Below, one piece after another: positions 1 to 64,000 of a stretch of DNA of 64,000 bases (positions are counted from its first letter, which is position 1; each line of letters opens with the position of its first letter). Made by a program: the position numbers and the translations under genes. Below the pieces are notes generated by a model. The model made no database searches. It was not told the origin of the DNA and saw nothing but the letters and a program-made list of their open reading frames with translations. Source of the stretch: Saccharopolyspora erythraea NRRL 2338 (lineage in GTDB: Bacteria > Actinomycetota > Actinomycetes > Mycobacteriales > Pseudonocardiaceae); the NCBI RefSeq assembly GCF_000062885.1, contig NC_009142.1, positions 8,111,584 to 8,175,583 on the forward strand, written 5' to 3'.

Positions 1-285
1 GTCCACGAGGCCTTCGCCTCCCAGGTGCTGGCGACGCTGAAGGCGTGGGAGGACCCGGACTTCTGCAAGAACCGGCTCGGGCTGGACGCCCCGCTGGGCT
101 CGGTCGACCCGGAGAAGCTGAACGTCAACGGCTCCTCGCTCGCAGCGGGTCACCCGTTCGCCGCCACCGGCGGCCGGATCGTGGCCACGCTGGCGAAGCT
201 GCTCGCCGAGCGCGGCTCCGGCCGCGGCCTGATCTCCATCTGCGCCGCGGGCGGCCAGGGGGTCACCGCGATCGTCGAACGCTGA
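1..285 (+). CDS. Thiolase (acetyl-CoA acyltransferase), C-terminal part
   Basis: The frame is open from the first base, so the gene starts upstream of the window and only the last 94 residues are seen. They begin VHEAFASQ, the thiolase motif carrying the active-site histidine, continue with the NVNGSSLAAGHPFAATGGR segment (second catalytic histidine) and end with the CAAGGQGVTAIVER block around the C-terminal catalytic cysteine. Thiolases cleave or form 3-ketoacyl-CoA in fatty acid degradation or acetoacetyl-CoA metabolism. The NVNGSSLAAGHPFAATG wording resembles FadI/FadA-type degradative thiolases, so beta-oxidation is the likely role. An upstream 3-hydroxyacyl-CoA dehydrogenase partner cannot be checked here. 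Confidence 0.93.
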   Translation, partial: VHEAFASQVLATLKAWEDPDFCKNRLGLDAPLGSVDPEKLNVNGSSLAAGHPFAATGGRIVATLAKLLAERGSGRGLISICAAGGQGVTAIVER

Positions 286-333
286 CCGGCGACCGGCTCG
301 CGGGTGACCGCCACCCGCGAGCCCGGGCCCGCG

Positions 334-948
334 TCAGTCCAGCGCCCAGGTGACGGTGCACGAGGCCGTGACGCTCACCTGCCCCGGCGCGAGGTCGAGC
401 GCCCGCACGCTGTCGGCCGCGCTCCGCGCGCCCGGCGCGGCGGCTCCGCCGAACGCGGGCGCCGCCGGCCCGCGGCGCTCCGCGCCGCCGTCGACCAGGC
501 GCACCAGCGGCCCGAGCGCCCGCCCCAGCGCGTCGGCGTACGCCTCCGCGCGCCCGCGGGCGTCGGCCACGGCCCGCCGCTGCGCCTCGGCCGCCGCGTC
601 GGCCTGGTCACTCAGCTCCCAGCGCGGGCCGTCGAGCCGTTCCGGCTCCGCCTCCAGCAGCGCTCCCGCCAGGCGCTCCAGCTCCTCCCGACCAGCGACG
701 CGCAGGGTGTAGTACTGCCGCGCCTGGCAGCCGATTTGGCGTCCCTCTTCGTAGGTGGGGTGCACGGTGAGATTCCTGCTGCGCACCTCGACCGTCGACA
801 GCAGGTCCTCGATGCCGCTGACGCGGTCGGCGAGCGCGTCGACAGCCGGCCGCCTCTCCTGCGCCGACGCGCTGAAGGAGACGGTGAGCGTTGCGCGGTC
901 GGCGGTGCGCAGCACCTGCCCGTTTCCGTTGGTCACGACTTCGGCCAT
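334..948 (-). CDS. SIMPL domain (DUF541) protein
   Basis: A 204-residue protein starting MAEVVTNGNGQV. An in-frame TTG 16 codons upstream exists but adds a non-conserved leader, so the ATG is preferred. The N-terminal half has the alternating beta pattern of SIMPL proteins (ATLTVSFSASAQERRPAV, then RSRNLTVHPTYEEG). The middle carries the helical AVADARGRAEAYADALGR segment typical of the family, and the last strand is PGQVSVTASCTVTWALD. SIMPL proteins are usually small, often periplasmic, and of poorly defined function. No signal peptide is visible, so a cytoplasmic location is likely. The gene is divergent from an ArsR regulator, with two AT-rich palindromes in the shared upstream region. Confidence 0.8.
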   Translation of the reverse strand: MAEVVTNGNGQVLRTADRATLTVSFSASAQERRPAVDALADRVSGIEDLLSTVEVRSRNLTVHPTYEEGRQIGCQARQYYTLRVAGREELERLAGALLEAEPERLDGPRWELSDQADAAAEAQRRAVADARGRAEAYADALGRALGPLVRLVDGGAERRGPAAPAFGGAAAPGARSAADSVRALDLAPGQVSVTASCTVTWALD

Positions 949-986
949 GCCCGCCACCCAAGCACTCCGGCGGCTCCATGGCGTCG

Positions 987-998
987 TATTGATCAATA
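987..998. promoter_or_regulatory. AT-rich palindrome in divergent promoter region
   Basis: TATTGATCAATA is a perfect 12-bp palindrome in the gap between the SIMPL gene and the ArsR gene, in an unusually AT-rich patch. A dimeric repressor site, probably for the adjacent ArsR protein, is the simplest reading. This is inferred from position only. Confidence 0.4.
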
Positions 999-1084
999 TC
1001 GGATTTATTCAATAGATGGATATAAAGACCTACAACCAGGTCAGCATTGACGAGCCGCCCGCACGGGCCTAGCGTTGAAGCACT

Positions 1085-1098
1085 TCCTTAATTAAGGA
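1085..1098. promoter_or_regulatory. Palindrome overlapping the ArsR ribosome binding site
   Basis: TCCTTAATTAAGGA is a perfect 14-bp palindrome. Its right arm contains most of the Shine-Dalgarno AAGGAG (1094-1099) of the TTG-initiated ArsR gene at 1108. It could be an autoregulatory operator or an RNA hairpin masking the SD. An eight-base all-A/T core is rare in this GC background. Confidence 0.4.
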
Positions 1099-1107
1099 GT
1101 TGGCTAA

Positions 1108-1449
1108 TTGACTGCCGCCGATCCGTTGAGCCTCGTGTTCTCGGCCCTGGCCGACCCGACGCGCCGGGCGATCCTGACCCGGCTCTCCCGGGGCGCGACC
1201 ACCGTCGGAGACCTGGCCACGCCGTTCGCGATCAGCGCCCCTGCCGTCTCGCAGCACCTCAAGGTGCTCGAACGCGCGGGACTCGTGGAGCGAACCGCGC
1301 GGGCGCAATGGCGCACGGTGTCGCTGCGCACAGAACCTCTCGACGAGGTGGCGCAATGGGTCGAGAAGCACCGGCGGGATTGGAACGAGCGCTTCGACCT
1401 GCTCGACGAGCGGCTCCGGCGCACCAAGGAGGACGACCACGATGACTGA
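1108..1449 (+). CDS. ArsR-family transcriptional repressor
   Basis: A 113-residue winged-helix regulator. The start is TTG at 1108, eight bases after the SD AAGGAG. The family signature LVFSALADPTRRAILTRLS is at the N-terminus, and the recognition helix region reads AISAPAVSQHLKVLERAGLV (about residues 45-65). There is no CXC metal motif, so this belongs to the non-metal subgroup that is usually paired with SRPBCC proteins. The stop overlaps the start of the downstream SRPBCC gene by 8 bases, so the two are translationally coupled. The regulator probably represses its own operon through the palindromes just upstream. Confidence 0.9.
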   Translation: MTAADPLSLVFSALADPTRRAILTRLSRGATTVGDLATPFAISAPAVSQHLKVLERAGLVERTARAQWRTVSLRTEPLDEVAQWVEKHRRDWNERFDLLDERLRRTKEDDHDD

Positions 1450-1909
1450 GACGCCCAGCACCACCGCAGCGGAGTTCACGATCACCCGGGAGTTCGACGC
1501 GCCCCGCGAGGCCGTCTGGCGGGCGTGGACCGACCCGGCCGAGATGACCCACTGGTACCACCCGCGGGGGTTCGCCACACCGCCCGAAAGCATCAGCGTC
1601 GACCTGCGCGAGGGCGGGACCTACCGCTACACCATGGTCGACGAGAAGACCGGCGAGCAGTACCCGACGGGCGGGACGTACCTGGAGATCGCCGAGCCCG
1701 AGCGCCTGGTGTTCACCTGGGGAGACCTGGACGAGTCCGCCGAGTCGGCCCCGGTCGTCACCGTGACCCTCCAGGAACGGGGCGAGCGCACGGCGATGAC
1801 GTTCCACCTGCGCGGCATCGCGGGCCACCCGGGCGACGGCTACGTCCACGACGGCTGGGCCGAGGCGCTGGACCTCCTCATCGAGCACCTCACCGGCTCG
1901 CCGAGCTGA
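1442..1909 (+). CDS. SRPBCC (AHSA1-like) domain protein
   Basis: A 155-residue START/Bet v1-fold protein of the AHA1-homology group. It opens with ITREFDAPREAVWRAWTDPAEM, the hallmark of the family, followed by WYHPRGF, the LREGGTYRYTM strand and the HDGWAEALDLLIEHL C-terminal helix that closes the hydrophobic pocket. The ligand is unknown; relatives bind small hydrophobic molecules or serve as stress-related accessory proteins. It forms a two-gene module with the overlapping ArsR gene at 1108. A second ArsR/SRPBCC pair lies at 5.6-6.4 kb on the opposite strand. Confidence 0.88.
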   Translation: MTETPSTTAAEFTITREFDAPREAVWRAWTDPAEMTHWYHPRGFATPPESISVDLREGGTYRYTMVDEKTGEQYPTGGTYLEIAEPERLVFTWGDLDESAESAPVVTVTLQERGERTAMTFHLRGIAGHPGDGYVHDGWAEALDLLIEHLTGSPS

Positions 1910-1927
1910 CCGGATCGCGGAACAGAC

Positions 1928-1990
1928 CCGCTGGCCGAGCCGGTGCGCCCGCTGGTTGAGCCGACGTGTCCGCTGGTCGAGCCAGCGCGC
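1928..1990. repeat. Three 21-bp tandem repeats
   Basis: Three consecutive imperfect 21-bp units start at 1928, 1949 and 1970, each opening CCGCTGG and containing GAGCC at a fixed place (CCGCTGGTYGAGCC as a rough consensus). They lie in the 197-bp gap between the SRPBCC gene and the ATPase gene. A 21-bp period is two helical turns. No start codon or ribosome site supports translation. Confidence 0.75.
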
Positions 1991-2106
1991 TCCACTTGGA
2001 CGGGCGGCCCTCGCCTCTTGAGCAAGGCAACCGGCGGCCGACACGCCGATGGCGGTTTCTCGCGGAGTATCGGTTCAGCCCTATACGGCTGGATACAGTC
2101 CGAGGA

Positions 2107-3297
2107 ATGGACCCGGTGCGCAACCCGTTCGCCCCCGGCGCCGGTCAGCGGCCGCCCGAGCTCGCCGGGCGGGACCGCGAGGTCGACGCCTTCGAGGTCG
2201 TCCTCGAACGGGTCGCGCGCGGCCGTCCCGAGCGGAGCCTGGTGCTCAGCGGCCTGCGCGGAGTCGGCAAGACCGTGCTGCTGGGCGAGCTGAGGTCGAT
2301 GGCGGTCCGGCGCGGCTGGGGCGCGGGCAAGGTGGAGGCCCGCCCGGAGGCGGGCCTGCGCCGGCCGCTGTCGGCGGCGCTGCACCGTGCCATCCGCGAC
2401 CTCGCGGTGCGCCACCGCGCACCAGACCGCGTCGACGAGGTGCTCGGCGTGCTGAAGGCGTTCGCACTCAAGGCGAACCCCGCCGACGCCAAACTGCGCG
2501 ACCGCTGGCAGCCCGGCATCGACGTACCCGCAGCGCAGGGCCGCGCCGACTCCGGTGACGTCGAGATCGACCTCGTCGAGCTGTTCACCGAGGTCGCCGA
2601 GCTGGCCGCCGACGTCGGCACCGGCGTCGCGCTGCTGATCGACGAGATGCAGGACCTGCGGCCGGAGGACGTGTCCGCGCTGTGCGCGGCCTGCCACGAG
2701 CTGTCGCAGTCGGGCGCCCCGCTGGTCGTGGTCGGCGCCGGGCTGCCGCACCTGCCCGCCGTGCTGTCGGCGAGCAAGTCCTACTCCGAGCGGCTCTTCC
2801 GGTACGTGCGGATCGACCGGCTCGCCCGCTCCGACGCCGACCACGCGGTGATCGCGCCCATCGAGCGGGAGGAAGCCGAGATCACTTCCGAAGCGCTCGA
2901 CGCGCTGTTCTCGGTCTCCGGCGGCTACCCGTACTTCGTCCAGGCCTACGGGAAGGCGGCGTGGGACGCGGCGCCGAGGGCACCGATCGGCAGCGACGAC
3001 GTGCGCCTGGCGGCACCGGAGGCCGAGGGGGAGCTGGCTGTCGGCTTCTTCGGCTCGCGCTACGAGCGTGCGACCCCGGCCGAGCGCGAGTACCTGCGCG
3101 CGATGGCCGAGGTCGTCGAGGGCCGCGACGAGGCCGCGGGCACGTCGTCGGTCGCGGAGTTCCTGGAGCGCAGGCCGTCGTCGCTGTCGCCGGCGCGGGA
3201 CAGCCTCATCAAGAAGGGGCTGGTCTACTCGGCCGAGCGGGGCCGGATCGCGTTCACCGTGCCGCATTTCGGCCGCTACCTGCTCACCCAGGACTAG
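2107..3297 (+). CDS. AAA/STAND-type ATPase with winged-helix C-terminus
   Basis: A 396-residue protein. It begins RNPFAPGAGQRPPELAGRDRE, an orienting segment typical of actinobacterial ORC/STAND-like ATPases, and has Walker A GLRGVGKT (about residues 49-56) and Walker B ALLIDEMQDL (about 175-184). The VVGAGLPHLP segment fits sensor 1. The C-terminal third (SVAEFLERRPSSLSPARDSLIKKGLV) looks like a winged helix. The substrate is unknown; relatives are loosely linked to regulation or DNA binding. The ATG follows the SD-like GAGGA directly, while the GTG at 2116 sits nine bases after it and may be the true start. The gene stands alone. Confidence 0.78.
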   Translation: MDPVRNPFAPGAGQRPPELAGRDREVDAFEVVLERVARGRPERSLVLSGLRGVGKTVLLGELRSMAVRRGWGAGKVEARPEAGLRRPLSAALHRAIRDLAVRHRAPDRVDEVLGVLKAFALKANPADAKLRDRWQPGIDVPAAQGRADSGDVEIDLVELFTEVAELAADVGTGVALLIDEMQDLRPEDVSALCAACHELSQSGAPLVVVGAGLPHLPAVLSASKSYSERLFRYVRIDRLARSDADHAVIAPIEREEAEITSEALDALFSVSGGYPYFVQAYGKAAWDAAPRAPIGSDDVRLAAPEAEGELAVGFFGSRYERATPAEREYLRAMAEVVEGRDEAAGTSSVAEFLERRPSSLSPARDSLIKKGLVYSAERGRIAFTVPHFGRYLLTQD

Positions 3298-3646
3298 CCG
3301 GCCTCAGCCGTAGCGGGAGGATTCAGGTAACTCGATCAGTGCAGGTCAGCTCCTCGATCGGGTGGTCTTTCTTGTGACGCGAGTCACATACCGTCATGCG
3401 TGTAACGAGAAGCCGTCGCGCGCCGATACTCCGGATGACCCCGCGATGCTGTCGGACCCCCGACCTGGCAGCACCGCGGGGCCTTCCAATTTCCGGGGTT
3501 CTTCTCCGGTCTCCTCCGGTCTCGTGCGGTCGGTGCCCACATCACCGGGAACCTCGCGACACCCACTACAACCGGCCGATCCCAGGCATATTCCCGCAAA
3601 CCTCGATTCGCATTGGCGAATCGCCTCGGCGTCGAAGGAGGCACTC
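3298..3646. other. Intergenic region with a Crp-like site
   Basis: This 349-bp gap has no credible gene of its own. Frames running through it show no conserved pattern and lack ribosome sites. It holds the Crp-type inverted repeat at 3373-3388 and ends with the strong SD of the small peptide gene at 3647. Confidence 0.6.
3373..3388. promoter_or_regulatory. Crp/GlxR-type operator candidate
   Basis: TGTGACGCGAGTCACA matches TGTGA-N6-TCACA, the consensus recognised by Crp-family regulators including actinobacterial Crp/GlxR. It lies about 260 bp upstream of the small membrane peptide gene and 75 bp after the ATPase gene. Binding is inferred from the match only. Confidence 0.5.
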
Positions 3647-3742
3647 GTGGAAACCGTCATCACGGTCATCAGCGCGCTGGTGCCGACCCTCGCGGCCAGC
3701 GTCTACTACGTGACCGGCCACCGCTCCGACGACCAGGACTGA
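3647..3742 (+). CDS. Small single-span membrane peptide (31 aa)
   Basis: The near-consensus SD AAGGAGG (3635-3641) sits five bases before a GTG that opens a 31-codon frame. The product starts VETVITVISALVPTLAAS, a hydrophobic stretch long enough for one membrane span, and ends in a short polar tail GHRSDDQD. The SD, the exact spacing and the clean amphipathic layout make this much more likely to be a gene than a chance frame. The same frame is open further upstream, but that part is Pro/Ser-rich without family features. Function is unknown; small toxin-like or membrane-complex peptides have this shape. No neighbour suggests a partner. Confidence 0.6.
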   Translation: METVITVISALVPTLAASVYYVTGHRSDDQD

Positions 3743-3832
3743 CAAGCCGGGGTCACCGCGCGGGCGCCGGACTCGCGGCCCGAGCACGGCGTTCTCCGCT
3801 TCGCCCCACCGCTTCCCTGCGATGATCTGATC

Positions 3833-4609
3833 GTGAGTTCTGGGGGAAGTTCGGCCGGGCGGGGCCTGGGCTGGTCGATGCTGGGCACCGGCCTGGCCGG
3901 CGGCATGGTGTGGTCGTTCGCGGTGCAGGCCGCGATGCCGTCGTGGTTCGACCCCGGCGACTCGTGCCCGGAGCCGGAGGGCGCTTCGCTGCGCGTCGTG
4001 AAGACGGAGTTCCCGCCGAGCGCGCAGTGCGTCATCACCTTCGACGACGGCTCGGCGCCGCTCGTCCACGACTACATCTCGCCCGCGAAGACCACGGTGC
4101 TGACGCTGGTCGCCGTCGTCCTCGTGTTGCTGGCCCTGGCCGGGGCCGCGCTGCTGTGCCACCGCCTCCTGCGCCGTGAGGGCCCGGACACGCCGGAGCT
4201 CCCCGTCGGCCGGCGACGGCCGTGGGTGCACGTCGCCGGCGCGGCCCTGCTCGGAGGCATCGCCACGTCGGTTGGCGCGATGTGCGCCGCGGTGTTCACG
4301 ATCCTCGGCGGAATTGCCGGGGGCATCGTGCTGTGCGCGGCGTTCGTCCTGTCGACGATCACCGCCGCAACCGTGCTGGACCGCGGCGCGGGCCCTGGCA
4401 CCGGCGGCGCCTCGGGGCCGCGGCGACGAGGCGCCGCGGTCGGCGGCATCGGCGGGGCAGCGGTGGTGGTCGCCGTGGTCACCGGAATAGCACTGGACGT
4501 CCTGGGCCCCTCGGAAGTGCTGTCGCAGTGGCTACCCCTGGCCGCGACGTTGCCCTTCGGCCTGATCGCGGCCCTTCAATGGCTCCGCCCTGCCAAGCGC
4601 ACCAGGTGA
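3833..4609 (+). CDS. Multi-span membrane protein of unknown function
   Basis: A 258-residue protein with a GTG start and no obvious SD, possibly leaderless. Hydrophobic spans are seen near residues 14-35 (LGTGLAGGMVWSFAVQAAM), 85-108 (TTVLTLVAVVLVLLALAGAA), 132-155, 158-180, 200-222 and 235-252. Between the first two spans is an approximately 50-residue polar loop with two cysteines (C44 region and AQCVITFDDG) that could form an extracytoplasmic disulphide. Short basic segments (RRRPW, PRRRG) fit cytoplasmic loops. The family is not recognised. It is flanked by the 31-residue peptide and by decayed sequence. Confidence 0.7.
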   Translation: MSSGGSSAGRGLGWSMLGTGLAGGMVWSFAVQAAMPSWFDPGDSCPEPEGASLRVVKTEFPPSAQCVITFDDGSAPLVHDYISPAKTTVLTLVAVVLVLLALAGAALLCHRLLRREGPDTPELPVGRRRPWVHVAGAALLGGIATSVGAMCAAVFTILGGIAGGIVLCAAFVLSTITAATVLDRGAGPGTGGASGPRRRGAAVGGIGGAAVVVAVVTGIALDVLGPSEVLSQWLPLAATLPFGLIAALQWLRPAKRTR

Positions 4610-4639
4610 TCCGGCCCATGGCCTGCCGCTCGCCGTGAG

Positions 4640-4960
4640 CCCTCGCTTCACGGCGGCGGCAACAGCACCGATCGCGTCCATCAACCGCGGGTCCGCACCC
4701 ACGCGATCGACACGGCGACGGCGTTGCCTGCGCCGACGTCCAACGGCACCAGCGTCCTGGCCGGTGAACGGCACGGGTGGCCGACGAAGAAGTCCCTCAC
4801 CTCGCCGGACGAGTGCAGAACGCAGTCGAGGTGGTGCTCGGGAGAGCGGCGCCGGGTGACGCGCAGCCGCATCCGCTGCCACGCCTCGCCCGGCCGTCCG
4901 TCGCCACGGCCTGCTTGCCGTCGCTCACCCGGACCGACACGCTCTCGCCGACCGCCGGGC
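4640..4960 (-). pseudogene. Degenerate coding fragments (minus strand)
   Basis: The 443-bp gap 4610-5052 has no intact gene, but two protein-like stretches read on the minus strand in different frames. One (about 4892-4946) reads ESVSVRVSDGKQAVATDG, which resembles the core of YCII/DGPF proteins such as the intact neighbour at 5053. The other (4681-4881) reads EAWQRMRLRV, then VRDFFVGHPCRSPARTLVPL and VAVSIAWVRTRG before a stop, and resembles a small conserved actinobacterial protein. Frame changes and missing ends suggest decayed genes. Family assignment is from memory and tentative. Confidence 0.4.
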
Positions 4961-5052
4961 CCGCTCCGCCCCGTTCCGCCGCGGGGCGGTCAGGCTTCCT
5001 GGCGAGGGACGCCGCCGGTCGTGTCGATCCGCGGGTAGATCACTCGAAGTGT

Positions 5053-5406
5053 TCAGCCGCAGCTACCGTCCTGCATCGGCCGCACCTCGACGGGGAGCGT
5101 GGTCGCCGCGGCCAGCTTGCGACCCCACTCGAGCGCCGCGTCGAAGTCGTCGGCCCGGATGACGGTGAAGCCGCCGATGTGCTCCTTGCCCTCCAGGTAC
5201 GGGCCGTCGGTGGTGATCGCCCCCGCACCTCGGCCGCGTGCCACCACCGCCGTGTCCGGCGGGTGCAGCCCGGCGGCGAAGACCCACGCCCCGGCCTCCC
5301 CCATCTGCTGGTTCACGGCCTCGACGTCGCGCATGATCGGGTCGAGCACTTCCGGTGCGGGCGGTTCGCCGTCGGGCTGGTAGATGCTGAGCAGGTACTG
5401 CTTCAT
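5053..5406 (-). CDS. YCII-family (DGPF) protein
   Basis: A 117-residue protein starting MKQYLLSIYQPDG; the SD GGAGGG lies six bases before the ATG, which excludes a longer upstream reading. It has the YCII/DGPF core: the N-terminal beta strand, PIMRDVEAVNQQMGEAGAWVF, and TTDGPYLEGKEHIGGFTVI, where the DGP-x-x-E-x-K-E pattern is diagnostic. These ferredoxin-like-fold proteins are common in actinobacteria near ECF sigma factors or ArsR/SRPBCC modules. Their reaction is unknown, and an enzymatic role through a conserved His/Asp pair has been proposed for YciI. It lies next to the second ArsR/SRPBCC module. Confidence 0.88.
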   Translation of the reverse strand: MKQYLLSIYQPDGEPPAPEVLDPIMRDVEAVNQQMGEAGAWVFAAGLHPPDTAVVARGRGAGAITTDGPYLEGKEHIGGFTVIRADDFDAALEWGRKLAAATTLPVEVRPMQDGSCG

Positions 5407-5605
5407 CGGTATCCCTCCGATCGGTTCCACTGCACCCACTACACGAACGGGCTCGCCGCGGTTCGACACCGCGCACGCAGGAATCGTCGGAGACGCGGGG
5501 CACTCCCGCCACGCGGGACAGCCGTGCCCGTTAGGCCCCGGGGCGTGCAGGGCCGAGCACCTCGGGACCACGCATCGTGGCCCCGAGGTGACGCCGGAGC
5601 GCAGC

Positions 5606-6100
5606 TCAGGCCTCGCCTTCGGCGAGCAGTGCGTCGATCTGCCCCATGGACTGCCGCATTCCTTCCTCCATGCCCATCTTGACCAGCTGCTCGAGCTGTT
5701 CGGCGCTGGCGAAGGTGCTGACGGTGACCATGCGGGTTCCCGTCCCGGCGGGTTCGAGCGTCACCACGGCGTGCGTGGACTCCATCGTGGTGACGGGTTC
5801 GCCGTTCTCGTCGGCGAAGCCGTCGTCGAACTCCAGGCGGTGCGGCGCGTCGATCGCGGTGATCCGCCACCAGCCGTACGCCTTCTCGCCGTTCGGGCCG
5901 GTCATGAAGTACAGCGAGGAGCCGCCGACGGTGAAGTCGTGGCGCTCGAAGGTCGCGGGCCAGGTGGGCGGCCCCCACCAGCGTTCGAGCCGGCGCGGGT
6001 CCTCCCACACCTGCCAGACGCGTCCGACCGGCGCGTCGAACTCCGCGACGAACGTCAGGGTCAGCGCGTCCACGTCCTTGTGGGTGCTGGTCACGGTCAT
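5606..6100 (-). CDS. SRPBCC (AHSA1-like) domain protein
   Basis: A 164-residue protein starting MTVTSTHKDVDALTLTF. FVAEFDAPVGRVWQVWEDPRRLERWWG is split here by the usual family landmarks: the DAP-V-W pattern, the WWGPP turn, then FTVGGSSLYFMTGPNG and the closing helix EQLEQLVKMGMEEGM. It overlaps the end of the ArsR gene upstream by 4 bases (ATGA type), so the pair is co-translated. Function is probably ligand binding or a small-molecule-linked stress response. It is paralogous in architecture, not closely in sequence, to the protein at 1442. Confidence 0.9.
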   Translation of the reverse strand: MTVTSTHKDVDALTLTFVAEFDAPVGRVWQVWEDPRRLERWWGPPTWPATFERHDFTVGGSSLYFMTGPNGEKAYGWWRITAIDAPHRLEFDDGFADENGEPVTTMESTHAVVTLEPAGTGTRMVTVSTFASAEQLEQLVKMGMEEGMRQSMGQIDALLAEGEA

Positions 6101-6435
6101 TGCTCGGCCCTCGTCTCTCGGTCTTCGGCCAGGAGTTCTTCGATGCCCCGGGCGCGGTGGCGCCAGATCTCCTCGTACTCGTCGAGCAGACGCGCGGTCC
6201 TGTGCAGGACATCGGGGTTGCCGCGGACGAGCTGCTCCCGTCCGCGCCGCTGCTTGATGACGAGCGAGGCCCGCTCGAGCACCGCGACGTGCTTCTGCAC
6301 CGCCGCGAAGCTCATGTCGTACCGGTTCGCCAGCGCGGAGATCGACTGCTCCTGCCGCAGCACCTGCCCGATGATGTCGCGCCGGGTCGCGTCGGCGAGG
6401 CCGTGGAAGATGCGGTCCACCTCGTCCGCGGTCAT
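6097..6435 (-). CDS. ArsR-family transcriptional repressor
   Basis: A 112-residue winged-helix regulator starting MTADEVDRIFHGLADATRR. A GTG five codons upstream (6450) is possible but lies inside the operator palindrome at 6442-6459. The recognition segment is YDMSFAAVQKHVAVLERASLV. There is no metal-binding CXC motif. It overlaps the SRPBCC gene by 4 bases and very probably represses this two-gene unit from the palindrome just upstream of its start. Confidence 0.9.
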   Translation of the reverse strand: MTADEVDRIFHGLADATRRDIIGQVLRQEQSISALANRYDMSFAAVQKHVAVLERASLVIKQRRGREQLVRGNPDVLHRTARLLDEYEEIWRHRARGIEELLAEDRETRAEQ

Positions 6436-6441
6436 CTGATC

Positions 6442-6459
6442 TACAACCACATGGTTGTA
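6442..6459. promoter_or_regulatory. ArsR operator candidate
   Basis: TACAACCA-CA-TGGTTGTA is a perfect inverted repeat with 8-bp arms and a 2-bp spacer, directly before the ATG of the ArsR gene. Its CAACCA/TGGTTG core resembles motifs seen upstream of ArsR genes paired with SRPBCC proteins (recalled, not searched). Its position at the start codon fits autorepression. Confidence 0.6.
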
Positions 6460-6497
6460 CGTTACGGGTCCCTGGTGCTGGGCGCAAGACGAGCCGC

Positions 6498-6953
6498 ATG
6501 CCCTTCTTGGACGGCGACCTGCGGACGTGGATGTCGGTGGCCTTCGGCAGGCTGCTCGGCGTGGCGGTGTGGACTCTGGCGGACGTCGAGCACGCGATCC
6601 GGTCCTCGTGGGGCGCGGACACCTGCGCTCCTGAAGACCGGCCCGACTGGCACCCCGCCAATCCCGCCCGGGGCCAGTGCGGCGTCACGGCATTGGTGCT
6701 CAACGACCTGCTCGGCGGCGACCTAGTGCGCGGCGAGGTGCACCGCGACGGGATGCGAGTCGATTTCCACTGGTGGAACCGGTTCGCCGACGGCATCGAG
6801 ATCGACCTCACCCGGGAGCAGTTCGCTCCGGGCGAGACCGTCGGCCCCGCCACGGTAATCGAACGACCGCCCGCGATCCGCCGCCTCCGCGATGAGTACG
6901 AAACCCTCCGCGTCCGAGTGCTCACATTGCTGGATGCGGCGCGCGCTGAGTGA
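6498..6953 (+). CDS. YunG-like family protein
   Basis: Up to 151 residues. The conserved core starts at TLADVEHAIRSSWGADTC and continues WHPANPARGQCGVTALVLND, then HWWNRFADGIEIDLTREQF, the pattern of the YunG family (a cysteine-containing fold reminiscent of papain-like proteins, with C-x-x-T-A-L and H-W-W-N). The first 23 residues are not conserved in pattern and no SD precedes ATG 6498; GTG 6567 is an alternative start. Function is unknown. It lies alone between the ArsR module and the first copy of a direct repeat. Confidence 0.7.
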   Translation: MPFLDGDLRTWMSVAFGRLLGVAVWTLADVEHAIRSSWGADTCAPEDRPDWHPANPARGQCGVTALVLNDLLGGDLVRGEVHRDGMRVDFHWWNRFADGIEIDLTREQFAPGETVGPATVIERPPAIRRLRDEYETLRVRVLTLLDAARAE

Positions 6954-6981
6954 TCGGCCGCGCGCGGTTCGCTTCCGGGAG

Positions 6982-7190
6982 CGCGGTCCCACGAGACGGC
7001 CGCCACCCCCTCGGAACAGCACCCGAGGCGGTGTTGTCGACTCCGGGCGTGAGTGCTGAGCAGCAGAAGCGCCGTGCCCGTGTCCGCGCCCCCGAACTGG
7101 TCGGGCGCCGGTGGCTGAACACCGGTGGCCGCGAGATGTCCCTCCACGACTTCCGCGGCAAGGTCCTGGTCCTGGACTTCTGGACGTTCT
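6982..7190 (+). repeat. 209-bp direct repeat, left copy
   Basis: This segment matches 7781-7989 without gaps and with about six mismatches by eye (roughly 97% identity). It covers the upstream region and first 47 codons of the thioredoxin/NHL gene. The HIT gene lies between the copies, and the repeat period is 799 bp. Confidence 0.93.
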
Positions 7191-7192
7191 AG
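7049..7192 (+). pseudogene. Truncated duplicate of the thioredoxin/NHL gene start
   Basis: The left repeat copy carries the GTG start and the first 47 codons of the neighbouring gene (VSAEQQKRRARVRAPELVG, ending VLDFWTF). It then runs into TAG exactly where the intact copy has the first cysteine codon of its CCINC motif. The stub lacks the catalytic cysteines and all of the NHL domain. Its upstream region is also duplicated, so it may still be transcribed. Confidence 0.85.
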
Positions 7193-7201
7193 ACCACAGG
7201 A

Positions 7202-7666
7202 TCAACTCGTCTGCTGCGGACGTGCGGGGGCTCCGGCGGTGAGGGCCGCGAGAGTTTTCCGCAGAACGGCAGCCGTCTCGTCGAGCTCGCTTCGTTCACG
7301 CTCGCGCCAGTCCGCGCTGATGCGGAAGGTGTCTCCGGCGAACCGGGGAAACACGTGGAGATGAACGTGGAACACCTCCTGGGACGCCGCCCTTCCATCG
7401 GCCAGGAACAGGTTGATGCCGTCGCACCGGAGTCCTGATCGGCGAAGAACCCTGGAGAGCCGGTGGCCGACCGCCCAGACCTTCTGGCCGTCTTCCACGT
7501 CGAGGTCTTCGAGACCCACAGCGTGGGTCTTCGGCACCACCAACAGGTGTCCAGGTGTCACCGGTTGAAGGTCCATGAACGCCAGGACCTCGGCGTCGTC
7601 GTGAACAACGCTTGATTCCGCATCCCCGCGCACTATTGCGCAGAACACGCACTCGTCGTCGCTCAT
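7202..7666 (-). CDS. HIT family nucleotide hydrolase/transferase
   Basis: A 154-residue protein starting MSDDECVFCAIVRGD. It has the HIT signature HVHLHVFPR (about residues 100-108; the H-x-H-x-H triad contains the nucleophilic histidine) and FMDLQPVTPGHLLVVPKTHA, the typical nucleotide-binding segment. The CVFC at the N-terminus could be half of a zinc site. HIT proteins hydrolyse AMP-linked or dinucleoside polyphosphate substrates. The gene is antisense to its neighbours and lies wholly between the two 209-bp direct repeats, so it looks inserted relative to the thioredoxin/NHL gene. Confidence 0.9.
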   Translation of the reverse strand: MSDDECVFCAIVRGDAESSVVHDDAEVLAFMDLQPVTPGHLLVVPKTHAVGLEDLDVEDGQKVWAVGHRLSRVLRRSGLRCDGINLFLADGRAASQEVFHVHLHVFPRFAGDTFRISADWRERERSELDETAAVLRKTLAALTAGAPARPQQTS

Positions 7667-7780
7667 GTCGCCCCTCGTGCCCGCCGCGAGTCCGGACCAT
7701 GATCGCAGGCCTGCTGAGCACAAGCCACAGTGATCGCTGGCCGGGCCGTGGCGCGCTGCTCGGCTTTCGACGTTGCCGAT

Positions 7781-7989
7781 CGCGGCCCCACGAGACGGCC
7801 GGCACCCCCTCGGAACAGCACCCGAGGCGGTGTTGTTGACTCCGGGCGTGAGTGCTGAGCAGCAGAAGCGCCGTGCCCGTGTCCGCGCCCCCGAGCTGGT
7901 GGGCCGCCGGTGGCTGAACACCGGTGGCCGCGAGATGTCCCTCCACGACTTCCGCGGCAAGGTCCTGGTCCTGGACTTCTGGACGTTCT
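7781..7989 (+). repeat. 209-bp direct repeat, right copy
   Basis: The intact counterpart of 6982-7190. It contains the promoter region, GTG start and first 47 codons of the thioredoxin/NHL gene and ends at the base before the cysteine codon divergence. Confidence 0.93.
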
Positions 7990-9707
7990 GCTGCATCAAC
8001 TGCCTGCACGTGCTCGACGAGCTGCGTCCGCTGGAGGAGGAGTTCGCCGACGAGGTGGTCGTGGTCGGCGTGCACTCGCCGAAGTTCGAGCACGAGGCCG
8101 ACCCGGACGCGGTCGCCGCCGCCGTGCAGCGCTACGCGGTGCACCACCCGGTCCTCGACGATCCCGAGCTCACGACGTGGCAGCACTACGCCGTCAAGGC
8201 GTGGCCGACGCTGGTCGTGGTCGACCCCGAGGGCTACGTCGTGCACGTCGCCGCGGGTGAGGGCCACGTCGAGACGCTGCGCGGGGTCGTGGCCGAGCTG
8301 GTCGCCGAGCACGACGCCAAGGGCACGCTGCACCGCGGCGACGGCCCCTACGTGCCGGCGGAGACCGAGAACACCACGCTGCGCTTCCCCGCCAAGGTCC
8401 TCCCGCTCGACGGCGGCACGCTCCTGGTTTCCGACTCCGCGCACCACAGCCTCGTCGAGTTCACCGCCGACGGGGAGACCCCGGTGCGCCGCATCGGCTC
8501 CGGCGAGCGCGGGCGGGCCGACGGCGCCGCCGACGAGGCGAGCTTCGCCGAACCCGCCGGGCTGGCGCTGCTGCCCGAGGACGTCGCGGCCGAGGTCGGC
8601 TACGACGTCGTGGTCGCCGACACGGTGAACCACCTGCTGCGCGGTGTCCAGCTCGCCGACGGCGAGGTCGTCACGGTCGCGGGCACCGGCGAGCAGTGGC
8701 GCGACGGCTCCGACGCCGGTCCCGCGCTGGAGACGCCGCTGACCAGCCCGTGGGACGTGGCGTGGTGGGAGCCCGCGGGCGGTGTCGTCATCGCGATGGC
8801 GGGCAACCACACGCTGGGCCTGTTCGATCCGCGCGCCGGGCAGGTGCGGCGGTTCGCGGGCACCACCGTCGAGGGCCTGCGCGACGGTGACGCGGACGAG
8901 GCCTTCTTCGCCCAGACGTCCGGGCTCGCCGACGGCGGCGACCGGCTTTGGCTGGCCGACTCCGAGACGTCGGCGCTGCGCTGGGTGGAGGCCGGCGGCG
9001 ACGGGTTCGCCGTGCGCACGGCCGTCGGGGCCGGGCTGTTCGACTTCGGCCACGCCGACGGCGCGGCCGACCAGGCGCTGTTCCAGCACCCCCTCGGGGT
9101 GGCGGTGCTTCCGGACGGCTCGGTCGCGGTGTGCGACACCTACAACGGCGCGATCCGGCGCTACGACCCGGCCAGCGACGAGGTCTCGACGCTGGCCGAC
9201 CACGTCGCCGAGCCCTCCGGGGCCGCGGTCGTCGACGGTGAGCTGGTGGTGGTCGCCTCTGCCTCGCACCGGCTGGAGCGGCCGGTGCCGCCCGGCGTCG
9301 CGGCCAAGCTCGTGCGCGGCACGTCGCAGCAGGTCAAGCGGCCGGACACGGAGGTCGGGCCGGGTGAGCTGGAGCTGGCCGTGGTGTTCACCCCGCCGCC
9401 GGGGACCAAGCTCGACGACCGCTACGGACCGTCGACGCGGCTGGAGGTCAGCTCCTCACCCGAGGGGCTGCTGGTGGAGGGCGCCGGGGTCGGGACCGAC
9501 CTGAACCGCAGGCTCGTGCTGGCCGACGACATCGCCCACGGCGTGCTGCACGTCGTGGCCCAGGCGGCCAGCTGCGACGACGACCCGTCGGTCGAGCACC
9601 CCGCCTGCCGGCTGACCAGGCAGGACTGGGGCGTGCCGGTGCGGGTGGCCGCGGGTGGCCCGAACCGGCTGCCGCTGGTCATGGGCGGTCTCGACGACGA
9701 GGCGTGA
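7848..9707 (+). CDS. Thioredoxin-like / NHL-repeat protein
   Basis: A 619-residue protein; start chosen at GTG 7848 (VSAEQQKRRARVRAPELVG), since the upstream frame is not protein-like. Residues about 20-165 are a TlpA-type thioredoxin fold: GREMSLHDFRGKVLVLDFW, the redox motif FCCINC with C49-I-N-C52, and the cis-proline segment AVKAWPTLVVVDP. From about 180 to 480 NHL-type beta-propeller repeats follow (DSAHHSLVEF, DTVNHLLRGV, AGNHTLGLFD, DTYNGAIRRYD). This layout matches the NHLRC2-like family, whose bacterial role is unclear. No signal peptide is seen. Its 5' end is duplicated at 6982-7190. Confidence 0.9.
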   Translation: MSAEQQKRRARVRAPELVGRRWLNTGGREMSLHDFRGKVLVLDFWTFCCINCLHVLDELRPLEEEFADEVVVVGVHSPKFEHEADPDAVAAAVQRYAVHHPVLDDPELTTWQHYAVKAWPTLVVVDPEGYVVHVAAGEGHVETLRGVVAELVAEHDAKGTLHRGDGPYVPAETENTTLRFPAKVLPLDGGTLLVSDSAHHSLVEFTADGETPVRRIGSGERGRADGAADEASFAEPAGLALLPEDVAAEVGYDVVVADTVNHLLRGVQLADGEVVTVAGTGEQWRDGSDAGPALETPLTSPWDVAWWEPAGGVVIAMAGNHTLGLFDPRAGQVRRFAGTTVEGLRDGDADEAFFAQTSGLADGGDRLWLADSETSALRWVEAGGDGFAVRTAVGAGLFDFGHADGAADQALFQHPLGVAVLPDGSVAVCDTYNGAIRRYDPASDEVSTLADHVAEPSGAAVVDGELVVVASASHRLERPVPPGVAAKLVRGTSQQVKRPDTEVGPGELELAVVFTPPPGTKLDDRYGPSTRLEVSSSPEGLLVEGAGVGTDLNRRLVLADDIAHGVLHVVAQAASCDDDPSVEHPACRLTRQDWGVPVRVAAGGPNRLPLVMGGLDDEA

Positions 9708-9757
9708 TGTCCCCGCCGGGGTGTCAGGCCCGTGAGGGCGGCAAGTAAACTTTTCGG

Positions 9758-10078
9758 GTGACCGATGCCAAGCTCGAGATCCAGATGCTGCATGACCGGG
9801 TCATGGTGCGGATCTCTCAGGAATCCGGGGAACGTCGCAGCAGTGGCGGCATCGTGATTCCGGCGACCGCCCAGGTGGCCAAGCGGCTGCTCTGGGGCGA
9901 GGTCTTCGGGGTGGGCAGCCACGTGCGCACCGTCAAGGTCGGCGACCAGGTGCTGTTCAACCCCGAGGAGCAGTTCGAGGTCGAGGTCCAGGGCCAGCCC
10001 TACCTGGTGATGCGGGAGCGCGACCTGCACGCCGTCGCGACCGAGCAGACCGAGCAGGGCACCGGCCTGTACCTGTGA
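9758..10078 (+). CDS. GroES-like (Cpn10) protein, orphan
   Basis: A 106-residue protein with a GTG start at 9758. It shows the chaperonin-10 pattern MLHDRVMVRI, a mobile-loop region ESGERRSSGGIVIPATA, GEVFGVGSHV, KVGDQVLFNP and a final MRERDLHAV. Slightly longer than canonical GroES (about 97 residues), with the extra at the C-terminus. No groEL is adjacent and the usual GroES sequence around the mobile loop is degenerate, so it is probably an actinobacterial GroES paralogue rather than the main co-chaperonin. Partner unknown. It lies 50 bp after the thioredoxin/NHL gene and may be co-transcribed. Confidence 0.85.
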   Translation: MTDAKLEIQMLHDRVMVRISQESGERRSSGGIVIPATAQVAKRLLWGEVFGVGSHVRTVKVGDQVLFNPEEQFEVEVQGQPYLVMRERDLHAVATEQTEQGTGLYL

Positions 10079-10218
10079 CCGGCCGTGCACGCGTGGCGTA
10101 GACGGCCCATCGCCCGATCAGCGCCGCAACCGGATCCACTACCGTGGCCGCCGTTCGCCGACCACGTTCGCAGTTCGCTGTCGACCCCCACCGCACGACC
10201 GATCGAGAAGGGGAAGCG

Positions 10219-12294
10219 GTGCCGGATAACCACGAACACCCCAAGGCCGCAGACGCCACCGAGCGGATGCCGGTCGATCGGCCCACGCCGAGCCGACCGG
10301 AGAGCGACGCCGAGAAGACCATGAGGATCTCGGCGGTCCCCGACGAGGCGACCGAGCGGACGCGCCCGGCGACGGACACCCGGACCCAGGTCGTCCCCGA
10401 GTCCGACAACGAGCGGACGCAGAACCTCACCGCGGTCCCGTCGGACTTCCCCGACTTCTCGGCGAGCCAGACCCAGTCGATCCCGGTCTGGTCCGAGGCG
10501 CCGAACAGCCAGCAGCCGCCACCGGTGCCGCCGCGCCCCTCGGCCGAGTCCGGTGACGGCGGTGCCGACAAGCGGCGGGGCCTGGTGCGCGCCGGTATCG
10601 CGGCGGGTGCCGTCGTGGGCGCGCTCGCCCTGCTCTACGTCGGCGACCTCGTGTTCAGCAGCGGCAAGGTTCCGCGCGGCACGGTCGTCGCCGATGTCGC
10701 GATCGGCGGGCTCGACAAGGCGTCGGCGGAGACCGAGCTCCGCGACCGGCTCGGGCCCGGCCTGGGCGAGCCGGTCGAGCTGCGGGCCGGCGACCAGACC
10801 GCGACGATCGACCCGGCGGCCGCCGGGCTGGAGATGGACTGGGCCGAGACCGTCGAGCAGGCGGGCGCCCAGCCGCTGAACCCCTTCACCCGCGTCTCGT
10901 CGCTGTTCACGACCCGCGAGGTGCACCCGGTCAGCCACGGTGACCGGGCCCAGCTCACCCAGGTGCTGGAGCAGGTCAAGCCGCAGCTCGACCGCGCGCC
11001 CGCCGAGGGCGACATCACCTTCGAGGGCGCGAAGCCGGTCCCCAGCGACCCGGTGACCGGCCGCCAGGTCGACCTCCAGGGCGCCACCGACGCGGTGCTC
11101 GCGGGCTGGGCCGAACCGGACCCGGTCGCGTTGCCCTTCACCGAGCAGCCGGTGACCACCACCCGCGAGGGCGTGCAGCGGGCGCTCAACGAGGTGGCCA
11201 AGCCCGCGGTGTCGGCGCCGGTGACGGTGCGCGGCCAGGGCAAGGACGCCACGTTCGCGCCGGAGGCGATCGCCAAGTCGCTGCGCTTCGAGCCCGACGG
11301 CAACGGCGGGCTGAAGCCGGTGGTGGACATGCGGACCGCCGTCGCCGGTGTCGAGCCGCAGCTGGCGAGCACGATCGTGCCCGGCAAGGACGCGCAGATC
11401 GTCCTGGAGGGTGGCGCCCCGGTGGTGAAGCCGTCGACCGACGGCATCGGCATCGACTGGAACAAGAGCTTCGAGCGGCTGCCGGAGATCCTCAAGCAGC
11501 CCGGGAACCGCAGCCTGCAGGCGATCTACGTGCACCAGCCCGCCCGCTTCACCACCGACCAGGCCAACCAGCTCGGCGTCCGCGAGGTGGTCGGCGAGTT
11601 CACCACCGGCGGCTTCGAGCCGGCGTCCGGGGTGAACATCCGGCGCACCGCCGAGCAGGTCAACGGCGCGCTGGTCAAGCCGGGCGAGACGTTCAGCCTC
11701 AACGGGCACACCGGTCCGCGCGGTGCCGCGCAGGGCTACGTCGAGTCGGGCATCATCCAGGACGGCCGTCCCGGCAAGGCCGTCGGCGGCGGCATCTCGC
11801 AGTTCGCCACGACGATCTACAACGCCTCGTACTTCGCGGGCATGCAGGACGTCGAGCACAAGGCGCACAGCTACTACATCAGCCGCTACCCCGCCGGGCG
11901 CGAGGCGACGGTGTTCCAGAGCCCCGACGGCCGCAGCATCATCGACGTGAAGTTCAAGAACACCAGCAAGAGCGGCATCATGATCACCACGCAGTGGACG
12001 CCGTCGTCGATCACGGTGAAGTTCTGGGGCACCAAGCAGTGGGACGTGACCTCTCAGACCGGTGAGCGCACGAACCCGACCCCGCCGCACGAGGTCGTCG
12101 TGCCGCCGGGGCAGCCGTGCAGCCCGAGCAAGGGCACCGGGGGCTTCACCGTCACCGACACCCGCACGCTGCGCGACGTCCACACCGGCGAGGTGCGGAC
12201 CGAGCGGCCGAAGAAGACGGTCTACGAACCGCAGCCGATCGTGCACTGCGGACCGCCGCCGCCCGGTGCGGCCGCGGCCCCGCCACCGCGCTGA
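10219..12294 (+). CDS. VanW family cell-wall protein
   Basis: A 691-residue protein; start GTG 10219 (VPDNHEHPKA) follows the purine-rich AGAAGGGGAAGC. Residues 1-115 are a disordered, charged cytoplasmic region rich in T/E/R, followed by one membrane span (about 118-140, AGIAAGAVVGALALLYVG). The extracytoplasmic part contains two putative peptidoglycan-binding (PG_binding_4-like) repeats (about 160-300 and 320-450). The VanW domain spans about 475-610 (RRTAEQVNGALVKPGETFSL, then GGGISQFATTIYNASYFAG). The C-terminus is Pro-rich. VanW proteins accompany vancomycin resistance clusters and occur widely in actinobacteria; a role in envelope remodelling is likely but unproven. A strong terminator follows. 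Confidence 0.92.
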   Translation: MPDNHEHPKAADATERMPVDRPTPSRPESDAEKTMRISAVPDEATERTRPATDTRTQVVPESDNERTQNLTAVPSDFPDFSASQTQSIPVWSEAPNSQQPPPVPPRPSAESGDGGADKRRGLVRAGIAAGAVVGALALLYVGDLVFSSGKVPRGTVVADVAIGGLDKASAETELRDRLGPGLGEPVELRAGDQTATIDPAAAGLEMDWAETVEQAGAQPLNPFTRVSSLFTTREVHPVSHGDRAQLTQVLEQVKPQLDRAPAEGDITFEGAKPVPSDPVTGRQVDLQGATDAVLAGWAEPDPVALPFTEQPVTTTREGVQRALNEVAKPAVSAPVTVRGQGKDATFAPEAIAKSLRFEPDGNGGLKPVVDMRTAVAGVEPQLASTIVPGKDAQIVLEGGAPVVKPSTDGIGIDWNKSFERLPEILKQPGNRSLQAIYVHQPARFTTDQANQLGVREVVGEFTTGGFEPASGVNIRRTAEQVNGALVKPGETFSLNGHTGPRGAAQGYVESGIIQDGRPGKAVGGGISQFATTIYNASYFAGMQDVEHKAHSYYISRYPAGREATVFQSPDGRSIIDVKFKNTSKSGIMITTQWTPSSITVKFWGTKQWDVTSQTGERTNPTPPHEVVVPPGQPCSPSKGTGGFTVTDTRTLRDVHTGEVRTERPKKTVYEPQPIVHCGPPPPGAAAAPPPR

Positions 12295-12301
12295 CGGAAA
12301 C

Positions 12302-12339
12302 CGTCGAAGGCCCCCTCGTTCGCGAGGGGGCCTTCGACG
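12302..12339. terminator. Strong hairpin terminator after the VanW gene
   Basis: Perfect 17-bp inverted repeat (left arm 12302-12318, right arm 12323-12339) with a TTCG loop, starting eight bases after the VanW stop. It has no long T tract, as is common in actinomycetes. It may also end transcripts coming from the cupin gene on the other strand. Confidence 0.85.
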
Positions 12340-12362
12340 TTCTTGCGGGGCGACGCCCGCGG

Positions 12363-12722
12363 TCACTCCGCTGGCGTGGCGTAGGTGGCGGCGGCGGTCC
12401 AGTCGATGGCGACGAAGTCCTCGTCGCCGACGACCCAGGCGTCGTGGCCGGGGCTGATCACGGCGCACTCGCCGACGCCGATGTCGGCTTCCTGGCCGTC
12501 GTCCATCCGGATGTGGATGCGGCCCGAAAGCACGTACGTGGTGTGCGGCTGCTGGCAGCTGTCGGTGCCCGCGATCGGCTTCACGTCGTTGGACCAACGC
12601 CAGCCGGGGTGCATGACCACGCGGCCGACCGTCACACCGGGCAGCTCCACGACCCCCAGCTCACCGTGGCCGAACGTGCGCCTCTCGTCCGGCTTGTCCA
12701 GGTGCTTGACTTCGAGCGTCAT
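12363..12722 (-). CDS. Cupin domain protein
   Basis: A 119-residue single-domain cupin starting MTLEVKHLDKPDERR, preceded by GGAGGAGG/GGGAAGG purine tracts. The beta-barrel motifs are recognisable: GRVVMHPGWRWSNDVKPIAG, then the HTTYVLSGRIHIRM strand pair and the PGHDAWVVGDEDFVAIDW motif 2. A complete H-x-H pair is not evident in motif 1 (HPGW only), so metal binding is uncertain. Relatives are annotated as generic cupins with regulatory or isomerase-like roles. The gene is monocistronic and convergent with the VanW gene. Confidence 0.85.
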   Translation of the reverse strand: MTLEVKHLDKPDERRTFGHGELGVVELPGVTVGRVVMHPGWRWSNDVKPIAGTDSCQQPHTTYVLSGRIHIRMDDGQEADIGVGECAVISPGHDAWVVGDEDFVAIDWTAAATYATPAE

Positions 12723-12800
12723 CCTTCCCGCCTCCTCCGGTCGGGGACACACGGTCCACACTGCGACCGGTCGGCGGGATGCGTACAGGGTCCAAGTACA

Positions 12801-12836
12801 CCGGCGCGGCACGACCGTGAGGCCGTGCCGCGCCGG
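12801..12836. terminator. Hairpin terminator after the first PhoX gene
   Basis: CCGGCGCGGCACG (12801-12813) pairs perfectly with 12824-12836 around a 10-base loop, and flanking CCAAG/CTTGG can extend the stem. It lies 18 bp after the PhoX stop on the minus strand and upstream of the cupin gene. Confidence 0.8.
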
Positions 12837-12854
12837 GCTTGGAGGGTGGTCAGA

Positions 12855-14924
12855 TCAACGGCGGCCGATCTCGCCGCCGCCCGTGCGCCACACCGCGACC
12901 ACGGACGGACGCGGGCGCGAGTTGCCGCCGTCCGGCCAGTGCGAGGTGGGGTTCTGCGGGTCCTCGGCGTCCTCGCCCGGGTGCTGGACGCAGACCGTGA
13001 CGACCTCGTCGGTGACGACCGGTCCGCAGGTCTCGGCGCCGACCGGCACCGTCAGGAACTGCTTGACCTTGCCGCGCTCGGGGCCGTCGACCGGCACCGC
13101 GAACAGCCCGTCGTTGGAGTCCAGCGCGTTGCCGTCGGTGGAGATCCACAGGTTGCCGTGCCGGTCGAAGGCGACGTTGTCCGGGCACGAGATCGGGCTG
13201 ACCTGCGACTTGTCGAAGCCGCCGAAGTAAGTGCCGGGGTCGTTGGGGTCGCCGCAGACCAGCAGCAGGTTCCAGCGGAACTTCGTGCCGGTGGTGTCGT
13301 CGTCGAGCTCCAGGACGTGGCCGTGCTTGTTGCCGACCCGCGGGTTGGACTCGTCGGCGCCGGCGTTGCCCGCCGAGCCGCGGTTGGTGTTGTTGGTCAG
13401 CGCGCAGTAGATGCGGCCGTTGACCGGGTTGGGCTCGATGTCCTCGGGCCGGTCCATCTTGGTCGCGCCGACCGCGTCGGCGGCCAGGCGGGTGAAGACG
13501 TAGACCTCCTCGGCGGTGAAGCCGGGCACGAACGACTTCTTGCCGCTGGCCAGCGGCAGCCACTCGCCGGCACCGTCGAAGTGGCCGTCGGCGGGCAGCT
13601 TGCCGGAGCCGTCGATCTCACCCGCCGGGCTGTTGCCGGTGAACTTGGCGACGTAGAGGGTGCCGTCGTCCAGCAGCGACATGTTGTGCCGGCGGGCGAG
13701 GGCGCTGGTGCCCCCCTTGATCCGGCCGTTGGAGACGAACTTGTAGATGTAGTCGAAGCGCTCGTCGTCACCGGAGTACGCGACGACCCGGCCGTCCTCG
13801 GCGACCTTGATCGACGCGGTCTCGTGCTTGAACCGGCCCAGCGCGGTGTGCTTGACCGGCTTGGACTTCGGGTCGTGCGGGTCGATCTCGACGATCCAGC
13901 CGAAGCGGTTCGGCTCGTTGGGCTCGCGGGCGATGTCCCAGCGCTTGTCGAAGCGCTCCCACTTGCGGTCGCTCTCGGTGCCCTTGAGGCCGTAGCGCGC
14001 GAGCCGCTCCTTGGCCACCGGGTCGGTGACGCTGTCGGCGTTGGCGAAGTACTGGTTGAAGTTCTCCTCGCCGGAGAGCACCGTGCCCCACGGCGTCACG
14101 CTGCCGGAGCAGTTGTTCTGGGTGCCGAAGACCTTCGTCCCGGCCGGGTCGGCCGAGGTCTTGAGCAGGTCGCTGCCCGCGGCCGGACCGCGCACCTCGA
14201 ACTCGGTGTTCAGCGTGATGCGGCGGTTGTAGCGGCTCGGCTTGGGCCGGAATCCCCCGCCGCGCTCCCGCTCGACGGCCACGACCGACAGGCCGTGCGC
14301 GGCCCACGCGATGCGCACCTGCTCCTCGGTCGGGTTGTTCTCGTCGTAGGCGGGGAACATGTGCGTCTCGGTGGTGTACTCGTGGTTCACCACCATCAGG
14401 TTCTCGCGGCCGCCGGCGTCCAGCGGGATCAGCCCGGCGAAGTCGTTGTTGTAGCCGAACTGCTTCTCCTGCGCGGCGGCCGTCTGCGCGTTGAAGTCGA
14501 ACTCCGGCGCGCCCTCCAGCACCGGGTCGCCCCAGCGGATGACGATCCCCTGCTCGTAGCCCTCGGGGATGACCACGGCGTCCTGGGTGTTCGGGGCGAC
14601 GGGCGCGAAGTCGGTGCCGGGCACGGCGCCGCGGGCGGGGCCGCCCTGCTGCGCGGGTGCGGCGGGCTGGGCGGCGGCGCCGCTGCCGAGCGCGGACGCC
14701 GCGCCGACCGACAGCGCGAGCACGCCGCCGGCCTTGAGCGCGCCGCGGCGGCTCAGCACGCTCGCGACGATGTCACCGAAGTAGGCGTTGTCAGAGGTGT
14801 TGGGCGCTTCGTGCGCGCAGGCGTTTCCGCAGCGGAACCGGCAGGTCACCGACGAGCGGCTGGCCGAGTGGTTGGACAGAAGGGGGAGCGGGACGACCCG
14901 CCCGCTGTCCGGTCGGGAAGACAA
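12855..14924 (-). CDS. PhoX-family alkaline phosphatase, Tat-exported
   Basis: A 689-residue protein. The TTG start at 14924 is preceded by GGAGG at a five-base distance. Like other PhoX proteins it has an N-terminal conserved stretch (CRFRCGNACAHEAPNTSDN) before a twin-arginine signal (SRRGALKAG at about residues 58-66, then a hydrophobic GGVLALSVGAAS). The mature part shows the DUF839/PhoX landmarks: GIVIRWGDPVLEGAPEFDF, FNNCSGS-like NNCSGSVTPWGTVLSGEENF, FGWIVEIDPHDP, and FDKSQVSPISCPDNVAFD near the C-terminus. PhoX enzymes are calcium/iron-dependent phosphomonoesterases used for phosphate scavenging. A paralogue lies at 19815, also on the minus strand. Confidence 0.93.
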   Translation of the reverse strand: MSSRPDSGRVVPLPLLSNHSASRSSVTCRFRCGNACAHEAPNTSDNAYFGDIVASVLSRRGALKAGGVLALSVGAASALGSGAAAQPAAPAQQGGPARGAVPGTDFAPVAPNTQDAVVIPEGYEQGIVIRWGDPVLEGAPEFDFNAQTAAAQEKQFGYNNDFAGLIPLDAGGRENLMVVNHEYTTETHMFPAYDENNPTEEQVRIAWAAHGLSVVAVERERGGGFRPKPSRYNRRITLNTEFEVRGPAAGSDLLKTSADPAGTKVFGTQNNCSGSVTPWGTVLSGEENFNQYFANADSVTDPVAKERLARYGLKGTESDRKWERFDKRWDIAREPNEPNRFGWIVEIDPHDPKSKPVKHTALGRFKHETASIKVAEDGRVVAYSGDDERFDYIYKFVSNGRIKGGTSALARRHNMSLLDDGTLYVAKFTGNSPAGEIDGSGKLPADGHFDGAGEWLPLASGKKSFVPGFTAEEVYVFTRLAADAVGATKMDRPEDIEPNPVNGRIYCALTNNTNRGSAGNAGADESNPRVGNKHGHVLELDDDTTGTKFRWNLLLVCGDPNDPGTYFGGFDKSQVSPISCPDNVAFDRHGNLWISTDGNALDSNDGLFAVPVDGPERGKVKQFLTVPVGAETCGPVVTDEVVTVCVQHPGEDAEDPQNPTSHWPDGGNSRPRPSVVAVWRTGGGEIGRR

Positions 14925-15171
14925 GCGGACCTCCAGTGGTGCAGTCGGGAACGATCAGCACGCTATGCAGATCAGGCGAGGACTCCCGGACCGGAAGGTG
15001 AACGAACATCAAACTCATGACGCAGAGTTGCCGCCGCCCCAGCAGGAGATCACTCAACGGGATGCACTGATCACTGATCGGAATCGGCGATCCGCCTTAG
15101 TGAACGTTGCGTATCCAATTCGACCGTCGTAGCCTTCAGAGGACGAACCGTTCTCTAGGGGGCGATGGCGG

Positions 15172-16539
15172 GTGTTGCGGCCGGGTTCGTTCGGGCTGGT
15201 CCTGCCGGGACTGCTGCTCGCGATGCTGCTCGCCGCCCTCGACCAGACGGTCATGACGCCCGCGCTGCCGTCGGTGGCCGGCGACCTCGGCGGACTCGAC
15301 CAGATGCCCGCCGTCATCACCGCCTACCTGGTCGCGGCGACGGTCGTCATGCCAGTGCACGGCAAGCTCGGCGACCGCTTCGGCCGCAAACCGGCCATGC
15401 TCGCGGCGGTCGCGGTGTTCGTGACCGGTGCCGCGCTGTGCGGGCTGGCCACCTCGATGCCGCAGCTCATCGTCTTCCGCGTGATCCAGGGGGCCGGTGG
15501 CGGTGGGCTGATCATCGGCGCGCAGGCCGTCATCGGTGAGCTGGTCAGCCCGCGCGAGCGCGGCCGCTACCTCGGTCTCTTCGGCGCCGCTTACGCCGTC
15601 GCGGTCGTCGGCGGCCCGCTGGTCGGCGGCTTCTTCGTCGACCAGCTCAGCTGGCGGTGGATCTTCGCGATCCACCCGCCGCTGGGCCTGCTGGCCTTCG
15701 CCGTGCTGGCCTGGTCGCTGCGGCTGCCCGCGCCCGCCGCCCGGCCGCCGGTCGACTGCGCGGGGGCGCTGGCGCTGGCCACGGCGGTCGTCGGCGTGGT
15801 GCTGTTCGGGCAGACCGGCAGCCCCGGCTGGCTTGTCTGCGCGCTCGCCGGAACGGCGGTGTGGCTTGTGACCACCAGGTACGCCGCCGACCCGATCCTG
15901 CCGCTGCGCCTGTTCGGCGAACCGGCGTTCGCCATCCCGGTGGGCATCAGCGTCCTGATCGGCTTCGCGCTCTTCGGCACCCTCACCTACATGCCGGCCT
16001 TCCTGCGGATCGCCTCCGGCGCGACGGCGACGCAGGCCGGGCTCGTCGTGACCACCCTGATGCTCGGCGTGCTGACCAGCTCGGTGGTCTCCGGGCGGCT
16101 CATCACGCGCACCGGGCACTACAAGGTGTTCCCGGTCGTCGGCACGGCGGTGGCCGCCTGCGGGCTGGCGTTGCTCGCGCTGCTGGCGCCGACCGCCGGG
16201 CCGGCCGCCATCGGCGCCGTGATGCTGCTGACCGGACTCGGCGTCGGGCTGGTCATGCAGGTCATGGTGCTGGCGACGCAGAACGCGGTCGAGCACCGAG
16301 ACCTGGGCACGGCGACCTCGTCGGTCACCTTCTTCCGGCAGATCGGCGCGTCGGCGGGGGTCGCCGTCACCGGCGCGCTGGTCACCGCGGGCGGCGCCCA
16401 CGACCCGGCCGCGTTCGGAGGGTCCCTGCGGACGGCGTTCGCCGTCATGGCGCCGCTGCTCGGGGTCGCGTTCCTGCTCGCGCTCGCGCTTCCGGCGCGT
16501 CCGCTGCGCACCACAGCCCACGTGCGGCGAACCCCCTGA
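15172..16539 (+). CDS. MFS drug exporter (DHA2/EmrB-QacA type)
   Basis: A 455-residue multi-span transporter with start GTG 15172, nine bases after AGGGGG. Motif LDQTVMTPALPSVAGDLGG is the DHA2 first-helix signature. Motif A reads GKLGDRFGRKP, and motif C-like GGPLVGGFFVDQLSWRWIF is diagnostic of EmrB/QacA exporters. About 14 hydrophobic spans are visible. It probably exports cationic drugs or other hydrophobic compounds by proton antiport. It is followed closely by the phosphotransferase-like gene and then a TetR regulator on the same strand, suggesting one resistance-type unit. It is divergent from the first PhoX gene. Confidence 0.9.
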   Translation: MLRPGSFGLVLPGLLLAMLLAALDQTVMTPALPSVAGDLGGLDQMPAVITAYLVAATVVMPVHGKLGDRFGRKPAMLAAVAVFVTGAALCGLATSMPQLIVFRVIQGAGGGGLIIGAQAVIGELVSPRERGRYLGLFGAAYAVAVVGGPLVGGFFVDQLSWRWIFAIHPPLGLLAFAVLAWSLRLPAPAARPPVDCAGALALATAVVGVVLFGQTGSPGWLVCALAGTAVWLVTTRYAADPILPLRLFGEPAFAIPVGISVLIGFALFGTLTYMPAFLRIASGATATQAGLVVTTLMLGVLTSSVVSGRLITRTGHYKVFPVVGTAVAACGLALLALLAPTAGPAAIGAVMLLTGLGVGLVMQVMVLATQNAVEHRDLGTATSSVTFFRQIGASAGVAVTGALVTAGGAHDPAAFGGSLRTAFAVMAPLLGVAFLLALALPARPLRTTAHVRRTP

Positions 16540-16560
16540 CCGGCTTCCATGGGAGGCACG

Positions 16561-19092
16561 ATGGCACTGGTCGTACCGCTGCGGGACCTCCCCGGCGCGA
16601 ACCTCGCGTCGGCGGGCGGCAAGGGCGCGAACCTGGCGGCGCTGGTCCGCGCCGGGTTCCCGGTGCCCAGCGGGTTCGTCGTCACCACCGACGCATACGC
16701 CGCGGTGGCCGGCGAGCCGGGGCCGGACACCCGCGCGTTCCGCGCCGCCCTCGAGTCGGCGGTGGTGCCGGAACCGGTTCGGGCGGCGATCGTCGCCGCC
16801 TACGCCGACCTCGGCGGCGGGCCGGTCGCGGTGCGGTCGAGCGCGACCGCCGAGGACCTGCCGGGCGCGGCGTTCGCCGGGCAGCAGGACACCTACCTGG
16901 ACGTGATCGGTGCGGACGCGGTCGTGGACGCGGTACGGCGCTGCTGGGGATCGCTGTGGAGCGACCGCGCCGTGGAGTACCGGCGGGTTCGCGGCGTCGA
17001 CTCCGGGCAGGTCCGCATCGCGGTCGTCGTGCAGGAGATGGTCCCGGCCGAGACGGCGGGCGTTCTGTTCACAGCCGACCCGGTGAGCGGGGACCGCGAG
17101 CGGATCGTCGTGGACGCGGGCCGGGGCCTCGGGGAAGCCGTCGTGTCCGGGCGGGTCACGCCGGACCACTACGTGCTCGACCGGCACGGTGACCTGCGCG
17201 GCTGGACGCCGGGTCGGCACGGCGGCGCGGCGCCCGGCAGGGGCGGCACGGAGAACGGCAGGCGCGGCAACCGTGCTGCTCGCGGCGGCACGGCAGTGCA
17301 TCTCGGCGGCATCGAGACCGTCCCCGGCGGCACACGAGTCGGCTGGGCCGACGCTGACGCCGGACGGAGCGGCACGGCGGTCGGCCCACGCGGCACGCTC
17401 GCGGCAAAGGCGCCGGGTCCCGACCGCCTGCCGGACGAGGTGCTGCGCGAACTGGCTCGTCTGGGGCGCGAGGCCGAGCGCCTCTTCGGACGTCCGCAGG
17501 ACGTCGAATGGGCCTACGCCGACGGCCGGGTGAGCGTGCTCCAGGCGCGTCCGATGACCGCGCTGCCGCCACCACCGCTGGAGCTCAACGTGGTCCAGCG
17601 CCGGCTGGCTTCGATCATGCTGGAGTACATGCCGGTCCGGCCGTACCCGCTCGACATGTCGACGTGGCTACCGCACGGCCCCGCCGGCCTGATGGGCGAG
17701 GTGCTGGCCTACTTCGGTCTTCCCGGTGTCATCGACGGGTTCGTGACGGAGGTCGACGGGGTCGCCGACCGGATCGTGCCGCCCGCGGTGAAGCCGTCGC
17801 GCCGGCTGCTCGCCATGCCGTTCCGCGTCGCGGCGCCGGCGCGGCGGCACGACCCCGCCCGGTGGACAGAGGACCCCCGGTTCGTCCGCTACCTGGAACG
17901 CGTGCGCGAGCTGGCGTCGCGGGACCTCACGGCGATGCCATGGCCACGGCTGCTGCACATGCCGCGCGAGGCGCTGGACGCCACCCGTGCGGTCGCGGAC
18001 CTGCGCATCGACTACCTGCCGCGCACCGGGCTCTCGTTGTTGCGGCTGCTGCTCGCGTTGAAGGTGCTCGGCCGGTCGTCCTTGCTCATGAACCTGGTCA
18101 ACGGCGCGCCGACGCGCACCGCCGACGCCAACCGGGAGCTGGAGGCGCTGGCCGCGCGGGCGCGGTCCGACCCGCGGCTGCGCGCAGCCGTCGAAAGCCT
18201 CGAGCCGGGGCGGCTGGCGGACTTCGACGAATTCGGCGCGCGGTTCGAGGCGTTCCTCACCGAATACGGACATCGCGAGACCACCAGTCCGCTCCTGGTC
18301 ACCACACCGACCTGGTCGGATGCCCCGGAAACCGTGCTCGGCCTGGTCAAGGTGCTCGCCGCCGAGCCGCCGGTGGGCACGGACGTCGGCGAGCGCGCGA
18401 TGGCCGGGCTCCTCGCCCATCCGCTGCTGCGCTCGCCGAAGCGGCGCGCCCGCGTCCGGCGCTGGGTGTCAGCGGCACGTGCCGGTATCGCCTTCCGCGA
18501 GGACAGCCACTTCTACTTCACCATGCCGCTGCCGGTGCTGCGCCGCTCGCTGCTGGAGATCGGCGGGAGGTTGCGCGACGCCGGGGCGCTGGGCTCGGCC
18601 GAGGATGTCTTCCACCTGCGGCTGGAGGGGTTGGAGGGCGTCGGCGACCCGGCCGCTGCTGGTGGGCTGCGCGCCACGGCGTCGGCGAGAGCGGCCAGGC
18701 GGGCCGAGCTCGCGGGCGTGCGGATGCTCAACCTCCGCTCGGTCTTCCCGGACCGGCCCGCGGGTGACGCGCTGGTCTCCGGCACGCCCGCGTCCGGCGG
18801 CACCGACACCGGTCCGGTGCGGGTCGTGCGCGACCCGTCCGAGTTCGGCTCGCTCGCCGCCGGCGACGTGCTCGTCTGCCCGTACACCAACCCGGCGTGG
18901 ACGCCGCTGTTCCAGCGGGCCGCCGCGGTCGTGGCCGACTCCGGCGGGCCCGCCTCGCACGCCGCGATCGTCGCCCGCGAGTACGGCATCCCCGCCGTCA
19001 TGGGCACCGCGGTCGCGACGAGCGTGCTCACCGACGGCACCCGTGTCTCGGTCGACGGCGACGTGGGTCGGGTGACGGCGGCGGATTCGTAG
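16561..19092 (+). CDS. PEP synthase-like / rifampin phosphotransferase-like enzyme
   Basis: An 843-residue protein with three parts. An N-terminal ATP-grasp (PPDK-N) region starts ASAGGKGANLAALVRAGFPV, with AVRSSATAEDLPGAAFAGQQ and FTADPVSGDRERIVVDAG. A middle helical domain includes FREDSHFYFTMPLPVLRR. A C-terminal swivelling domain carries the phospho-histidine motif GGPASHAAIVAREYGIPAV (H about residue 800). Rifampin phosphotransferases and PEP synthases share this order; the central domain and the MFS/TetR context make the antibiotic-type or unknown-substrate phosphotransferase more likely. Residues about 217-283 are an unusual Gly/Arg/Thr-rich insertion. Start ATG 16561 follows GGGAGG closely; ATG 16549 is possible. 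Confidence 0.83.
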   Translation: MALVVPLRDLPGANLASAGGKGANLAALVRAGFPVPSGFVVTTDAYAAVAGEPGPDTRAFRAALESAVVPEPVRAAIVAAYADLGGGPVAVRSSATAEDLPGAAFAGQQDTYLDVIGADAVVDAVRRCWGSLWSDRAVEYRRVRGVDSGQVRIAVVVQEMVPAETAGVLFTADPVSGDRERIVVDAGRGLGEAVVSGRVTPDHYVLDRHGDLRGWTPGRHGGAAPGRGGTENGRRGNRAARGGTAVHLGGIETVPGGTRVGWADADAGRSGTAVGPRGTLAAKAPGPDRLPDEVLRELARLGREAERLFGRPQDVEWAYADGRVSVLQARPMTALPPPPLELNVVQRRLASIMLEYMPVRPYPLDMSTWLPHGPAGLMGEVLAYFGLPGVIDGFVTEVDGVADRIVPPAVKPSRRLLAMPFRVAAPARRHDPARWTEDPRFVRYLERVRELASRDLTAMPWPRLLHMPREALDATRAVADLRIDYLPRTGLSLLRLLLALKVLGRSSLLMNLVNGAPTRTADANRELEALAARARSDPRLRAAVESLEPGRLADFDEFGARFEAFLTEYGHRETTSPLLVTTPTWSDAPETVLGLVKVLAAEPPVGTDVGERAMAGLLAHPLLRSPKRRARVRRWVSAARAGIAFREDSHFYFTMPLPVLRRSLLEIGGRLRDAGALGSAEDVFHLRLEGLEGVGDPAAAGGLRATASARAARRAELAGVRMLNLRSVFPDRPAGDALVSGTPASGGTDTGPVRVVRDPSEFGSLAAGDVLVCPYTNPAWTPLFQRAAAVVADSGGPASHAAIVAREYGIPAVMGTAVATSVLTDGTRVSVDGDVGRVTAADS

Positions 19093-19102
19093 GATCGGCG
19101 CC

Positions 19103-19690
19103 ATGGTCACCGACCACCGCAAGCTCCCCCGGCGGCGCGGCGAAGCCCTCAACGCCGCGATCCTGCAGGCCACCCTGGACGAACTGAGCGAGGTCGGCTA
19201 CGCCGGGCTGACCATGGAACGCGTCGCCGAGCGGGCGCGGACCGGCAAGGCGTCGGTGTACCGGCGCTGGCCGAGCCGGATGGAGCTGGCCATCGACGCC
19301 GTCTACCACGTGCTGCCGGACCCGTCGTCGCCACCGGACACCGGCACCCTGCGCGGCGACCTGCTCGCGCTGCTGCGCCGCCACGCCGAAACGCTGGCCG
19401 GGCCGGCGGGTGAGGCGCTGCGCGGGCTGCTCAGCGATGTGCTCACCGACCGGTCCCGGACGGCCGAGCTGCGGCAGCACTCGCACGGCGCGGGCCGCAA
19501 GGCCATGGGCGAGATCACCCGCCGCGCGGTCGAACGCGGGGAGATCGCCGCCGAGGCGGTGACGCCGCGACGCATCGAGGTCGGGCATGCGATGCTGCGC
19601 CAGCACTTCCTCTTCCAGGGCGTGCCGATTCCGGACGAGGTGATCGTCGAGATCGTCGACGAGGTGCTGGTTCCCCTGTTCCGGACGTGA
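19103..19690 (+). CDS. TetR-family transcriptional regulator
   Basis: A 195-residue regulator. The HTH region reads GLTMERVAERARTGKASVYRRW (split here as the classic T-x-x-x-V-A-x-x-A-G-T-G-K-x-x-x-Y-R-R-W pattern, residues about 36-57). The C-terminal ligand domain is of the common actinobacterial TetR_C type, with EIVDEVLVPLF at the end. It lies 10 bp after the phosphotransferase-like gene and probably controls the MFS/phosphotransferase unit in response to an exported compound. The ligand is unknown. Confidence 0.9.
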   Translation: MVTDHRKLPRRRGEALNAAILQATLDELSEVGYAGLTMERVAERARTGKASVYRRWPSRMELAIDAVYHVLPDPSSPPDTGTLRGDLLALLRRHAETLAGPAGEALRGLLSDVLTDRSRTAELRQHSHGAGRKAMGEITRRAVERGEIAAEAVTPRRIEVGHAMLRQHFLFQGVPIPDEVIVEIVDEVLVPLFRT

Positions 19691-19751
19691 ACCGGCCAGG
19701 CCCACGACCATCGGCGGGCCGGTGCCAACTCGGCAGCACTCCGCAGTCCAT

Positions 19752-19804
19752 GGCACGGCGGAGCCCTCCGAGATCGCGCGTCTCCCGGAAGGCTCCGCCG
19801 TGCC
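19752..19804. terminator. Bidirectional hairpin terminator
   Basis: GGCACGGCGGAGCC (19752-19765) pairs perfectly with 19791-19804, and the loop contains a second short stem (TCCGAGA/TCTCCCGGA). It separates the convergent TetR and second PhoX genes and probably serves both. Confidence 0.82.
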
Positions 19805-19814
19805 GTGAATCCCT

Positions 19815-21821
19815 TCAGCGCCAGACGGCCACGACTGACGGCCTGGGCTGCGAATCCCCGCCGTCCGGCCAGTGCGACACCGGGTTGTCGGCGCTGGCCC
19901 CGTCGAGCTCACCGGGATGCTGCGCCGAGACGAGCACCAGGTCGTCCTCGATCACCGGCCCGCAGGCCTCCGCGCCGCGCGGCACGCTGAGGAACTGCAT
20001 GACGTGGCCGCGTTCCTCGCCCTCCAGCGGCACCCGGTACAGGCCGTCGTTGGCGGCCAGCGCCTCCGACGAGTCCGTGGTGATCCACAGGTCGCCCTTG
20101 GAGTCGAAGGCGACGTTGTCCGGGCAGGTGATCGGGCTGACCTGCGACTTGTCGAATCCGCCGTAGTAGGTGGCGGGGTCGTCGGGGTCGCCGCACACCA
20201 ACAGCAGGTTCCAGGTGAAGGTGGTCCGGCTGGTCTCGGCCAGCTCGAGCACCTGGCCGTGCTTGTTGCTGTTGCGCGGGTTCGTCTCGTCGGCGCCCGC
20301 CTTGCCGTCGGTGCCGCGGTCGCTGTTGTTGGTGAGCGCGGCGTAGACGTGCCCGGTCTTCGGGTGCGGCTGCACGTCCTCGGGACGGTCCATCTTGGTC
20401 GCGCCCACCGCGTCGGCTGCCAGGCGCGCGAAGACGTAGACCTCCTCGGCTGTCATCCCCGGCACGAAGCTCTCGTCGTTGTGGGCGAGCGCGATCCACT
20501 CACCGGTGCCGTCGAAGCGGCCGTCCGACGGCAGCTTTCCGGTGCCGTCGATCTCCTCCGCGGGGCTGTCGCCGCTGAACCTGGCCACGTAGAGCGTGCC
20601 GGAGTCCAGCAGCGACATGTTGTGCCGCCGCGCGTGCCGGCTGTCGCCCCGCTTCACCTTCTCGTCGGAGACGAACTTGTACATGTACTCGAACTTCTCG
20701 TCGTCGCCCATGTAGGCGGCGACGCGGCCGTCGTCGAGCACGTGGACGTTGGCGCCCTCGTGCTTGAAGCGGCCCAGCGCGGTGTGCTTGACCGGCCTGG
20801 ACTCCGGGTCGTACGGGTCGAGCTCGATGATCCAGCCGAAGCGGTTGGCCTCGTTGGGCTGGCGCGCGAGGTCCCAGCGGGAGTCGAAGCGCTCCCACTT
20901 GCGCTCGGTCTCGGTGCCCTTCATGCCGTAGCGGTCGAGGCGCGCCTTGGTGGCCGGGTCGGTCACCTGGTCGGCGTTGGCGAAGTAGAAGTGGATGTTC
21001 TCCTCGCCGGACAGGATCGTGCCCCACGGAGTCACGCCGCCGGAGCAGTTGTTCATGGTGCCGAAGACCTTGGTGCCGGTCGGGTCGGCCGAGGTCTTGA
21101 GCAGGTCGCTGCCCGCGGCGGGCCCGCGCACCTCGAACTCGGTGTTGAGCGTGATGCGGCGGTTGAGCCGGTGCATCCGGACCTCCGGCGTGCCGTCGCC
21201 GGTCTCCAGCACGACGACCGACAGCCCGTGCGCGGCCCACGCGATGCGCACCTGCTGCTCGGTCGGGTTGGCGGGGTCGTACCCGCGGAAGATGAACTCC
21301 TCGCTGGTGTACTCGTGGTTGTTGACCATGACCCGCAGGTCGCCGCGCAACGGCAGCAGGGCGCAGAAGTCGTTGTTGAAGCCGAACTGCTGCTCCTGCG
21401 CCTCCGGCGTCTGGGCGTCGAAGTCGAACTCCGGCGCACCGGGCAGGATCGGGTCGCCCCAGCGGATGACGATGCCCTGCTGGAAGCCTTCGGGGACGAC
21501 GACGGCGTCCTCCAGGTTCGGCTTGACGGGCACGAAGTCCAGGCCGCGCCGCGGAGCGGCGGCTGACGTCGACGCGGCAGCGGCGGCGGAGGCCAGAGCC
21601 GAGGAGGCGGCGGCCGTGGAGACCGCGACGACGGCGCCGGCGCGGAACAGGCCGCGGCGGTCGACCACGCGCTGGACCAGGTCGCCGAAGTACGGGTTGT
21701 CGGAGGTGTTCGGCGGGTGCTGCGAGCACTGATCGCCGCAGCGGTATCGGCAGGTGACCCGTGCCCGGCCGCCGGCGAGCAGCGGCAGCAGGCGTCGGCC
21801 GCGATCGGGGTGTGGTGGCAC
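19815..21821 (-). CDS. PhoX-family alkaline phosphatase, second paralogue
   Basis: A 668-residue PhoX protein. GTG 21821 sits five bases after GGAGG; a TTG four codons upstream overlaps the SD and is unlikely. The order matches the first paralogue: CRYRCGDQCSQHPPNTSDNP, a Tat-like VVDRRGLFRAG with hydrophobic AVVAVSTAAASSALAS (about residues 53-80), GIVIRWGDPILPGAPEFDF, NNCSGGVTPWGTILSGEEN and FDKSQVSPITCPDNVAFD. Paralogue identity is high through the catalytic part. Two tandem-orientation PhoX genes suggest specialised phosphate scavenging. The upstream region is AT-richer and opens into the long low-complexity tract. Confidence 0.93.
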   Translation of the reverse strand: MPPHPDRGRRLLPLLAGGRARVTCRYRCGDQCSQHPPNTSDNPYFGDLVQRVVDRRGLFRAGAVVAVSTAAASSALASAAAAASTSAAAPRRGLDFVPVKPNLEDAVVVPEGFQQGIVIRWGDPILPGAPEFDFDAQTPEAQEQQFGFNNDFCALLPLRGDLRVMVNNHEYTSEEFIFRGYDPANPTEQQVRIAWAAHGLSVVVLETGDGTPEVRMHRLNRRITLNTEFEVRGPAAGSDLLKTSADPTGTKVFGTMNNCSGGVTPWGTILSGEENIHFYFANADQVTDPATKARLDRYGMKGTETERKWERFDSRWDLARQPNEANRFGWIIELDPYDPESRPVKHTALGRFKHEGANVHVLDDGRVAAYMGDDEKFEYMYKFVSDEKVKRGDSRHARRHNMSLLDSGTLYVARFSGDSPAEEIDGTGKLPSDGRFDGTGEWIALAHNDESFVPGMTAEEVYVFARLAADAVGATKMDRPEDVQPHPKTGHVYAALTNNSDRGTDGKAGADETNPRNSNKHGQVLELAETSRTTFTWNLLLVCGDPDDPATYYGGFDKSQVSPITCPDNVAFDSKGDLWITTDSSEALAANDGLYRVPLEGEERGHVMQFLSVPRGAEACGPVIEDDLVLVSAQHPGELDGASADNPVSHWPDGGDSQPRPSVVAVWR

Positions 21822-23051
21822 GCCAACCTCCAATGACGGTGCAGTCCGAGAACGGGTGGAGGGTATGTCACAACCACGGAAGAGAGAACGATTGCGGAAA
21901 ATTCGGCGACTTCTGGCCGCGGGAAGGCAGTTGGCGGGTCTCGTTTCGTCCTATTAGAACTGTTTGCGGCGAAGGGGACCCGGCAGCGCGGGGCATGGGC
22001 CTGGCGTGCGGTGGTGGATGGCTCGGGTGGGCAGATGACGTCGTTTGGCGTCTGACGGCGCGGACGGCGGCGGTGCGCGGTAGGGACGGCGGCGGTGGGC
22101 GGCGGGGACGGACAGTAGCGGTGGATCGCGGGGACGGCGGCCGCGGTGGACGGCGGGGACGCACGGCGGCGGTTGGTGCCGTCGTCTGACGACAGGCAGA
22201 TCAGCACAGGTGCCGGAGTGGCACTGGGGGTGGAGGCGTAACCGCGAGGTGCCGGAGTGCCGCCGCACGTGCCGGGTGCCGCTGGTTCGTAGCCACCAGG
22301 TGTGCTGGTGGCGCGCGGGCGCCGGACGCGGCGGCACGGACCGCGCCCGGCGCGGTTGGCGCAACGGCACGATCGACACGCGGTATGGCTGCCACGGGCG
22401 CACAGTCCGCTAGCGGCATTTCTCGCGTGAGCGCACAGTCCGCAAACGGTATGGCTGGCGCGACGGCACAGTCCCCAAGCGGCGTCGCTGGCACGAGCGC
22501 ACAGGCCGTAATCGGAATCGCTCGCGTGACGGCACAGTCCGCAAGCGGCATTGCACGCGGAGCACACAGTCCGCAAGCGGTATGGCTGGCGCGACGGCAC
22601 AGTCCGCAAACGGCATTGCGCTTGCGAGCACACAGTCCGCCAACGGCATGGCTGGCGCGAGCGCACGATTCCCTCGACAGCGGGTTTCGCCGGTAGCGCG
22701 GGTGGCGTGCCAGCACGGTCGGCATGGCGGCACGGTCGTCGGCACGCGGCGCGGTTGGCGCGCCAGCACGTTCTCCGTGGTAGCACGGTTGCGGCGCGAG
22801 CACCGTTGGCGTGGCGGCACGGTCGGCATCGCGGCATGGTTCACCCGGTCGGCACGGCACATCGGCAAGGCGGCAGCCACGTGCCGGTGTGCCGGCGGTC
22901 GAGCGGCGGGGCCAGGTCTCAGCGTGGGTTGTGCCGCAGGGTCGGCATCGCGTCCGGCCGCGTTCGGGCATGTCTTTCGCCCGCGTACGGGCATGCTTGC
23001 GCCCGCACGGCACCGCACCGTCGCTACATGCCCAAGCGTCCACATATGCGA
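21822..23051. other. Long gene-free low-complexity tract with tandem repeats
   Basis: About 1.2 kb between the second PhoX gene and the MFS terminator. The first 140 bp contain the PhoX promoter region. Then 21960-22180 is a G-rich purine-skewed stretch of GGCGGC/GGGGACGG repeats, 22378-22696 is the 33-bp tandem array, and 22697-22870 is made of irregular GGCACGGTCGGC-like units. No frame has a ribosome site together with a recognisable protein pattern. It may be an expanding satellite-like region rather than coding DNA. Confidence 0.7.
22378..22680. repeat. 33-bp tandem repeat array (about 9 units)
   Basis: Units with the core CACAGTCCGCAAGCGG followed by a variable half ending CTGGCGCGA start at 22401, 22434, 22467, 22500, 22533, 22565, 22598, 22631 and 22664. 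All steps are 33 bp except 22533 to 22565, which is 32 bp. A partial unit precedes the first, and the last is degenerate. Alternate units alternate between ATGGCTGGCGCGA and ATT..CGCGTGA-like second halves, suggesting a 66-bp higher-order unit. The one-base step breaks any reading frame. Confidence 0.9.
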
Positions 23052-23086
23052 AAAGTGGCGGCACCTCGCTCGGGTGCCGCCACTTT
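23052..23086 (-). terminator. Terminator of the MFS gene
   Basis: AAAGTGGCGGCACC (23052-23065) pairs perfectly with 23073-23086 around a 7-base loop. Read on the minus strand it is followed by TTTT, a typical intrinsic terminator, about 70 bp after the MFS stop. Confidence 0.88.
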
Positions 23087-23154
23087 CGACGCTGGTTCTC
23101 GCTGCTTCCTCGTTCGCCGCTTGTTGTGGGCCGGGAGTCGCTTCCTCAGCCTGG

Positions 23155-24378
23155 TCAGAACTCCTCGCCGACCAGGGCCGCTTCGACCGGGACCTGATGC
23201 GGGTCGGCCTTGGGCCGGAGGTCGACCACCAGCAGACCGGCCGCCAGGACGCAGGCCGCGGCGCCGACGACGAAGGGTGCCTGCGGGGCGCCGGTCCATT
23301 CGGCGATGTGGCCGACGAGGGTCGCCGCGAGCGCACCGCCGAACCAGCGGCAGAAGTTGTAGCCGGCGCTGGCGACCGGGCGCGGTGCCGAGCTGATGCT
23401 CATCGCGGTGCCGGTGAAAAGGGTGTTGAGCAGCCCGGACGCCAGGCCGCTGAGGATGACCGCGACGACCACGACTGGCTTCGAACCGACCGCCATCACC
23501 GCGAGCAGGGCCGCGTAGATCAGCACCGCGAGCACGGTGCCGCCCGCCTCGCCGAAGCGCGCCGCCACCTTGGGCGCGAGGGTGACGCCCGCGACCGCGA
23601 CGCACAGTCCCCAGCCGAAGAACACCAGGCCGACCGCGATCGCGCCGAACTCGAGGACGAACGGGGACCAGGCCAGCACGGTGAAGAACGCCGCGGTGTA
23701 GAGGGCCGACCCGAGCGCGGTACGCAGCAGGCCGCCGTGCCGCAGCGCCCGGATCGGGTCGAGCAACCGCACGGGCTGGCGCTGGCTGCGGTCACCGTCC
23801 TTGGGCAGGAAGCCCGCGGAGAGGATCAGCGCGATGGCCATCAGGACCGCGGTGCCCGCGAAGGGACCGCGCCACGAGATGTTGCCGAGCAGCGCACCGA
23901 GCAGCGGCCCGGTCGACAGGCCGATGCCGAGCGCCGCCTCGTAGAGCAGGATCGCCGCCTGCTGTCCGCCGCTGGCCGCGCCGACGATCACCGAGAGGGC
24001 GGTGGCGATGAAGAACGCGTTGCCCAGGCCCCAGACCGCGCGCAGCGCGACGAGCTGGCCGATCGACCCGGCGAGCGCGCACGCGAGGGTGGCCAGCACG
24101 ATCAGCACGAGTCCGGTCACGACGGTGCGCTTGGCGCCGAAGCGGGCGCTGAACGCACCGGTGATCAGCATCGCGACGACCTGGACGCCGAGGTAGGAGG
24201 AGAACAGCAGGGTGACCTGCTCCGGTCCGGCGTTGAGCGCCTCGGCGATGGACAGCAGGATCGGGTCGACCAGACCGATGCCCATGAAAGCGATCACGGC
24301 GGCGAAGGCCGTGATCCAGACGGCTTTCGGCTGGCCTTTGAACACATCCAGCAACCGGACGTCGTGTGCGCCGCTCAT
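23155..24378 (-). CDS. MFS transporter (DHA1 type)
   Basis: A 407-residue transporter with about 12 hydrophobic spans. The start is MSGAHDVRLLDVFKGQPK at 24378, with GGGAG upstream; the extra 18 upstream codons pass through the promoter and are unlikely to be translated. Landmarks are AFMGIGLVDPILLSIAEAL in the first helix, FSARFGAKRTVVTGL as motif A, and EAALGIGLSTGPLLGALLG as motif C of drug/proton antiporters. It resembles actinobacterial multidrug exporters of the ACDE family. An inverted repeat sits in its promoter, and no regulator gene is adjacent. Confidence 0.9.
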   Translation of the reverse strand: MSGAHDVRLLDVFKGQPKAVWITAFAAVIAFMGIGLVDPILLSIAEALNAGPEQVTLLFSSYLGVQVVAMLITGAFSARFGAKRTVVTGLVLIVLATLACALAGSIGQLVALRAVWGLGNAFFIATALSVIVGAASGGQQAAILLYEAALGIGLSTGPLLGALLGNISWRGPFAGTAVLMAIALILSAGFLPKDGDRSQRQPVRLLDPIRALRHGGLLRTALGSALYTAAFFTVLAWSPFVLEFGAIAVGLVFFGWGLCVAVAGVTLAPKVAARFGEAGGTVLAVLIYAALLAVMAVGSKPVVVVAVILSGLASGLLNTLFTGTAMSISSAPRPVASAGYNFCRWFGGALAATLVGHIAEWTGAPQAPFVVGAAACVLAAGLLVVDLRPKADPHQVPVEAALVGEEF

Positions 24379-24404
24379 CGGCCGCCACTCCCAGCTTTCC
24401 CTAG

Positions 24405-24417
24405 ACGAATAGTTCGT
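24405..24417. promoter_or_regulatory. Inverted repeat in MFS promoter
   Basis: ACGAA-TAG-TTCGT is a 13-bp interrupted palindrome in an AT-rich patch about 27 bp upstream of the MFS start. A MarR- or TetR-type operator is plausible, with the regulator encoded elsewhere. Confidence 0.4.
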
Positions 24418-24803
24418 TTGCAATGCTAACAATTAGGATGGACCGAACCAACCCGCACATGACACCAATCACGGAACATGCTGATGACCTGCGCAAACAC
24501 CCCAAGCGAGGTGCGGAGCAGGGAGCAGTGCGGCGGCGGCAGCCACGGAGGTGGCGACGGGCTCTCGGGGGTGGCGGCGCACTGTCGGGGCGTGATGGCG
24601 GGGGCGGCGGTGACGCTGGTGGCGTTGGCGTGGGCGTTGTCGGTGGCTGTGGTGGCGGCGGCGAAACGGTGGCGGCGGCCATGGTGGCGGCGGCTGTGGT
24701 TGGTTGTGGGCGTGGCGTTCCAGCCAGTGATGGCGTGGTGGCGGCGATGCAGAGTGAGCGGCGGACACGCCCGGGATGCCGCGGCGGCGAACCAAAGCAA
24801 CGG

Positions 24804-24935
24804 CGGCCATGCACGAGCGGCGGCCACGCACCGGCAGCGGCAGCGAAGCGGCGGCGGCCATGCACGAGCGGCGGCCACGCACCGGCAGCGGCAGCGAAGC
24901 GGCGGCGGCCATGCACGAGCGGCGGCCACGCAAGG
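24804..24935. repeat. 51-bp tandem repeat (2.6 copies)
   Basis: Two essentially identical 51-bp units followed by a partial third; the internal word CATGCACGAGCGGCGG recurs with ATG at 24809, 24860 and 24911. The unit length is 17 codons, so an open frame can persist, but no ribosome site or family pattern supports translation. Confidence 0.88.
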
Positions 24936-25553
24936 GCGGCGGCGACAGCGGGGCACCGCGGCCGTGGCAGCGGGGCACCCATCCGAGGCGGCGTGCCGGA
25001 CGGTGGACCGCCACATGGGCGGCGGCCATGCACCGGCAGGGGTGACAGCGAGACACCGTGCATGTAGCAGCCGGGCACCCGTCGAAGGCGGCGTGCCGGA
25101 CGGTGGGCCGGAACGGCGGCACAGCCACGGAGCCCTGCCGATGCGCCGTGCCGGTGGGCAGGCGGACACGGCGGCACGGGTTACTGGCCTTGGGCCGCGT
25201 CCGCCGTCGCCTGCAGGCTCGGCGGCATGTCCACTTGGCCTGCTCACCGACACAACGTGGCGGTGAGCAGGCACGACACCGGAGGTACGGACACCGGACG
25301 GCTACCCGATGAGGCGTGGTGCCGGTAGGCAGAGGCAGCGGAACACCAGCGGCACGGCCTACGAGCTTGCCGCGCAGCGTGCCGGGTTGGCGGCGGCATT
25401 CCGGCGGTGGCCCGGCACGGCTGCCGACAGATGTGACGAGCCGGGTGTGAGCGCACCCGGTGTGGGCGGGCGGGGTGTGGCCGGGTGGCCGGACCGGGTG
25501 TGTGGGCGAACCGGGCGCGACCCGGGTGGGGTGCGACCGGACCACGTGAGGCC

Positions 25554-25591
25554 GTTCAGTACGGGCAGGGCGCGCCCCGCCCGTACTGAAC
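25554..25591. repeat. 38-bp near-perfect palindrome
   Basis: GTTCAGTACGGGC at 25554 pairs with GCCCGTACTGAAC ending at 25591. The 12-base centre AGGGCGCGCCCC is itself almost palindromic, with one A/C mismatch. It could be a terminator hairpin, although no gene ends nearby, or a protein-binding palindrome. Confidence 0.7.
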
Positions 25592-26025
25592 GAGCCGTCC
25601 CCGGTGGACAGGTCCGCGTCTGATCGACGAGACGGGCCACCAGAGACAACCGGCCAACGCAGACAAATCGGCCACCGCAGTGGCGGCCCAGCCTCGGTCA
25701 GCACGCTGTTGACTCGCCCGACCTCGGACGGCCGACCACTCCTCGCCCGACTACCCCGCCCGCGCCGCTCCCGGCTTGCGCTGCGAACTCGCGCCGGTCA
25801 GGCCCGACCGGTGCGACCCGGCGTGGCCCAACCAGTGCGAACCGGACCCGCCCGACCGGTTCGAACCCGCCCTCGCCTGGCTGCCCCGGCCGCACCGCTC
25901 CCGGCCTGCCCTGTGCGCACCCGGCCCGGCTCCGCCCCAGCCGGTGCGGGGCGGAGCGGGGCCCACACGGTCAGCCGGGCTCGGGCGGCCGGGCCGCAGC
26001 GGGCTGGGACTGGGGCGGGACGGGG

Positions 26026-27927
26026 TCAGGACGTGGTGACCACCCTTCCCAGGCCGCGGCGGGCGGCGCCGGCGATCTGCTGGTCGGGGTGCTGGAGGGC
26101 GATGGTCTCCAGCACGGTGTCGGCGGCGACGTGGCTGGTGCGGGGGATCTGGTCGATCAGCGCCAGCTGGTCCGGAGTGGGTCGGCTGCGGAACTCGCTG
26201 AGGAAGCGCTCGGTGTCGTCCGCCGCGGTCACCGCCATGGCGTCGAGCTCGAACAACAGCTCGTCGCCCGTCCGCACGAACTCCTCGCCCGGTGCGGCGT
26301 CCACCGGGGTGGGCCTGGCCTGCAGCCACATCCGGGCGGCGGGACCGGCGATCGGATCCTCCCGAAGGCCGAGCACCGCCGCGACGCCCTCTTCCCCGGT
26401 GCGTTCCAGCAGCCACAGCGCGGTGAGACGGACCGGCGGCTCGTCGAGCCTGCGCAGCAGCTCCGCCAGCTCCGCGCTGGCGGCGCGCTCACCGCGGCGA
26501 CCGATCCAGCCCGCCGCCAGGGCTTCGACCACCTCGGGCGAGCTGTCGCGCAGCACGCGGACCAGAACCTCCGCCGGGTAGTCGGCGATCTCCGCCACTG
26601 TCGGCGCGACGAAGCCGAACGCCTGGAGCGAACCACGGGCCGCCCACAGCCCGGCCGGGGTCAGCTCGACCGTTGTGTGGTCGGCCTCCGTCCCCTCCGG
26701 CACGAGCGAGTCGATCACCGCCACGCCCTCGGCGTCGGTGGTGACCTGCCTGCGGACCGCGCCCATCGCCTCCCACTGGTCGAGGACCTTCACCAGCGTC
26801 CGGCGCAGGGCAGCTCGCCTGTCCTCCGGTACGCCAGTCGGCTCCTCGCCACCGGCAGGGTCATCGGCCGCCACGTCGTCGGCGCCCAGGTCATCGGCTG
26901 CCAGGTCGTCGGCGACAGCGTTCACGACGAGTTCGAGCGGCACCGCGTCGCCGGCCGAGTACAGGCAGCACAGCGCCGCCTGCACCAGGTCGGGGAACGC
27001 GTCGGTGCCGCCCGCGAGCACGTCGAGTTCGCCCTCGTCCGCGCCGAAGACGCCGTCGAGCAGCACGAAGCACTGCCACAGCCGGGTCCACAGCAGCGCG
27101 GGCTCGGTCAGCACCGGCAGGCTGGCCTGGGTCGGGACCAGTCCGTCGCCCACCGCGCGCACCAGGCCCGTCTGCCTCGCCCACTCCAGCAGCAGCGCGG
27201 CGTCCGCCTCGTCGACGTCGAGCGCTGCCGCGAGCTCTCCGGTGTCGACGCGCTCGCGTCCGGTGCCCAGCCACGCGTGGAGGGCGCGCATCCGGTGCGG
27301 CACCACGGCGTCCTCGGCGTAGCGGACGTCCTCGACGTCGGCGGGCGGCAGCCAGAACGCGGGCTCCGGCCCCGGTTCGGACGCGTCGCGGTCCTCGACC
27401 GAGTCGGCCAGCGACCGGTCGACGTCGACCTCGCCCGCGTCGACCGCCTCGAAGAAGCCCTCGACCGCGGCCTCGTCGTCGGCGTCGAGGCCGTGCTCGC
27501 GCATCACCACCGACCAGAACTTCTCCGCGCCCCACTCGCCCGGGTCCGCCATGGCCGCGAGGTAGCCGGGTGAGGCCCGCTGCACGGCGGCACGCAGCTC
27601 CGCCGCCGGTACGTCGGAGATGAGCAGGCCGACGTCGTCGAGGTAGGCGATCCACAGCGCCAGGCACTCCGGCGCGGCCCGCCAGTTCTCGTCGAGCACC
27701 AGCCTGCGCGGGCACGAGTGGCCGAGGAAGTGCGTCACGTCGTCCTCGGTCCACCTGGTCAGAAGGCCGTCCACGCCGCGCTTCTCGTCGAGCAGGAAAC
27801 CGGCGAGCTCGACCGGGGCGCGCTCCTGGCCTCCGTGTTCGACGCACCAGTTCGCGAACCGGTCGATCAGCGCGGTCTTCGACCGCTCGTAGCGGGTGGT
27901 TTCGGCGTGCAGGAAAGCGGTGCGCAT
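26026..27927 (-). CDS. Large acidic protein of unknown function
   Basis: A 633-residue protein starting MRTAFLHAETTRYERSKTAL, with GGAGGAG six bases before the ATG. It is strongly acidic and mostly helical. Features visible are a conserved-looking N-terminus (LIDRFANWCVEHGG, LLTRWTEDDVTHFLGHSCPRR), a winged-helix-like middle (about 230-280), and an acidic linker (VADDLAADDLGADDVAADDP). The C-terminal region has HEAT-like pairs (VLRDSSPEVVEALAAGW, LRRLDEPPVRLTALWLLE, ETIALQHPDQQIAGAARRGL). No catalytic motif was recognised. Relatives in actinobacteria are annotated as hypothetical. The gene is alone, beside the low-complexity tract. Confidence 0.8.
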   Translation of the reverse strand: MRTAFLHAETTRYERSKTALIDRFANWCVEHGGQERAPVELAGFLLDEKRGVDGLLTRWTEDDVTHFLGHSCPRRLVLDENWRAAPECLALWIAYLDDVGLLISDVPAAELRAAVQRASPGYLAAMADPGEWGAEKFWSVVMREHGLDADDEAAVEGFFEAVDAGEVDVDRSLADSVEDRDASEPGPEPAFWLPPADVEDVRYAEDAVVPHRMRALHAWLGTGRERVDTGELAAALDVDEADAALLLEWARQTGLVRAVGDGLVPTQASLPVLTEPALLWTRLWQCFVLLDGVFGADEGELDVLAGGTDAFPDLVQAALCCLYSAGDAVPLELVVNAVADDLAADDLGADDVAADDPAGGEEPTGVPEDRRAALRRTLVKVLDQWEAMGAVRRQVTTDAEGVAVIDSLVPEGTEADHTTVELTPAGLWAARGSLQAFGFVAPTVAEIADYPAEVLVRVLRDSSPEVVEALAAGWIGRRGERAASAELAELLRRLDEPPVRLTALWLLERTGEEGVAAVLGLREDPIAGPAARMWLQARPTPVDAAPGEEFVRTGDELLFELDAMAVTAADDTERFLSEFRSRPTPDQLALIDQIPRTSHVAADTVLETIALQHPDQQIAGAARRGLGRVVTTS

Positions 27928-28349
27928 GGGTGTCTCCTCCGTGCGGGGGCTTGATCGGAACACGTCGAGGGTAGGGAGCCGATCTCCGGCCGCCGTCCAG
28001 CGAAGGGCTGGTTCGCACCGCGTGTCGGGCAACCCTTCCGGGTGCTTTTAGGTATGGGTTTCGGTAGTTGTCCCGCTACGGGCACCAGGGTCTTAGGTCC
28101 ACAGTTGCTGGTACGTCCCCGTTGGGACGCGCGAACAGGACGAACCGGGAATGACGGCGGCCGACACGCCACATCCGGCTTCGCACCCGACCGAATCCGT
28201 CGTTTCCAGGGGTAACGGGCGATGAGGGAGGAGGTCGTAGCACCTGGACAGCGGGCCTTGCGCCCCGGCGACCCGCTGCCCGTCCCCAGACGAGGTGGGC
28301 GTGCCGGCGACGAGCCGCGACGCCCACCTCGCCCAGATCCAGGACCACC
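27928..28349. other. Intergenic region between divergent genes
   Basis: This 422-bp gap holds the promoter of the large acidic protein gene and the leader of the small plus-strand gene. A minus-strand stretch near 28076-28150 reads SRFVLFARPNGDVPATVDLR before a stop and is weakly protein-like, but it has no start or ribosome site. Nothing else is recognisable. Confidence 0.45.
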
Positions 28350-28826
28350 ATGCCCCAGCACGCACCACTACCGACACGCACCGCACAGCCAGCCGCGCGA
28401 CACGCTCCCCTTCCAACCGGTACCGGCTTCCAGCCGACCGAGCCGGACCCCGAACCCTCCGATCACCAGGCCCTCGGGTGGCCGGTCGACGCCGAGGGCC
28501 TGGTGATCGGCGACCAGGTTGGCGCCTTGCTGATGCCCGCCGAACTCGGCGCCAGAGTCCAGCAGGTGCTCTCGATCCACATACTCGCCGGTCCGGTGAT
28601 CGCCTACCCGGATCGTTGGGCCGTGCTCACCGAGCCCGGCGGTCACGACCGGACCGGAGCCCTCTCCCGCGGTCCGGTCGTGGCGGCCCGGGCCGGTCAG
28701 CGCCTGCCGCTGCCGCCGTCGGCCGACGCCCGCTGGGTCGGCGGGCTCTCTCAGCCGCCCGCCTGGCAGACGGTCGTCTCCGCGACCCGCCGCGCGATCG
28801 AGACGCCGCAGTTCGCCGGGATGTAG
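28350..28826 (+). CDS. Hypothetical protein, actinobacterial small enzyme-like
   Basis: A 158-residue reading; the first 40 residues are Pro/Thr-rich and probably disordered. The conserved-looking part reads GDQVGALLMPAELGARVQQV, then ILAGPVIAYPDRWAVLTEPG and the C-terminal QTVVSATRRAIE. The DRWAVLTEP pattern resembles small actinobacterial proteins related to the N-terminal part of bifunctional primase/polymerase-like families, but no catalytic residues can be named. No clear SD precedes ATG 28350, so the start is uncertain. Convergent with the LuxR-type regulator. Confidence 0.5.
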   Translation: MPQHAPLPTRTAQPAARHAPLPTGTGFQPTEPDPEPSDHQALGWPVDAEGLVIGDQVGALLMPAELGARVQQVLSIHILAGPVIAYPDRWAVLTEPGGHDRTGALSRGPVVAARAGQRLPLPPSADARWVGGLSQPPAWQTVVSATRRAIETPQFAGM

Positions 28827-28841
28827 TCGGCCGGTCGCCGG

Positions 28842-31094
28842 TCACGGCTTGCCCGCCTGCTCGGCTACCCACGCCGCGATCTGCGCTCGTGAGCTGAACC
28901 CGAGCTTGGTCAGGATGTGCTCGATGTGGCTGTCCGAGGTTCGCTTGGCGATCACGAGCTGCTGGGCGATCTGCCGGTTGGACAGACCGCGCGCAACCAG
29001 GTCGGCCACCTCGCGCTCCCGCCTGGTCAGCTGCGCGGGCACGTCGGCCGGCGAGACGACCTCGCGCTCCCCGAGCGCGTCGGCCACGGCCTCGGCGAGC
29101 GTGAAGGACGAGCCCTCGCGCTCGGCCGACCGCAGCTCGGCCACCCGCAGCATGCCGCGCGCCCGGGCCAGTGCCGCCGTGTGCCAGTCCAGGTAGCACC
29201 GGATGCCGAACAGGTAGGTGCCCAGCGGCTGCCACAGCGCGACCACCGCGGCGAACAGCCTGACCGCCAGGTCCGGCCTGCCGCGCGCGGCCTCGGTCCA
29301 CGCCAGCATCTCCAGGCACACGACGACACCGGTGATGTCGTTGAACCGGCTCTTGAGCCGCAGCGCCTCCCGCAGGTGCGCCGCGCCTTCCTGCGCGTCC
29401 CCCTGGCGCCAGTGGGCGAGACCGAGCACGATTTCCGCCCAGGAACGCGCCCACTGCTCGCCGTGTTCGTCGCAGATCTCCAGGCATTCCTCGCAGTGCG
29501 CGATGGCCTGCGCGGGATCGCCGAGGAAGACCGACGCCAGCGCCCGGTTCGGCAGCGTCATCACGGCCAGACCGTCGTGGCGCAGAAGGTCGGGGAACCG
29601 CAGCGCTTCCTGGAACGCCGCGTCCGCGGCGGCGTGGTCGTTGCGCAGCAGCTCGACGACGCCGACCAGGTGCGGGACGGACGGGTCTTCGAGTCCGCGC
29701 GCTTCGGCGAGAAGTTCCAGCCCTTCGTCGACATCGCCCAGCATCGCGCTGATCAGCCCGTTGACCGCCAGCGCCTTGCCGCGCACCGGCGTCGGTTCGG
29801 TGGTGACGGCCAGCGCCTCGTCGAGCCATTCGCGGCCGTCTCGCAGGGCGCCGCCGGCCAGCCAGAAGAAGCGGAGGGCCGCGGCCATGCGCAGCCCTTC
29901 GGATGCCTCACCGGGCTCGGAGAGGCAGAACTCCAGCGCGGCCCACAGGTTCTCGCGTTCCCGCTGCAGCCTGACCAGCCACTCGGTCTGTCCCGGCCCG
30001 AGCCACTCGGCGTCGGCGTACTCGGCCATCAGCAGGTAGTGGTCGCGGTGGCGCCTGCGCAGCACGACCTCCTGCTGGTGTCCCAGGCGCTGCCGCCCGT
30101 ACTCGCGGATCGTCTTCAGCAGCCGGTACCGCGAGCGTGAGTCGCCGGTGTCCTCGCGGGACAGCACCGAACGCTCCACCAGCCCTGCGATGCCGCACAA
30201 CAGGTCGTCGGCGCTCAGACCGTCGCCGGAGCAGACCTCCTCGGCGGACTCCAGCTCGAAACCGCCCGCGAAGACCGACAGCCGCGACCAGAGGGTCCGC
30301 TCGACCGGGGTGCACAGGTCGAAGCTCCACGCGATCGTCGCCCGCAGCGAGCGGTGGTGCGGCACCGCGCTGCGGTCGCCGCCGTTGAGCAGCTGGAAGT
30401 GGTCGGTGACCCGGGTGAGGATCTCGTCGACCGACAGCGACCGCATCCACACCGCGGCCAGCTCGATCGCCAGCGGCAGCCCGTCGAGCTGGACGCAGAG
30501 GGTGGCCACGGCCGCCTGGTTCTCCGGCCCGACGGTGAAACCGGGCAGCACCGCCGACGCGCGGTCCTCGAAGAGCACGACGGCGTCGGATTCCCGCGAC
30601 CCCCGCGCGGGCACCGTCATCGGCGGCACCGGCCAGACGCGTTCACCGGCCACGCCCAGCGGTGAGCGGCTGGTGACCAGCAGCCGCACCTCGGGTGCGC
30701 CGGAGAGGATCGCGCCGACCAGTGGCCCGCACTCGTCGAGCAGGTGCTCGCAGCCGTCGAGCACGATCAGCATGCGTCGGCCGGTGAGCCGGGCCACCAG
30801 CGCGTCCAGGCCTGCTGGTGGATCGCCCAGGTTCAGGTCGGCCACGACGGCGCGGTCGAGCAGGCCGGGTTCGGTGACGCGGGCCAGCTCCACCAGCCAG
30901 ACGCCGTCGGGGAACGCCCGGCGCAGACCGCGCGCGACGTGGACCGCCAGCCGCGACTTGCCGACCCCGCCGACGCCGGTGAGGGTGACCAGCCGTGACG
31001 TCGCGAGCAGCTTCTTGACCTGCGCGCTCGCACCGCGACGACCGACGAAGCTGGTCAGGTCGTCGGGCAGTCTCCCCACACGTTTAGTCGTCAC
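28842..31094 (-). CDS. STAND ATPase regulator with LuxR HTH
   Basis: A 750-residue regulator starting at GTG 31094 (VTTKRVGRLPDDLTSFVGR); GTG 31127 is an alternative with a TACACT -10-like box just upstream. The NB-ARC/STAND module has Walker A GVGGVGKS (residues 40-47), Walker B RRMLIVLDGCEHLL and LLVTSRSPLGVAGE. The middle is TPR-like helical repeats. The C-terminus is a LuxR HTH (LTRREREVADLVARGLSNRQ, about residues 685-745). Such proteins integrate a ligand signal through ATP-dependent oligomerisation. Target genes are unknown; a TetR gene lies 114 bp upstream on the same strand. Confidence 0.9.
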   Translation of the reverse strand: MTTKRVGRLPDDLTSFVGRRGASAQVKKLLATSRLVTLTGVGGVGKSRLAVHVARGLRRAFPDGVWLVELARVTEPGLLDRAVVADLNLGDPPAGLDALVARLTGRRMLIVLDGCEHLLDECGPLVGAILSGAPEVRLLVTSRSPLGVAGERVWPVPPMTVPARGSRESDAVVLFEDRASAVLPGFTVGPENQAAVATLCVQLDGLPLAIELAAVWMRSLSVDEILTRVTDHFQLLNGGDRSAVPHHRSLRATIAWSFDLCTPVERTLWSRLSVFAGGFELESAEEVCSGDGLSADDLLCGIAGLVERSVLSREDTGDSRSRYRLLKTIREYGRQRLGHQQEVVLRRRHRDHYLLMAEYADAEWLGPGQTEWLVRLQRERENLWAALEFCLSEPGEASEGLRMAAALRFFWLAGGALRDGREWLDEALAVTTEPTPVRGKALAVNGLISAMLGDVDEGLELLAEARGLEDPSVPHLVGVVELLRNDHAAADAAFQEALRFPDLLRHDGLAVMTLPNRALASVFLGDPAQAIAHCEECLEICDEHGEQWARSWAEIVLGLAHWRQGDAQEGAAHLREALRLKSRFNDITGVVVCLEMLAWTEAARGRPDLAVRLFAAVVALWQPLGTYLFGIRCYLDWHTAALARARGMLRVAELRSAEREGSSFTLAEAVADALGEREVVSPADVPAQLTRREREVADLVARGLSNRQIAQQLVIAKRTSDSHIEHILTKLGFSSRAQIAAWVAEQAGKP

Positions 31095-31208
31095 GGCGGC
31101 CCACCGCGTGTTCTCCGCACGTCGCACCGGAAGGCCAGTGTAGGGCAGAAATCGCTGGTCAGGCCGGGTTCGTACTGGTCGTTCGACCAGCTTTCGGGCA
31201 GCGCCGGA

Positions 31209-32294
31209 CTACGCGTGCTGCGCGGTCTCGGCGAGCGCTACCGCGTGGCATGCGCCGGGTCCGTCCGCCCGGGCGGTGATCCGGCCGGAGCGGACGTGGA
31301 CGGCGGTCTCGGTCGTGTCGTCGACGACCGGGGCGCCGGCCGCCGCCGCGAGCTCGCCGGACTCGTCGCACACGATCCGCACGCCCGGCCACGTCGGCGG
31401 CGGGAAGGCCTGGCGCAGGCAACCGCACAGCTCGGCGACGGCCAGCCGCGCCAGCGGGACGAGTTCGCCCGGGTCGCCGGTCACCAGGACGGCGGTGACC
31501 TCGGTACCCGCGGGAGCCGCCCGCACCGCTTCCTCGACGGCCGCGACGCGGTGCAGCCCGAGCACCGCCACCACGCCGTCGTCGGCCAGCGGGGCGGGCT
31601 CACCGCGCACCACGTCGGTCGCCGAGGGCGGGTCCCACGGCTGGTCCGACGGCCGCACCGGAGGGTGCACGGTCGGCGGTGCCCACCAGTCGCCCAGTTC
31701 GAGCTCGGCGAGCTGCTCGCACGCGCTGACGATGTCGAAGGGCTCGACGAAACCAGGTGCCGCGGCCGTCATCTGGGTGGCGCCGTGCAGCGTGGTGAGC
31801 ACGGTCTCGGCCAGCCGCACCGAACGCCGCGCGGGCGCCGCCACCGGGGAGTCCAGCGGTCGCAGCCGCTCCAGGGCCAGCCCGAGCAGGAGCGCGTTGA
31901 GCTTCATGAGCTGCGCGAAGGGCTGCCGGATCCGGTCGTCGGCGAGGATCTCGGGCACCAGCGCGGCGCCGATCCGGGCCGAGTCGGCCCCGCCGGAAGG
32001 CAGCCGCGCCACCCAGGCGCGGGCCAGCGCGCCCAGCGCATCGCGCGCGGTGCGACCGAGCTGCGGGTGCGACGGCGCCGGCTCGGTCTCGGCGAGGTGG
32101 GCCAGCACGGCCAGGTACAGGGCGCGCTTGCCGGGGAAGTTGGAGTAGACGGCGCCCCGCGTCAGCTCGGCGCGATCAGCGATGTCGTCGACCTTGGCGT
32201 CGCGGAAACCGCGTTCGGCGAACTCGTCCCGCGCCGCGGCGAGCACCTTCGCCCGGTTGCGCTCCTGCGTCTCCGCCCTGGTCAGCCGACCCAT
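31209..32294 (-). CDS. TetR-type regulator with long C-terminal extension
   Basis: A 361-residue protein starting MGRLTRAETQERNRAKVLA, with GAGGAG upstream. Residues about 10-60 are a TetR HTH (FAERGFRDAKVDDIADRAEL, TRGAVYSNFPGKRAL) and the ligand domain runs to about 215. The remaining 145 residues are extra. They contain VVAVLGLHRVAAVEEAVRAA, CGCLRQAFPPPTWPGVRIV, CDESGELAAAAGAPVVDD and TAVHVRSGRITAR, a pattern resembling the second half of thioredoxin/peroxiredoxin-like folds, without an obvious CxxC. It is divergent from the clpX paralogue, and a palindrome lies between them. Confidence 0.85.
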   Translation of the reverse strand: MGRLTRAETQERNRAKVLAAARDEFAERGFRDAKVDDIADRAELTRGAVYSNFPGKRALYLAVLAHLAETEPAPSHPQLGRTARDALGALARAWVARLPSGGADSARIGAALVPEILADDRIRQPFAQLMKLNALLLGLALERLRPLDSPVAAPARRSVRLAETVLTTLHGATQMTAAAPGFVEPFDIVSACEQLAELELGDWWAPPTVHPPVRPSDQPWDPPSATDVVRGEPAPLADDGVVAVLGLHRVAAVEEAVRAAPAGTEVTAVLVTGDPGELVPLARLAVAELCGCLRQAFPPPTWPGVRIVCDESGELAAAAGAPVVDDTTETAVHVRSGRITARADGPGACHAVALAETAQHA

Positions 32295-32345
32295 CACTCT
32301 CCTCGCCGCGGCCTCCGGCTCCCCCGCGGCGCAGAATACCCCGCG

Positions 32346-32383
32346 CATCTGGATGTTCGCATCATCTGGATGTTGCTAACATC
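32346..32383. promoter_or_regulatory. Operator candidate between TetR gene and clpX paralogue
   Basis: CATCTGGATGTT occurs twice (32346-32357 and 32363-32374), and the second copy leads into GATGTT-GCT-AACATC (32369-32383), a perfect 15-bp interrupted palindrome. It sits 50-90 bp upstream of the TetR start and about 75 bp upstream of the clpX start, fitting TetR control of both genes. Confidence 0.55.
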
Positions 32384-32457
32384 GCGGAGGAATCCGTGGC
32401 CGACGCGGTGCTAGCGACGCGTTCGAGCCGTCCAGGCCCCCTTGAGGAGATCCCCGA

Positions 32458-33756
<1,299 letters not shown>

Positions 33757-33758
33757 CG

Positions 33759-34874
33759 CTATTGCCGGTGTCTCAGGCGCCAGAGCGAGGTCACCTCGGC
33801 GGAGCGCGCCGCGTGCAGCGGGTCGCCGGGGTCCCCGGCCCGCGGGTGCCTGGCGGGGACGTCGAGCCTGCCGGCGACTTCGAGGCCCGACTCGCGGATC
33901 CACTCCGACAACCGCGCCCGCGAGCGCAGGCCGAGGTGTTCGGCCAGGTCGGACAGCACGAGCCAGCCTTCGCCGCCGGGTTCCAGGTGGTCGGCGAGCC
34001 CCGCGAGGAAACCGCGGAGCATGCGGCTGCCCGGGTCGTACACCGCGTTCTCGATCGGCGTGGTCGGTTGAGCCGGGATCCACGGCGGGTTGCAGACGAC
34101 GAGCGCGGCGCGTCCGGCCGGGAAGAGGTCGGCTGCCTCGACCGAGACGCGGTCCGCGAAGCCCAGGCGTGCGATGTTCTCCCGCGCGCACGCCAGCGCG
34201 CGCGGGTCCTGGTCCGTCGCGACGATCCGTGCCACACCGCGGTGTGCCAGCACCGCCGCCAGGACACCGGTTCCGGTGCCGATGTCGAAGGCGACGCCGC
34301 CGGTGGGCAGGGCTGCGGTGGCGACCAGGTCGACGTACTCGCCGCGCACCGGGGCGAACACCCCGTAGTGCGGGTGGATTCTCGCGCCGAGCGCCGGGAC
34401 CTCGACGCCCTTGCGCCGCCATTCGCGCGCACCGATGACGCCGAGGAGCTCCCGCAACGACATCACGTACGGTTCCGGCGCCGGGCCGAGGACGTCCAGG
34501 CACGCCGCCCTGACGTCCGGTGCTCGCCGCAGCGGGACGACGTGGCCCGCGTCGACCGGCACCAGCAGCATTCCCAGCAGGCGAGCCCGCACGGCCTGCC
34601 GTTTCCGCTGCTGCTGGAAGGAAAAATCGCCCGGCCGACGGGCGTCCACGCGCCGTCGCAAGGCGTGCATGAGGTTGCGGGCGTTGTGGTAGTCCCCTCG
34701 CCAGAGGATCGCCGTGCCGTCGCGGACGTGGCGGTGCGCGGTGGACGCGGGCATGCGGTCGTCGGCCACGACCACGTGCCGGGGCGCGGCCTTTCCGCTC
34801 TCGGAAACCCAACGTGCGCAACGGAGTTCGCCGTCCTCGCTCCAGCGCAGGACGTCGCGGTGCTGACTGCTCAT
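33759..34874 (-). CDS. Class I SAM methyltransferase (HemK/PrmC-like fold)
   Basis: A 371-residue protein starting MSSQHRDVLRWSEDGEL. The C-terminal half is a Rossmann methyltransferase: AFDIGTGTGVLAAVLAHRGV (SAM motif I), RIVATDQDPRALACARENI, and NPPW (position of the NPPY substrate motif used by N-methyltransferases on amide or amino groups), then EGWLVLSDLAEHLGL. The N-terminal 170 residues (RWRGDYHNARNLMHALRRRV-like helical region) are a family-specific domain. Substrate unknown; protein or RNA amine methylation is plausible. Convergent with clpX, two bases apart. Confidence 0.85.
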   Translation of the reverse strand: MSSQHRDVLRWSEDGELRCARWVSESGKAAPRHVVVADDRMPASTAHRHVRDGTAILWRGDYHNARNLMHALRRRVDARRPGDFSFQQQRKRQAVRARLLGMLLVPVDAGHVVPLRRAPDVRAACLDVLGPAPEPYVMSLRELLGVIGAREWRRKGVEVPALGARIHPHYGVFAPVRGEYVDLVATAALPTGGVAFDIGTGTGVLAAVLAHRGVARIVATDQDPRALACARENIARLGFADRVSVEAADLFPAGRAALVVCNPPWIPAQPTTPIENAVYDPGSRMLRGFLAGLADHLEPGGEGWLVLSDLAEHLGLRSRARLSEWIRESGLEVAGRLDVPARHPRAGDPGDPLHAARSAEVTSLWRLRHRQ

Positions 34875-35049
34875 CAAGTCCGTTCCTGCTCGAACGCCCG
34901 GGTTTTCCGGGCGTGAGTGGGCAGCGCGTGAGCTTTGGTGCACACGCGCGGGAAGCGGAGCGGGATGCCGCTAGAACACCACCGAGGCGTGGCGCGGAGC
35001 AGTCATGAGCCGGGAGCGTAGTCGCGCGGTCAGCGGCGTGGGAACCGGA

Positions 35050-35994
35050 TTACGCGCCAGTGGCGCGGTGGACCCGGTCGGCCATCGCGCGCAGGTACTC
35101 GAGCAGTTCCGGCGGTTCGTGCACCTCGAACTCGCAGCCGAGCATCGTCAGCCGGAACGCCAGCCACTCCAGCGTGTCGGCGTTGCTGCGCAGCAGGCAG
35201 GAGTTCTCGTCGATCGCGGTCACGTCACCGAAGTAACCGCCGAACTGCTCGGCGGGCGCGTGCAGCGTCACCACGGCGTGGTAGGTCTCCGCGAGGCTGC
35301 GCAGCTTGTTCTTCACGTACGCGGCGGCGTCCTCGGCGGGCAGCTCGCGCGGGGCGGTCCGGGCGCCGGTCGCCAGCGGCCGTTCGATGCGGTCGACGCG
35401 GAAGATCCGCCAGTCGTCCCGGCCGTTGTCGTAGGCGACCAGGTACCAGCGGTGGCCGTAGGACACCAGGCGGTGCGGCTCCACCAGGCGGCTGCTCTCG
35501 GTGCCGTCACCGGTCCGGTAGGCGAAGCGCAGCTTCTCGTGGTTGGCGATCGTCGCGGCCAGCACGGCCAGGCCGTCCGGCTCGACGGTCGGCCCGTACC
35601 CCGGCACCCGCAGCGTCGCCTTGTTCAGCGCGCTCACCCGGTAGCGCAGCCTCGACGGAAGCACCTGCTCCAGCTTTGCCAGCGCCCGCACGGACGCCTC
35701 CTCGATCCCGGCGACGGCCTGCCCGGCCGCGGTGCGCAGCCCGACCGCGATGGCCACCGCCTCCTCGTCGTCGAGCAGCAGCGGCGGCATGGCCGAGCCC
35801 GCGACCAGGCGGTATCCGCCCGCCGCGCCCATCGTCGCCTCCACCGGGTAGCCGAGGTCGCGCAGCCGGTCGACGTCGCGGCGGATCGTGCGCGGGCTGA
35901 CCCCGAGGCGCTCGGCGAGCTCGCTGCCCGGCCACTCGCGCGGGGTCTGCAGGAGTGACAGCAGGCTCAGGAGACGTCCGGGCGTGTCGGTCAT
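35050..35994 (-). CDS. WYL-domain transcriptional regulator (YafY family)
   Basis: A 314-residue protein starting MTDTPGRLLSLLSLLQTPRE; ATG codons at 36006 and 36015 are also in frame. The N-terminal DeoR-like HTH reads ELAERLGVSPRTIRRDVDRL. The WYL domain is centred on VSYGHRWYLVAYDNGRDDWR with the H-x-W-Y-L-V core, and a C-terminal WCX-type domain follows (TLEWLAFRLTMLGCEFEVHE). WYL proteins sense nucleic acid or nucleotide ligands and control diverse genes. The adjacent GlxA-type regulator and quinone oxidoreductase are possible but unproven targets. Confidence 0.9.
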   Translation of the reverse strand: MTDTPGRLLSLLSLLQTPREWPGSELAERLGVSPRTIRRDVDRLRDLGYPVEATMGAAGGYRLVAGSAMPPLLLDDEEAVAIAVGLRTAAGQAVAGIEEASVRALAKLEQVLPSRLRYRVSALNKATLRVPGYGPTVEPDGLAVLAATIANHEKLRFAYRTGDGTESSRLVEPHRLVSYGHRWYLVAYDNGRDDWRIFRVDRIERPLATGARTAPRELPAEDAAAYVKNKLRSLAETYHAVVTLHAPAEQFGGYFGDVTAIDENSCLLRSNADTLEWLAFRLTMLGCEFEVHEPPELLEYLRAMADRVHRATGA

Positions 35995-36047
35995 GCGGTC
36001 GAGCATGCCAGGCATCTGGGCCGGGAACCGTCCTACATCGGCAAGCG

Positions 36048-36986
36048 TCAGCGGGTGGCGCGGAAGGTACGGCGGTAGGCCAGCGGTGAGACGCCGATGG
36101 CGGCGTGCATGTGCTGGCGCAGCGAGGTTGCGGTGGCGAAGCCGACCTGCTCGGCGACCTGGTCGATCCCGAGGTCGCTGGACTCGAGCAGGTGGCGGGC
36201 CTTGGACACGCGCTGCTGGATCAGCCACCGGCCGGGGCTGACGCCCACCTCGTCGCGGAAGCGGCGGGCGAACGTGCGCATGCTCATCCGCGCGTGCGCG
36301 GCGAGGTCGGCCAGCGCCAGCGGCGAGTGCAGGCGTTCCAGCGCCCACTGGCGGGTCGCCGCCGTGCCGGCGCCGGAGGGCTCGGGCACCGGCTGCTCGA
36401 TGTACTGCGCCTGACCGCCGTCGCGCCACGGCGGCACCACGCAGACCCGCGCCACCCAGTTGGCCACCTCGCTGCCGTGGTCGCTGCGCACGACGTGCAG
36501 GCAGACGTCCACACCGGACGCGGCGCCCGCGGAGGTCAGCACGTCGCCGTCGTCGATGAACAGCACGTCCGGATCGAGCGCCACCCGCGGGAACAGTCTC
36601 CGGAAGCGGTCGGCCAGCGCCCAGTGCGTCGTCGCCGGGCGGCCGTCGAGCAGCCCGGCCGCGGCGAGGACGAACGCGCCGGTGCAGATCGACACGATGC
36701 GCGTGCCGGGGCGGACGAGAGCGAGCGCGCCGGACAGCGGATCACTCAGCTCACCGTTGGCCAAAGCCATGTCGAACGGCGGGATCACGACGGTGTCGGC
36801 GGTGCCCAGGACCTCGGGGCCGTGCCGGACCGCGATGTCGAAGTCCGCGTCGCTGCGCACCGGCCGCCCGTCGACGGTGCAGGTGAGCACGTCGTAGCGG
36901 CCGTCGGCGGCCCCGAAGATCCGCTTCGGGATGCCGAGCTCGAACGGGTACACGCCCTCCAGCGCGAGGACGACCACTCGATGCAT
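36048..36986 (-). CDS. GlxA-type AraC-family regulator
   Basis: A 312-residue regulator. Residues 1-170 are a DJ-1/PfpI-like amidotransferase domain with VSICTGAFVLAAAGLLDGRPATTHW (split pattern: cysteine in the nucleophile elbow ICTGA, then ATTHW). Residues about 210-310 are an AraC HTH pair (LADLAAHARMSMRTFARRFR, VGVSPGRWLIQQRVSKARHL, VAEQVGFATATSLRQHM). It is divergent from the quinone oxidoreductase gene 71 bp away, which it may control. Confidence 0.92.
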   Translation of the reverse strand: MHRVVVLALEGVYPFELGIPKRIFGAADGRYDVLTCTVDGRPVRSDADFDIAVRHGPEVLGTADTVVIPPFDMALANGELSDPLSGALALVRPGTRIVSICTGAFVLAAAGLLDGRPATTHWALADRFRRLFPRVALDPDVLFIDDGDVLTSAGAASGVDVCLHVVRSDHGSEVANWVARVCVVPPWRDGGQAQYIEQPVPEPSGAGTAATRQWALERLHSPLALADLAAHARMSMRTFARRFRDEVGVSPGRWLIQQRVSKARHLLESSDLGIDQVAEQVGFATATSLRQHMHAAIGVSPLAYRRTFRATR

Positions 36987-37057
36987 GGCACGATCCTATC
37001 GAACAATGACCTTCCTGCCAGTTTTCGCACCCACCGGTAGCCGGGCAGCCTGGGGCC

Positions 37058-38011
37058 ATGAGCACAACGATGCGGGCGATCAGCCAGGACACCCTCGGCG
37101 GTCCCGAGGTCCTGAAGGAAGTGGAGCTCCCGCGGCCCGAACCGGGGCCCAGCGAGGTGCTGGTGCGGGTGCACGCGGCGGGCCTGAACCCGACCGACTG
37201 GAAGCACCGCGCCCACAAGCTGTTCCTCGGGCCGCCGCCGTTCGTCCTCGGCTGGGACGTCTCCGGCGTGGTCGAGGAGACCGGCACCGGCGTCACGCTC
37301 TTCAAGCCGGGCGACGAGGTGTTCGGCATGCTGCCCTACCCGCACGGCGTCGGCTCCCACGCCGAGTACGTCACCGGGCCGGCGCGCGCGTTCGCGCGCA
37401 AGCCGTCGCAGCTCGACCACGTGCAGGCGGCGGCGGTGCCGCTCGCGGCGCTGACCGCCTGGCAGGCCCTGGTCGACACCGCGCGGGTGCAGCCCGGCCA
37501 GCGGGTACTCGTCCACGCCGCCGCGGGCGGTGTCGGGCACATGGCGGTGCAGATCGCCAAGGCCCGCGGCGCGCACGTCATCGGCACGGCCAGCGAGGGC
37601 AAGCACGAGTTCCTGCGCGCCATCGGCGCCGACGAGCTGGTCGACTACCGCGAGGCCGACTTCGCCGACGTCGTCCGGGACGTCGACGTCGTGCTCGACA
37701 CCATCGCGGGCGACACCCGCACCCGGTCGCTGCGCACCCTGCGTCCCGGCGGCCTGCTGGTCTCGATCCTCCCGTACGGGAAGGACGAACTCGACGCCGA
37801 AGCGCAACGGCTCGGGGTCCGCGCCGAACTGCTGCTCGTCGAGGCCGACCACGCCGGGATGAACGCGATCGCCGACCTGGTCGAGCAGGGCGCGCTGCGT
37901 CCCAGGGTCGAGGCGACGTTCACCATGCCCGAGATCCGCAAGGCGCACGAAGCCGGAGAAACCGGTCGCACGACCGGGAAACTGGTACTCGTGGTCCGCG
38001 ACGACGTATAG
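37058..38011 (+). CDS. NADP-dependent quinone oxidoreductase (MDR family)
   Basis: A 317-residue medium-chain dehydrogenase/reductase starting MSTTMRAISQDTLGGPEVL. It has the GroES-like fold (NPTDWKHRAHKL, GWDVSGVVEETG) and the Rossmann motif VLVHAAAGGVGHMAVQIAKA that binds NADP. Structural and catalytic zinc ligands are absent, as in zinc-independent quinone reductases. It probably reduces quinones or enones. It is divergent from the GlxA-type regulator, a pairing that suggests regulation by it. Confidence 0.92.
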   Translation: MSTTMRAISQDTLGGPEVLKEVELPRPEPGPSEVLVRVHAAGLNPTDWKHRAHKLFLGPPPFVLGWDVSGVVEETGTGVTLFKPGDEVFGMLPYPHGVGSHAEYVTGPARAFARKPSQLDHVQAAAVPLAALTAWQALVDTARVQPGQRVLVHAAAGGVGHMAVQIAKARGAHVIGTASEGKHEFLRAIGADELVDYREADFADVVRDVDVVLDTIAGDTRTRSLRTLRPGGLLVSILPYGKDELDAEAQRLGVRAELLLVEADHAGMNAIADLVEQGALRPRVEATFTMPEIRKAHEAGETGRTTGKLVLVVRDDV

Positions 38012-38022
38012 CGTTGTCGCCC

Positions 38023-38670
38023 GTGACCGAACCCTCGCACCTGACCATCACCAGGGCGGCTTACGACGCCATCGCCGTCGACTACGCCCAGCACTTCCGG
38101 GCCGAGCCGAGCAACGCGTTCGGCCGGGCGATGCTCGGGGCGTTCGCCGAGCTGGTGCGGGGTTCGGGTCCGGTCGCCGACCTCGGTTGCGGGCCCGGCA
38201 ACGTCACGGCCCACCTGCACTCGCTCGGGCTCGACGTCTTCGGCGTCGACCTGTCGCCCAAGACCGTCGAGAACGCGCGGCGGCTGCACCCGGACCTGCG
38301 GTTCGACGTGGGGTCGATGACCGAGCTGGCGCTGGCCGACGGCGCACTCGGCGGCATCGTCGCCTGGTACTCGGTCATCCACACCCCGCAGGAGCTGCTG
38401 CCGGAGTTGTTCGCCGAGTTCCACCGGCTGCTGGCGCCGGGCGGCCACGTGCTGCTCGCGTTCCAGGTCGGCGACCAGCCGTTGCACCTGGCCGAGGCGT
38501 GGGGTCACCGGATCGGCCTGGACTTCCGGCGGTTGTCCCCCGACCACATCACCGAACTGCTCGAACAGGCCGGATTCGCGGTGGCGGCCCGGCTGGTGCG
38601 CGAGCCCGACCCCGCCGAGGCGCCCGCCGAGCCGGTGCCGCAGGCGCACCTGCTGGCCCGGCGGTCGTAG
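38023..38670 (+). CDS. Class I SAM-dependent methyltransferase
   Basis: A 215-residue methyltransferase with GTG start at 38023, 11 bp after the oxidoreductase gene. Motif I is VADLGCGPGNVTAHLHSLG, acidic motif II FGVDLSPKTVENAR, and VAWYSVIHTPQELLPE fits motif IV. The C-terminal FRRLSPDHITELLEQAGF is typical of small-molecule methyltransferases. The substrate cannot be deduced. It is probably co-transcribed with the upstream oxidoreductase. Confidence 0.9.
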   Translation: MTEPSHLTITRAAYDAIAVDYAQHFRAEPSNAFGRAMLGAFAELVRGSGPVADLGCGPGNVTAHLHSLGLDVFGVDLSPKTVENARRLHPDLRFDVGSMTELALADGALGGIVAWYSVIHTPQELLPELFAEFHRLLAPGGHVLLAFQVGDQPLHLAEAWGHRIGLDFRRLSPDHITELLEQAGFAVAARLVREPDPAEAPAEPVPQAHLLARRS

Positions 38671-38693
38671 CGGGTCGGCCTGCCGGAGCGCCG

Positions 38694-39296
38694 CTACCGC
38701 AGGCGTCGTGCTCGCAGGACGATGTCGTTGGTGTGCTGCGTGCCCGCGGGTGCCGGAGCGGTTCGTGGACGGGTTTCGTCGACCAGGACGGTCCAGCTGT
38801 CGTCGAGGAGCTCGGCGATGTCGTCGGGCTGGTAGTAGTCGCCGGGGTCGAAGCCGTGCTCGTTGTCCGGGGGCACGTCGGCCGGGTCGTGGCTGGCGAA
38901 GAGGAGGGTGCCGCCGGGTGCGACGGCGGCCAGCAGGCCGCGGAGCGCGATGTGGTCCGGCTCGTGCCGGAGCGGGAAGTACTGCACGGACACCAGGTCG
39001 AACGCGTCGGCCGGTGGTGGCGTGGTGGTCAGATCGCCGTGCGTCCACGCCACGCGACCGGTGACGTCCGTACCGGCCGCGGCAGCGCGTCGCAGGGCGA
39101 CGCGGGACACGTCGACCGCGGTGACCTGCCAGCCGCGCCGGGCCAGCCACAACGCGTCGGCGCCTTCACCGCAGCCCACGTCGAGCGCCTGCCCCGGCGG
39201 CGTGCCGGCGATCTCGGTGACGAGCACCCCGTTGGGGTTGCCGCTGAAGAGCTGGTCGCGGCCGCTGTACAGGTCGTCCCAGAACTGTGCGTCCAT
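38694..39296 (-). CDS. Class I SAM-dependent methyltransferase
   Basis: A 200-residue methyltransferase starting MDAQFWDDLYSGRDQLFSGN, with AAGGA five bases before the ATG. The GNPNGVLVTEI and LDVGCGEGADALWLARRGW (motif I) segments match the tellurite-resistance-like/thiopurine-type methyltransferases common in actinobacteria. It lies 18 bp after the remnant FAD oxidoreductase gene. In related genomes this methyltransferase, an FAD oxidoreductase and a divergent XRE-cupin regulator form a unit (recalled association), so it probably acts with an oxidoreductase that is broken here. Confidence 0.9.
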   Translation of the reverse strand: MDAQFWDDLYSGRDQLFSGNPNGVLVTEIAGTPPGQALDVGCGEGADALWLARRGWQVTAVDVSRVALRRAAAAGTDVTGRVAWTHGDLTTTPPPADAFDLVSVQYFPLRHEPDHIALRGLLAAVAPGGTLLFASHDPADVPPDNEHGFDPGDYYQPDDIAELLDDSWTVLVDETRPRTAPAPAGTQHTNDIVLRARRLR

Positions 39297-39314
39297 TTGT
39301 CCTTACCTCGCTGG

Positions 39315-39629
39315 TCAGTTGTTGTTGAGCAGGCCGTGGCGCCGGTCGCCGACGACCTGTGGGCAGATGCGGGCTTCCGACTCCGGTGAGAAGGGATCGC
39401 GCCGGGTCTCAACGGCGCGGCGGGTGTCCTCGGCGATCAGGTCGGCGTTGATCGCACTCGCCGCCGCGGAGCCGGACGCGGCTGCCGCGAGGACGTTCGC
39501 GGCGGGATCGGCGAGGTCGCCCGCGACCCGCACTCCAGCGCCCGGAGCGGGATCAGCTCGCCGGTGCACAGCCGGCCCACCACCGACGATCACCACGTCA
39601 TACCGGCTGTTCCGGGACTCCTGGGTCAT
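39315..39629 (-). pseudogene. FAD-dependent oxidoreductase with in-frame internal deletion
   Basis: The 104-codon frame starts at an ATG with GGAGG eight bases upstream and begins MTQESRNSRYDVVIVGGGPA, the FAD-binding GxGxxG start of thioredoxin-reductase-like enzymes. After about 20 residues it jumps to GVRVAGDLADPAANVLAAA and SAINADLIAEDTRRAVE, the C-terminal FAD-binding region of the same family. The intact enzyme is about 310 residues, so roughly 200 middle residues, including the NADPH domain and redox region, are missing without loss of frame. The product cannot be a functional reductase. Confidence 0.82.
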
Positions 39630-39674
39630 CGCGACCACCTCCGGCACCAACCTGCCCCCGCCGAGGGTGAACCG

Positions 39675-39700
39675 GCAAAGTTCTTTGCTGGAAGTGCAAA
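39675..39700. promoter_or_regulatory. Three GCAAA half-sites in divergent promoter
   Basis: GCAAAG-TT-CTTTGC (39675-39688) is a perfect inverted repeat, and a third GCAAA lies at 39696-39700. The cluster sits between the FAD oxidoreductase remnant and the XRE-cupin regulator, 20-45 bp before the regulator start, fitting an autoregulatory operator. Confidence 0.5.
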
Positions 39701-39720
39701 ACGTTCGGCACAGTGGAGGT

Positions 39721-40305
39721 ATGAGCGACGAGTTCGACACCGTGCTCAGCGCCGTCGGCCCGCGACTCCGTGCGCTCCGCCGCCGCAGCGGCGCGACCCT
39801 GACCGCCCTGTCGGAGACCACCGGCATTCCGGTCAGCACGCTTTCCCGGCTGGAGTCCGGGCACCGCAAACCGGGCCTGGAACTGCTGCTGCCGCTGGCG
39901 AATGCGTACCAGGTGCCGCTCGACGAACTCGTCGGCGCACCGGCCAGCGGCGATCCCCGGGTGCATCCCCGTCCGATCACCCGCAACGGCATGACCGTGA
40001 TCCCGCTGACCCGCAAACCCGGTGGTTTGCAGGCGTTCAAGCAGATCCTCCCGGCCGGACCCACCGACGTCGAACCCGATCCCCGCTCGCACGAGGGCTA
40101 TCACTGGCTGTACGTCCTCAACGGGCGGCTGCGCCTGGTGCTCGGCGACCAGGACCTGGTCCTGACCGCCGGCGAGGTCGCCGAGTTCGACACCCACCTC
40201 CCGCACTGGTTCGGCAACGCCGGCACCCAGCCGGTCGAGTACCTGAGCATCCTCGGGCCGCAGGGCGAGCGCTTCCACATCAGAGCCCGCCCCCGACGCG
40301 CCTGA
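39721..40305 (+). CDS. XRE-family regulator with C-terminal cupin
   Basis: A 194-residue regulator. The XRE HTH covers about residues 12-68 (RLRALRRRSGATLTALSETT, IPVSTLSRLESGHRKPGLEL). The cupin sensor covers about 95-190, with HEGYHWLYVLNGRLRLVLGD and the FDTHLPHWFGNAG motif 2 holding histidines. A GGAGG directly abuts the ATG, so initiation may be leaderless. It is divergent from the FAD oxidoreductase remnant/methyltransferase unit, which it presumably regulates; the half-site cluster lies between them. Confidence 0.92.
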   Translation: MSDEFDTVLSAVGPRLRALRRRSGATLTALSETTGIPVSTLSRLESGHRKPGLELLLPLANAYQVPLDELVGAPASGDPRVHPRPITRNGMTVIPLTRKPGGLQAFKQILPAGPTDVEPDPRSHEGYHWLYVLNGRLRLVLGDQDLVLTAGEVAEFDTHLPHWFGNAGTQPVEYLSILGPQGERFHIRARPRRA

Positions 40306-40375
40306 CCGATGCACCTTTCCCGCCGGGACAGCAAAATCGGTCGCATCGGCGTTCGGCGCGTACTACACAGGGCGG

Positions 40376-41377
40376 ATGGCCGATCCCCACCCGCTTCGTC
40401 CCATCACCGACGACGAGTTCGAAGCCTGGGCTCGGATGATCGCCGACACCTACGGCATGGACCGCTCCGACGCGGAGATCGTCAACCAGCGCGCGGCCAC
40501 CGACCTGGATCGCACCATCGCCGCGTTCGACCAGGAAGTCCCTGTTGGAGGCGTTTCCCTCTATCCCCGGGTCCTGACCGTCCCCGGCGCACTCGTGCCC
40601 GTCGCGGGCGTCGCCTCGGTCGGCGTGGCTCCGACGCACCGGCGCCGTGGAATCCTCACCGCGATGATGCGTCGGCAGCTCGCCGACCTGCACGAGCAGG
40701 GCCGTGAACCGGTTGCCGTGCTACGTCCTTCCGAAGCCGCGATCTACGGTCGCTACGGCTACGGCCCCGCCACGCAGGGGAACCGAATCCGTTGCGAGAA
40801 GCGCTCCATGTCCTTCCGCCCCGGCACGGGCTTCGGCGAGGGAACGGTCCGGCTGGTCGATCGTGCTCAGGCACGCCCGTTGATCGAGAAGGTCTACGAC
40901 CAGGTCAGAGCGTCCTCGGTCGGTTGGCCGGACCGAGCCGACTGCCATTGGAACGTGCGTCTCTTCGACGAGGCATACGCACGCGGCGGCACGACCTCGC
41001 TGCGATTCGCCCTGCACCAGGAACCGGACGGTCAGGCCACCGGCTATGTCTGCTACCGGCACAAAGGCGGACAGGACGCGCTGGGCAACGACAGCAGCGC
41101 GGTTCTGGTCGAGGAGCTGGCAGCGGTCTCGCGTTCCGCCTACGCCGCGCTGTGGCGCTTCCTCGCCGGTATCGACCTGGTGCGGTGGATCGAATACGAG
41201 GGCGCCGTGGACGAACCGTTGCCGCACATGCTGGCGGACCAGGTCCGGCGGGAGCCGGGTGAGGCTGCCGAAACTGGGGAGAAGATCCAGCCACTCGTCC
41301 CGGGTGCAGGACCACTCCCAGTCGAAGCTCCACTGCTCGGGTGCGCTGAACGCGCCTGCCCGCCTGAGCTGACGTAG
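40376..41377 (+). pseudogene. Eis-like GNAT acetyltransferase, C-terminally truncated
   Basis: Residues 1-288 match the Eis-type tandem-GNAT family: VAGVASVGVAPTHRRRGIL (acetyl-CoA loop), LRPSEAAIYGRYGYGPAT, and RWIEYEGAVDEPLPHMLAD. The family continues for about 120 residues into a sterol-carrier-like domain with the catalytic C-terminal carboxylate. Here the homology stops near 41238 and the frame runs on through antisense methyltransferase and metallo-beta-lactamase fragments (46 unrelated residues) to a stop at 41377. The first two domains might fold, but the missing terminus makes acetylation activity unlikely. Confidence 0.78.
41240..41370 (-). pseudogene. Methyltransferase C-terminal fragment
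   Basis: The minus-strand frame reads LRRAGAFSAPEQW, FDWEWSCTRDEWLDLLPSFG and LTRLPPDLV with no start or stop of its own. FDWE-x-x-x-TRDEWLD-x-L-P is characteristic of the C-terminal part of a large class I methyltransferase family in actinobacteria (recognised from memory). Only about 44 codons remain, joined to the Eis fragment at about 41238 and to the metallo-beta-lactamase fragment at about 41370. Confidence 0.6.
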
Positions 41378-41820
41378 ACCGTGGGCAGATCCTCGGCGGT
41401 CAGGACGAAGCCGACGACCTCCCCGGTGATCGCTTCGACCTCCTCGCGCGGTCCGGGGCCGTGGAGGGCGGGCACGCCGGTGACGGTGAGCGTGCCGCCG
41501 TCGGGGCGGTCCAGCTCGATCGACTCCCAGTCGGCCAGTCCCCTGGCCCGCTCGCCCAGGCGGCGCCCGCCGCCGGGCGTGGTGAGGGTGAGCGGGACGT
41601 CGGCGAGCAGCGCGCGTCCGGAGTGGTCGAGGTTGTCGGCGTGCTCGTCGTGGGAAAGCAGGACCACGTCGACACGGCCCAGGTCGGCGGGGGTGCCGTC
41701 GGCAGGGGCGGTCTTGGTCAGGACGGCGCCGCTGGGCGTCGGGTAGTCGCCGGGGGCGTCGAAGGTCGGGTCGGTCAGGAACCGCAGGCCGCCGTACTCG
41801 AAGAGGGCGGTCGGGCCGCC
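41368..41820 (-). pseudogene. Metallo-beta-lactamase-fold protein fragment
   Basis: The frame reads GGPTALFEYGGLRFLTDPTF, VDVVLLSHDEHADNLDHSG and VTGVPALHGPGPREEVEAIT, the UlaG/metal-dependent hydrolase pattern with the H-D-E-H-x-D zinc motif. It then reads LPTVYVS and ends. Both ends are cut: homology begins at GGPTALFEYGG without a start codon and stops before the second metal-binding half. The flanks are unrelated gene fragments, so the enzyme is dead. Confidence 0.75.
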
Positions 41821-42279
41821 GAACAGTGGCTCGTCGACCGCGGCCTCGCTCCCGTCGACACCGGCATGATGGAGATGTGCGCCACCCTGTTGCGCTCCCT
41901 GCGCGAGCAGGTCCGGGCCCTCCTCGCCGCCCACACCGCCGGCCGGCCCGCCCCCGACGGGGCGCTGGCCGCCGTCAACGACGCGCTCACCCGCGCCCCC
42001 GCGGCCTCCCTGCTCCGCTGGGACCCGGCCCGCGGCCTCTACCGCGAGACCGCCCACCCCACCACGCAGATCGTCGAGCACGCCCTGGCCGTGCTCGCCG
42101 CCGACACCGCGGACCTGCTCACGAGCCCCGACGCCGAACGCCTCACCGCCTGCGCCTCCACCCCCTGCAGCCGCTACCTGCTGCGCACCGGACGCCGCCA
42201 CTGGTGCTCCACTCGCTGCGGTGACCGCGCCCGCGCCGCCCGCGCCTACGCCCGCCGCACCCAGGCCACAACGAGCTGA
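41821..42279 (+). pseudogene. CGNR zinc-finger protein, N-terminally truncated
   Basis: From 41821 the frame reads EQWLVDRGLAPVDTGMMEMC, LLRSLREQVRALLAAHTAG and ends with the CGNR-type zinc finger LTACASTPCSRYLLRTGRR plus HWCSTRCGDRARAARAYARR. CGNR proteins are about 190 residues with an N-terminal ABATE domain; here the first 50 or so residues are replaced by the metallo-beta-lactamase fragment. Translation could still start at ATG 41866 (137 codons), keeping the zinc finger. These proteins are presumed stress-linked regulators. Confidence 0.7.
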
Positions 42280-42398
42280 ACGGACAGCCGAAACCCGGCA
42301 GCCGTTCTGCAGGTCTCGAATTCGTGGCACTTCTTCGCGAGTTGTGGCCGTGCGACTGGTCGGCTGTGCCTGCGTCCGTGCTGATCTAATGTGCCGCC

Positions 42399-42887
42399 AT
42401 GGCGCTCAACCTCCGGCCGCTCGCGCTCGACGACGTCGCTGCCGTGCACGACTGGGCCCGCTTGCCGGAGTCGTGCCGCTTCCAGGCGTGGGGACCCAAC
42501 ACTTACGACCAGACGCGGGCATATGTGCGGGCCGCGGTCGCGGCACCTCCGAACCGGCTGGTGTTCGGGGTCCTCGTCGACGGCGACGTTGTGGGCACTG
42601 CCGAACTGAAGCTGCACGGCCCGAGCACCGGCGAGATCGCGTACGCGGTGCATCCACGGCTGTGGGGCAAGGGCATAGCTACGGCTGCGGCGCGAGAGCT
42701 GTTGCGCATGGGCTTCGGCGAGCACGGGCGGCACCGCATGTTCGGCACCTGCGACCCGCGCAACCTCGCCTCGGCGGCGGTGTTGCGCAAGATCGGCATG
42801 CGGTACGAGGGCCGGATGCGGGGTACGGCGTACGTTCGCGATGGCTGGCGCGATTCGGACCTGTACGCGATCCTCGCCGACGACTGA
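42399..42887 (+). CDS. GNAT acetyltransferase (RimJ/RimL-like)
   Basis: A 162-residue acetyltransferase starting MALNLRPLALDDVAAVHDWA. Core motifs are ELKLHGPSTGEIAYAVHPRLW, GKGIATAAARELLRMGFGEH (acetyl-CoA pyrophosphate loop) and GTCDPRNLASAAVLRKIGM, the N-x-x-S-x-x-x-x-x-K-x-G-F/M pattern of RimJ/RimL-type enzymes. The substrate may be a protein N-terminus or a small amine. It is convergent with dnaB, 36 bp away. Confidence 0.9.
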   Translation: MALNLRPLALDDVAAVHDWARLPESCRFQAWGPNTYDQTRAYVRAAVAAPPNRLVFGVLVDGDVVGTAELKLHGPSTGEIAYAVHPRLWGKGIATAAARELLRMGFGEHGRHRMFGTCDPRNLASAAVLRKIGMRYEGRMRGTAYVRDGWRDSDLYAILADD

Positions 42888-42923
42888 TCCCCGGCTGCAC
42901 CGATCCCCCGGCAGCGCCCGACG

Positions 42924-44318
42924 CTATTCCTGGGCCATGTCCACGAAACGGCTGTAGTGCAGCTGGTGGGCCACGGTGATGGTCGACGTCGGACCGGCGC
43001 GGTGCTTGGCCAGGATCAGGTCCGCCTCGCCCATGCGCGGGTCGTCGCGCTCGAAGGCGTCGGGGCGGTGGATCAGTATGACCATGTCGGCGTCCTGCTC
43101 CAGCGAACCCGACTCGCGCAGGTCCGAAAGCTGCGGCTTCTTGTCCGTGCGCTGTTCGGGACCTCGGTTGAGCTGCGAGATCGCCACCACCGGCACCTCG
43201 AGCTCCTTGGCCAGCAGCTTGAGGTTACGCGAGAACTCCGAGACCTCCTGCTGACGCGACTCGACGCGCTTGCCCGAGGTCATCAGCTGCATGTAGTCGA
43301 CCACGATGAGCTGGATGTCGTTGCGCTGCTTGAGCCTGCGGGCCTTCGCGCGGATCTCCATCATCGTCAGGTTCGGCGAGTCGTCGACGAACAGCGGCGC
43401 CTCGCTGATCTCGCTCATCCGCCGCGCCAGCCGCGTCCAGTCGTCGTCGGTCATCCGGCCGCCGCGCATGTCGCCGAGCCGGATCCGGGCCTCTGCCGAG
43501 AGCATTCGCATCACGATCTCGGTCTTGCCCATCTCCAGGGAGAAGATGACGCTGGCCAGGCCGTGCTTGATCGACGCCGACCGGGCGAAGTCCAGTCCAA
43601 GCGTCGACTTGCCCACACCGGGTCGAGCCGCGACGATGATCATCTGGCCCGGGTGCAGGCCGTTCGTGACGGCGTCGAGGTCGGTGAAGCCGGTCGGGAT
43701 GCCCAGGGACTCGCCGCCGCGGGAGGCGATGGCGTCGATCTCGTCCATGGTGGGCTGCAGGAGGTCCTCGAGGGCGGCGTAGTCCTCGCTTGTCCTGCGC
43801 TCGGTGACGTCGTAGATCGCGGCCTGCGCGCGGTCGACGACCTCCTCGATCGGCGAGCCCTCCGAACCGTGGTAGCCGAGCTGCACGATGCGCGTGCCGG
43901 CCTCGACCAGCCGACGCAGCAACGCCTTCTCGGCGACGATCTCGGCGTAGTAGCCCGCGTTCGCTGCGGTCGGCACCGTCGCGATGAGGGTGTGCATGTA
44001 CGGGGCGCCGCCGACGCGCAGCAGTTCCTGCCTGCGGTCGAGCTCGGCGGAGACGGTGATCGCGTCGGCGGGCTCACCGCGCCCGTACAGGTCGAGGACG
44101 CAGTCGTAGATGGCCTGGTGGGCCGGCCGGTAGAAGTCGTTGGGCCGCAGCACTTCCACGACGTCGGCGATGGCGTCCTTGCTCAGCATCATGCCGCCGA
44201 GGACGGACTGCTCGGCGGCGATGTCCTGCGGGGGCTGACGTTCGAACGACCCGTCGTAGTTCGCGGATCCGCCGCCGCCGGGGGAAGGTTCGGCTCCTCG
44301 TTCGTCGGCCAACGTCAC
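42924..44318 (-). CDS. dnaB: Replicative DNA helicase DnaB
   Basis: A 464-residue helicase starting at GTG 44318 (VTLADERGAEP). The N-terminal domain has PQDIAAEQSVLGGMMLSKDA; the RecA-like domain has GLHPGQMIIVAARPGVGKST (Walker A) and LIVVDYMQLM (Walker B). The C-terminus carries SQLNRGPEQRTDKKPQLSDL and ESGSLEQDAD, the arginine-finger and sensor region. DnaB unwinds the fork as a hexamer. No intein interrupts it, unlike M. tuberculosis dnaB. It follows the rpsF-ssb-rpsR-rplI unit, separated by a 610-bp region with DnaA-box-like repeats. Confidence 0.97.
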   Translation of the reverse strand: MTLADERGAEPSPGGGGSANYDGSFERQPPQDIAAEQSVLGGMMLSKDAIADVVEVLRPNDFYRPAHQAIYDCVLDLYGRGEPADAITVSAELDRRQELLRVGGAPYMHTLIATVPTAANAGYYAEIVAEKALLRRLVEAGTRIVQLGYHGSEGSPIEEVVDRAQAAIYDVTERRTSEDYAALEDLLQPTMDEIDAIASRGGESLGIPTGFTDLDAVTNGLHPGQMIIVAARPGVGKSTLGLDFARSASIKHGLASVIFSLEMGKTEIVMRMLSAEARIRLGDMRGGRMTDDDWTRLARRMSEISEAPLFVDDSPNLTMMEIRAKARRLKQRNDIQLIVVDYMQLMTSGKRVESRQQEVSEFSRNLKLLAKELEVPVVAISQLNRGPEQRTDKKPQLSDLRESGSLEQDADMVILIHRPDAFERDDPRMGEADLILAKHRAGPTSTITVAHQLHYSRFVDMAQE

Positions 44319-44928
44319 CGGTACCTGACACCTCCTCGAGGACCACCGCGCCGGGCGCGACGCGATGAGGCGACCTGTGCGCACGACAGGTCATGTGCCC
44401 GGGCACGACGCCGATGCCGACCCGTGCAGCCGTCGGACGCAGTCTGGCGCGCGAGCGCTCAAGATCACTCGCAGTTGCGACACCACACGCGCGGAGAAGC
44501 TAGATCGCCCGCTTGGAGCAGGCAAGCCGAGCTGTGGACAAACCCCGGGACAACCTGTGGACAGCTTGTGGAAGCCTGGGGACAACTGTCCCCCAGGCTG
44601 CTGGACCGCTGGGGACAACCTGGGGACAACCGGTCAAGATCGACCAGAAACCCCAGCTCAGCGGGTGTGTGCAAGCTGTGGAAGAAATCCGGGGAAAACT
44701 CTCGGCGTGTCGCGAGCGAGCTCGTTCTTCGGCGTGTCGGAACGCGATACGTCTACCAGGTCGGGAGTGACCAGGACTACGTCATCAGGGTGACGACGCC
44801 CCCGTATGGATCAAGAAGGACCAGAACGGGGGCGCCATCCGCGAAACCCGGCGGGGTGCCGGTCCGGTCGAGCCCGGGGACCGGCATCATCCGCTCGATC
44901 GCCGCCGACGACGGCCGGCGGCGTCCGT
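44319..44928. other. 610-bp intergenic region, dnaB to rplI
   Basis: No gene is supported here. The dnaB leader is next to 44319. 44533-44690 contains a dense set of DnaA-box-like sequences, and 44798-44833 holds an 8-bp-arm hairpin (GCCCCCGT/ACGGGGGC, 20-base loop) that may help terminate the rplI transcript. The rplI stop is at 44929. Confidence 0.65.
44533..44684. promoter_or_regulatory. Cluster of DnaA-box-like sequences
   Basis: TGTGGACAA at 44533-44541 is an exact DnaA box (TTGTCCACA on the minus strand). TGTGGACAG at 44556 differs at one end base. TGGGGACAA at 44577, 44610 and 44621 differs by one base, and TGTGGAAG occurs at 44567 and 44677. Seven near-boxes in 152 bp, mostly in the same orientation, are far denser than expected by chance. 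The cluster lies upstream of dnaB (minus strand). Confidence 0.6.
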
Positions 44929-45381
44929 TCAGCTCGCGGCGGAGATCTGAACGCTGACCGACGCCTTGACGTCGGGGTGCAGGCGCACGTCGACGGCGTG
45001 CTTGCCCAGGGACTTGATGTGCCCGCGGGTGTCGACCGAGCGCTTGTCCAGGTTCGGGCCACCGGCCTTGCGCACCGCGGAGACGATGTCGGCGGCGGTG
45101 ATCGAACCGAACAGCTTGCCCTGCTTGGAGACCTTGGCGGTCAGCGTGACCGCGCCCAGGCCCTGCAGCTGCTGCTTGAGCTCCTGGGCGTGCTCCAGGT
45201 TGCGGACCCGCTTGGCCTCCTGGGTGCGGCGGATCGTCTCGACCTGCTTCTGCGCACCCTTGGTGGCCACGATCGCCAGGCCGCGGGGCAGCAGCAGGTT
45301 GCGGGCGTAGCCGTCCTTGACCTCGACGATGTCGCCGGACTCGCCGAGGCCGGTCACGTCAGCGGTGAGGATGATCTTCAC
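44929..45381 (-). CDS. rplI: 50S ribosomal protein bL9
   Basis: A 150-residue protein with a GTG start 45381 ([20 protein letters not shown]) preceded by AAGGAG. The family signature is [19 protein letters not shown], followed by the long central helix ([20 protein letters not shown]) and the C-terminal RNA-binding domain ([19 protein letters not shown]). bL9 binds 23S rRNA at the base of the L1 stalk. It is the last gene of the rpsF-ssb-rpsR-rplI operon, 20 bp after rpsR. Confidence 0.97.
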
Positions 45382-45401
45382 GACGTGTCTCCTTCCAGCG
45401 A

Positions 45402-45641
45402 TCAGCGAGCGGTCGAGGTGTAGGGCAGCAGCGCCATCTCGCGGGCGTTCTTCACCGCGATGGCGACGTCGCGCTGGTGCTGGCTGCAGTTGCCGGTCAC
45501 GCGACGGGCACGGATCTTGCCGCGGTCGGAGATGTACTTCCGCAGCAGCGTCGTGTCCTTGTAGTCGATGCTCTGCGCGGCCTTGTCCTTGCAGAACACG
45601 CAGACCTTCTTCTTCGGCTTGCGCACGGGCGCCTTGGCCAT
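45402..45641 (-). CDS. rpsR: 30S ribosomal protein bS18
   Basis: A 79-residue protein ([20 protein letters not shown]) with AGGAGGA seven bases upstream. It has the S18 core [20 protein letters not shown] and [20 protein letters not shown]. The CVFC pair and the later cysteine give the zinc-binding (C+) form of S18 found in actinobacterial rpsR1. It sits in the middle of the ribosomal/ssb operon. Confidence 0.97.
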
Positions 45642-45691
45642 CGGTCTTCCTCCTGAGCGAAAACTTCTGTCTTTGGTGCGGGGTGGCGCCG

Positions 45692-46171
45692 TCAGAAAGG
45701 CGGCTCGTCGCTGAACCCGCCGCCGGAACCGGCAGGCGGGGCCGAGCCCCACGGGTCGTCCGCGGGCGGGGCGCCCCCACCGGGGCCGCCGAACCCGCCA
45801 CCGCTGCGGCTGACCTTGTTGACCTTCGCGGTCGCGTAGCGCAGCGAGGGGCCGATCTCGTCGACCTCCAGCTCGACGACGGTGCGCTTCTCGCCTTCCT
45901 TCGTCTCGAAGGAACGCTGGCGCAGCCGGCCCTGCACGACCACCCGCATGCCGCGGGTGAGCGACTCGGCGACGTTCTCCGCCGCCTGCCGCCAGATGTT
46001 GCAGCGCAGGAACAGCGCCTCGCCGTCCTTCCACTCGCCGGTCTGGCGGTCGAACGTCCGGGGGGTGGAGGCGACCGTGAAGTTCGCGACCGCGGCGCCG
46101 GACGGGGTGAAGCGCAGTTCCGGATCGGCGGTCAGGTTGCCGACCACCGTGATTACCGTTTCACCAGCCAT
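45692..46171 (-). CDS. ssb: Single-stranded DNA-binding protein
   Basis: A 159-residue SSB starting [20 protein letters not shown]. The OB fold covers about residues 1-115 ([60 protein letters not shown]). It is followed by a short Gly/Pro-rich linker and the acidic C-terminal tip SDEPPF, which binds DnaB-loading and repair partners. The second gene of the operon, 59 bp after rpsF. Confidence 0.97.
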
Positions 46172-46230
46172 CGCCTGGGACTCCAGCTCTCCTAGATGCG
46201 GGCTCGCCTGCTAGCTGCGCGCGGCGCAGG

Positions 46231-46587
46231 TCAGACGGACGCCTCGGGACGGTTCTTGGCCTTGGCAGCGGCACGGGCGACGCGGGCGGCCTTGCGCGGC
46301 TCCACGACGCGGCGCAGCACCTTGGTCCGCAGCACCGTCTCGTTGAGGTTCAGCTGGCGGTCGAGCTCCTTGACGGAGGCCGGCTCGCTGTTGAGGTCGA
46401 GGACCACGTAGATGCCCTCGGCCTGCTTGTCGATCTCGTAGGCGAGCCGACGGCGACCCCAGACGTCGACCTTCTCGACGCTGCCACCGTCGTTGCGGAT
46501 GACGTTGAGGAAGTTTTCCAGTGACGGAGCGACAGTGCGCTCGTCCAGGCTCGGGTCGAGGATGACCATGAGCTCGTAATGACGCAT
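46231..46587 (-). CDS. rpsF: 30S ribosomal protein bS6
   Basis: A 118-residue protein starting [17 protein letters not shown]; the SD AGGAGGTGA lies nine bases upstream, and GTG 46596 is too close to it. Family segments are [20 protein letters not shown] and [20 protein letters not shown]. bS6 forms a heterodimer with bS18 on the 30S platform. First gene of the operon with ssb, rpsR and rplI. Confidence 0.97.
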
Positions 46588-46748
46588 GAAGACCACTCAC
46601 CTCCTGTGGACTCACGGCCACGGGCTCTCCGTGGCAGGAGGGTCGTCGCGTCGACGAACCGTTCAAAGGTAGCAAGGGCGCCCGACAGGCCTCACCCGGG
46701 GCCTCACGCCGCAGGTCATGGCCGGTCCGCGGCCGAACCCGCCCCTGG

Positions 46749-47711
46749 TCACTGCCTCCGCAGGACCCACGTGCGCACGAGCGCGGCGGTCAGTCCGGCG
46801 ATCGAGACAGCCGCCAGCAGCACCGGCAGGGCCACCCGGTCGCCGCCGGTGGTGGGCAGGGCCTCGGCGTTGCCGACGGCGCGGACCTGCTCCTGCTCGC
46901 GCTGCTTCTGCTGCTGCTCGGCCCACGGCCTGGTCAGCGTGCCGACGTCGGGTGTGAAGCCGGGCACCTGGCCGTAGCGGGCCCACGGCGGCAGCGAGCC
47001 GGGCACGTAGGAGTAGTTGCCGGGCACCGCCCGGTAAGGCGCGGCGGCGCCCTGCGCGGCGTACGCCTCGGGCGGTAACGGCGCGCCGGGAGGCGGGGCC
47101 TGCACGTCGTCGCTGGTCGGCGTCTCGGACGGCACGGTCTGCGGCGGAGGCGGCGCGGGCTGCGGATCCGGGGCGGGCGCGGGCGGCGGCGGGGGAGGCG
47201 GTTCTTCCGGCGCCTCGGCGTTGACGGTGACGGCGTTGCCGATGCTCACCAGGTTGCCGAAGTGCCAGCTGACCGCGTCGACCTTGTCCTCGGGCAGGCC
47301 GAGCTGGGCGATGCGGGGCTTGGCGGCCCGGGCGATGTCCCCGCCGGAGTAGAAGGTGCGGCCCTCCCCGGCGGTGCCCAGCGGGATCGGCGGCAGCTCG
47401 CGGAACCGCTCGACGGCGTCGGCGGCCGCACCGAAGTCCAGCGGCATCGCCAGCAGCACCGCCTCGCGGACCTTGAGGTCCATGGTCGACGGCGACAGCG
47501 CGACCGACTGGCCGACCACGGCGTCGACCACCGCCAGCGAGCGGTCGACGACCAGCGTGTCGGCGGCGGCGGCGGTGCCCGCGCCGAGGAACGTGCTCGC
47601 GGTGATCGCCAGCCCGACCAGCCCGGCGGCGGCGCCGCGTCTGGCCCGCCGCACCAGCGGGTTGGGCCTGCCGTCGCACCCCCGCGCGTCCGGTGCCGAT
47701 CCTTCACCCAT
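46749..47711 (-). CDS. Secreted proline-rich protein with LPTTG sorting signal
   Basis: A 320-residue protein. A signal peptide covers about residues 15-50 (RRARRGAAAGLVGLAITAST, cleavage after GTAAAA). A folded region to about 170 follows (TLVVDRSLAVVDAVVGQSVA, FYSGGDIARAAKPRIAQLGL). A long Pro-rich stretch (EEPPPPPPPAPAPDPQPA) precedes the C-terminal sorting signal: LPTTG, a hydrophobic span (VALPVLLAAVSIAGLTAALV) and the basic tail RTWVLRRQ. It would be anchored by a class E/F-type sortase to peptidoglycan. The folded part is not recognised. It lies just downstream of the ribosomal operon's opposite side and is divergent from nfo. Confidence 0.85.
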   Translation of the reverse strand: MGEGSAPDARGCDGRPNPLVRRARRGAAAGLVGLAITASTFLGAGTAAAADTLVVDRSLAVVDAVVGQSVALSPSTMDLKVREAVLLAMPLDFGAAADAVERFRELPPIPLGTAGEGRTFYSGGDIARAAKPRIAQLGLPEDKVDAVSWHFGNLVSIGNAVTVNAEAPEEPPPPPPPAPAPDPQPAPPPPQTVPSETPTSDDVQAPPPGAPLPPEAYAAQGAAAPYRAVPGNYSYVPGSLPPWARYGQVPGFTPDVGTLTRPWAEQQQKQREQEQVRAVGNAEALPTTGGDRVALPVLLAAVSIAGLTAALVRTWVLRRQ

Positions 47712-47840
47712 GGCGAGACCTCCCCTGCGCTCCGGCGCACGAACACCGTCGACCTTCTCAGAGGGATCAACTGCGCAACACCCTCGAGGTGATGCGTCAG
47801 GGCCGAATTCGGCGGAAATCCCACGATCTAAGCTGGGCCC

Positions 47841-48611
47841 ATGCGCATCGGTGCCCACGTCCGCGACGACGATCCCGTGTCCGCCGCCGCCGAGCGCGGC
47901 GCCGAGGTCGTCCAGTTCTTCCTGTCCGACCCCCAGGGCTGGAAGGCCCCGAAGCCGCACCCGCAGGCCGACGAGCTGCGCGAGAGCGACCTGGCGGTGT
48001 TCATCCACTCCCCGTACGTGATCAACGTGGCGTCGCTGAACAACCGGATCCGCATCCCGTCCCGCAAGCTGGTCACCCAGCACGCGAAGGCCGCGGCGGC
48101 GGTCGGCGCGCAGGGCCTGGTGGTGCACGGCGGGCACGTGACCAAGGACGACGACCCGGCCGAGGGCGTGGCGAACTGGCGCAAGATGTTCGAGCGCCAG
48201 GCCGACGAGGGCGGCTTCGAGGTGCCGGTGCTGATCGAGAACACCGCGGGCGGGGCCAACGCGATGGCCCGCCGGTTCGACGCGCTGGCCCGGCTGTGGG
48301 ACGCGGTCGGCGAGTTCGGCGCGGGGTTCTGCCTGGACACCTGCCACGCGCACGCCGCGGGCGAGGAACTGCTCGACGTCGTCGACCGGGTCAAGACGAT
48401 CACCGGCCGGATCGACCTGGTGCACCTCAACGACTCCCGGGACGGCTTCGGCTCGTCGCGGGACCGCCACGCCAACATCGGCGCCGGGGAGATCGACCCG
48501 GAGCTGCTGGTCGCGGTCTGCTCCAGCGCCGGAGCCCCGGTCGTCGTGGAGACGCCGGGCGAGGGCCAGGCCGACGACATCGCCTACCTGCGCGAGCGCT
48601 GCCCGTCGTGA
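47841..48611 (+). CDS. nfo: Deoxyribonuclease IV (endonuclease IV)
   Basis: A 256-residue TIM-barrel AP endonuclease starting MRIGAHVRDDDPVSAAAERG. Metal-ligand motifs are FIHSPYVINVAS, GLVVHGGHV (His), VLIENTAGG (Glu), FCLDTCHAHAAG (Asp-x-x-His) and LVHLNDSRDGFGSSRDRHAN with the IGAGEI end. It cleaves abasic sites through three zinc ions in base excision repair. Slightly shorter than E. coli Nfo (285 residues). It is transcribed toward the GT87 gene. Confidence 0.94.
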   Translation: MRIGAHVRDDDPVSAAAERGAEVVQFFLSDPQGWKAPKPHPQADELRESDLAVFIHSPYVINVASLNNRIRIPSRKLVTQHAKAAAAVGAQGLVVHGGHVTKDDDPAEGVANWRKMFERQADEGGFEVPVLIENTAGGANAMARRFDALARLWDAVGEFGAGFCLDTCHAHAAGEELLDVVDRVKTITGRIDLVHLNDSRDGFGSSRDRHANIGAGEIDPELLVAVCSSAGAPVVVETPGEGQADDIAYLRERCPS

Positions 48612-48655
48612 CGCCTCGCGCCGCGCGGCGCGGACGCCCTGCACCGGACCCACCC

Positions 48656-48669
48656 AGGAGGTCGCCATC
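48656..48669 (+). promoter_or_regulatory. SD positioned on an AUC codon
   Basis: AGGAGGT (48656-48662) is a near-perfect SD. The codon at normal distance is ATC at 48667-48669, in frame with the glycosyltransferase; the first ATG in frame (48700) is 38 bases away and has no SD of its own. Non-AUG start at ATC is rare but known in bacteria. Confidence 0.5.
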
Positions 48670-48699
48670 AGCACTGCGGGCGCCGGCCGACGGCTGACG

Positions 48700-49995
48700 A
48701 TGGCCGGCCTGGTCGCGTTGTGCCTGCTCACGGCCGCGACCATGTTCCTCGGGTACGCCAACAAGTTGCGCTGCACGGGGCCGGAGTTCAACGAGTGGGG
48801 CCGGTCGGAGCCCGCCTACCAGGAACGCTCCTACGGCGAGGTCTGCTACTCCGACATCCAGAACCTCTGGATCGGGCGGGACATCGACCGGCACACCTTC
48901 CCCTACGTCCACGGCGGCATCGACGAGGACGGTTCGCTCTACGGCGGTGTCGTCGAGTACCCGGTGCTGTCGGGCCTGGTGATCTGGCTCGGCGCGCTGT
49001 TCGTGGAGACCGACGCCGGGTTCCTGGCGGCGTCCGCGCTGCTCATGGCGCCTTTCGGGCTGGCCGTCGCGTGGTGGCTGGGCCGGTTGAGCGGCTGGCG
49101 GGCGCTGCTGTGGGCGTTGGGCCCGCCGCTGGTGCTCTACGCCTTCCACAACTGGGACCTGCCCGCGGTGGCCTGTTCGGTGGCCGCGGTGTTCGTGGTG
49201 CACCGGTGGACGTCGGTGCCGTTGCGCAGGCGGGCGCTGCTCGGTGCCGTGCTGCTCGGGGTGGGGTTCGCCTTCAAGATCTACCCGGGCCTGTTCGTGA
49301 TCCCGCTGGCGCTGCACGTGCTCACCAGCGGTTCCCGGCGGTTCGACGTCAAGGGCGCGTTGCAGGTCGTGGGGGTCGCGGCGGTCACCGTCCTCGTCGC
49401 GAACCTGCCGTTCGCGCTGGCCGGGTTCCGGGGCTGGCTGGCGTCGTTCCAGTTCCAGTCCGACCGCCGGATCGACCTGAGCACCAACTCGATCTGGTAC
49501 TGGGGCTTCCGCGCCTACACCGGCAGCGACGAGTTCCAGGCGGTCATGGGCGTGGTGTCGCCCGTGCTGATGCTGCTGTCGTTCGCGCTGGCGTGCCGGC
49601 TCGGCTGGCGCAGGTACGTCCGCACCGGCCGCTACCCCTGGATCCAGGTGTCGGCGGCGATGCTCTGCGGGTTCCTGCTGCTGCACAAGGTGCACTCGCC
49701 GCAGTACACGCTGTGGCTGCTGCCGTTCTTCGTGCTGGTGTCGGTGCGGTGGGAGTGGATCGCGGCGTACCTGCTGGCGGACGCGGCGATGGGCATCAGC
49801 ATCTTCCGCTGGCTGTACCTGTCGATGGAGGGCGAGCCCAGCGGCATCCACGACGGCTTCACCGCGCAGGCGCTGATGATCGGCGTCTGGGGCCGCGCCG
49901 CGCTGCTGGTCGGGCTGTTCGCGGCGTTCCTGGCGGCGCGCAGCCCGGTCGACGACGACGAACGCGCCGAGGTCCGAGAGCTGCGGACGGCCTGA
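48700..49995 (+). CDS. GT87-family membrane glycosyltransferase
   Basis: A 431-residue protein from ATG 48700, or 442 residues if it starts at the SD-supported ATC 48667. It has about 10-11 membrane spans and the GT-C pattern of actinobacterial polyprenyl-phosphate-mannose-dependent transferases. The first loop is GPEFNEWGRSEPAYQERSYG-like with acidic residues (EVCYSDIQNLWIGRDIDRHT, YVHGGIDEDG, VEYPVLSG). Later segments are GVGFAFKIYPGLFVIPLAL and HKVHSPQYTLWLLPFF. Such enzymes add mannose or arabinose to envelope glycolipids. It is convergent with another GT87 gene, three bases apart. Confidence 0.85.
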   Translation: MAGLVALCLLTAATMFLGYANKLRCTGPEFNEWGRSEPAYQERSYGEVCYSDIQNLWIGRDIDRHTFPYVHGGIDEDGSLYGGVVEYPVLSGLVIWLGALFVETDAGFLAASALLMAPFGLAVAWWLGRLSGWRALLWALGPPLVLYAFHNWDLPAVACSVAAVFVVHRWTSVPLRRRALLGAVLLGVGFAFKIYPGLFVIPLALHVLTSGSRRFDVKGALQVVGVAAVTVLVANLPFALAGFRGWLASFQFQSDRRIDLSTNSIWYWGFRAYTGSDEFQAVMGVVSPVLMLLSFALACRLGWRRYVRTGRYPWIQVSAAMLCGFLLLHKVHSPQYTLWLLPFFVLVSVRWEWIAAYLLADAAMGISIFRWLYLSMEGEPSGIHDGFTAQALMIGVWGRAALLVGLFAAFLAARSPVDDDERAEVRELRTA

Positions 49996-49998
49996 CGG

Positions 49999-51621
49999 CT
50001 ACGACGGCTGCCCTGCCGGGACCCGGTCGGCGCCGCCTCGGTGGCGCAGGCCGGGCAGGGTGAAGCGGTCCCGCGCACCGTCCAGGAAACCGCCGCACGG
50101 ATCGTCGGCGACGGGCGCGGTGCGGTTACCGCGCAACGCCAGCGTGGTGCGGACGCGGTCGCGGGCGGGGTCGAGGATCTCGCGGACGACGAGCACGCAC
50201 AGGGCGACGACCACCGCGTCCCGCAGGACCACCGCGCCCAGGAACCAGCCCTCGGGCAGGCCCTTGTTGCCGGTGCCGAGGTAGTAGTACATGCGCGGCG
50301 CCCACACCAGCGCGTCGACGAGCATCCACGACAGCAGCAGCCGCCAGCGCGGGATCGCCAGCACCGCCAGCGGCACCAGCCACAGCGAGTACTGCGGGCT
50401 CCACACCTTGTTGGTCAGCAGGAACACCGCGACCACCAGGAAGCAGAGCTGCGCCAGCCGCGGGCGCACCGGGGCGGCCAGCGCGAGCCAGGCGATGCCG
50501 GCGCAGGCCAGCACGAACAGCGCCCCGCTGACGAGGTTGAGCACGACCGGGGCCTGACCGGACGCCAGCGGCCCGTCGAAGCCGGGCCAGCCGGTGAAGT
50601 AGGACAGCGCGTTGTAGAGGGAGTCCGGGTCGGCCGGGCGTTCGGCGTTGAGGCGGAAGAACTCCCGCCATCCGGTCGGGTAGAGCAGAAGGATCGGCAG
50701 GTTCACCGCCAGCCAGCTCACCGCCGCCGCCAGCAGCGTGTGCATCCCCTCGCGCAGCCGGCCGGAACGCAGGCACAGCACCAGCAGCGGTCCGAGGAAG
50801 AACAGCGGGTAGAGCTTCGCCGCACCGCCCAGGCCGATCAGCACGCCCGCGAGCACCGGTCTGCGCCGCGACCACGCCAGCAGCCCGGCGGTGCCGAACG
50901 CGGTGGCCAGTGCGTCGAAGTTGGTGAAGACGTGCACGAACGCCAGCGGGCTGACCGCGGCCAGCGCGGCGTCCCACACCCGTCTGCGGCACAGCATCAC
51001 CAGCGCCCACACCGTCGTCAGCCACGCCGCCGTCAGCCAGAAGACGCTGACGTTGAAGTACAGGACGGTGATCATCATGGCCGGCAGCCAGCCCATGCTC
51101 GCCAGCGTCGACCAGCCGTCCGCAATCTTGGCGTTGACCCACTGGAACAGCCCGGTGAGCACCGGGTACTCCATGTACCGGACCTTCTCCTGCGGGGTGC
51201 CCGCCCTCTCCAGCCACGCCGTCTTGTACGGGAAGACGCCGTCCGGCGCGAGGTCGCCCATGCCGTAGCGCGGGATGATGTCGGTGTAGCACATCGCCGT
51301 GTACTGGCGGCTGTTGCGCCAGTCGAGCTGCTGGCCGTTCTTGGTGTCGTAGGTCTGCAGGCACGGCGCCTTGAACAGGAAGCCCGCGGCGAGGGTGAGC
51401 GTCGCGAGCAGCAGCACCACCCGCAGCGGTGTCCAGAACCACTGCCTGCCGACCTGGGCGTGCCTGCCGAGGGGCCCGCCGAACGGCCTGCTCAGGCGCA
51501 GGGCCACCGACTCGGTCCAGGTCGGGGCCACCCGGTCCGCCGGACCGAGCGAGTCGCCGTCCACAGCCGCGCTCACGGGCTCGGACGTCTCGGTGCTGGC
51601 TTTCTCGGGCGAGGTGGACAC
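49999..51621 (-). CDS. GT87-family membrane mannosyltransferase (Rv0051-like)
   Basis: A 540-residue protein starting at GTG 51621 ([16 protein letters not shown]); an upstream reading from 51675 adds 18 residues. A cytoplasmic tail of about 70 residues is followed by about 11 spans. GT-C landmarks are the first-loop [76 protein letters not shown] and [18 protein letters not shown]. Its place beside ponA matches Rv0051 of M. tuberculosis (synteny from memory). It is probably a polyprenyl-phosphate sugar transferase of the envelope. Confidence 0.88.
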
Positions 51622-51725
51622 GCCCCGGGATGCTACGGCGTTGGAACGCCGACGACCCCTGGGCGGGTGGATCACGCCACCTCGGCCCAGGGGTCGTCCT
51701 GCTCAGCCGCGCCGATCGCGCGGGG

Positions 51726-54700
51726 TCAGCCGCCGAACTCGCGCGTCGGCGGCGCCACGTTGCCCGGTCCGCCGTTATTCGGGTCGCCGCCGTTCTCCTC
51801 GTCGTCGCAGCCGAACCAACCGCACGGCTGCTCGCCGGAGGTCTGGGTCTCCGACGGCTCCTCCGAACCGCTGGTCTGAGACGTCGGCGGGGCCGAGGTC
51901 GTCGGCGGCGCCGAGGTGGTCGGCGGGGCCGAGGTCGGCGGCGGCGGAGGAGGCAGCGTGTCGTACTGGCCGATCGGGACGGCCTTGTCGAACTTCTCCA
52001 CCGGTTTTCCCTCGAGGTAGGCGTTCATGAACAGCTGCCAGATGTCGCCGGGCACCCCGGATCCGTAGATCGGCTTGCCGCTGATGTCCTTGATCGGCAG
52101 GACCGGGTGCTCGGCGTCGTTGGCGCCGAGCGACACCGCCGCCGAGATCTGCGGGGTGTAGCCGACCATCCACGCCTTCGAGTTGTTCTCGGTGTCCAGG
52201 TACTGGTGGGTACCGGTCTTGGACGCGACCGGGCGGTTGCCCTTCAGCCCGAGGTCGGCTTCCTTGGCCACGTTGAGCAGCGTCTCGGTGACGTTGGCCG
52301 CGATGTTCTTGCTCTCGTCATCATCGTCGGAGAACGCCGGCTCGGGCTTCCAGTCCTGGTGCAGCTCGATGGTGCCCGAGGAGCTGCTGATGCTCTGCAC
52401 GAACCGGGGCTTGACCCGCGTGCCCTTGTTGGCGAACGTCCCGTACGCGCTGGCCATGTCTATGGTCCGCACCGGGTACATGCCCAGCGCGATACCGGCG
52501 TCGACACCGCCGTTGGAGCTGCGCAGGCTCGGCTTGCCGTTGTACTTGTCGGGGATCCCCGCCTGCTGCGCCGCCTCGGCGACCTTGGGGGTGCCGATGT
52601 CCGCCGCCATCTGGACGAAGACGGTGTTGACCGACTTGGTCATGGCCTCGCGCACACCGCACGAGGTCGGGACGTCGCACTTGATGCCGCGGGCGTTGGC
52701 GAACGGTGTGCCGAGGATCGTCCGCGGCGACGAGCCGTCGTAGACCTCGCCGATGCCCTTGCCCTGCTCCAGAGCGGCCGCCACGACGAACGGCTTGAAC
52801 GACGAGCCCGGCTCCTGCATCGCGTCGGCGTAGTCGAAGCCGCCGGCCTCGTTGCCGCCGTGGTACGCCTTTACGCCGCCGGTCTTTGGGTCCACCGCGA
52901 CCAGCGCGGGCCTGAGCTCGGGCCGCTGGCCCTTGGTGGCCTCGGCCACGGCCTCCTCGGCGGCCTTCTGGGCGGCCGGGTCTATGGTCGTGTTGATCGT
53001 GAACGCCCCGCGGGACAGCGTGCTCTCGTTGTAGCCCGCCTTGTCCAGCTCGGCCAGCACCTGCTTGAGGACGTGGCGCTGGTTGGGCGACATCGACCGG
53101 GTGCTGCGCCACTCGTCGCGGGGCAGCGTCACCGGCAGCGTCATGTTCGCCCGCTCGGCCTTGCTGACGAAGTTGTTCTTCACCATCTGGCCGATCACGT
53201 ACTCCCAGCGCTCCTGGCCCTGGACCGGGTCGTAGCGCGGGTCGTTCTCGGTCGGGCGCTGCACCATGCCCGCCAGGACCGCGGACTCGGCGGCGTTGAG
53301 CTCCTTCGGCGACTTGCCGAAGTAGGCGTTGGCGGCGGAGTCGATGCCGTAGGCGCCGCGACCGTAGTAAGCCGTGTTCAGGTAGGCCATCAGGATCTCG
53401 TCCTTGGGCCGCTCCCTGGTCATCTTCAGGGCGAGCACGACCTCCTTCACCTTGCGGACGTACGGCGACTCCTTGCTGGTGAGGTCCTGGTCCAGCTTGA
53501 TGTACTGCTGGGTCAGCGTGGAACCGCCGCCGACACCGCCGCCGCTGACCATGAAGTAGGCCGAACGCGCGATGCCCATGATGTCGAAGCCGGGGTTGTC
53601 GTAGAACGTGGCGTCCTCGGCCGCGAGCGTCGCGTTGCGCATCGGCTCGGAGACCTCTTCGCGCAGGTTCCGGATCATCTTGCGCGGCTTGCCGTCGTTC
53701 GGCGTGTACCGCGTCATGACCTCGCCGTTGGCGTAGTTCAGCGTGATCGTCTGGTCCGTCTTCGCGGCGGTCGCCTCCGGGTTCGGCACCGGCCAGGCGA
53801 AGTAGCCGTAGGCGAAGACGGCGGTGGGCACCAGGATCATCAGTGCGGCCGCGACGTAGCAGGACCGCCGGATGCGCCGCCACATCGTGCGCCTGCGCGC
53901 CTTCTTGGCCATCAGCTCGTCGTCCGGGTCGCCGAAGTCGCCGTCGGGGTCGTCGTCGGCATGGTCGCCGTCCCGGTAGTCGTCGTAGCCGTCGTCGTGC
54001 GCGTCCGCGGTGTAGGGGTCGTCGTAGTCGTAGGCGTCGTCCCCTGAGGCGGCCTCGTCCGCGTAGTAGTTGTAGCCGCCGCTGGACTCCTGGTGCGTGA
54101 GCAGCTTTGGCTCCGGCGCCGACCCTCCGGCGGCCTGCCCCGCGGCACCGGCCGCGCCGGCCGCACCGCTGCCCGCGGCACCGGCGGCACCTGCCGCACC
54201 GGCGCCCGCGGCCGCCGCCCCCAGGGCAGCAGCGCCCGCGGCGCCCGCCGCTGCGGCGCCACCACGCCGGGTCGCGTCACCGCGGTCGCCAGGATGCTGC
54301 GGGATGTTCTCGGTCGGCTGCTCGCCGGGTGGCGCCTGGGGCGGACGTCCGGGCGGCGGCGGTACCCGCCGCGTCCCCTGGCCGGCCGGGCCCTGCCCGT
54401 CCGGACGCGGACCGCCGGGCCCCTGCTGCGCCCCGGGCCCCTGGGAACCACCCGGGCCCTGCGGGCCGCCGGCCGGAGGCCGCTGGCCGGGACGCTGCCC
54501 GCCGGGCGGAGGTGGTGGCCCCTGGCGCCCCGCCGGAGGAGGCGGAGGCTGCTGCGAGTAGGTGGTCGGCAGGTCGAGGTTGCCCCCTCCGCCGTTGCCG
54601 CCACCGCGGCCCGCGCCCTGGTCGCGGCCGCTCAGGCGGTCACCGAGCGACGACGAGTCGTCATCGTCGTCGTCGAACGACGGCTTCCAGGCACCGGTCC

Positions 54701-55046
54701 GCTCCTGCGGAGGCTCCGCCTCCGGCCAGGCCGGACCGCCGGGCGGCGGCGCCGGGCGCTGCTGCCGGGTGCCCTGGTCGCCGCCGCGGCCGCCCGCGGG
54801 CGGCTCGCCCGGCCACTGCGGCCCTCCGGCAGGCGGCCTGCCCGGCGGTCCGCCGGGACGCCCCTGACCGCGCGGCGGTTGCGGCGGACCCTGCGGCGGG
54901 CGAGCCTGGTCGCCGGGCCGCTGCGGCGGTCCCGGGCGTTGCGGAGCCGGTGGCGCGCTTCGGTCGTCGGGTCTGCCGAAGTCTCGACCGTCATTGGGCT
55001 GCCGCGAGTGGCGGCCGCGGTCGCGGTCGTCACGCTCGTCGTTCAC
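51726..55046 (-). CDS. ponA: Bifunctional penicillin-binding protein PonA
   Basis: An 1106-residue class A PBP with GTG start 55046, seven bases after GGAGG. Residues 1-390 are a disordered Pro/Gly/Gln-rich cytoplasmic region with an Ala-rich centre, longer than usual. One span (about 392-415) follows. The glycosyltransferase domain has EDATFYDNPGFD, GGSTLTQQYIKL and ILMAYLNTAYYGRGAYGID. The transpeptidase has SSFK (about 747), SVN (about 804) and KTGT (about 942). The tail is Pro/Thr/Ser-rich with CGWFGC. It polymerises and cross-links peptidoglycan. The order ponA, DUF5318, PadR, ino1 matches mycobacteria. Confidence 0.96.
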   Translation of the reverse strand: MNDERDDRDRGRHSRQPNDGRDFGRPDDRSAPPAPQRPGPPQRPGDQARPPQGPPQPPRGQGRPGGPPGRPPAGGPQWPGEPPAGGRGGDQGTRQQRPAPPPGGPAWPEAEPPQERTGAWKPSFDDDDDDSSSLGDRLSGRDQGAGRGGGNGGGGNLDLPTTYSQQPPPPPAGRQGPPPPPGGQRPGQRPPAGGPQGPGGSQGPGAQQGPGGPRPDGQGPAGQGTRRVPPPPGRPPQAPPGEQPTENIPQHPGDRGDATRRGGAAAAGAAGAAALGAAAAGAGAAGAAGAAGSGAAGAAGAAGQAAGGSAPEPKLLTHQESSGGYNYYADEAASGDDAYDYDDPYTADAHDDGYDDYRDGDHADDDPDGDFGDPDDELMAKKARRRTMWRRIRRSCYVAAALMILVPTAVFAYGYFAWPVPNPEATAAKTDQTITLNYANGEVMTRYTPNDGKPRKMIRNLREEVSEPMRNATLAAEDATFYDNPGFDIMGIARSAYFMVSGGGVGGGSTLTQQYIKLDQDLTSKESPYVRKVKEVVLALKMTRERPKDEILMAYLNTAYYGRGAYGIDSAANAYFGKSPKELNAAESAVLAGMVQRPTENDPRYDPVQGQERWEYVIGQMVKNNFVSKAERANMTLPVTLPRDEWRSTRSMSPNQRHVLKQVLAELDKAGYNESTLSRGAFTINTTIDPAAQKAAEEAVAEATKGQRPELRPALVAVDPKTGGVKAYHGGNEAGGFDYADAMQEPGSSFKPFVVAAALEQGKGIGEVYDGSSPRTILGTPFANARGIKCDVPTSCGVREAMTKSVNTVFVQMAADIGTPKVAEAAQQAGIPDKYNGKPSLRSSNGGVDAGIALGMYPVRTIDMASAYGTFANKGTRVKPRFVQSISSSSGTIELHQDWKPEPAFSDDDDESKNIAANVTETLLNVAKEADLGLKGNRPVASKTGTHQYLDTENNSKAWMVGYTPQISAAVSLGANDAEHPVLPIKDISGKPIYGSGVPGDIWQLFMNAYLEGKPVEKFDKAVPIGQYDTLPPPPPPTSAPPTTSAPPTTSAPPTSQTSGSEEPSETQTSGEQPCGWFGCDDEENGGDPNNGGPGNVAPPTREFGG

Positions 55047-55149
55047 GAGTTGGCCTCCAGGACAGGCGTCATGGGACGCCGGGCGATGCGTTCACGTCGG
55101 GGGTCCGCCGCACCGGGTGCGGACGGCCGTGCCGGGGGACACGGCCTGT

Positions 55150-55554
55150 TCACTCTGCCGCAGTCTTGCGCCGGGACCGGCGGTTGTTCAACCCGCCCGT
55201 CCCGAGGACGTACGACTGCACCAGGTGGTTCCAGCTACATGTGCGGCATACCTCTACGACATAGACGTTGAACTCTTCGAACATGGTCGCCATCCGGGCG
55301 AGCTCCTCCGGGGCCCGCGCCGACCCCGAGGCGTGCTTTAGCTCATCGCCGAATACCCACGAGACCAACGTCAGCGGTTCCTTGCGGCACACCGGGCAGG
55401 TCACGTCGCTGGGCTCACCATGGAACTTCGCGGCCCGCAGCAGGTACGGGCCGGCGTCGCAGACCTCCATCACCCCGACGCGGCCAGAGTGGACCTGCGC
55501 GAGCAGCGACCTGCGCTGCAACGCGTAATCCACCACCTGCCGTTGGGTCCGCAC
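55150..55554 (-). CDS. DUF5318 family protein (Rv0049-like)
   Basis: A 134-residue protein starting at GTG 55554 (VRTQRQVVDYALQRRSLLAQ); GTG 55560 is also possible. A TACCCT -10-like box lies just before, so the mRNA may be leaderless. Conserved parts are GVMEVCDAGPYLLRAAKFHG, CPVCRKEPLTLVSWVFGDEL and VVEVCRTCSWNHLVQSYVLG. The two CxxC pairs probably form a zinc ribbon. Function is unknown; the gene is conserved beside ponA across actinobacteria, suggesting a cell-envelope or division link. Confidence 0.92.
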   Translation of the reverse strand: MRTQRQVVDYALQRRSLLAQVHSGRVGVMEVCDAGPYLLRAAKFHGEPSDVTCPVCRKEPLTLVSWVFGDELKHASGSARAPEELARMATMFEEFNVYVVEVCRTCSWNHLVQSYVLGTGGLNNRRSRRKTAAE

Positions 55555-55667
55555 GACCACAGGGTACGTGCCGGAGGCGAACGCTCCATGCGCCGTTCAG
55601 GGCAGCCACCACGACCGCGCTGACCAGGTGTGTCGGGAACAGCACATCCCGACCGCCGAATTCGGCA

Positions 55668-55688
55668 CCCGATATATCGGGGCGATAT
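55668..55688. promoter_or_regulatory. PadR operator candidate
   Basis: CCCGATATATCGGG (55668-55681) is a perfect 14-bp palindrome. It overlaps ATATCG-GGG-CGATAT (55674-55688), a second inverted repeat. Both lie about 45-65 bp upstream of the PadR start in a local AT-rich patch, fitting a PadR autoregulatory site controlling padR-ino1. Confidence 0.6.
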
Positions 55689-55733
55689 GATGCCCCGCTG
55701 GCGAGCCGATCGTCCGGCCATGAGGAGGTGCGC

Positions 55734-56306
55734 ATGCTCGAGCTGGCCGTGCTGGGTCTGCTGCATGACGCCCCGATGCACGGTTACGAGTTGCGGAAGC
55801 GGCTGAACGGCCTGCTCGGAGCGTTCCGCGCCTTCTCCTGCGGAACGTTGTACCCGACGTTGCGCAGGCTGCTGCGGGCCGGGCTGATCGAGGAGGAGGC
55901 GTCCGGACCGGGCAACGGCCTGGGACGGCGCGCCAGGAGGGTGTACCGGCTCACAGCCGCGGGTAGGAAGCGGTTCGCCGACCTGGTCGGGGACTGCGGT
56001 CCGCAGGCCTGCGACGACGACGCCTTCGGGGTGCACGTGGCGTTCTTCTCGCGGACGCCTGCCGAGGTCAGGATGCGGATCCTGGAGGCGCGCAGGCGGC
56101 GGGTGGAGGAGCGCCGGGAGGGGCTGCGTTCGGTGCTGACCGGTGGTGGGCTGGACCACTACACCACCGCGCTGCACGAGCTCGGCCTGGAGCACAGCGA
56201 GCACGAGGTTCGCTGGCTCAACGAGATCATCGAGCACGAACGGGCGGGCTCGGACGCCGGCGGGCCACTGGGAGGCCGGCGGGAATCGCGAGGACACGAC
56301 AGATGA
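55734..56306 (+). CDS. PadR-family transcriptional regulator
   Basis: A 190-residue regulator; ATG 55734 ([20 protein letters not shown]) is five bases after GGAGG, while GTG 55728 overlaps that SD. PadR HTH features are [40 protein letters not shown] and the wing [17 protein letters not shown], with a C-terminal Vir-like dimerisation helix. It overlaps ino1's earliest possible start, so the two form an operon. The same padR-ino1 pair exists in mycobacteria (Rv0047c-ino1), suggesting conserved control of inositol synthesis. Confidence 0.94.
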
Positions 56307-56326
56307 CCAAGAAGGAGGGCCCTGCC

Positions 56327-57427
56327 ATGGGCGCAGACCGCCGCGGTGCAGGAGCGGTACGGGTGGCGATCGTCGGGGTCGGCAACTGCGCGGCGTCGCT
56401 CGTGCAGGGTGTCCACTACTACGCCGACGCCGACCCGGACACCCGGGTCCCGGGCCTGATGCACGTGCAGTTCGGCGACTACCACGTGCGTGACGTGCAG
56501 TTCGTCGCCGCGTTCGACGTCGACGCCAAGAAGGTCGGCCGCGACCTCTCCGAGGCCATCGTCGCCAGCGAGAACAACACCATCAAGATCGCCGACGTGC
56601 CGCCGCTGGGCGTGACCGTTCAGCGCGGGCACACCTACGACGGTCTCGGCCGCTTCTACCGGGAGACGATCGAGGAGTCCGACGAGGAGCCGGTCGACAT
56701 CGTCCGCGCGTTGCGCGAGGCCGAGGTCGACGTGCTGGTGTCCTACCTGCCCGTCGGCTCGGACGAGGCCGACAAGTTCTACGCCCAGGCCGCCCTCGAC
56801 GCGGGCGTGGCCTTCGTCAACGCGCTGCCGGTGTTCATCGCCTCCGACCCGGAGTGGGCGAAGAAGTTCGCCGACGCCGGGGTGCCGATCGTCGGTGACG
56901 ACATCAAGTCGCAGGTCGGGGCCACCATCACGCACCGGGTGCTGACCAAGCTGTTCGAGGACCGCGGCGTGCACCTCGACCGCACGATGCAGCTCAACGT
57001 CGGCGGCAACATGGACTTCCTCAACATGAAGGAGCTGGAGCGGCTGGAGTCGAAGAAGACCTCCAAGACCCAGTCGGTCACCTCCCAGGTCCAGCGCGAC
57101 CTCGGCAAGCGCAACGTGCACATCGGCCCGTCGGACTACGTGCCGTGGCTCGACGACCGCAAGTGGGCCTACATCCGGCTGGAGGGCCGCGCCTTCGGCG
57201 ACGTGCCGCTGAACCTGGAGTACAAGCTCGAGGTCTGGGACTCGCCGAACTCGGCGGGCATCATCATCGACGCCATCCGCGCGGCGAAGATCGCCAAGGA
57301 CCGCGGCATCGGCGGCCCGGTCCTGTCTGCTTCCTCCTACTTCATGAAGTCGCCGCCGGAGCAGTACTCCGACTCCGCGGCCTACCAGGCCGTCGAGGAC
57401 TTCATCGACCGCAAGCGCGAGAACTGA
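56327..57427 (+). CDS. ino1: Myo-inositol-1-phosphate synthase
   Basis: A 366-residue enzyme; ATG 56327 follows AAGGAGGG by seven bases, and ATG 56303 overlaps the padR stop but lacks an SD. The NAD-binding start is [20 protein letters not shown]; the catalytic region has [50 protein letters not shown] and [12 protein letters not shown]. It converts glucose-6-phosphate to inositol-1-phosphate, the precursor of phosphatidylinositol, PI-mannosides and mycothiol. A strong terminator follows. Confidence 0.97.
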
Positions 57428-57450
57428 CCCCGCGCGAACCTGCCCGTCAC

Positions 57451-57488
57451 GCGAAGACCGCCGGAGGCGTGCCTCCGGCGGTCTTCGC
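57451..57488. terminator. Strong hairpin terminator after ino1
   Basis: Perfect 18-bp stem (57451-57468 with 57471-57488) with a two-base loop centre GT, 23 bp after the ino1 stop. It also lies just beyond the 3' end of the convergent GGDEF gene and may terminate both transcripts. Confidence 0.9.
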
Positions 57489-57509
57489 CGTCCGCGGACC
57501 GCGCGGCAC

Positions 57510-58361
57510 TCAGCGCTGCAACTGCTGTTCGGCTCGGGCGAGCACGGAGTGCACGGTGGCGTGACCGTCGGTGGTGACCCAAGACACGCGCAGGCCCGGG
57601 CGCACGCGCCTGCGCCCGATCCGCATCGGCCACCCGGCGGTCTGGCGGATCTGCTCGGCGATCTCCTCGCCGGTGCCGCTGGGGTGCTCTGCGATCACCG
57701 CGAACTCGTCGCCGCCGTAGCGGGCGACCGTGCGGTCGTCGCTCATGCCCTCGCGCAGCCGTGCCGCGAGCGTGGTGAGCAGTTCGTCGCCACGTTCGAA
57801 GCCGTGCTGCTGGTTGAACTCGGCCAGCCGGTGCACGTCGACCAGCACCAGCGTGGCCAGCGTGCCGTTGAGCCGCGCGCGCACGAGCGACTGCTCGAGC
57901 CGGTCGAGCAGCAGGATGCGGCCGGGCAGGCCGGTAAGCGGGTCGATCAGGCCGCGGCTGTGCGGCACGTCGGTCTGCACCGGTTGCAGCAGCATCAGCA
58001 CGCGGCTGTGGCCCTGCACGCGGACCGCGTGGTAGTCCGCCCACAGCCGGCTCTGCGCGCGACCGCCGCGCACGATCACCATGGGCGTGGACAGCGGCGA
58101 CCCGGCCCGCAGCACCTGACCCGCGAGCTCGGACCAGTCCGGCATGGGCGCACCGGTGTCGTCGCGGGCCTGCCAGTCCTCCGGCCGCGTCCCGGTGAGC
58201 ACGTCGGACCTGTCTAGCTGCAGCAGTTCCGCGGCCACGTCGTTGGTGGCCAGCACCTGGCCACGGTGATCGGTGAGCAGGACGCCGACGGTCAGCCCGG
58301 TGATGAGTTCATCCCAGACCGGCGTGAGCTGAGCCGGTGTGGTCACATCGAGGACACTCAT
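57510..58361 (-). CDS. PAS-GGDEF protein, probable diguanylate cyclase
   Basis: A 283-residue protein starting MSVLDVTTPAQLTPVWDEL, with GGAGGAGGGGG upstream. Residues about 15-125 form a PAS-like sensor (GLTVGVLLTDHRGQVLATND, VVAELLQLDR-like). The GGDEF domain starts DPLTGLPGRILLLDRLEQSL and contains the exact active-site RYGGDEFAVI, so c-di-GMP synthesis is likely. No inhibitory RxxD site upstream of GGDEF could be confirmed. No EAL partner is adjacent. In actinomycetes c-di-GMP controls development. Confidence 0.9.
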   Translation of the reverse strand: MSVLDVTTPAQLTPVWDELITGLTVGVLLTDHRGQVLATNDVAAELLQLDRSDVLTGTRPEDWQARDDTGAPMPDWSELAGQVLRAGSPLSTPMVIVRGGRAQSRLWADYHAVRVQGHSRVLMLLQPVQTDVPHSRGLIDPLTGLPGRILLLDRLEQSLVRARLNGTLATLVLVDVHRLAEFNQQHGFERGDELLTTLAARLREGMSDDRTVARYGGDEFAVIAEHPSGTGEEIAEQIRQTAGWPMRIGRRRVRPGLRVSWVTTDGHATVHSVLARAEQQLQR

Positions 58362-58703
58362 TCGGCCCCCTCCTCCCCACCAAACGGAGCAGTCCGTTCG
58401 AGCCTCCCCTTCCGATGGGTCCGAATTCAAGGGCACAGCTACCACCCGTAACGGTGGTATTACGGAACCGCGCATGACCCAGGGTCAGTGGGTGTCCAGC
58501 CCTCCGCGCGACCTTGCTCACCCGATCCTGCGATCTTGGCGGGGAACCGGGCGCGTCTGCCGGGTTTCCCGCGGGCGAAAACCCGTCGGACACCGCCGCC
58601 GCGCGCACGGATACCGCGCCGGTGCCGACCGCCCGGCCTCTACCCTTGTCGGGGCCGCCGAGGCGCGGCGGCAGCGGCGAAGACCTGATGGGGAGATGTG
58701 CCG

Positions 58704-59993
58704 GTGACTGGAGCCGAACCCGCCGAGCGCGGCCTGCGAGAGCGGTTGCGCGAGCAGCGCCCACTGCTGGTGGTGATCGCGGTCGCCGAGCTGATCGCCG
58801 TGATCCTGGTGTCCACCATCAACCCGCACGACCACATCGACGGCGAGGTGTACCGGCTGGGCGCGAAGGCGCTGCTGGCGGGCCGGGACGTCTACGGCGA
58901 CCTGCCTGCCACCGAGTCCGGGCTGAGCCTGCCGTTCATCTACCCGCCGTTCGCCGCGATCCTGTTCGCGCCGCTGGCGCTGGTCCCCAAGGTCGCCTCG
59001 ACGGCGGCGATCATGCTGGTCAGCCACCTCGCGCTGCTGGTCACGCTGTACGTGCTGCTGAGCGCGTCGACGTTCCTGGTCGCCCACCGGGACAAGGTGC
59101 TGCTGGTGACCGCGGCGGTGCTGCCGCTGGCCACCGTCACCGAGCCGGTGATGGAGACGCTCACCTACGCCCAGATCAACATCGTGCTGATGGCGCTGGT
59201 GGCCGTCGACTGCCTGTGGCGGGTGGACGGCGATCGCAGGCTGCCCTACCCGCGCGGGCTGCTGATCGGCATCGCCGCCGGGCTGAAGCTGACCCCGGCG
59301 GCGTTCCTGCTGTTCCTCGTCCTGCGGCGGGACGGCCGCATGATCATCACCGCGGCCCTGACGTTCGTGGCGACCGCGCTGCTGGGCTTCGCGGTGACCT
59401 TCGCCAACGCGCGCGAGTTCTGGACGCGCGAGGTGTTCTCCACCAGCAACGTCTCGTTCGGCCCCAAGTTCACCGGTGACGCCACGGTCTACGCGGGCAA
59501 CCAGTCGCTGCGCTCACTGCTGACCAAGCTGGGGGTGCCTGCGCCGACGGTGTTCTTCGTGCTGCTCGCCGCGGTGGTGCTGGCGCTGGCGGTGGCCGGG
59601 ATGGTGCATGCGATCCGCCAGCGCGACCTGCCGATGGCGGTGACGATCAACGGGGTGCTGGCGCTGCTGGTGTCGCCGATCTCCTGGTCGCACCACTGGG
59701 TGTGGGCGATCCCGGCGCTGCTGCTGCTGGCGGGCGGCGCCTTCACCCGGCGGGACTGGGCACTGCTGCTGGCCACGACGCTCGCGGCCGGGTTCTTCAC
59801 CCTCGGCCCGCACTGGAAGGTGCCGCAGGGCCAGGGCAAGGAGCTGCGCTGGAACTTCTTCGAGCACCTGATCGGCAACTCATACGTCTACTTCGGCCTG
59901 GCGTTCCTGGTCTACTGCGCCGCGCTCTGGTGGCGGGGCCGGCGCGGCGCGGCGGCCGTGCAGCCGCAGGCGAGTGCGACACCGGTGGGCTGA
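58704..59993 (+). CDS. GT87-family membrane glycosyltransferase
   Basis: A 429-residue protein starting at GTG 58704 (VTGAEPAERGLRERLREQRP), nine bases after GGGGAG; GTG 58698 is too close to it. About 10-11 spans. GT-C features include DHIDGEVYRLGAKALLAGRD, the YPPFAAILFAPLALVPK segment, GIAAGLKLTPAAFLLFLVLR and VSPISWSHHWVWAIPALLLL, closely like mycobacterial alpha-1,2-mannosyltransferases (PimE/Rv2181-like group). It probably uses polyprenyl-phosphate-mannose for PI-mannoside or lipoarabinomannan-type glycans. A terminator follows. Confidence 0.9.
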   Translation: MTGAEPAERGLRERLREQRPLLVVIAVAELIAVILVSTINPHDHIDGEVYRLGAKALLAGRDVYGDLPATESGLSLPFIYPPFAAILFAPLALVPKVASTAAIMLVSHLALLVTLYVLLSASTFLVAHRDKVLLVTAAVLPLATVTEPVMETLTYAQINIVLMALVAVDCLWRVDGDRRLPYPRGLLIGIAAGLKLTPAAFLLFLVLRRDGRMIITAALTFVATALLGFAVTFANAREFWTREVFSTSNVSFGPKFTGDATVYAGNQSLRSLLTKLGVPAPTVFFVLLAAVVLALAVAGMVHAIRQRDLPMAVTINGVLALLVSPISWSHHWVWAIPALLLLAGGAFTRRDWALLLATTLAAGFFTLGPHWKVPQGQGKELRWNFFEHLIGNSYVYFGLAFLVYCAALWWRGRRGAAAVQPQASATPVG

Positions 59994-60010
59994 CCGCGAG
60001 AACGACGTGA

Positions 60011-60046
60011 AAAAGCCGGGGCGGGAGTTCTCCCGCCCCGGCTTTT
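60011..60046. terminator. Bidirectional intrinsic terminator
   Basis: AAAAGCCGGGGCGGGA (60011-60026) pairs perfectly with 60031-60046 around GTTC. A and T runs at the ends make it an intrinsic terminator in both directions, serving the GT87 gene and the convergent secreted-protein gene. Confidence 0.92.
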
Positions 60047-60057
60047 CGCCGTCGTGA

Positions 60058-61512
60058 TCAGATGCGGCTGAACACCACGGTGTCGACCAGGTCCTCGTTC
60101 CGGCGCGGCTCACCCGCCGGGAGGGGCATGCCGGTGCGCACCGGCATCAGGTTCGGCACGGTGCTCCAGTCCGCGGCAGCGGCGAAGTCCGACGGGGCGT
60201 CCAGCAGCGGCAGCGCCATGCCGGTCAGCTCGCTCGGCTCGAGAGCGGAGCGGAACGGGTTCTCGGTCACCATGCGCTCGACCGGCAGCGCGGCCGTCAG
60301 GTCGTCGACGGTCATGACCTCGACCGGGGACGCGGCGGGGTTGGTCGAGAACACCGAGCGCGGAGCGGCGTCGCCGGACAGCGCATCGGCGATGCGGTTG
60401 ACCGTGGGCGTCGAAGTCGAGCCGCCGCCGAGGGCGTGCAGCTCGCCGAGGGCGGGCAGCGGAGCCTCGACGGGGTCACCGCTGCGGCCCGTGGCGCCGT
60501 GCGGGTCGAGGCTGAGCAGCGCCATCGGCGGCAGGGACGGCACGTCGGCGGCCGCGTCCTGGTGCTCGCCCGGCACGGTCAGCGGGATGATGTCCTTGGG
60601 CGACGCATGCGGGACGGGCTTCGGCGCCTCGAGCGAGTGCTCGACCAGGCGGTGCGGCACGTCGATCAGGTGCTGGTCGGCGCCGGGCAGCTCGGCGGAG
60701 GTGAGGTCCAGCTCCTCCTCGGGCTCGAGCAGCGGCGCCGAGAGCGCCTGGCTGCGCTCCCGCGCCTCCTGCCACAGCTCGACGATGCCGTCCGCGCGCT
60801 CGAAGTGCTCGACCACGGCCGGGTCCGAAGTGGGGATCACGAGCTCGTGAGCGACATCCTGGCCCGCACCCGGTCGAAACGCACCCTCCTGGAGGTGGTG
60901 CGCGCCGCTCTGCACGACGTCACCGATCGGGCCCGTCCAGCTCAGCGAGCGGTGGAAGCCCTCGGCCGGGGTGCCGACCGGACCGTGGCCGCGCTCCGGC
61001 TGCGCGCCGTTGGGCAGCAGTCCGAAGAGGACGTTGGACTGACCGCCGCGCATGTCGACCGCGCGGGCCTCGGTGGTGTCGGCGACCCAGCCGGCGAGTT
61101 CCATGCGGCGGACCGGCTGCTGCTCGGGAATCCAGTGCGAAGCGCCGAGGCTGGGCATCTCCTGGGTGGGTGCCTCGTCGATGGCGGCCACCACGTCGCG
61201 CAGCGGGTCCAGGGTGCCGAGCATGGTGGTGGTGCGGGCGTCGGCGGAGCGGTGGTCGACGAGCGGCCTGTTGTAGACGACCGTGTCCGAGGAAGCGGAC
61301 TCCTCGGGGAACAGCTCCCCTGCGAAGCACGCTTGGTGCCGGGGCGTGTCTTCGCCGAAGCCGTCGATCGCGGGCGGCAGCAACGACTCTCCCAGAGACG
61401 AGGCCGGACGGTCCGGGCAGGTCTCGGCGGCCGATGCGACCCCCGTTCCAGCGGCCAGCATGCCACCGGTGACCAGCGCGGCTTGCACACCGCGCTTCGC
61501 CCAAGTCTGCAT
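60058..61512 (-). CDS. Secreted protein of unknown function
   Basis: A 484-residue protein starting MQTWAKRGVQAALVTGGMLA, with GGAGGAG six bases upstream. The signal peptide ends at ASA (about residue 28). The mature chain is rich in Pro, Glu, Asp and Ala, with only two cysteines (C33 and C63 regions) near the N-terminus and regular short motifs such as MLGTLDPLRDVVAAIDEAP, PIGDVVQSGAHHLQEG and FSTNPAASPVEVMTVDDL. No catalytic motif, sorting signal or C-terminal span is visible. The N-terminus resembles small secreted proteins of spore-forming actinomycetes. It is followed upstream by a second secreted-protein gene on the same strand. Confidence 0.82.
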   Translation of the reverse strand: MQTWAKRGVQAALVTGGMLAAGTGVASAAETCPDRPASSLGESLLPPAIDGFGEDTPRHQACFAGELFPEESASSDTVVYNRPLVDHRSADARTTTMLGTLDPLRDVVAAIDEAPTQEMPSLGASHWIPEQQPVRRMELAGWVADTTEARAVDMRGGQSNVLFGLLPNGAQPERGHGPVGTPAEGFHRSLSWTGPIGDVVQSGAHHLQEGAFRPGAGQDVAHELVIPTSDPAVVEHFERADGIVELWQEARERSQALSAPLLEPEEELDLTSAELPGADQHLIDVPHRLVEHSLEAPKPVPHASPKDIIPLTVPGEHQDAAADVPSLPPMALLSLDPHGATGRSGDPVEAPLPALGELHALGGGSTSTPTVNRIADALSGDAAPRSVFSTNPAASPVEVMTVDDLTAALPVERMVTENPFRSALEPSELTGMALPLLDAPSDFAAAADWSTVPNLMPVRTGMPLPAGEPRRNEDLVDTVVFSRI

Positions 61513-61737
61513 GTAACTCTCCTCCAAGATATTTCCCCACGAGGGGGATGAAAATCAACTGTCAGGGGGATGCCGTCACCAGATGTTGATCACGTCTGCG
61601 CGGCTGGTGGTCTTGCCGGGAACCCGACCTCGGCATTCGCCCGCAAAGGCGGCCGGGCGCTCAATTCCCCGGGAAATCAAATGGAATATGACAACGCGCA
61701 TATGTCACGCCGAGTCGGCGGACCTGGGAGGGCGATG
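61513..61737. other. Promoter region between secreted-protein genes
   Basis: This 225-bp gap upstream of the 60058 gene is AT-richer than its surroundings (for example TATCTTGGAGGA before the start and ATGGAATATGACAACGCGCATATG further up). It probably holds the promoter. No gene is seen. Confidence 0.45.
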
Positions 61738-62652
61738 TCAGTCGGGCGTGATGCCGGGCTGCGGGACCGGCCTGCCGGTCAGCGCTGGTGCGGCGCCGCG
61801 TGCGGGCACGCGGATGAACGCCGCGGCACCGCTCGGACCGCTGGGGTGCCAACCGATTCCGACACCGTTGTGGTGCCCGTCGGCGGCTGTGCCGCTCCCG
61901 GTCGAGCCGGGCGCGGAGACTGGAATGGTGAAAGGCCGGGGCTGGACCGGGATCTGCCGCGAACGCGGCGTTTCCGAATCACCGTCGGCCGAAGCCGGTT
62001 TCCCGCCCTGGCTTTCGGAGCTGGGTCGCGCAACGCGCTCGGCAGCACCCGGATTGTCCACAGTGGCCGGAGAGGGAGCTGCGGGCTGCAGCGCCGGGCC
62101 GGTGGCCGGCGGGAGCTGCGGAGCCCGCACCGGCGACTGGTCGTGCTGCGCCGGGAACTCACCGCGCAGCAGCAGCGGACGGCTCAGCTCGGCGAGCTCA
62201 CGGCCGACGGTGTGCGACACCTGCTCGGCGCGCTGGCCGGAGGCCGTCACCGCCGAGTCCGCGACCCGCTGCACCGGCTCGACGGCGGTCTCGTGCAGCG
62301 CCTGCGCGACCGGTTCCGCCGCCGGGACGAGCAGCTCGCGCGCCCCGGACCCGTCGACCAACGCGGACCCGTCGACCAGACCGGACCGGGCGACCAGCGC
62401 GGCCGGGTCGAGCTCGGGCAGCCCGAAATCCGACGGGCCGTCCGCGACCGCGGGGATGAGCCGGTGCTGCCCGCCGACGACGTCCTCGACGGCAGGCAGC
62501 GGCAGGAGCGGTGGGAGTTCGACGGCCTCGGCCGGCGATCCCACCAGCCACGCGGCGGAAGAACCCGCGACCGCCGCGCCCGCGACGACCAGCACCCGGG
62601 AGAGCAACCGCAAGCCGCGGTCACTCCGCGGTTCCCGGTCGGCTTCCGGCAT
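61738..62652 (-). CDS. Secreted Pro/Ala-rich protein of unknown function
   Basis: A 304-residue protein starting MPEADREPRSDRGLRLLSRV; ATG 62652 follows GGAGG and further purines. The signal peptide covers about residues 12-43 (LLSRVLVVAGAAVAGSSAAW, ending AEA). The mature part is low in cysteine and rich in Pro, Ala and Gly. It has segments VARSGLVDGSALVDGSGARE, VAQALHETAVEPVQRVADSA and a conserved-looking end ADGHHNGVGIGWHPSGPSG, then GRPVPQPGITPD. No enzyme motif is seen. Same strand and style as the 60058 gene, so the two may be related functionally. Confidence 0.78.
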   Translation of the reverse strand: MPEADREPRSDRGLRLLSRVLVVAGAAVAGSSAAWLVGSPAEAVELPPLLPLPAVEDVVGGQHRLIPAVADGPSDFGLPELDPAALVARSGLVDGSALVDGSGARELLVPAAEPVAQALHETAVEPVQRVADSAVTASGQRAEQVSHTVGRELAELSRPLLLRGEFPAQHDQSPVRAPQLPPATGPALQPAAPSPATVDNPGAAERVARPSSESQGGKPASADGDSETPRSRQIPVQPRPFTIPVSAPGSTGSGTAADGHHNGVGIGWHPSGPSGAAAFIRVPARGAAPALTGRPVPQPGITPD

Positions 62653-62895
62653 CTGGTCTCCGCCTCCTCGGCGTCGCTGCTGGCGGCCATGTGACGGGCG
62701 TGCCCTGCGGCTCGGCCCGTGCGCCCTGGTGGGTGCCGACGGCGAGCCTGCCAAAGCAGGGCCGGATTCCGCATCCGCAGCGCGACAACATCGCTACATC
62801 GTGTGATCGCGTGCGCCTGCGGAGTGCTGCGGCTCACCGGCCGTGGATCGTCTTTTCCTCCTCCGGCGGGGCCGCTCCCGGCGATACGGTTGCGG

Positions 62896-64000
62896 TGTGA
62901 GCGATTTCAAGATCACGGGCCCGGACGACGCGGCCGGCGCGATCCCCCGCCCGCTGCGGGTCGGCGCGGCGCTGAGCTGGCGGCTGCTGGTGATCCTCGG
63001 CGCCCTCTACGTGCTCGGCATGATCGTGTCGCGGCTGTTCGTCGTGGTGATCCCGGTGGCCATCGCGCTGCTGCTGGCGGCGCTGCTGGCACCGGCGGTC
63101 GGCACCCTCGCGCGGTACCGGGTGCCGCGGGCGCTGTCGACCGCGGTGGTGCTCGTCGGCGGGCTGGGCGTGGTCGGAGGCGTCCTCACCTTCGTGATCA
63201 ACGCCTTCATCGAGGGCTTCCCGCAGCTGCAGGCGCAGGTCGTGCTGAGCCTCAACGGCATCCGGGACTGGCTGTCGACCGGTCCGCTGCACCTCAACGA
63301 CCAGCAGATCACGACCTACGTCGAGCAGGCCGAGGAGTGGCTGAAGAACAACCAGGCGACCCTGACCCAGGGCGTCACCAGCGGTGTGCTCACCACCGCG
63401 GGCACCTTCGGCAACTTCCTGACCGGCCTGCTGCTGGCGCTGTTCACGCTTATCTTCTTCCTCTACGACGGCCGCCGGGTGTGGCTGTTCGTCATCCGGA
63501 TCGTGCCCGCGGAGAACCGCGACCGCATCGACCGCGCGGGAAGCCGCGGCTTCGCCTCGCTGGTCGGCTACGTGCGGGCGACTGCGCTGGTGGCCGTCGT
63601 CGACGCGCTGGGCATCTGGATCGGCCTGGTCGCCGTCGGGGTGCCGCTCGCGGTGCCGCTGGCCGCTCTGGTGTTCCTCGGCGGGTTCGTGCCGATCGTC
63701 GGTGCGGTCGCCTCCGGCGCGGTCGCGGTGCTCGTCGCGCTGGTGACCAACGGCTGGATCGCGGCGCTGATCGTGCTGGGCGTGGTGCTGGCGGTCCAGC
63801 AGATCGAGGGCAACGTGCTGCAGCCGCTGCTGCTCGGCCGTGCCGTGCAGCTGCACGCGCTCGCGGTCGTGCTGGCGATCAGCGTCGGCGTGGTCATCTC
63901 CGGCATCATCGGCGCGCTGTTGGCCGTGCCGCTGGTGGCCGTGCTGAACTCCGCCATCCGGTCGCTGACCTCCGACGAGGCCGAGGGAGAGCTCCCGCCG
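62896..64000 (+). CDS. AI-2E family (PerM-type) membrane transporter, partial
   Basis: The frame opens at GTG 62896 (VSDFKITGPDDAAG) and is still open at the window end, giving 368 residues. A GATACGGT -10-like element lies seven bases before it, so the mRNA may be leaderless. Features of the AI-2E/PerM family are the first span pair (WRLLVILGALYVLGMIVSRL, VVIPVAIALLLAALLAP), a periplasmic helical region (QVVLSLNGIRDWLSTGPLHL), FFLYDGRRVW and the C-terminal GGFVPIVGAVASGAVAVLVA and QQIEGNVLQPLLLGRAVQLH. Members export autoinducer-like or other small solutes or act as sodium/proton antiporters. Divergent from the secreted-protein gene. Confidence 0.92.

Follow-up and report, generated by a model that had tools for sequence, protein, structure and literature searches.

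Remnants of four genes in the dnaB flank

Saccharopolyspora erythraea is the producer of erythromycin, and the stretch of its chromosome considered here (the window, 64,000 nucleotides; G000:C1:8111584-8175583) lies on a single contig of 8,212,805 bp. The region 40300-42900 was searched against the organism's own genome (G000) and 40 relatives, with G001 as the sole same-genus genome compared, and the results below hold among the matches listed by these searches. The dnaB gene occupies a syntenic place in G001 and serves as the conserved anchor of the locus; past it lie genes which, from their translations, we take to be ssb, rpsR and rplI. On comparison of the sequences, the other side of dnaB is best described as a scar, in which remnants of four genes and pieces of different origin lie side by side. 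The features are as follows.

40376-41240, plus strand: Eis-type (GNAT) acetyltransferase gene, 3'-truncated (G001 comparison, Pfam)
41238-41240: junction 1, acetyltransferase to filler, 3-bp overlap (ACC) of the exact match runs
41238-41367, minus strand: filler, an internal and C-terminal part of a class I SAM methyltransferase gene (exact ectopic copy)
41367-41368: junction 2, filler to metallo-beta-lactamase-fold fragment, 0-bp overlap
41368-41823, minus strand: metallo-beta-lactamase-fold (Lactamase_B_2) gene with both ends missing (G001 comparison, Pfam)
41818-41823: junction 3, 6-bp microhomology (GCCGAA) in an imperfect 11-bp repeat
41818-42279, plus strand: ABATE/CGNR zinc-finger regulator gene lacking about 55 N-terminal codons of 211 (G001 comparison, Pfam)
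42275-42312: 38 bp of mixed or unassigned origin (search, alignments, repeat family)
42399-42887, plus strand: intact GNAT acetyltransferase gene adjoining dnaB (G290 neighbour, orthologue survey)
42924-44384, minus strand: dnaB

The initial annotation, made from the letters of the window, had already recognised four partial genes at these places, and its borders prove right to a precision of a few bases. Agreement of the acetyltransferase with G001 ends at 41240 (earlier placed at about 41238), the methyltransferase piece occupies 41238-41367 (earlier 41240-41370), the metallo-beta-lactamase-fold piece 41368-41823 (earlier 41368-41820), and the CGNR gene, correctly described as lacking its N-terminus, is exact from 41818 (earlier 41821) and proves complete at its other end except for the last few codons. 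The intact parents that were sought have been found for all four genes: those of the acetyltransferase, metallo-beta-lactamase-fold and CGNR genes in G001, and that of the methyltransferase in both G000 and G001.

The stretch 40323-41240 matches G001 at 8.18 Mb with 92% DNA identity and diverges after 41240. The acetyltransferase gene is complete in G001 (8180572.., 415 codons from the start chosen), of which the window copy represents about 287. Acetyltransf_9 and Acetyltransf_17 are retained, and the SCP2_2 domain, present at 306-405 in the G001 protein, is absent from the window frame (Pfam). The set of domains expected of a functional Eis-type enzyme (two GNAT domains and an SCP2-like C-terminal domain) is hence incomplete in the window; the name Eis itself is that of the initial annotation and presumptive. 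Two weak matches cross junction 1 among the matches listed for the 40 other genomes, and both were rejected as instances of the same mosaic. The one in G001 (1.98 Mb, 69%, about 150 bp) belongs to an acetyltransferase paralogue with 40% identity over 392 of 415 residues; the one in G021 (39 bp, 90%) falls in a place devoid of any acetyltransferase match. Junction 2 is crossed by no match among those listed for the same genomes. Occurrence of an identical mosaic in many genera, which would have spoken against a rearrangement, was thus not encountered among the matches listed for the 40 other genomes.

The metallo-beta-lactamase-fold and CGNR remnants derive their interpretation from a second place in G001. 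The segment 41368-41823 shows 95% DNA identity to G001:C1:6101993-6102448, and 41813-42274 shows 95% to G001:C1:6101267-6101728. Relative to G001, about 19 N-terminal codons (start codon assumed) and 93 C-terminal codons of the metallo-beta-lactamase-fold gene are missing, and the Lactamase_B_2 profile is covered over 2-139 of 200 in the hybrid frame of the window versus 2-199 in the G001 gene (Pfam), so that the complete domain expected of a functional hydrolase of this fold is lacking. The CGNR remnant keeps residues 51-130 of the 130 of ABATE together with zf-CGNR (Pfam). Both genes are divergent neighbours in G001 (6.10 Mb), and the divergent pair recurs in five of the eight other relatives' loci that have the metallo-beta-lactamase-fold gene, as well as in G311; the remaining three of the eight show no CGNR match within about 1.5 kb per side. 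By the comparison coordinates, 275 bp have been lost at junction 3 relative to G001, with GCCGAA retained once; a single copy of a short direct repeat is kept and the DNA between is gone, which is the pattern of a microhomology-mediated deletion. Such short-repeat deletions form a familiar class, and junction 3, with its exact 6-bp homology inside the imperfect repeat, resembles them and shows nothing unusual. From base composition, the probability of a chance overlap is 0.08 for at least 3 bp and 0.004 for at least 6 bp. The several captured fragments proposed earlier are therefore unneeded for this part of the scar: the two remnants are a natural divergent pair fused by one 275-bp deletion.

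The remnants differ from their G001 counterparts by 37 synonymous and 30 nonsynonymous changes for the acetyltransferase (276 codons), 13 and 9 for the metallo-beta-lactamase-fold gene (150 codons compared, no stops), and 14 and 8 for the CGNR gene (152 codons compared, no stops). The lack of stops and the slight synonymous excess give no sign of long decay.

An exact copy of a methyltransferase gene segment

The filler (41238-41367) is identical at 130 of 130 positions to G000:C1:4691108-4691237, 3.46 Mb away. In G000 and G001 alike, the donor gene is open over 279 codons; it carries methyltransferase domains (Pfam) and sits in an 11-kb stretch that is collinear with G001 at 93%. Since the donor gene is intact elsewhere, the filler has been copied in and is not the stump of a local gene. 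The view that the four genes are joined with no filler must accordingly be given up, as the methyltransferase piece is itself the filler. In a control, 20 kb of the window (32001-52000) compared with the own genome gave 22 ectopic matches listed (40 of 1577 first-look candidates scored), and the other 21 were at most 84% identical; the identity of the filler is far beyond chance. Only one other copy of the filler is listed in G000, and it lies within a gene. No pair of flanking repeats, as would attend transposition or gene-cassette insertion, is present around 41238-41367. At the junction, no hairpin was found as a break site (DNA fold z-score 0.07), nor were there informative repeats.

The full identity of filler and donor allows the event to be dated. 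These two show 0 differences in 130, whereas the orthologues of G000 and G001 differ at 12 of 130 positions (the filler is 91% identical to the G001 orthologue at 3.94 Mb), and the 95% bound on the divergence of the filler is 2.3% as against 9.2% for the orthologues. Given equal rates and no conversion, the event would be no older than roughly the most recent quarter of the time since the split from G001.

Order of genes around dnaB

In G001, three other genes lie between the acetyltransferase and dnaB, which from their sequences we take to be an HxlR-type regulator, a RidA-type gene and methionine aminopeptidase (map). The map gene adjoins dnaB in G001 and lies on the same side at a distance of 1.6 kb in G059 and 6.4 kb in G290. 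No map is found beside dnaB in the window, the nearest match listed in G000 being an 83% relative at 3.08 Mb, and this absence is consistent with loss here. A scan for acetyltransferase homologues yielded 63 loci, in four of which (three Kitasatospora and one Streptomyces) a distant homologue lies about 0.2 to 0.8 kb from dnaB, suggesting that the neighbourhood is old. In a fifth locus (L097) dnaB is about 10 kb off, and the 21 kb of L068, the sole Saccharopolyspora among the 63, contain no match to dnaB. Of 15 outgroup loci that extend 6 to 7 kb downstream of dnaB, one (G059) has map and none has the acetyltransferase; in G290, no acetyltransferase match lies within 11 kb. On this evidence the G001 order is probably closer to the ancestral one, which is only inferred, as one same-genus genome was compared.

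Upstream of the scar, the window stretches 38027-38228, 38396-38694, 39448-39582 and 39877-40010 are without counterpart or diverged in G001, one of them falling inside an XRE/cupin-like regulator gene (judged by eye). These stretches mark the dnaB flank as indel-rich.

On the dnaB side of the scar, the segment 42313-42887, containing the intact GNAT gene, matches G001 at 4.90 Mb with 89% identity. The gene adjoins dnaB also in G290, which belongs to another genus, and close orthologues occur in five of 297 family genomes (G000 included), at 86-89% identity across genera. This distribution points to a travelling gene, which is probably an older neighbour of dnaB independent of the scar. Its reading as a further captured shard was rejected as the default, since G290 has the gene at the same place by dnaB and likewise oriented. 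Next to the site occupied by the GNAT gene in G001, G000 has an IS630-like transposase gene (by eye; L057 8228-9340, G000:C1 about 3716727-3717839) beside an alpha/beta hydrolase gene; the transposase gene is not at that place in G001.

A search of G000 and G001 with the 38 bp preceding the GNAT segment, extended by a base on either side and allowing up to three mismatches, retrieved only the query itself. Aligned with six candidate stretches, neither these 38 bp nor the 32 bp before dnaB (42888-42919) scored higher than the top of 30 shuffled sequences. At their right end, the 38 bp may preserve what is left of a repeat of about 107 bp that accompanies the GNAT gene in relatives.

This repeat, with a TTTGAGAC-containing motif near each end, lies beside small genes in several genomes of the family, its location varying. 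It is seen on both sides of the GNAT gene in G311 and (in part) in G290 and on one side in G001; in G000 it flanks one side of a pair formed by a WYL regulator and a VOC gene (names by eye). The repeat looks cassette- or MITE-like, and what stands upstream of the GNAT gene in the window seems to be a collapsed copy. The copies are located as follows.

Window: 42308-42340
L175: 73-179 and 837-944
L024: 4599-4706
L180: 8971-9016 and 9664-9713
L057: 7168-7276
L168: 3126-3174

Origin of the scar

Taken together, the locus is probably an error-prone end-joining scar with captured chromosomal DNA, accompanied by a short-repeat deletion. The genome encodes three Ku proteins and has four matches to LigD_Prim-Pol (the polymerase domain, by which LigD-type genes were judged here), one of them about 0.5 kb from a Ku gene. 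The insert comes from a distant chromosomal site whose original is intact, and the joints of the filler show little or no homology (3 bp and 0 bp). An exact insert, a surviving donor, loss of flanking DNA and such joints are, by analogy, the marks expected of Ku/LigD end joining. The illegitimate end joining with capture of fragments that was suggested at the outset is hence upheld for the 130-bp piece.

From these observations we infer a break, the enzymes, an order of events and a loss of DNA in the S. erythraea lineage. One or two double-strand breaks would have opened a variable stretch beside dnaB, with loss of the 3' end of the acetyltransferase gene and of whatever lay between it and the metallo-beta-lactamase-fold gene. 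The ends would then have been sealed by error-prone end joining, most likely by Ku/LigD, and a 130-bp chromosomal piece would have been caught in the joint; as the donor gene survived, the piece would have been copied, or taken from another copy of the chromosome in the mycelium. A second lesion, the 275-bp deletion at the short imperfect repeat, would have joined the metallo-beta-lactamase-fold gene to its divergent neighbour, the CGNR gene, at the cost of the DNA between both starts, where the promoters should lie, leaving a cluster of dead gene remnants. Against this explanation, the metallo-beta-lactamase-fold/CGNR pair lies elsewhere in G001, and its arrival beside dnaB is not accounted for.

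The closest likeness is found in Streptomyces ambofaciens. Among the scars left by I-SceI breaks in this organism, Hoff et al. (2018; PMC5869714) describe five insertion events in all, of 30 bp to 18.8 kb. The small inserts measured 42 and 83 bp, both with sources close to the cut, and 30 bp, with its source in a distant transposase gene; microhomology of 1-6 nt was seen in half of the scars, and mutagenic repair was nearly gone without KuA and gone without LigC/LigD. Short inserts from the own chromosome, loss of ends, microhomology and several Ku genes, as described there (PMC5869714), are shared with S. erythraea; the origin of two of the three small inserts near the cut counts against a likeness in long-distance capture. 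Unlike those scars, the one described here is natural, fixed and read from sequence, and its insert is 130 bp long from 3.46 Mb away. In human cells, as described in the available part of another study (PMC5087911), ectopic chromosomal sequence was captured at the junction of distant breaks, much like the filler, although the setting is eukaryotic and the enzymes are different. Among the titles listed by literature searches, none dealt with the dnaB-side locus or with natural ectopic filler in Saccharopolyspora. The scar looks like a natural fossil of a known process and not a new system.

Among the alternatives, replication template switching (FoSTeS/MMBIR-like) fares best and is nonetheless unlikely. 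A stalled fork would have copied the 130 bp and resumed in the metallo-beta-lactamase-fold gene, leaving much the same marks as end joining, and the intact, exactly copied donor and the 3-bp overlap at one joint suit it; the second joint of the filler, with no overlap, and the 3.46 Mb between donor and target do not. A single catastrophic repair event that trapped the filler together with the metallo-beta-lactamase-fold/CGNR piece and the GNAT gene is rather more doubtful. The pair and the GNAT gene do lie at two other, separate places in G001, and G000 is without them there. However, the surroundings of both pieces in G001 themselves vary between G000 and G001, and the GNAT gene, patchy in occurrence and found beside dnaB in G290, behaves as a travelling gene does. 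The broader form of this view, with the dnaB flank as a multi-fragment repair from three places and a bacterial counterpart of localised chromosome shattering, seems quite improbable; if true, non-homologous end joining (NHEJ) would contribute measurably to the relocation and loss of genes in actinobacteria. An assembly or cloning chimera, by which the 130 bp would be an artefact of the reference sequence, is highly improbable: the scar is known from one assembly, but two false joins inside unique sequence would be needed, the other matches listed in G000 for the parts flanking the filler being only 68-74% identical, or 82% over 44 bp. In the accessible part of the E3 genome paper, moreover, the largest difference from the reference is an 11-kb prophage-like deletion, E3 having been compared with the same reference.

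Selection for the hybrid frames as functional fusion genes, in line with the novel fusion proteins considered possible in the initial annotation, is hardly credible: frames of 333 (plus) and 396 (minus) codons do span the joints, and neither the metallo-beta-lactamase-fold nor the CGNR remnant has a stop in the codons compared, but long chance frames on both strands are usual in high-GC DNA (37000-46000 is overlapped by 68 frames of 40 aa or more), and start regions as well as the SCP2 domain have been lost. The acetyltransferase frame gains a tail of about 45 residues, read from the strand opposite to that of the methyltransferase frame, and the frame of the metallo-beta-lactamase-fold gene enters the filler out of register with the native frame of that segment. 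No native frame runs through the filler, which makes functional fusions unlikely. By their sequences, the four remnants are most likely pseudogenes.

As a fixed natural example, the probable end-joining scar indicates that end joining with captured filler can mark evolution and inactivate genes. Furthermore, the filler provides a search rule, namely short exact ectopic duplications at synteny breakpoints, and a genome-wide count by this rule in Ku-positive versus Ku-negative genomes would gauge the role of NHEJ in actinobacterial genomes.

Apart from the scar, the dnaB gene of G001 is split by an intein-like insert (L022 7724-9225), which the window dnaB lacks, and in many other genomes of the family (uncounted) the match to dnaB is interrupted at that same point, near residue 260.
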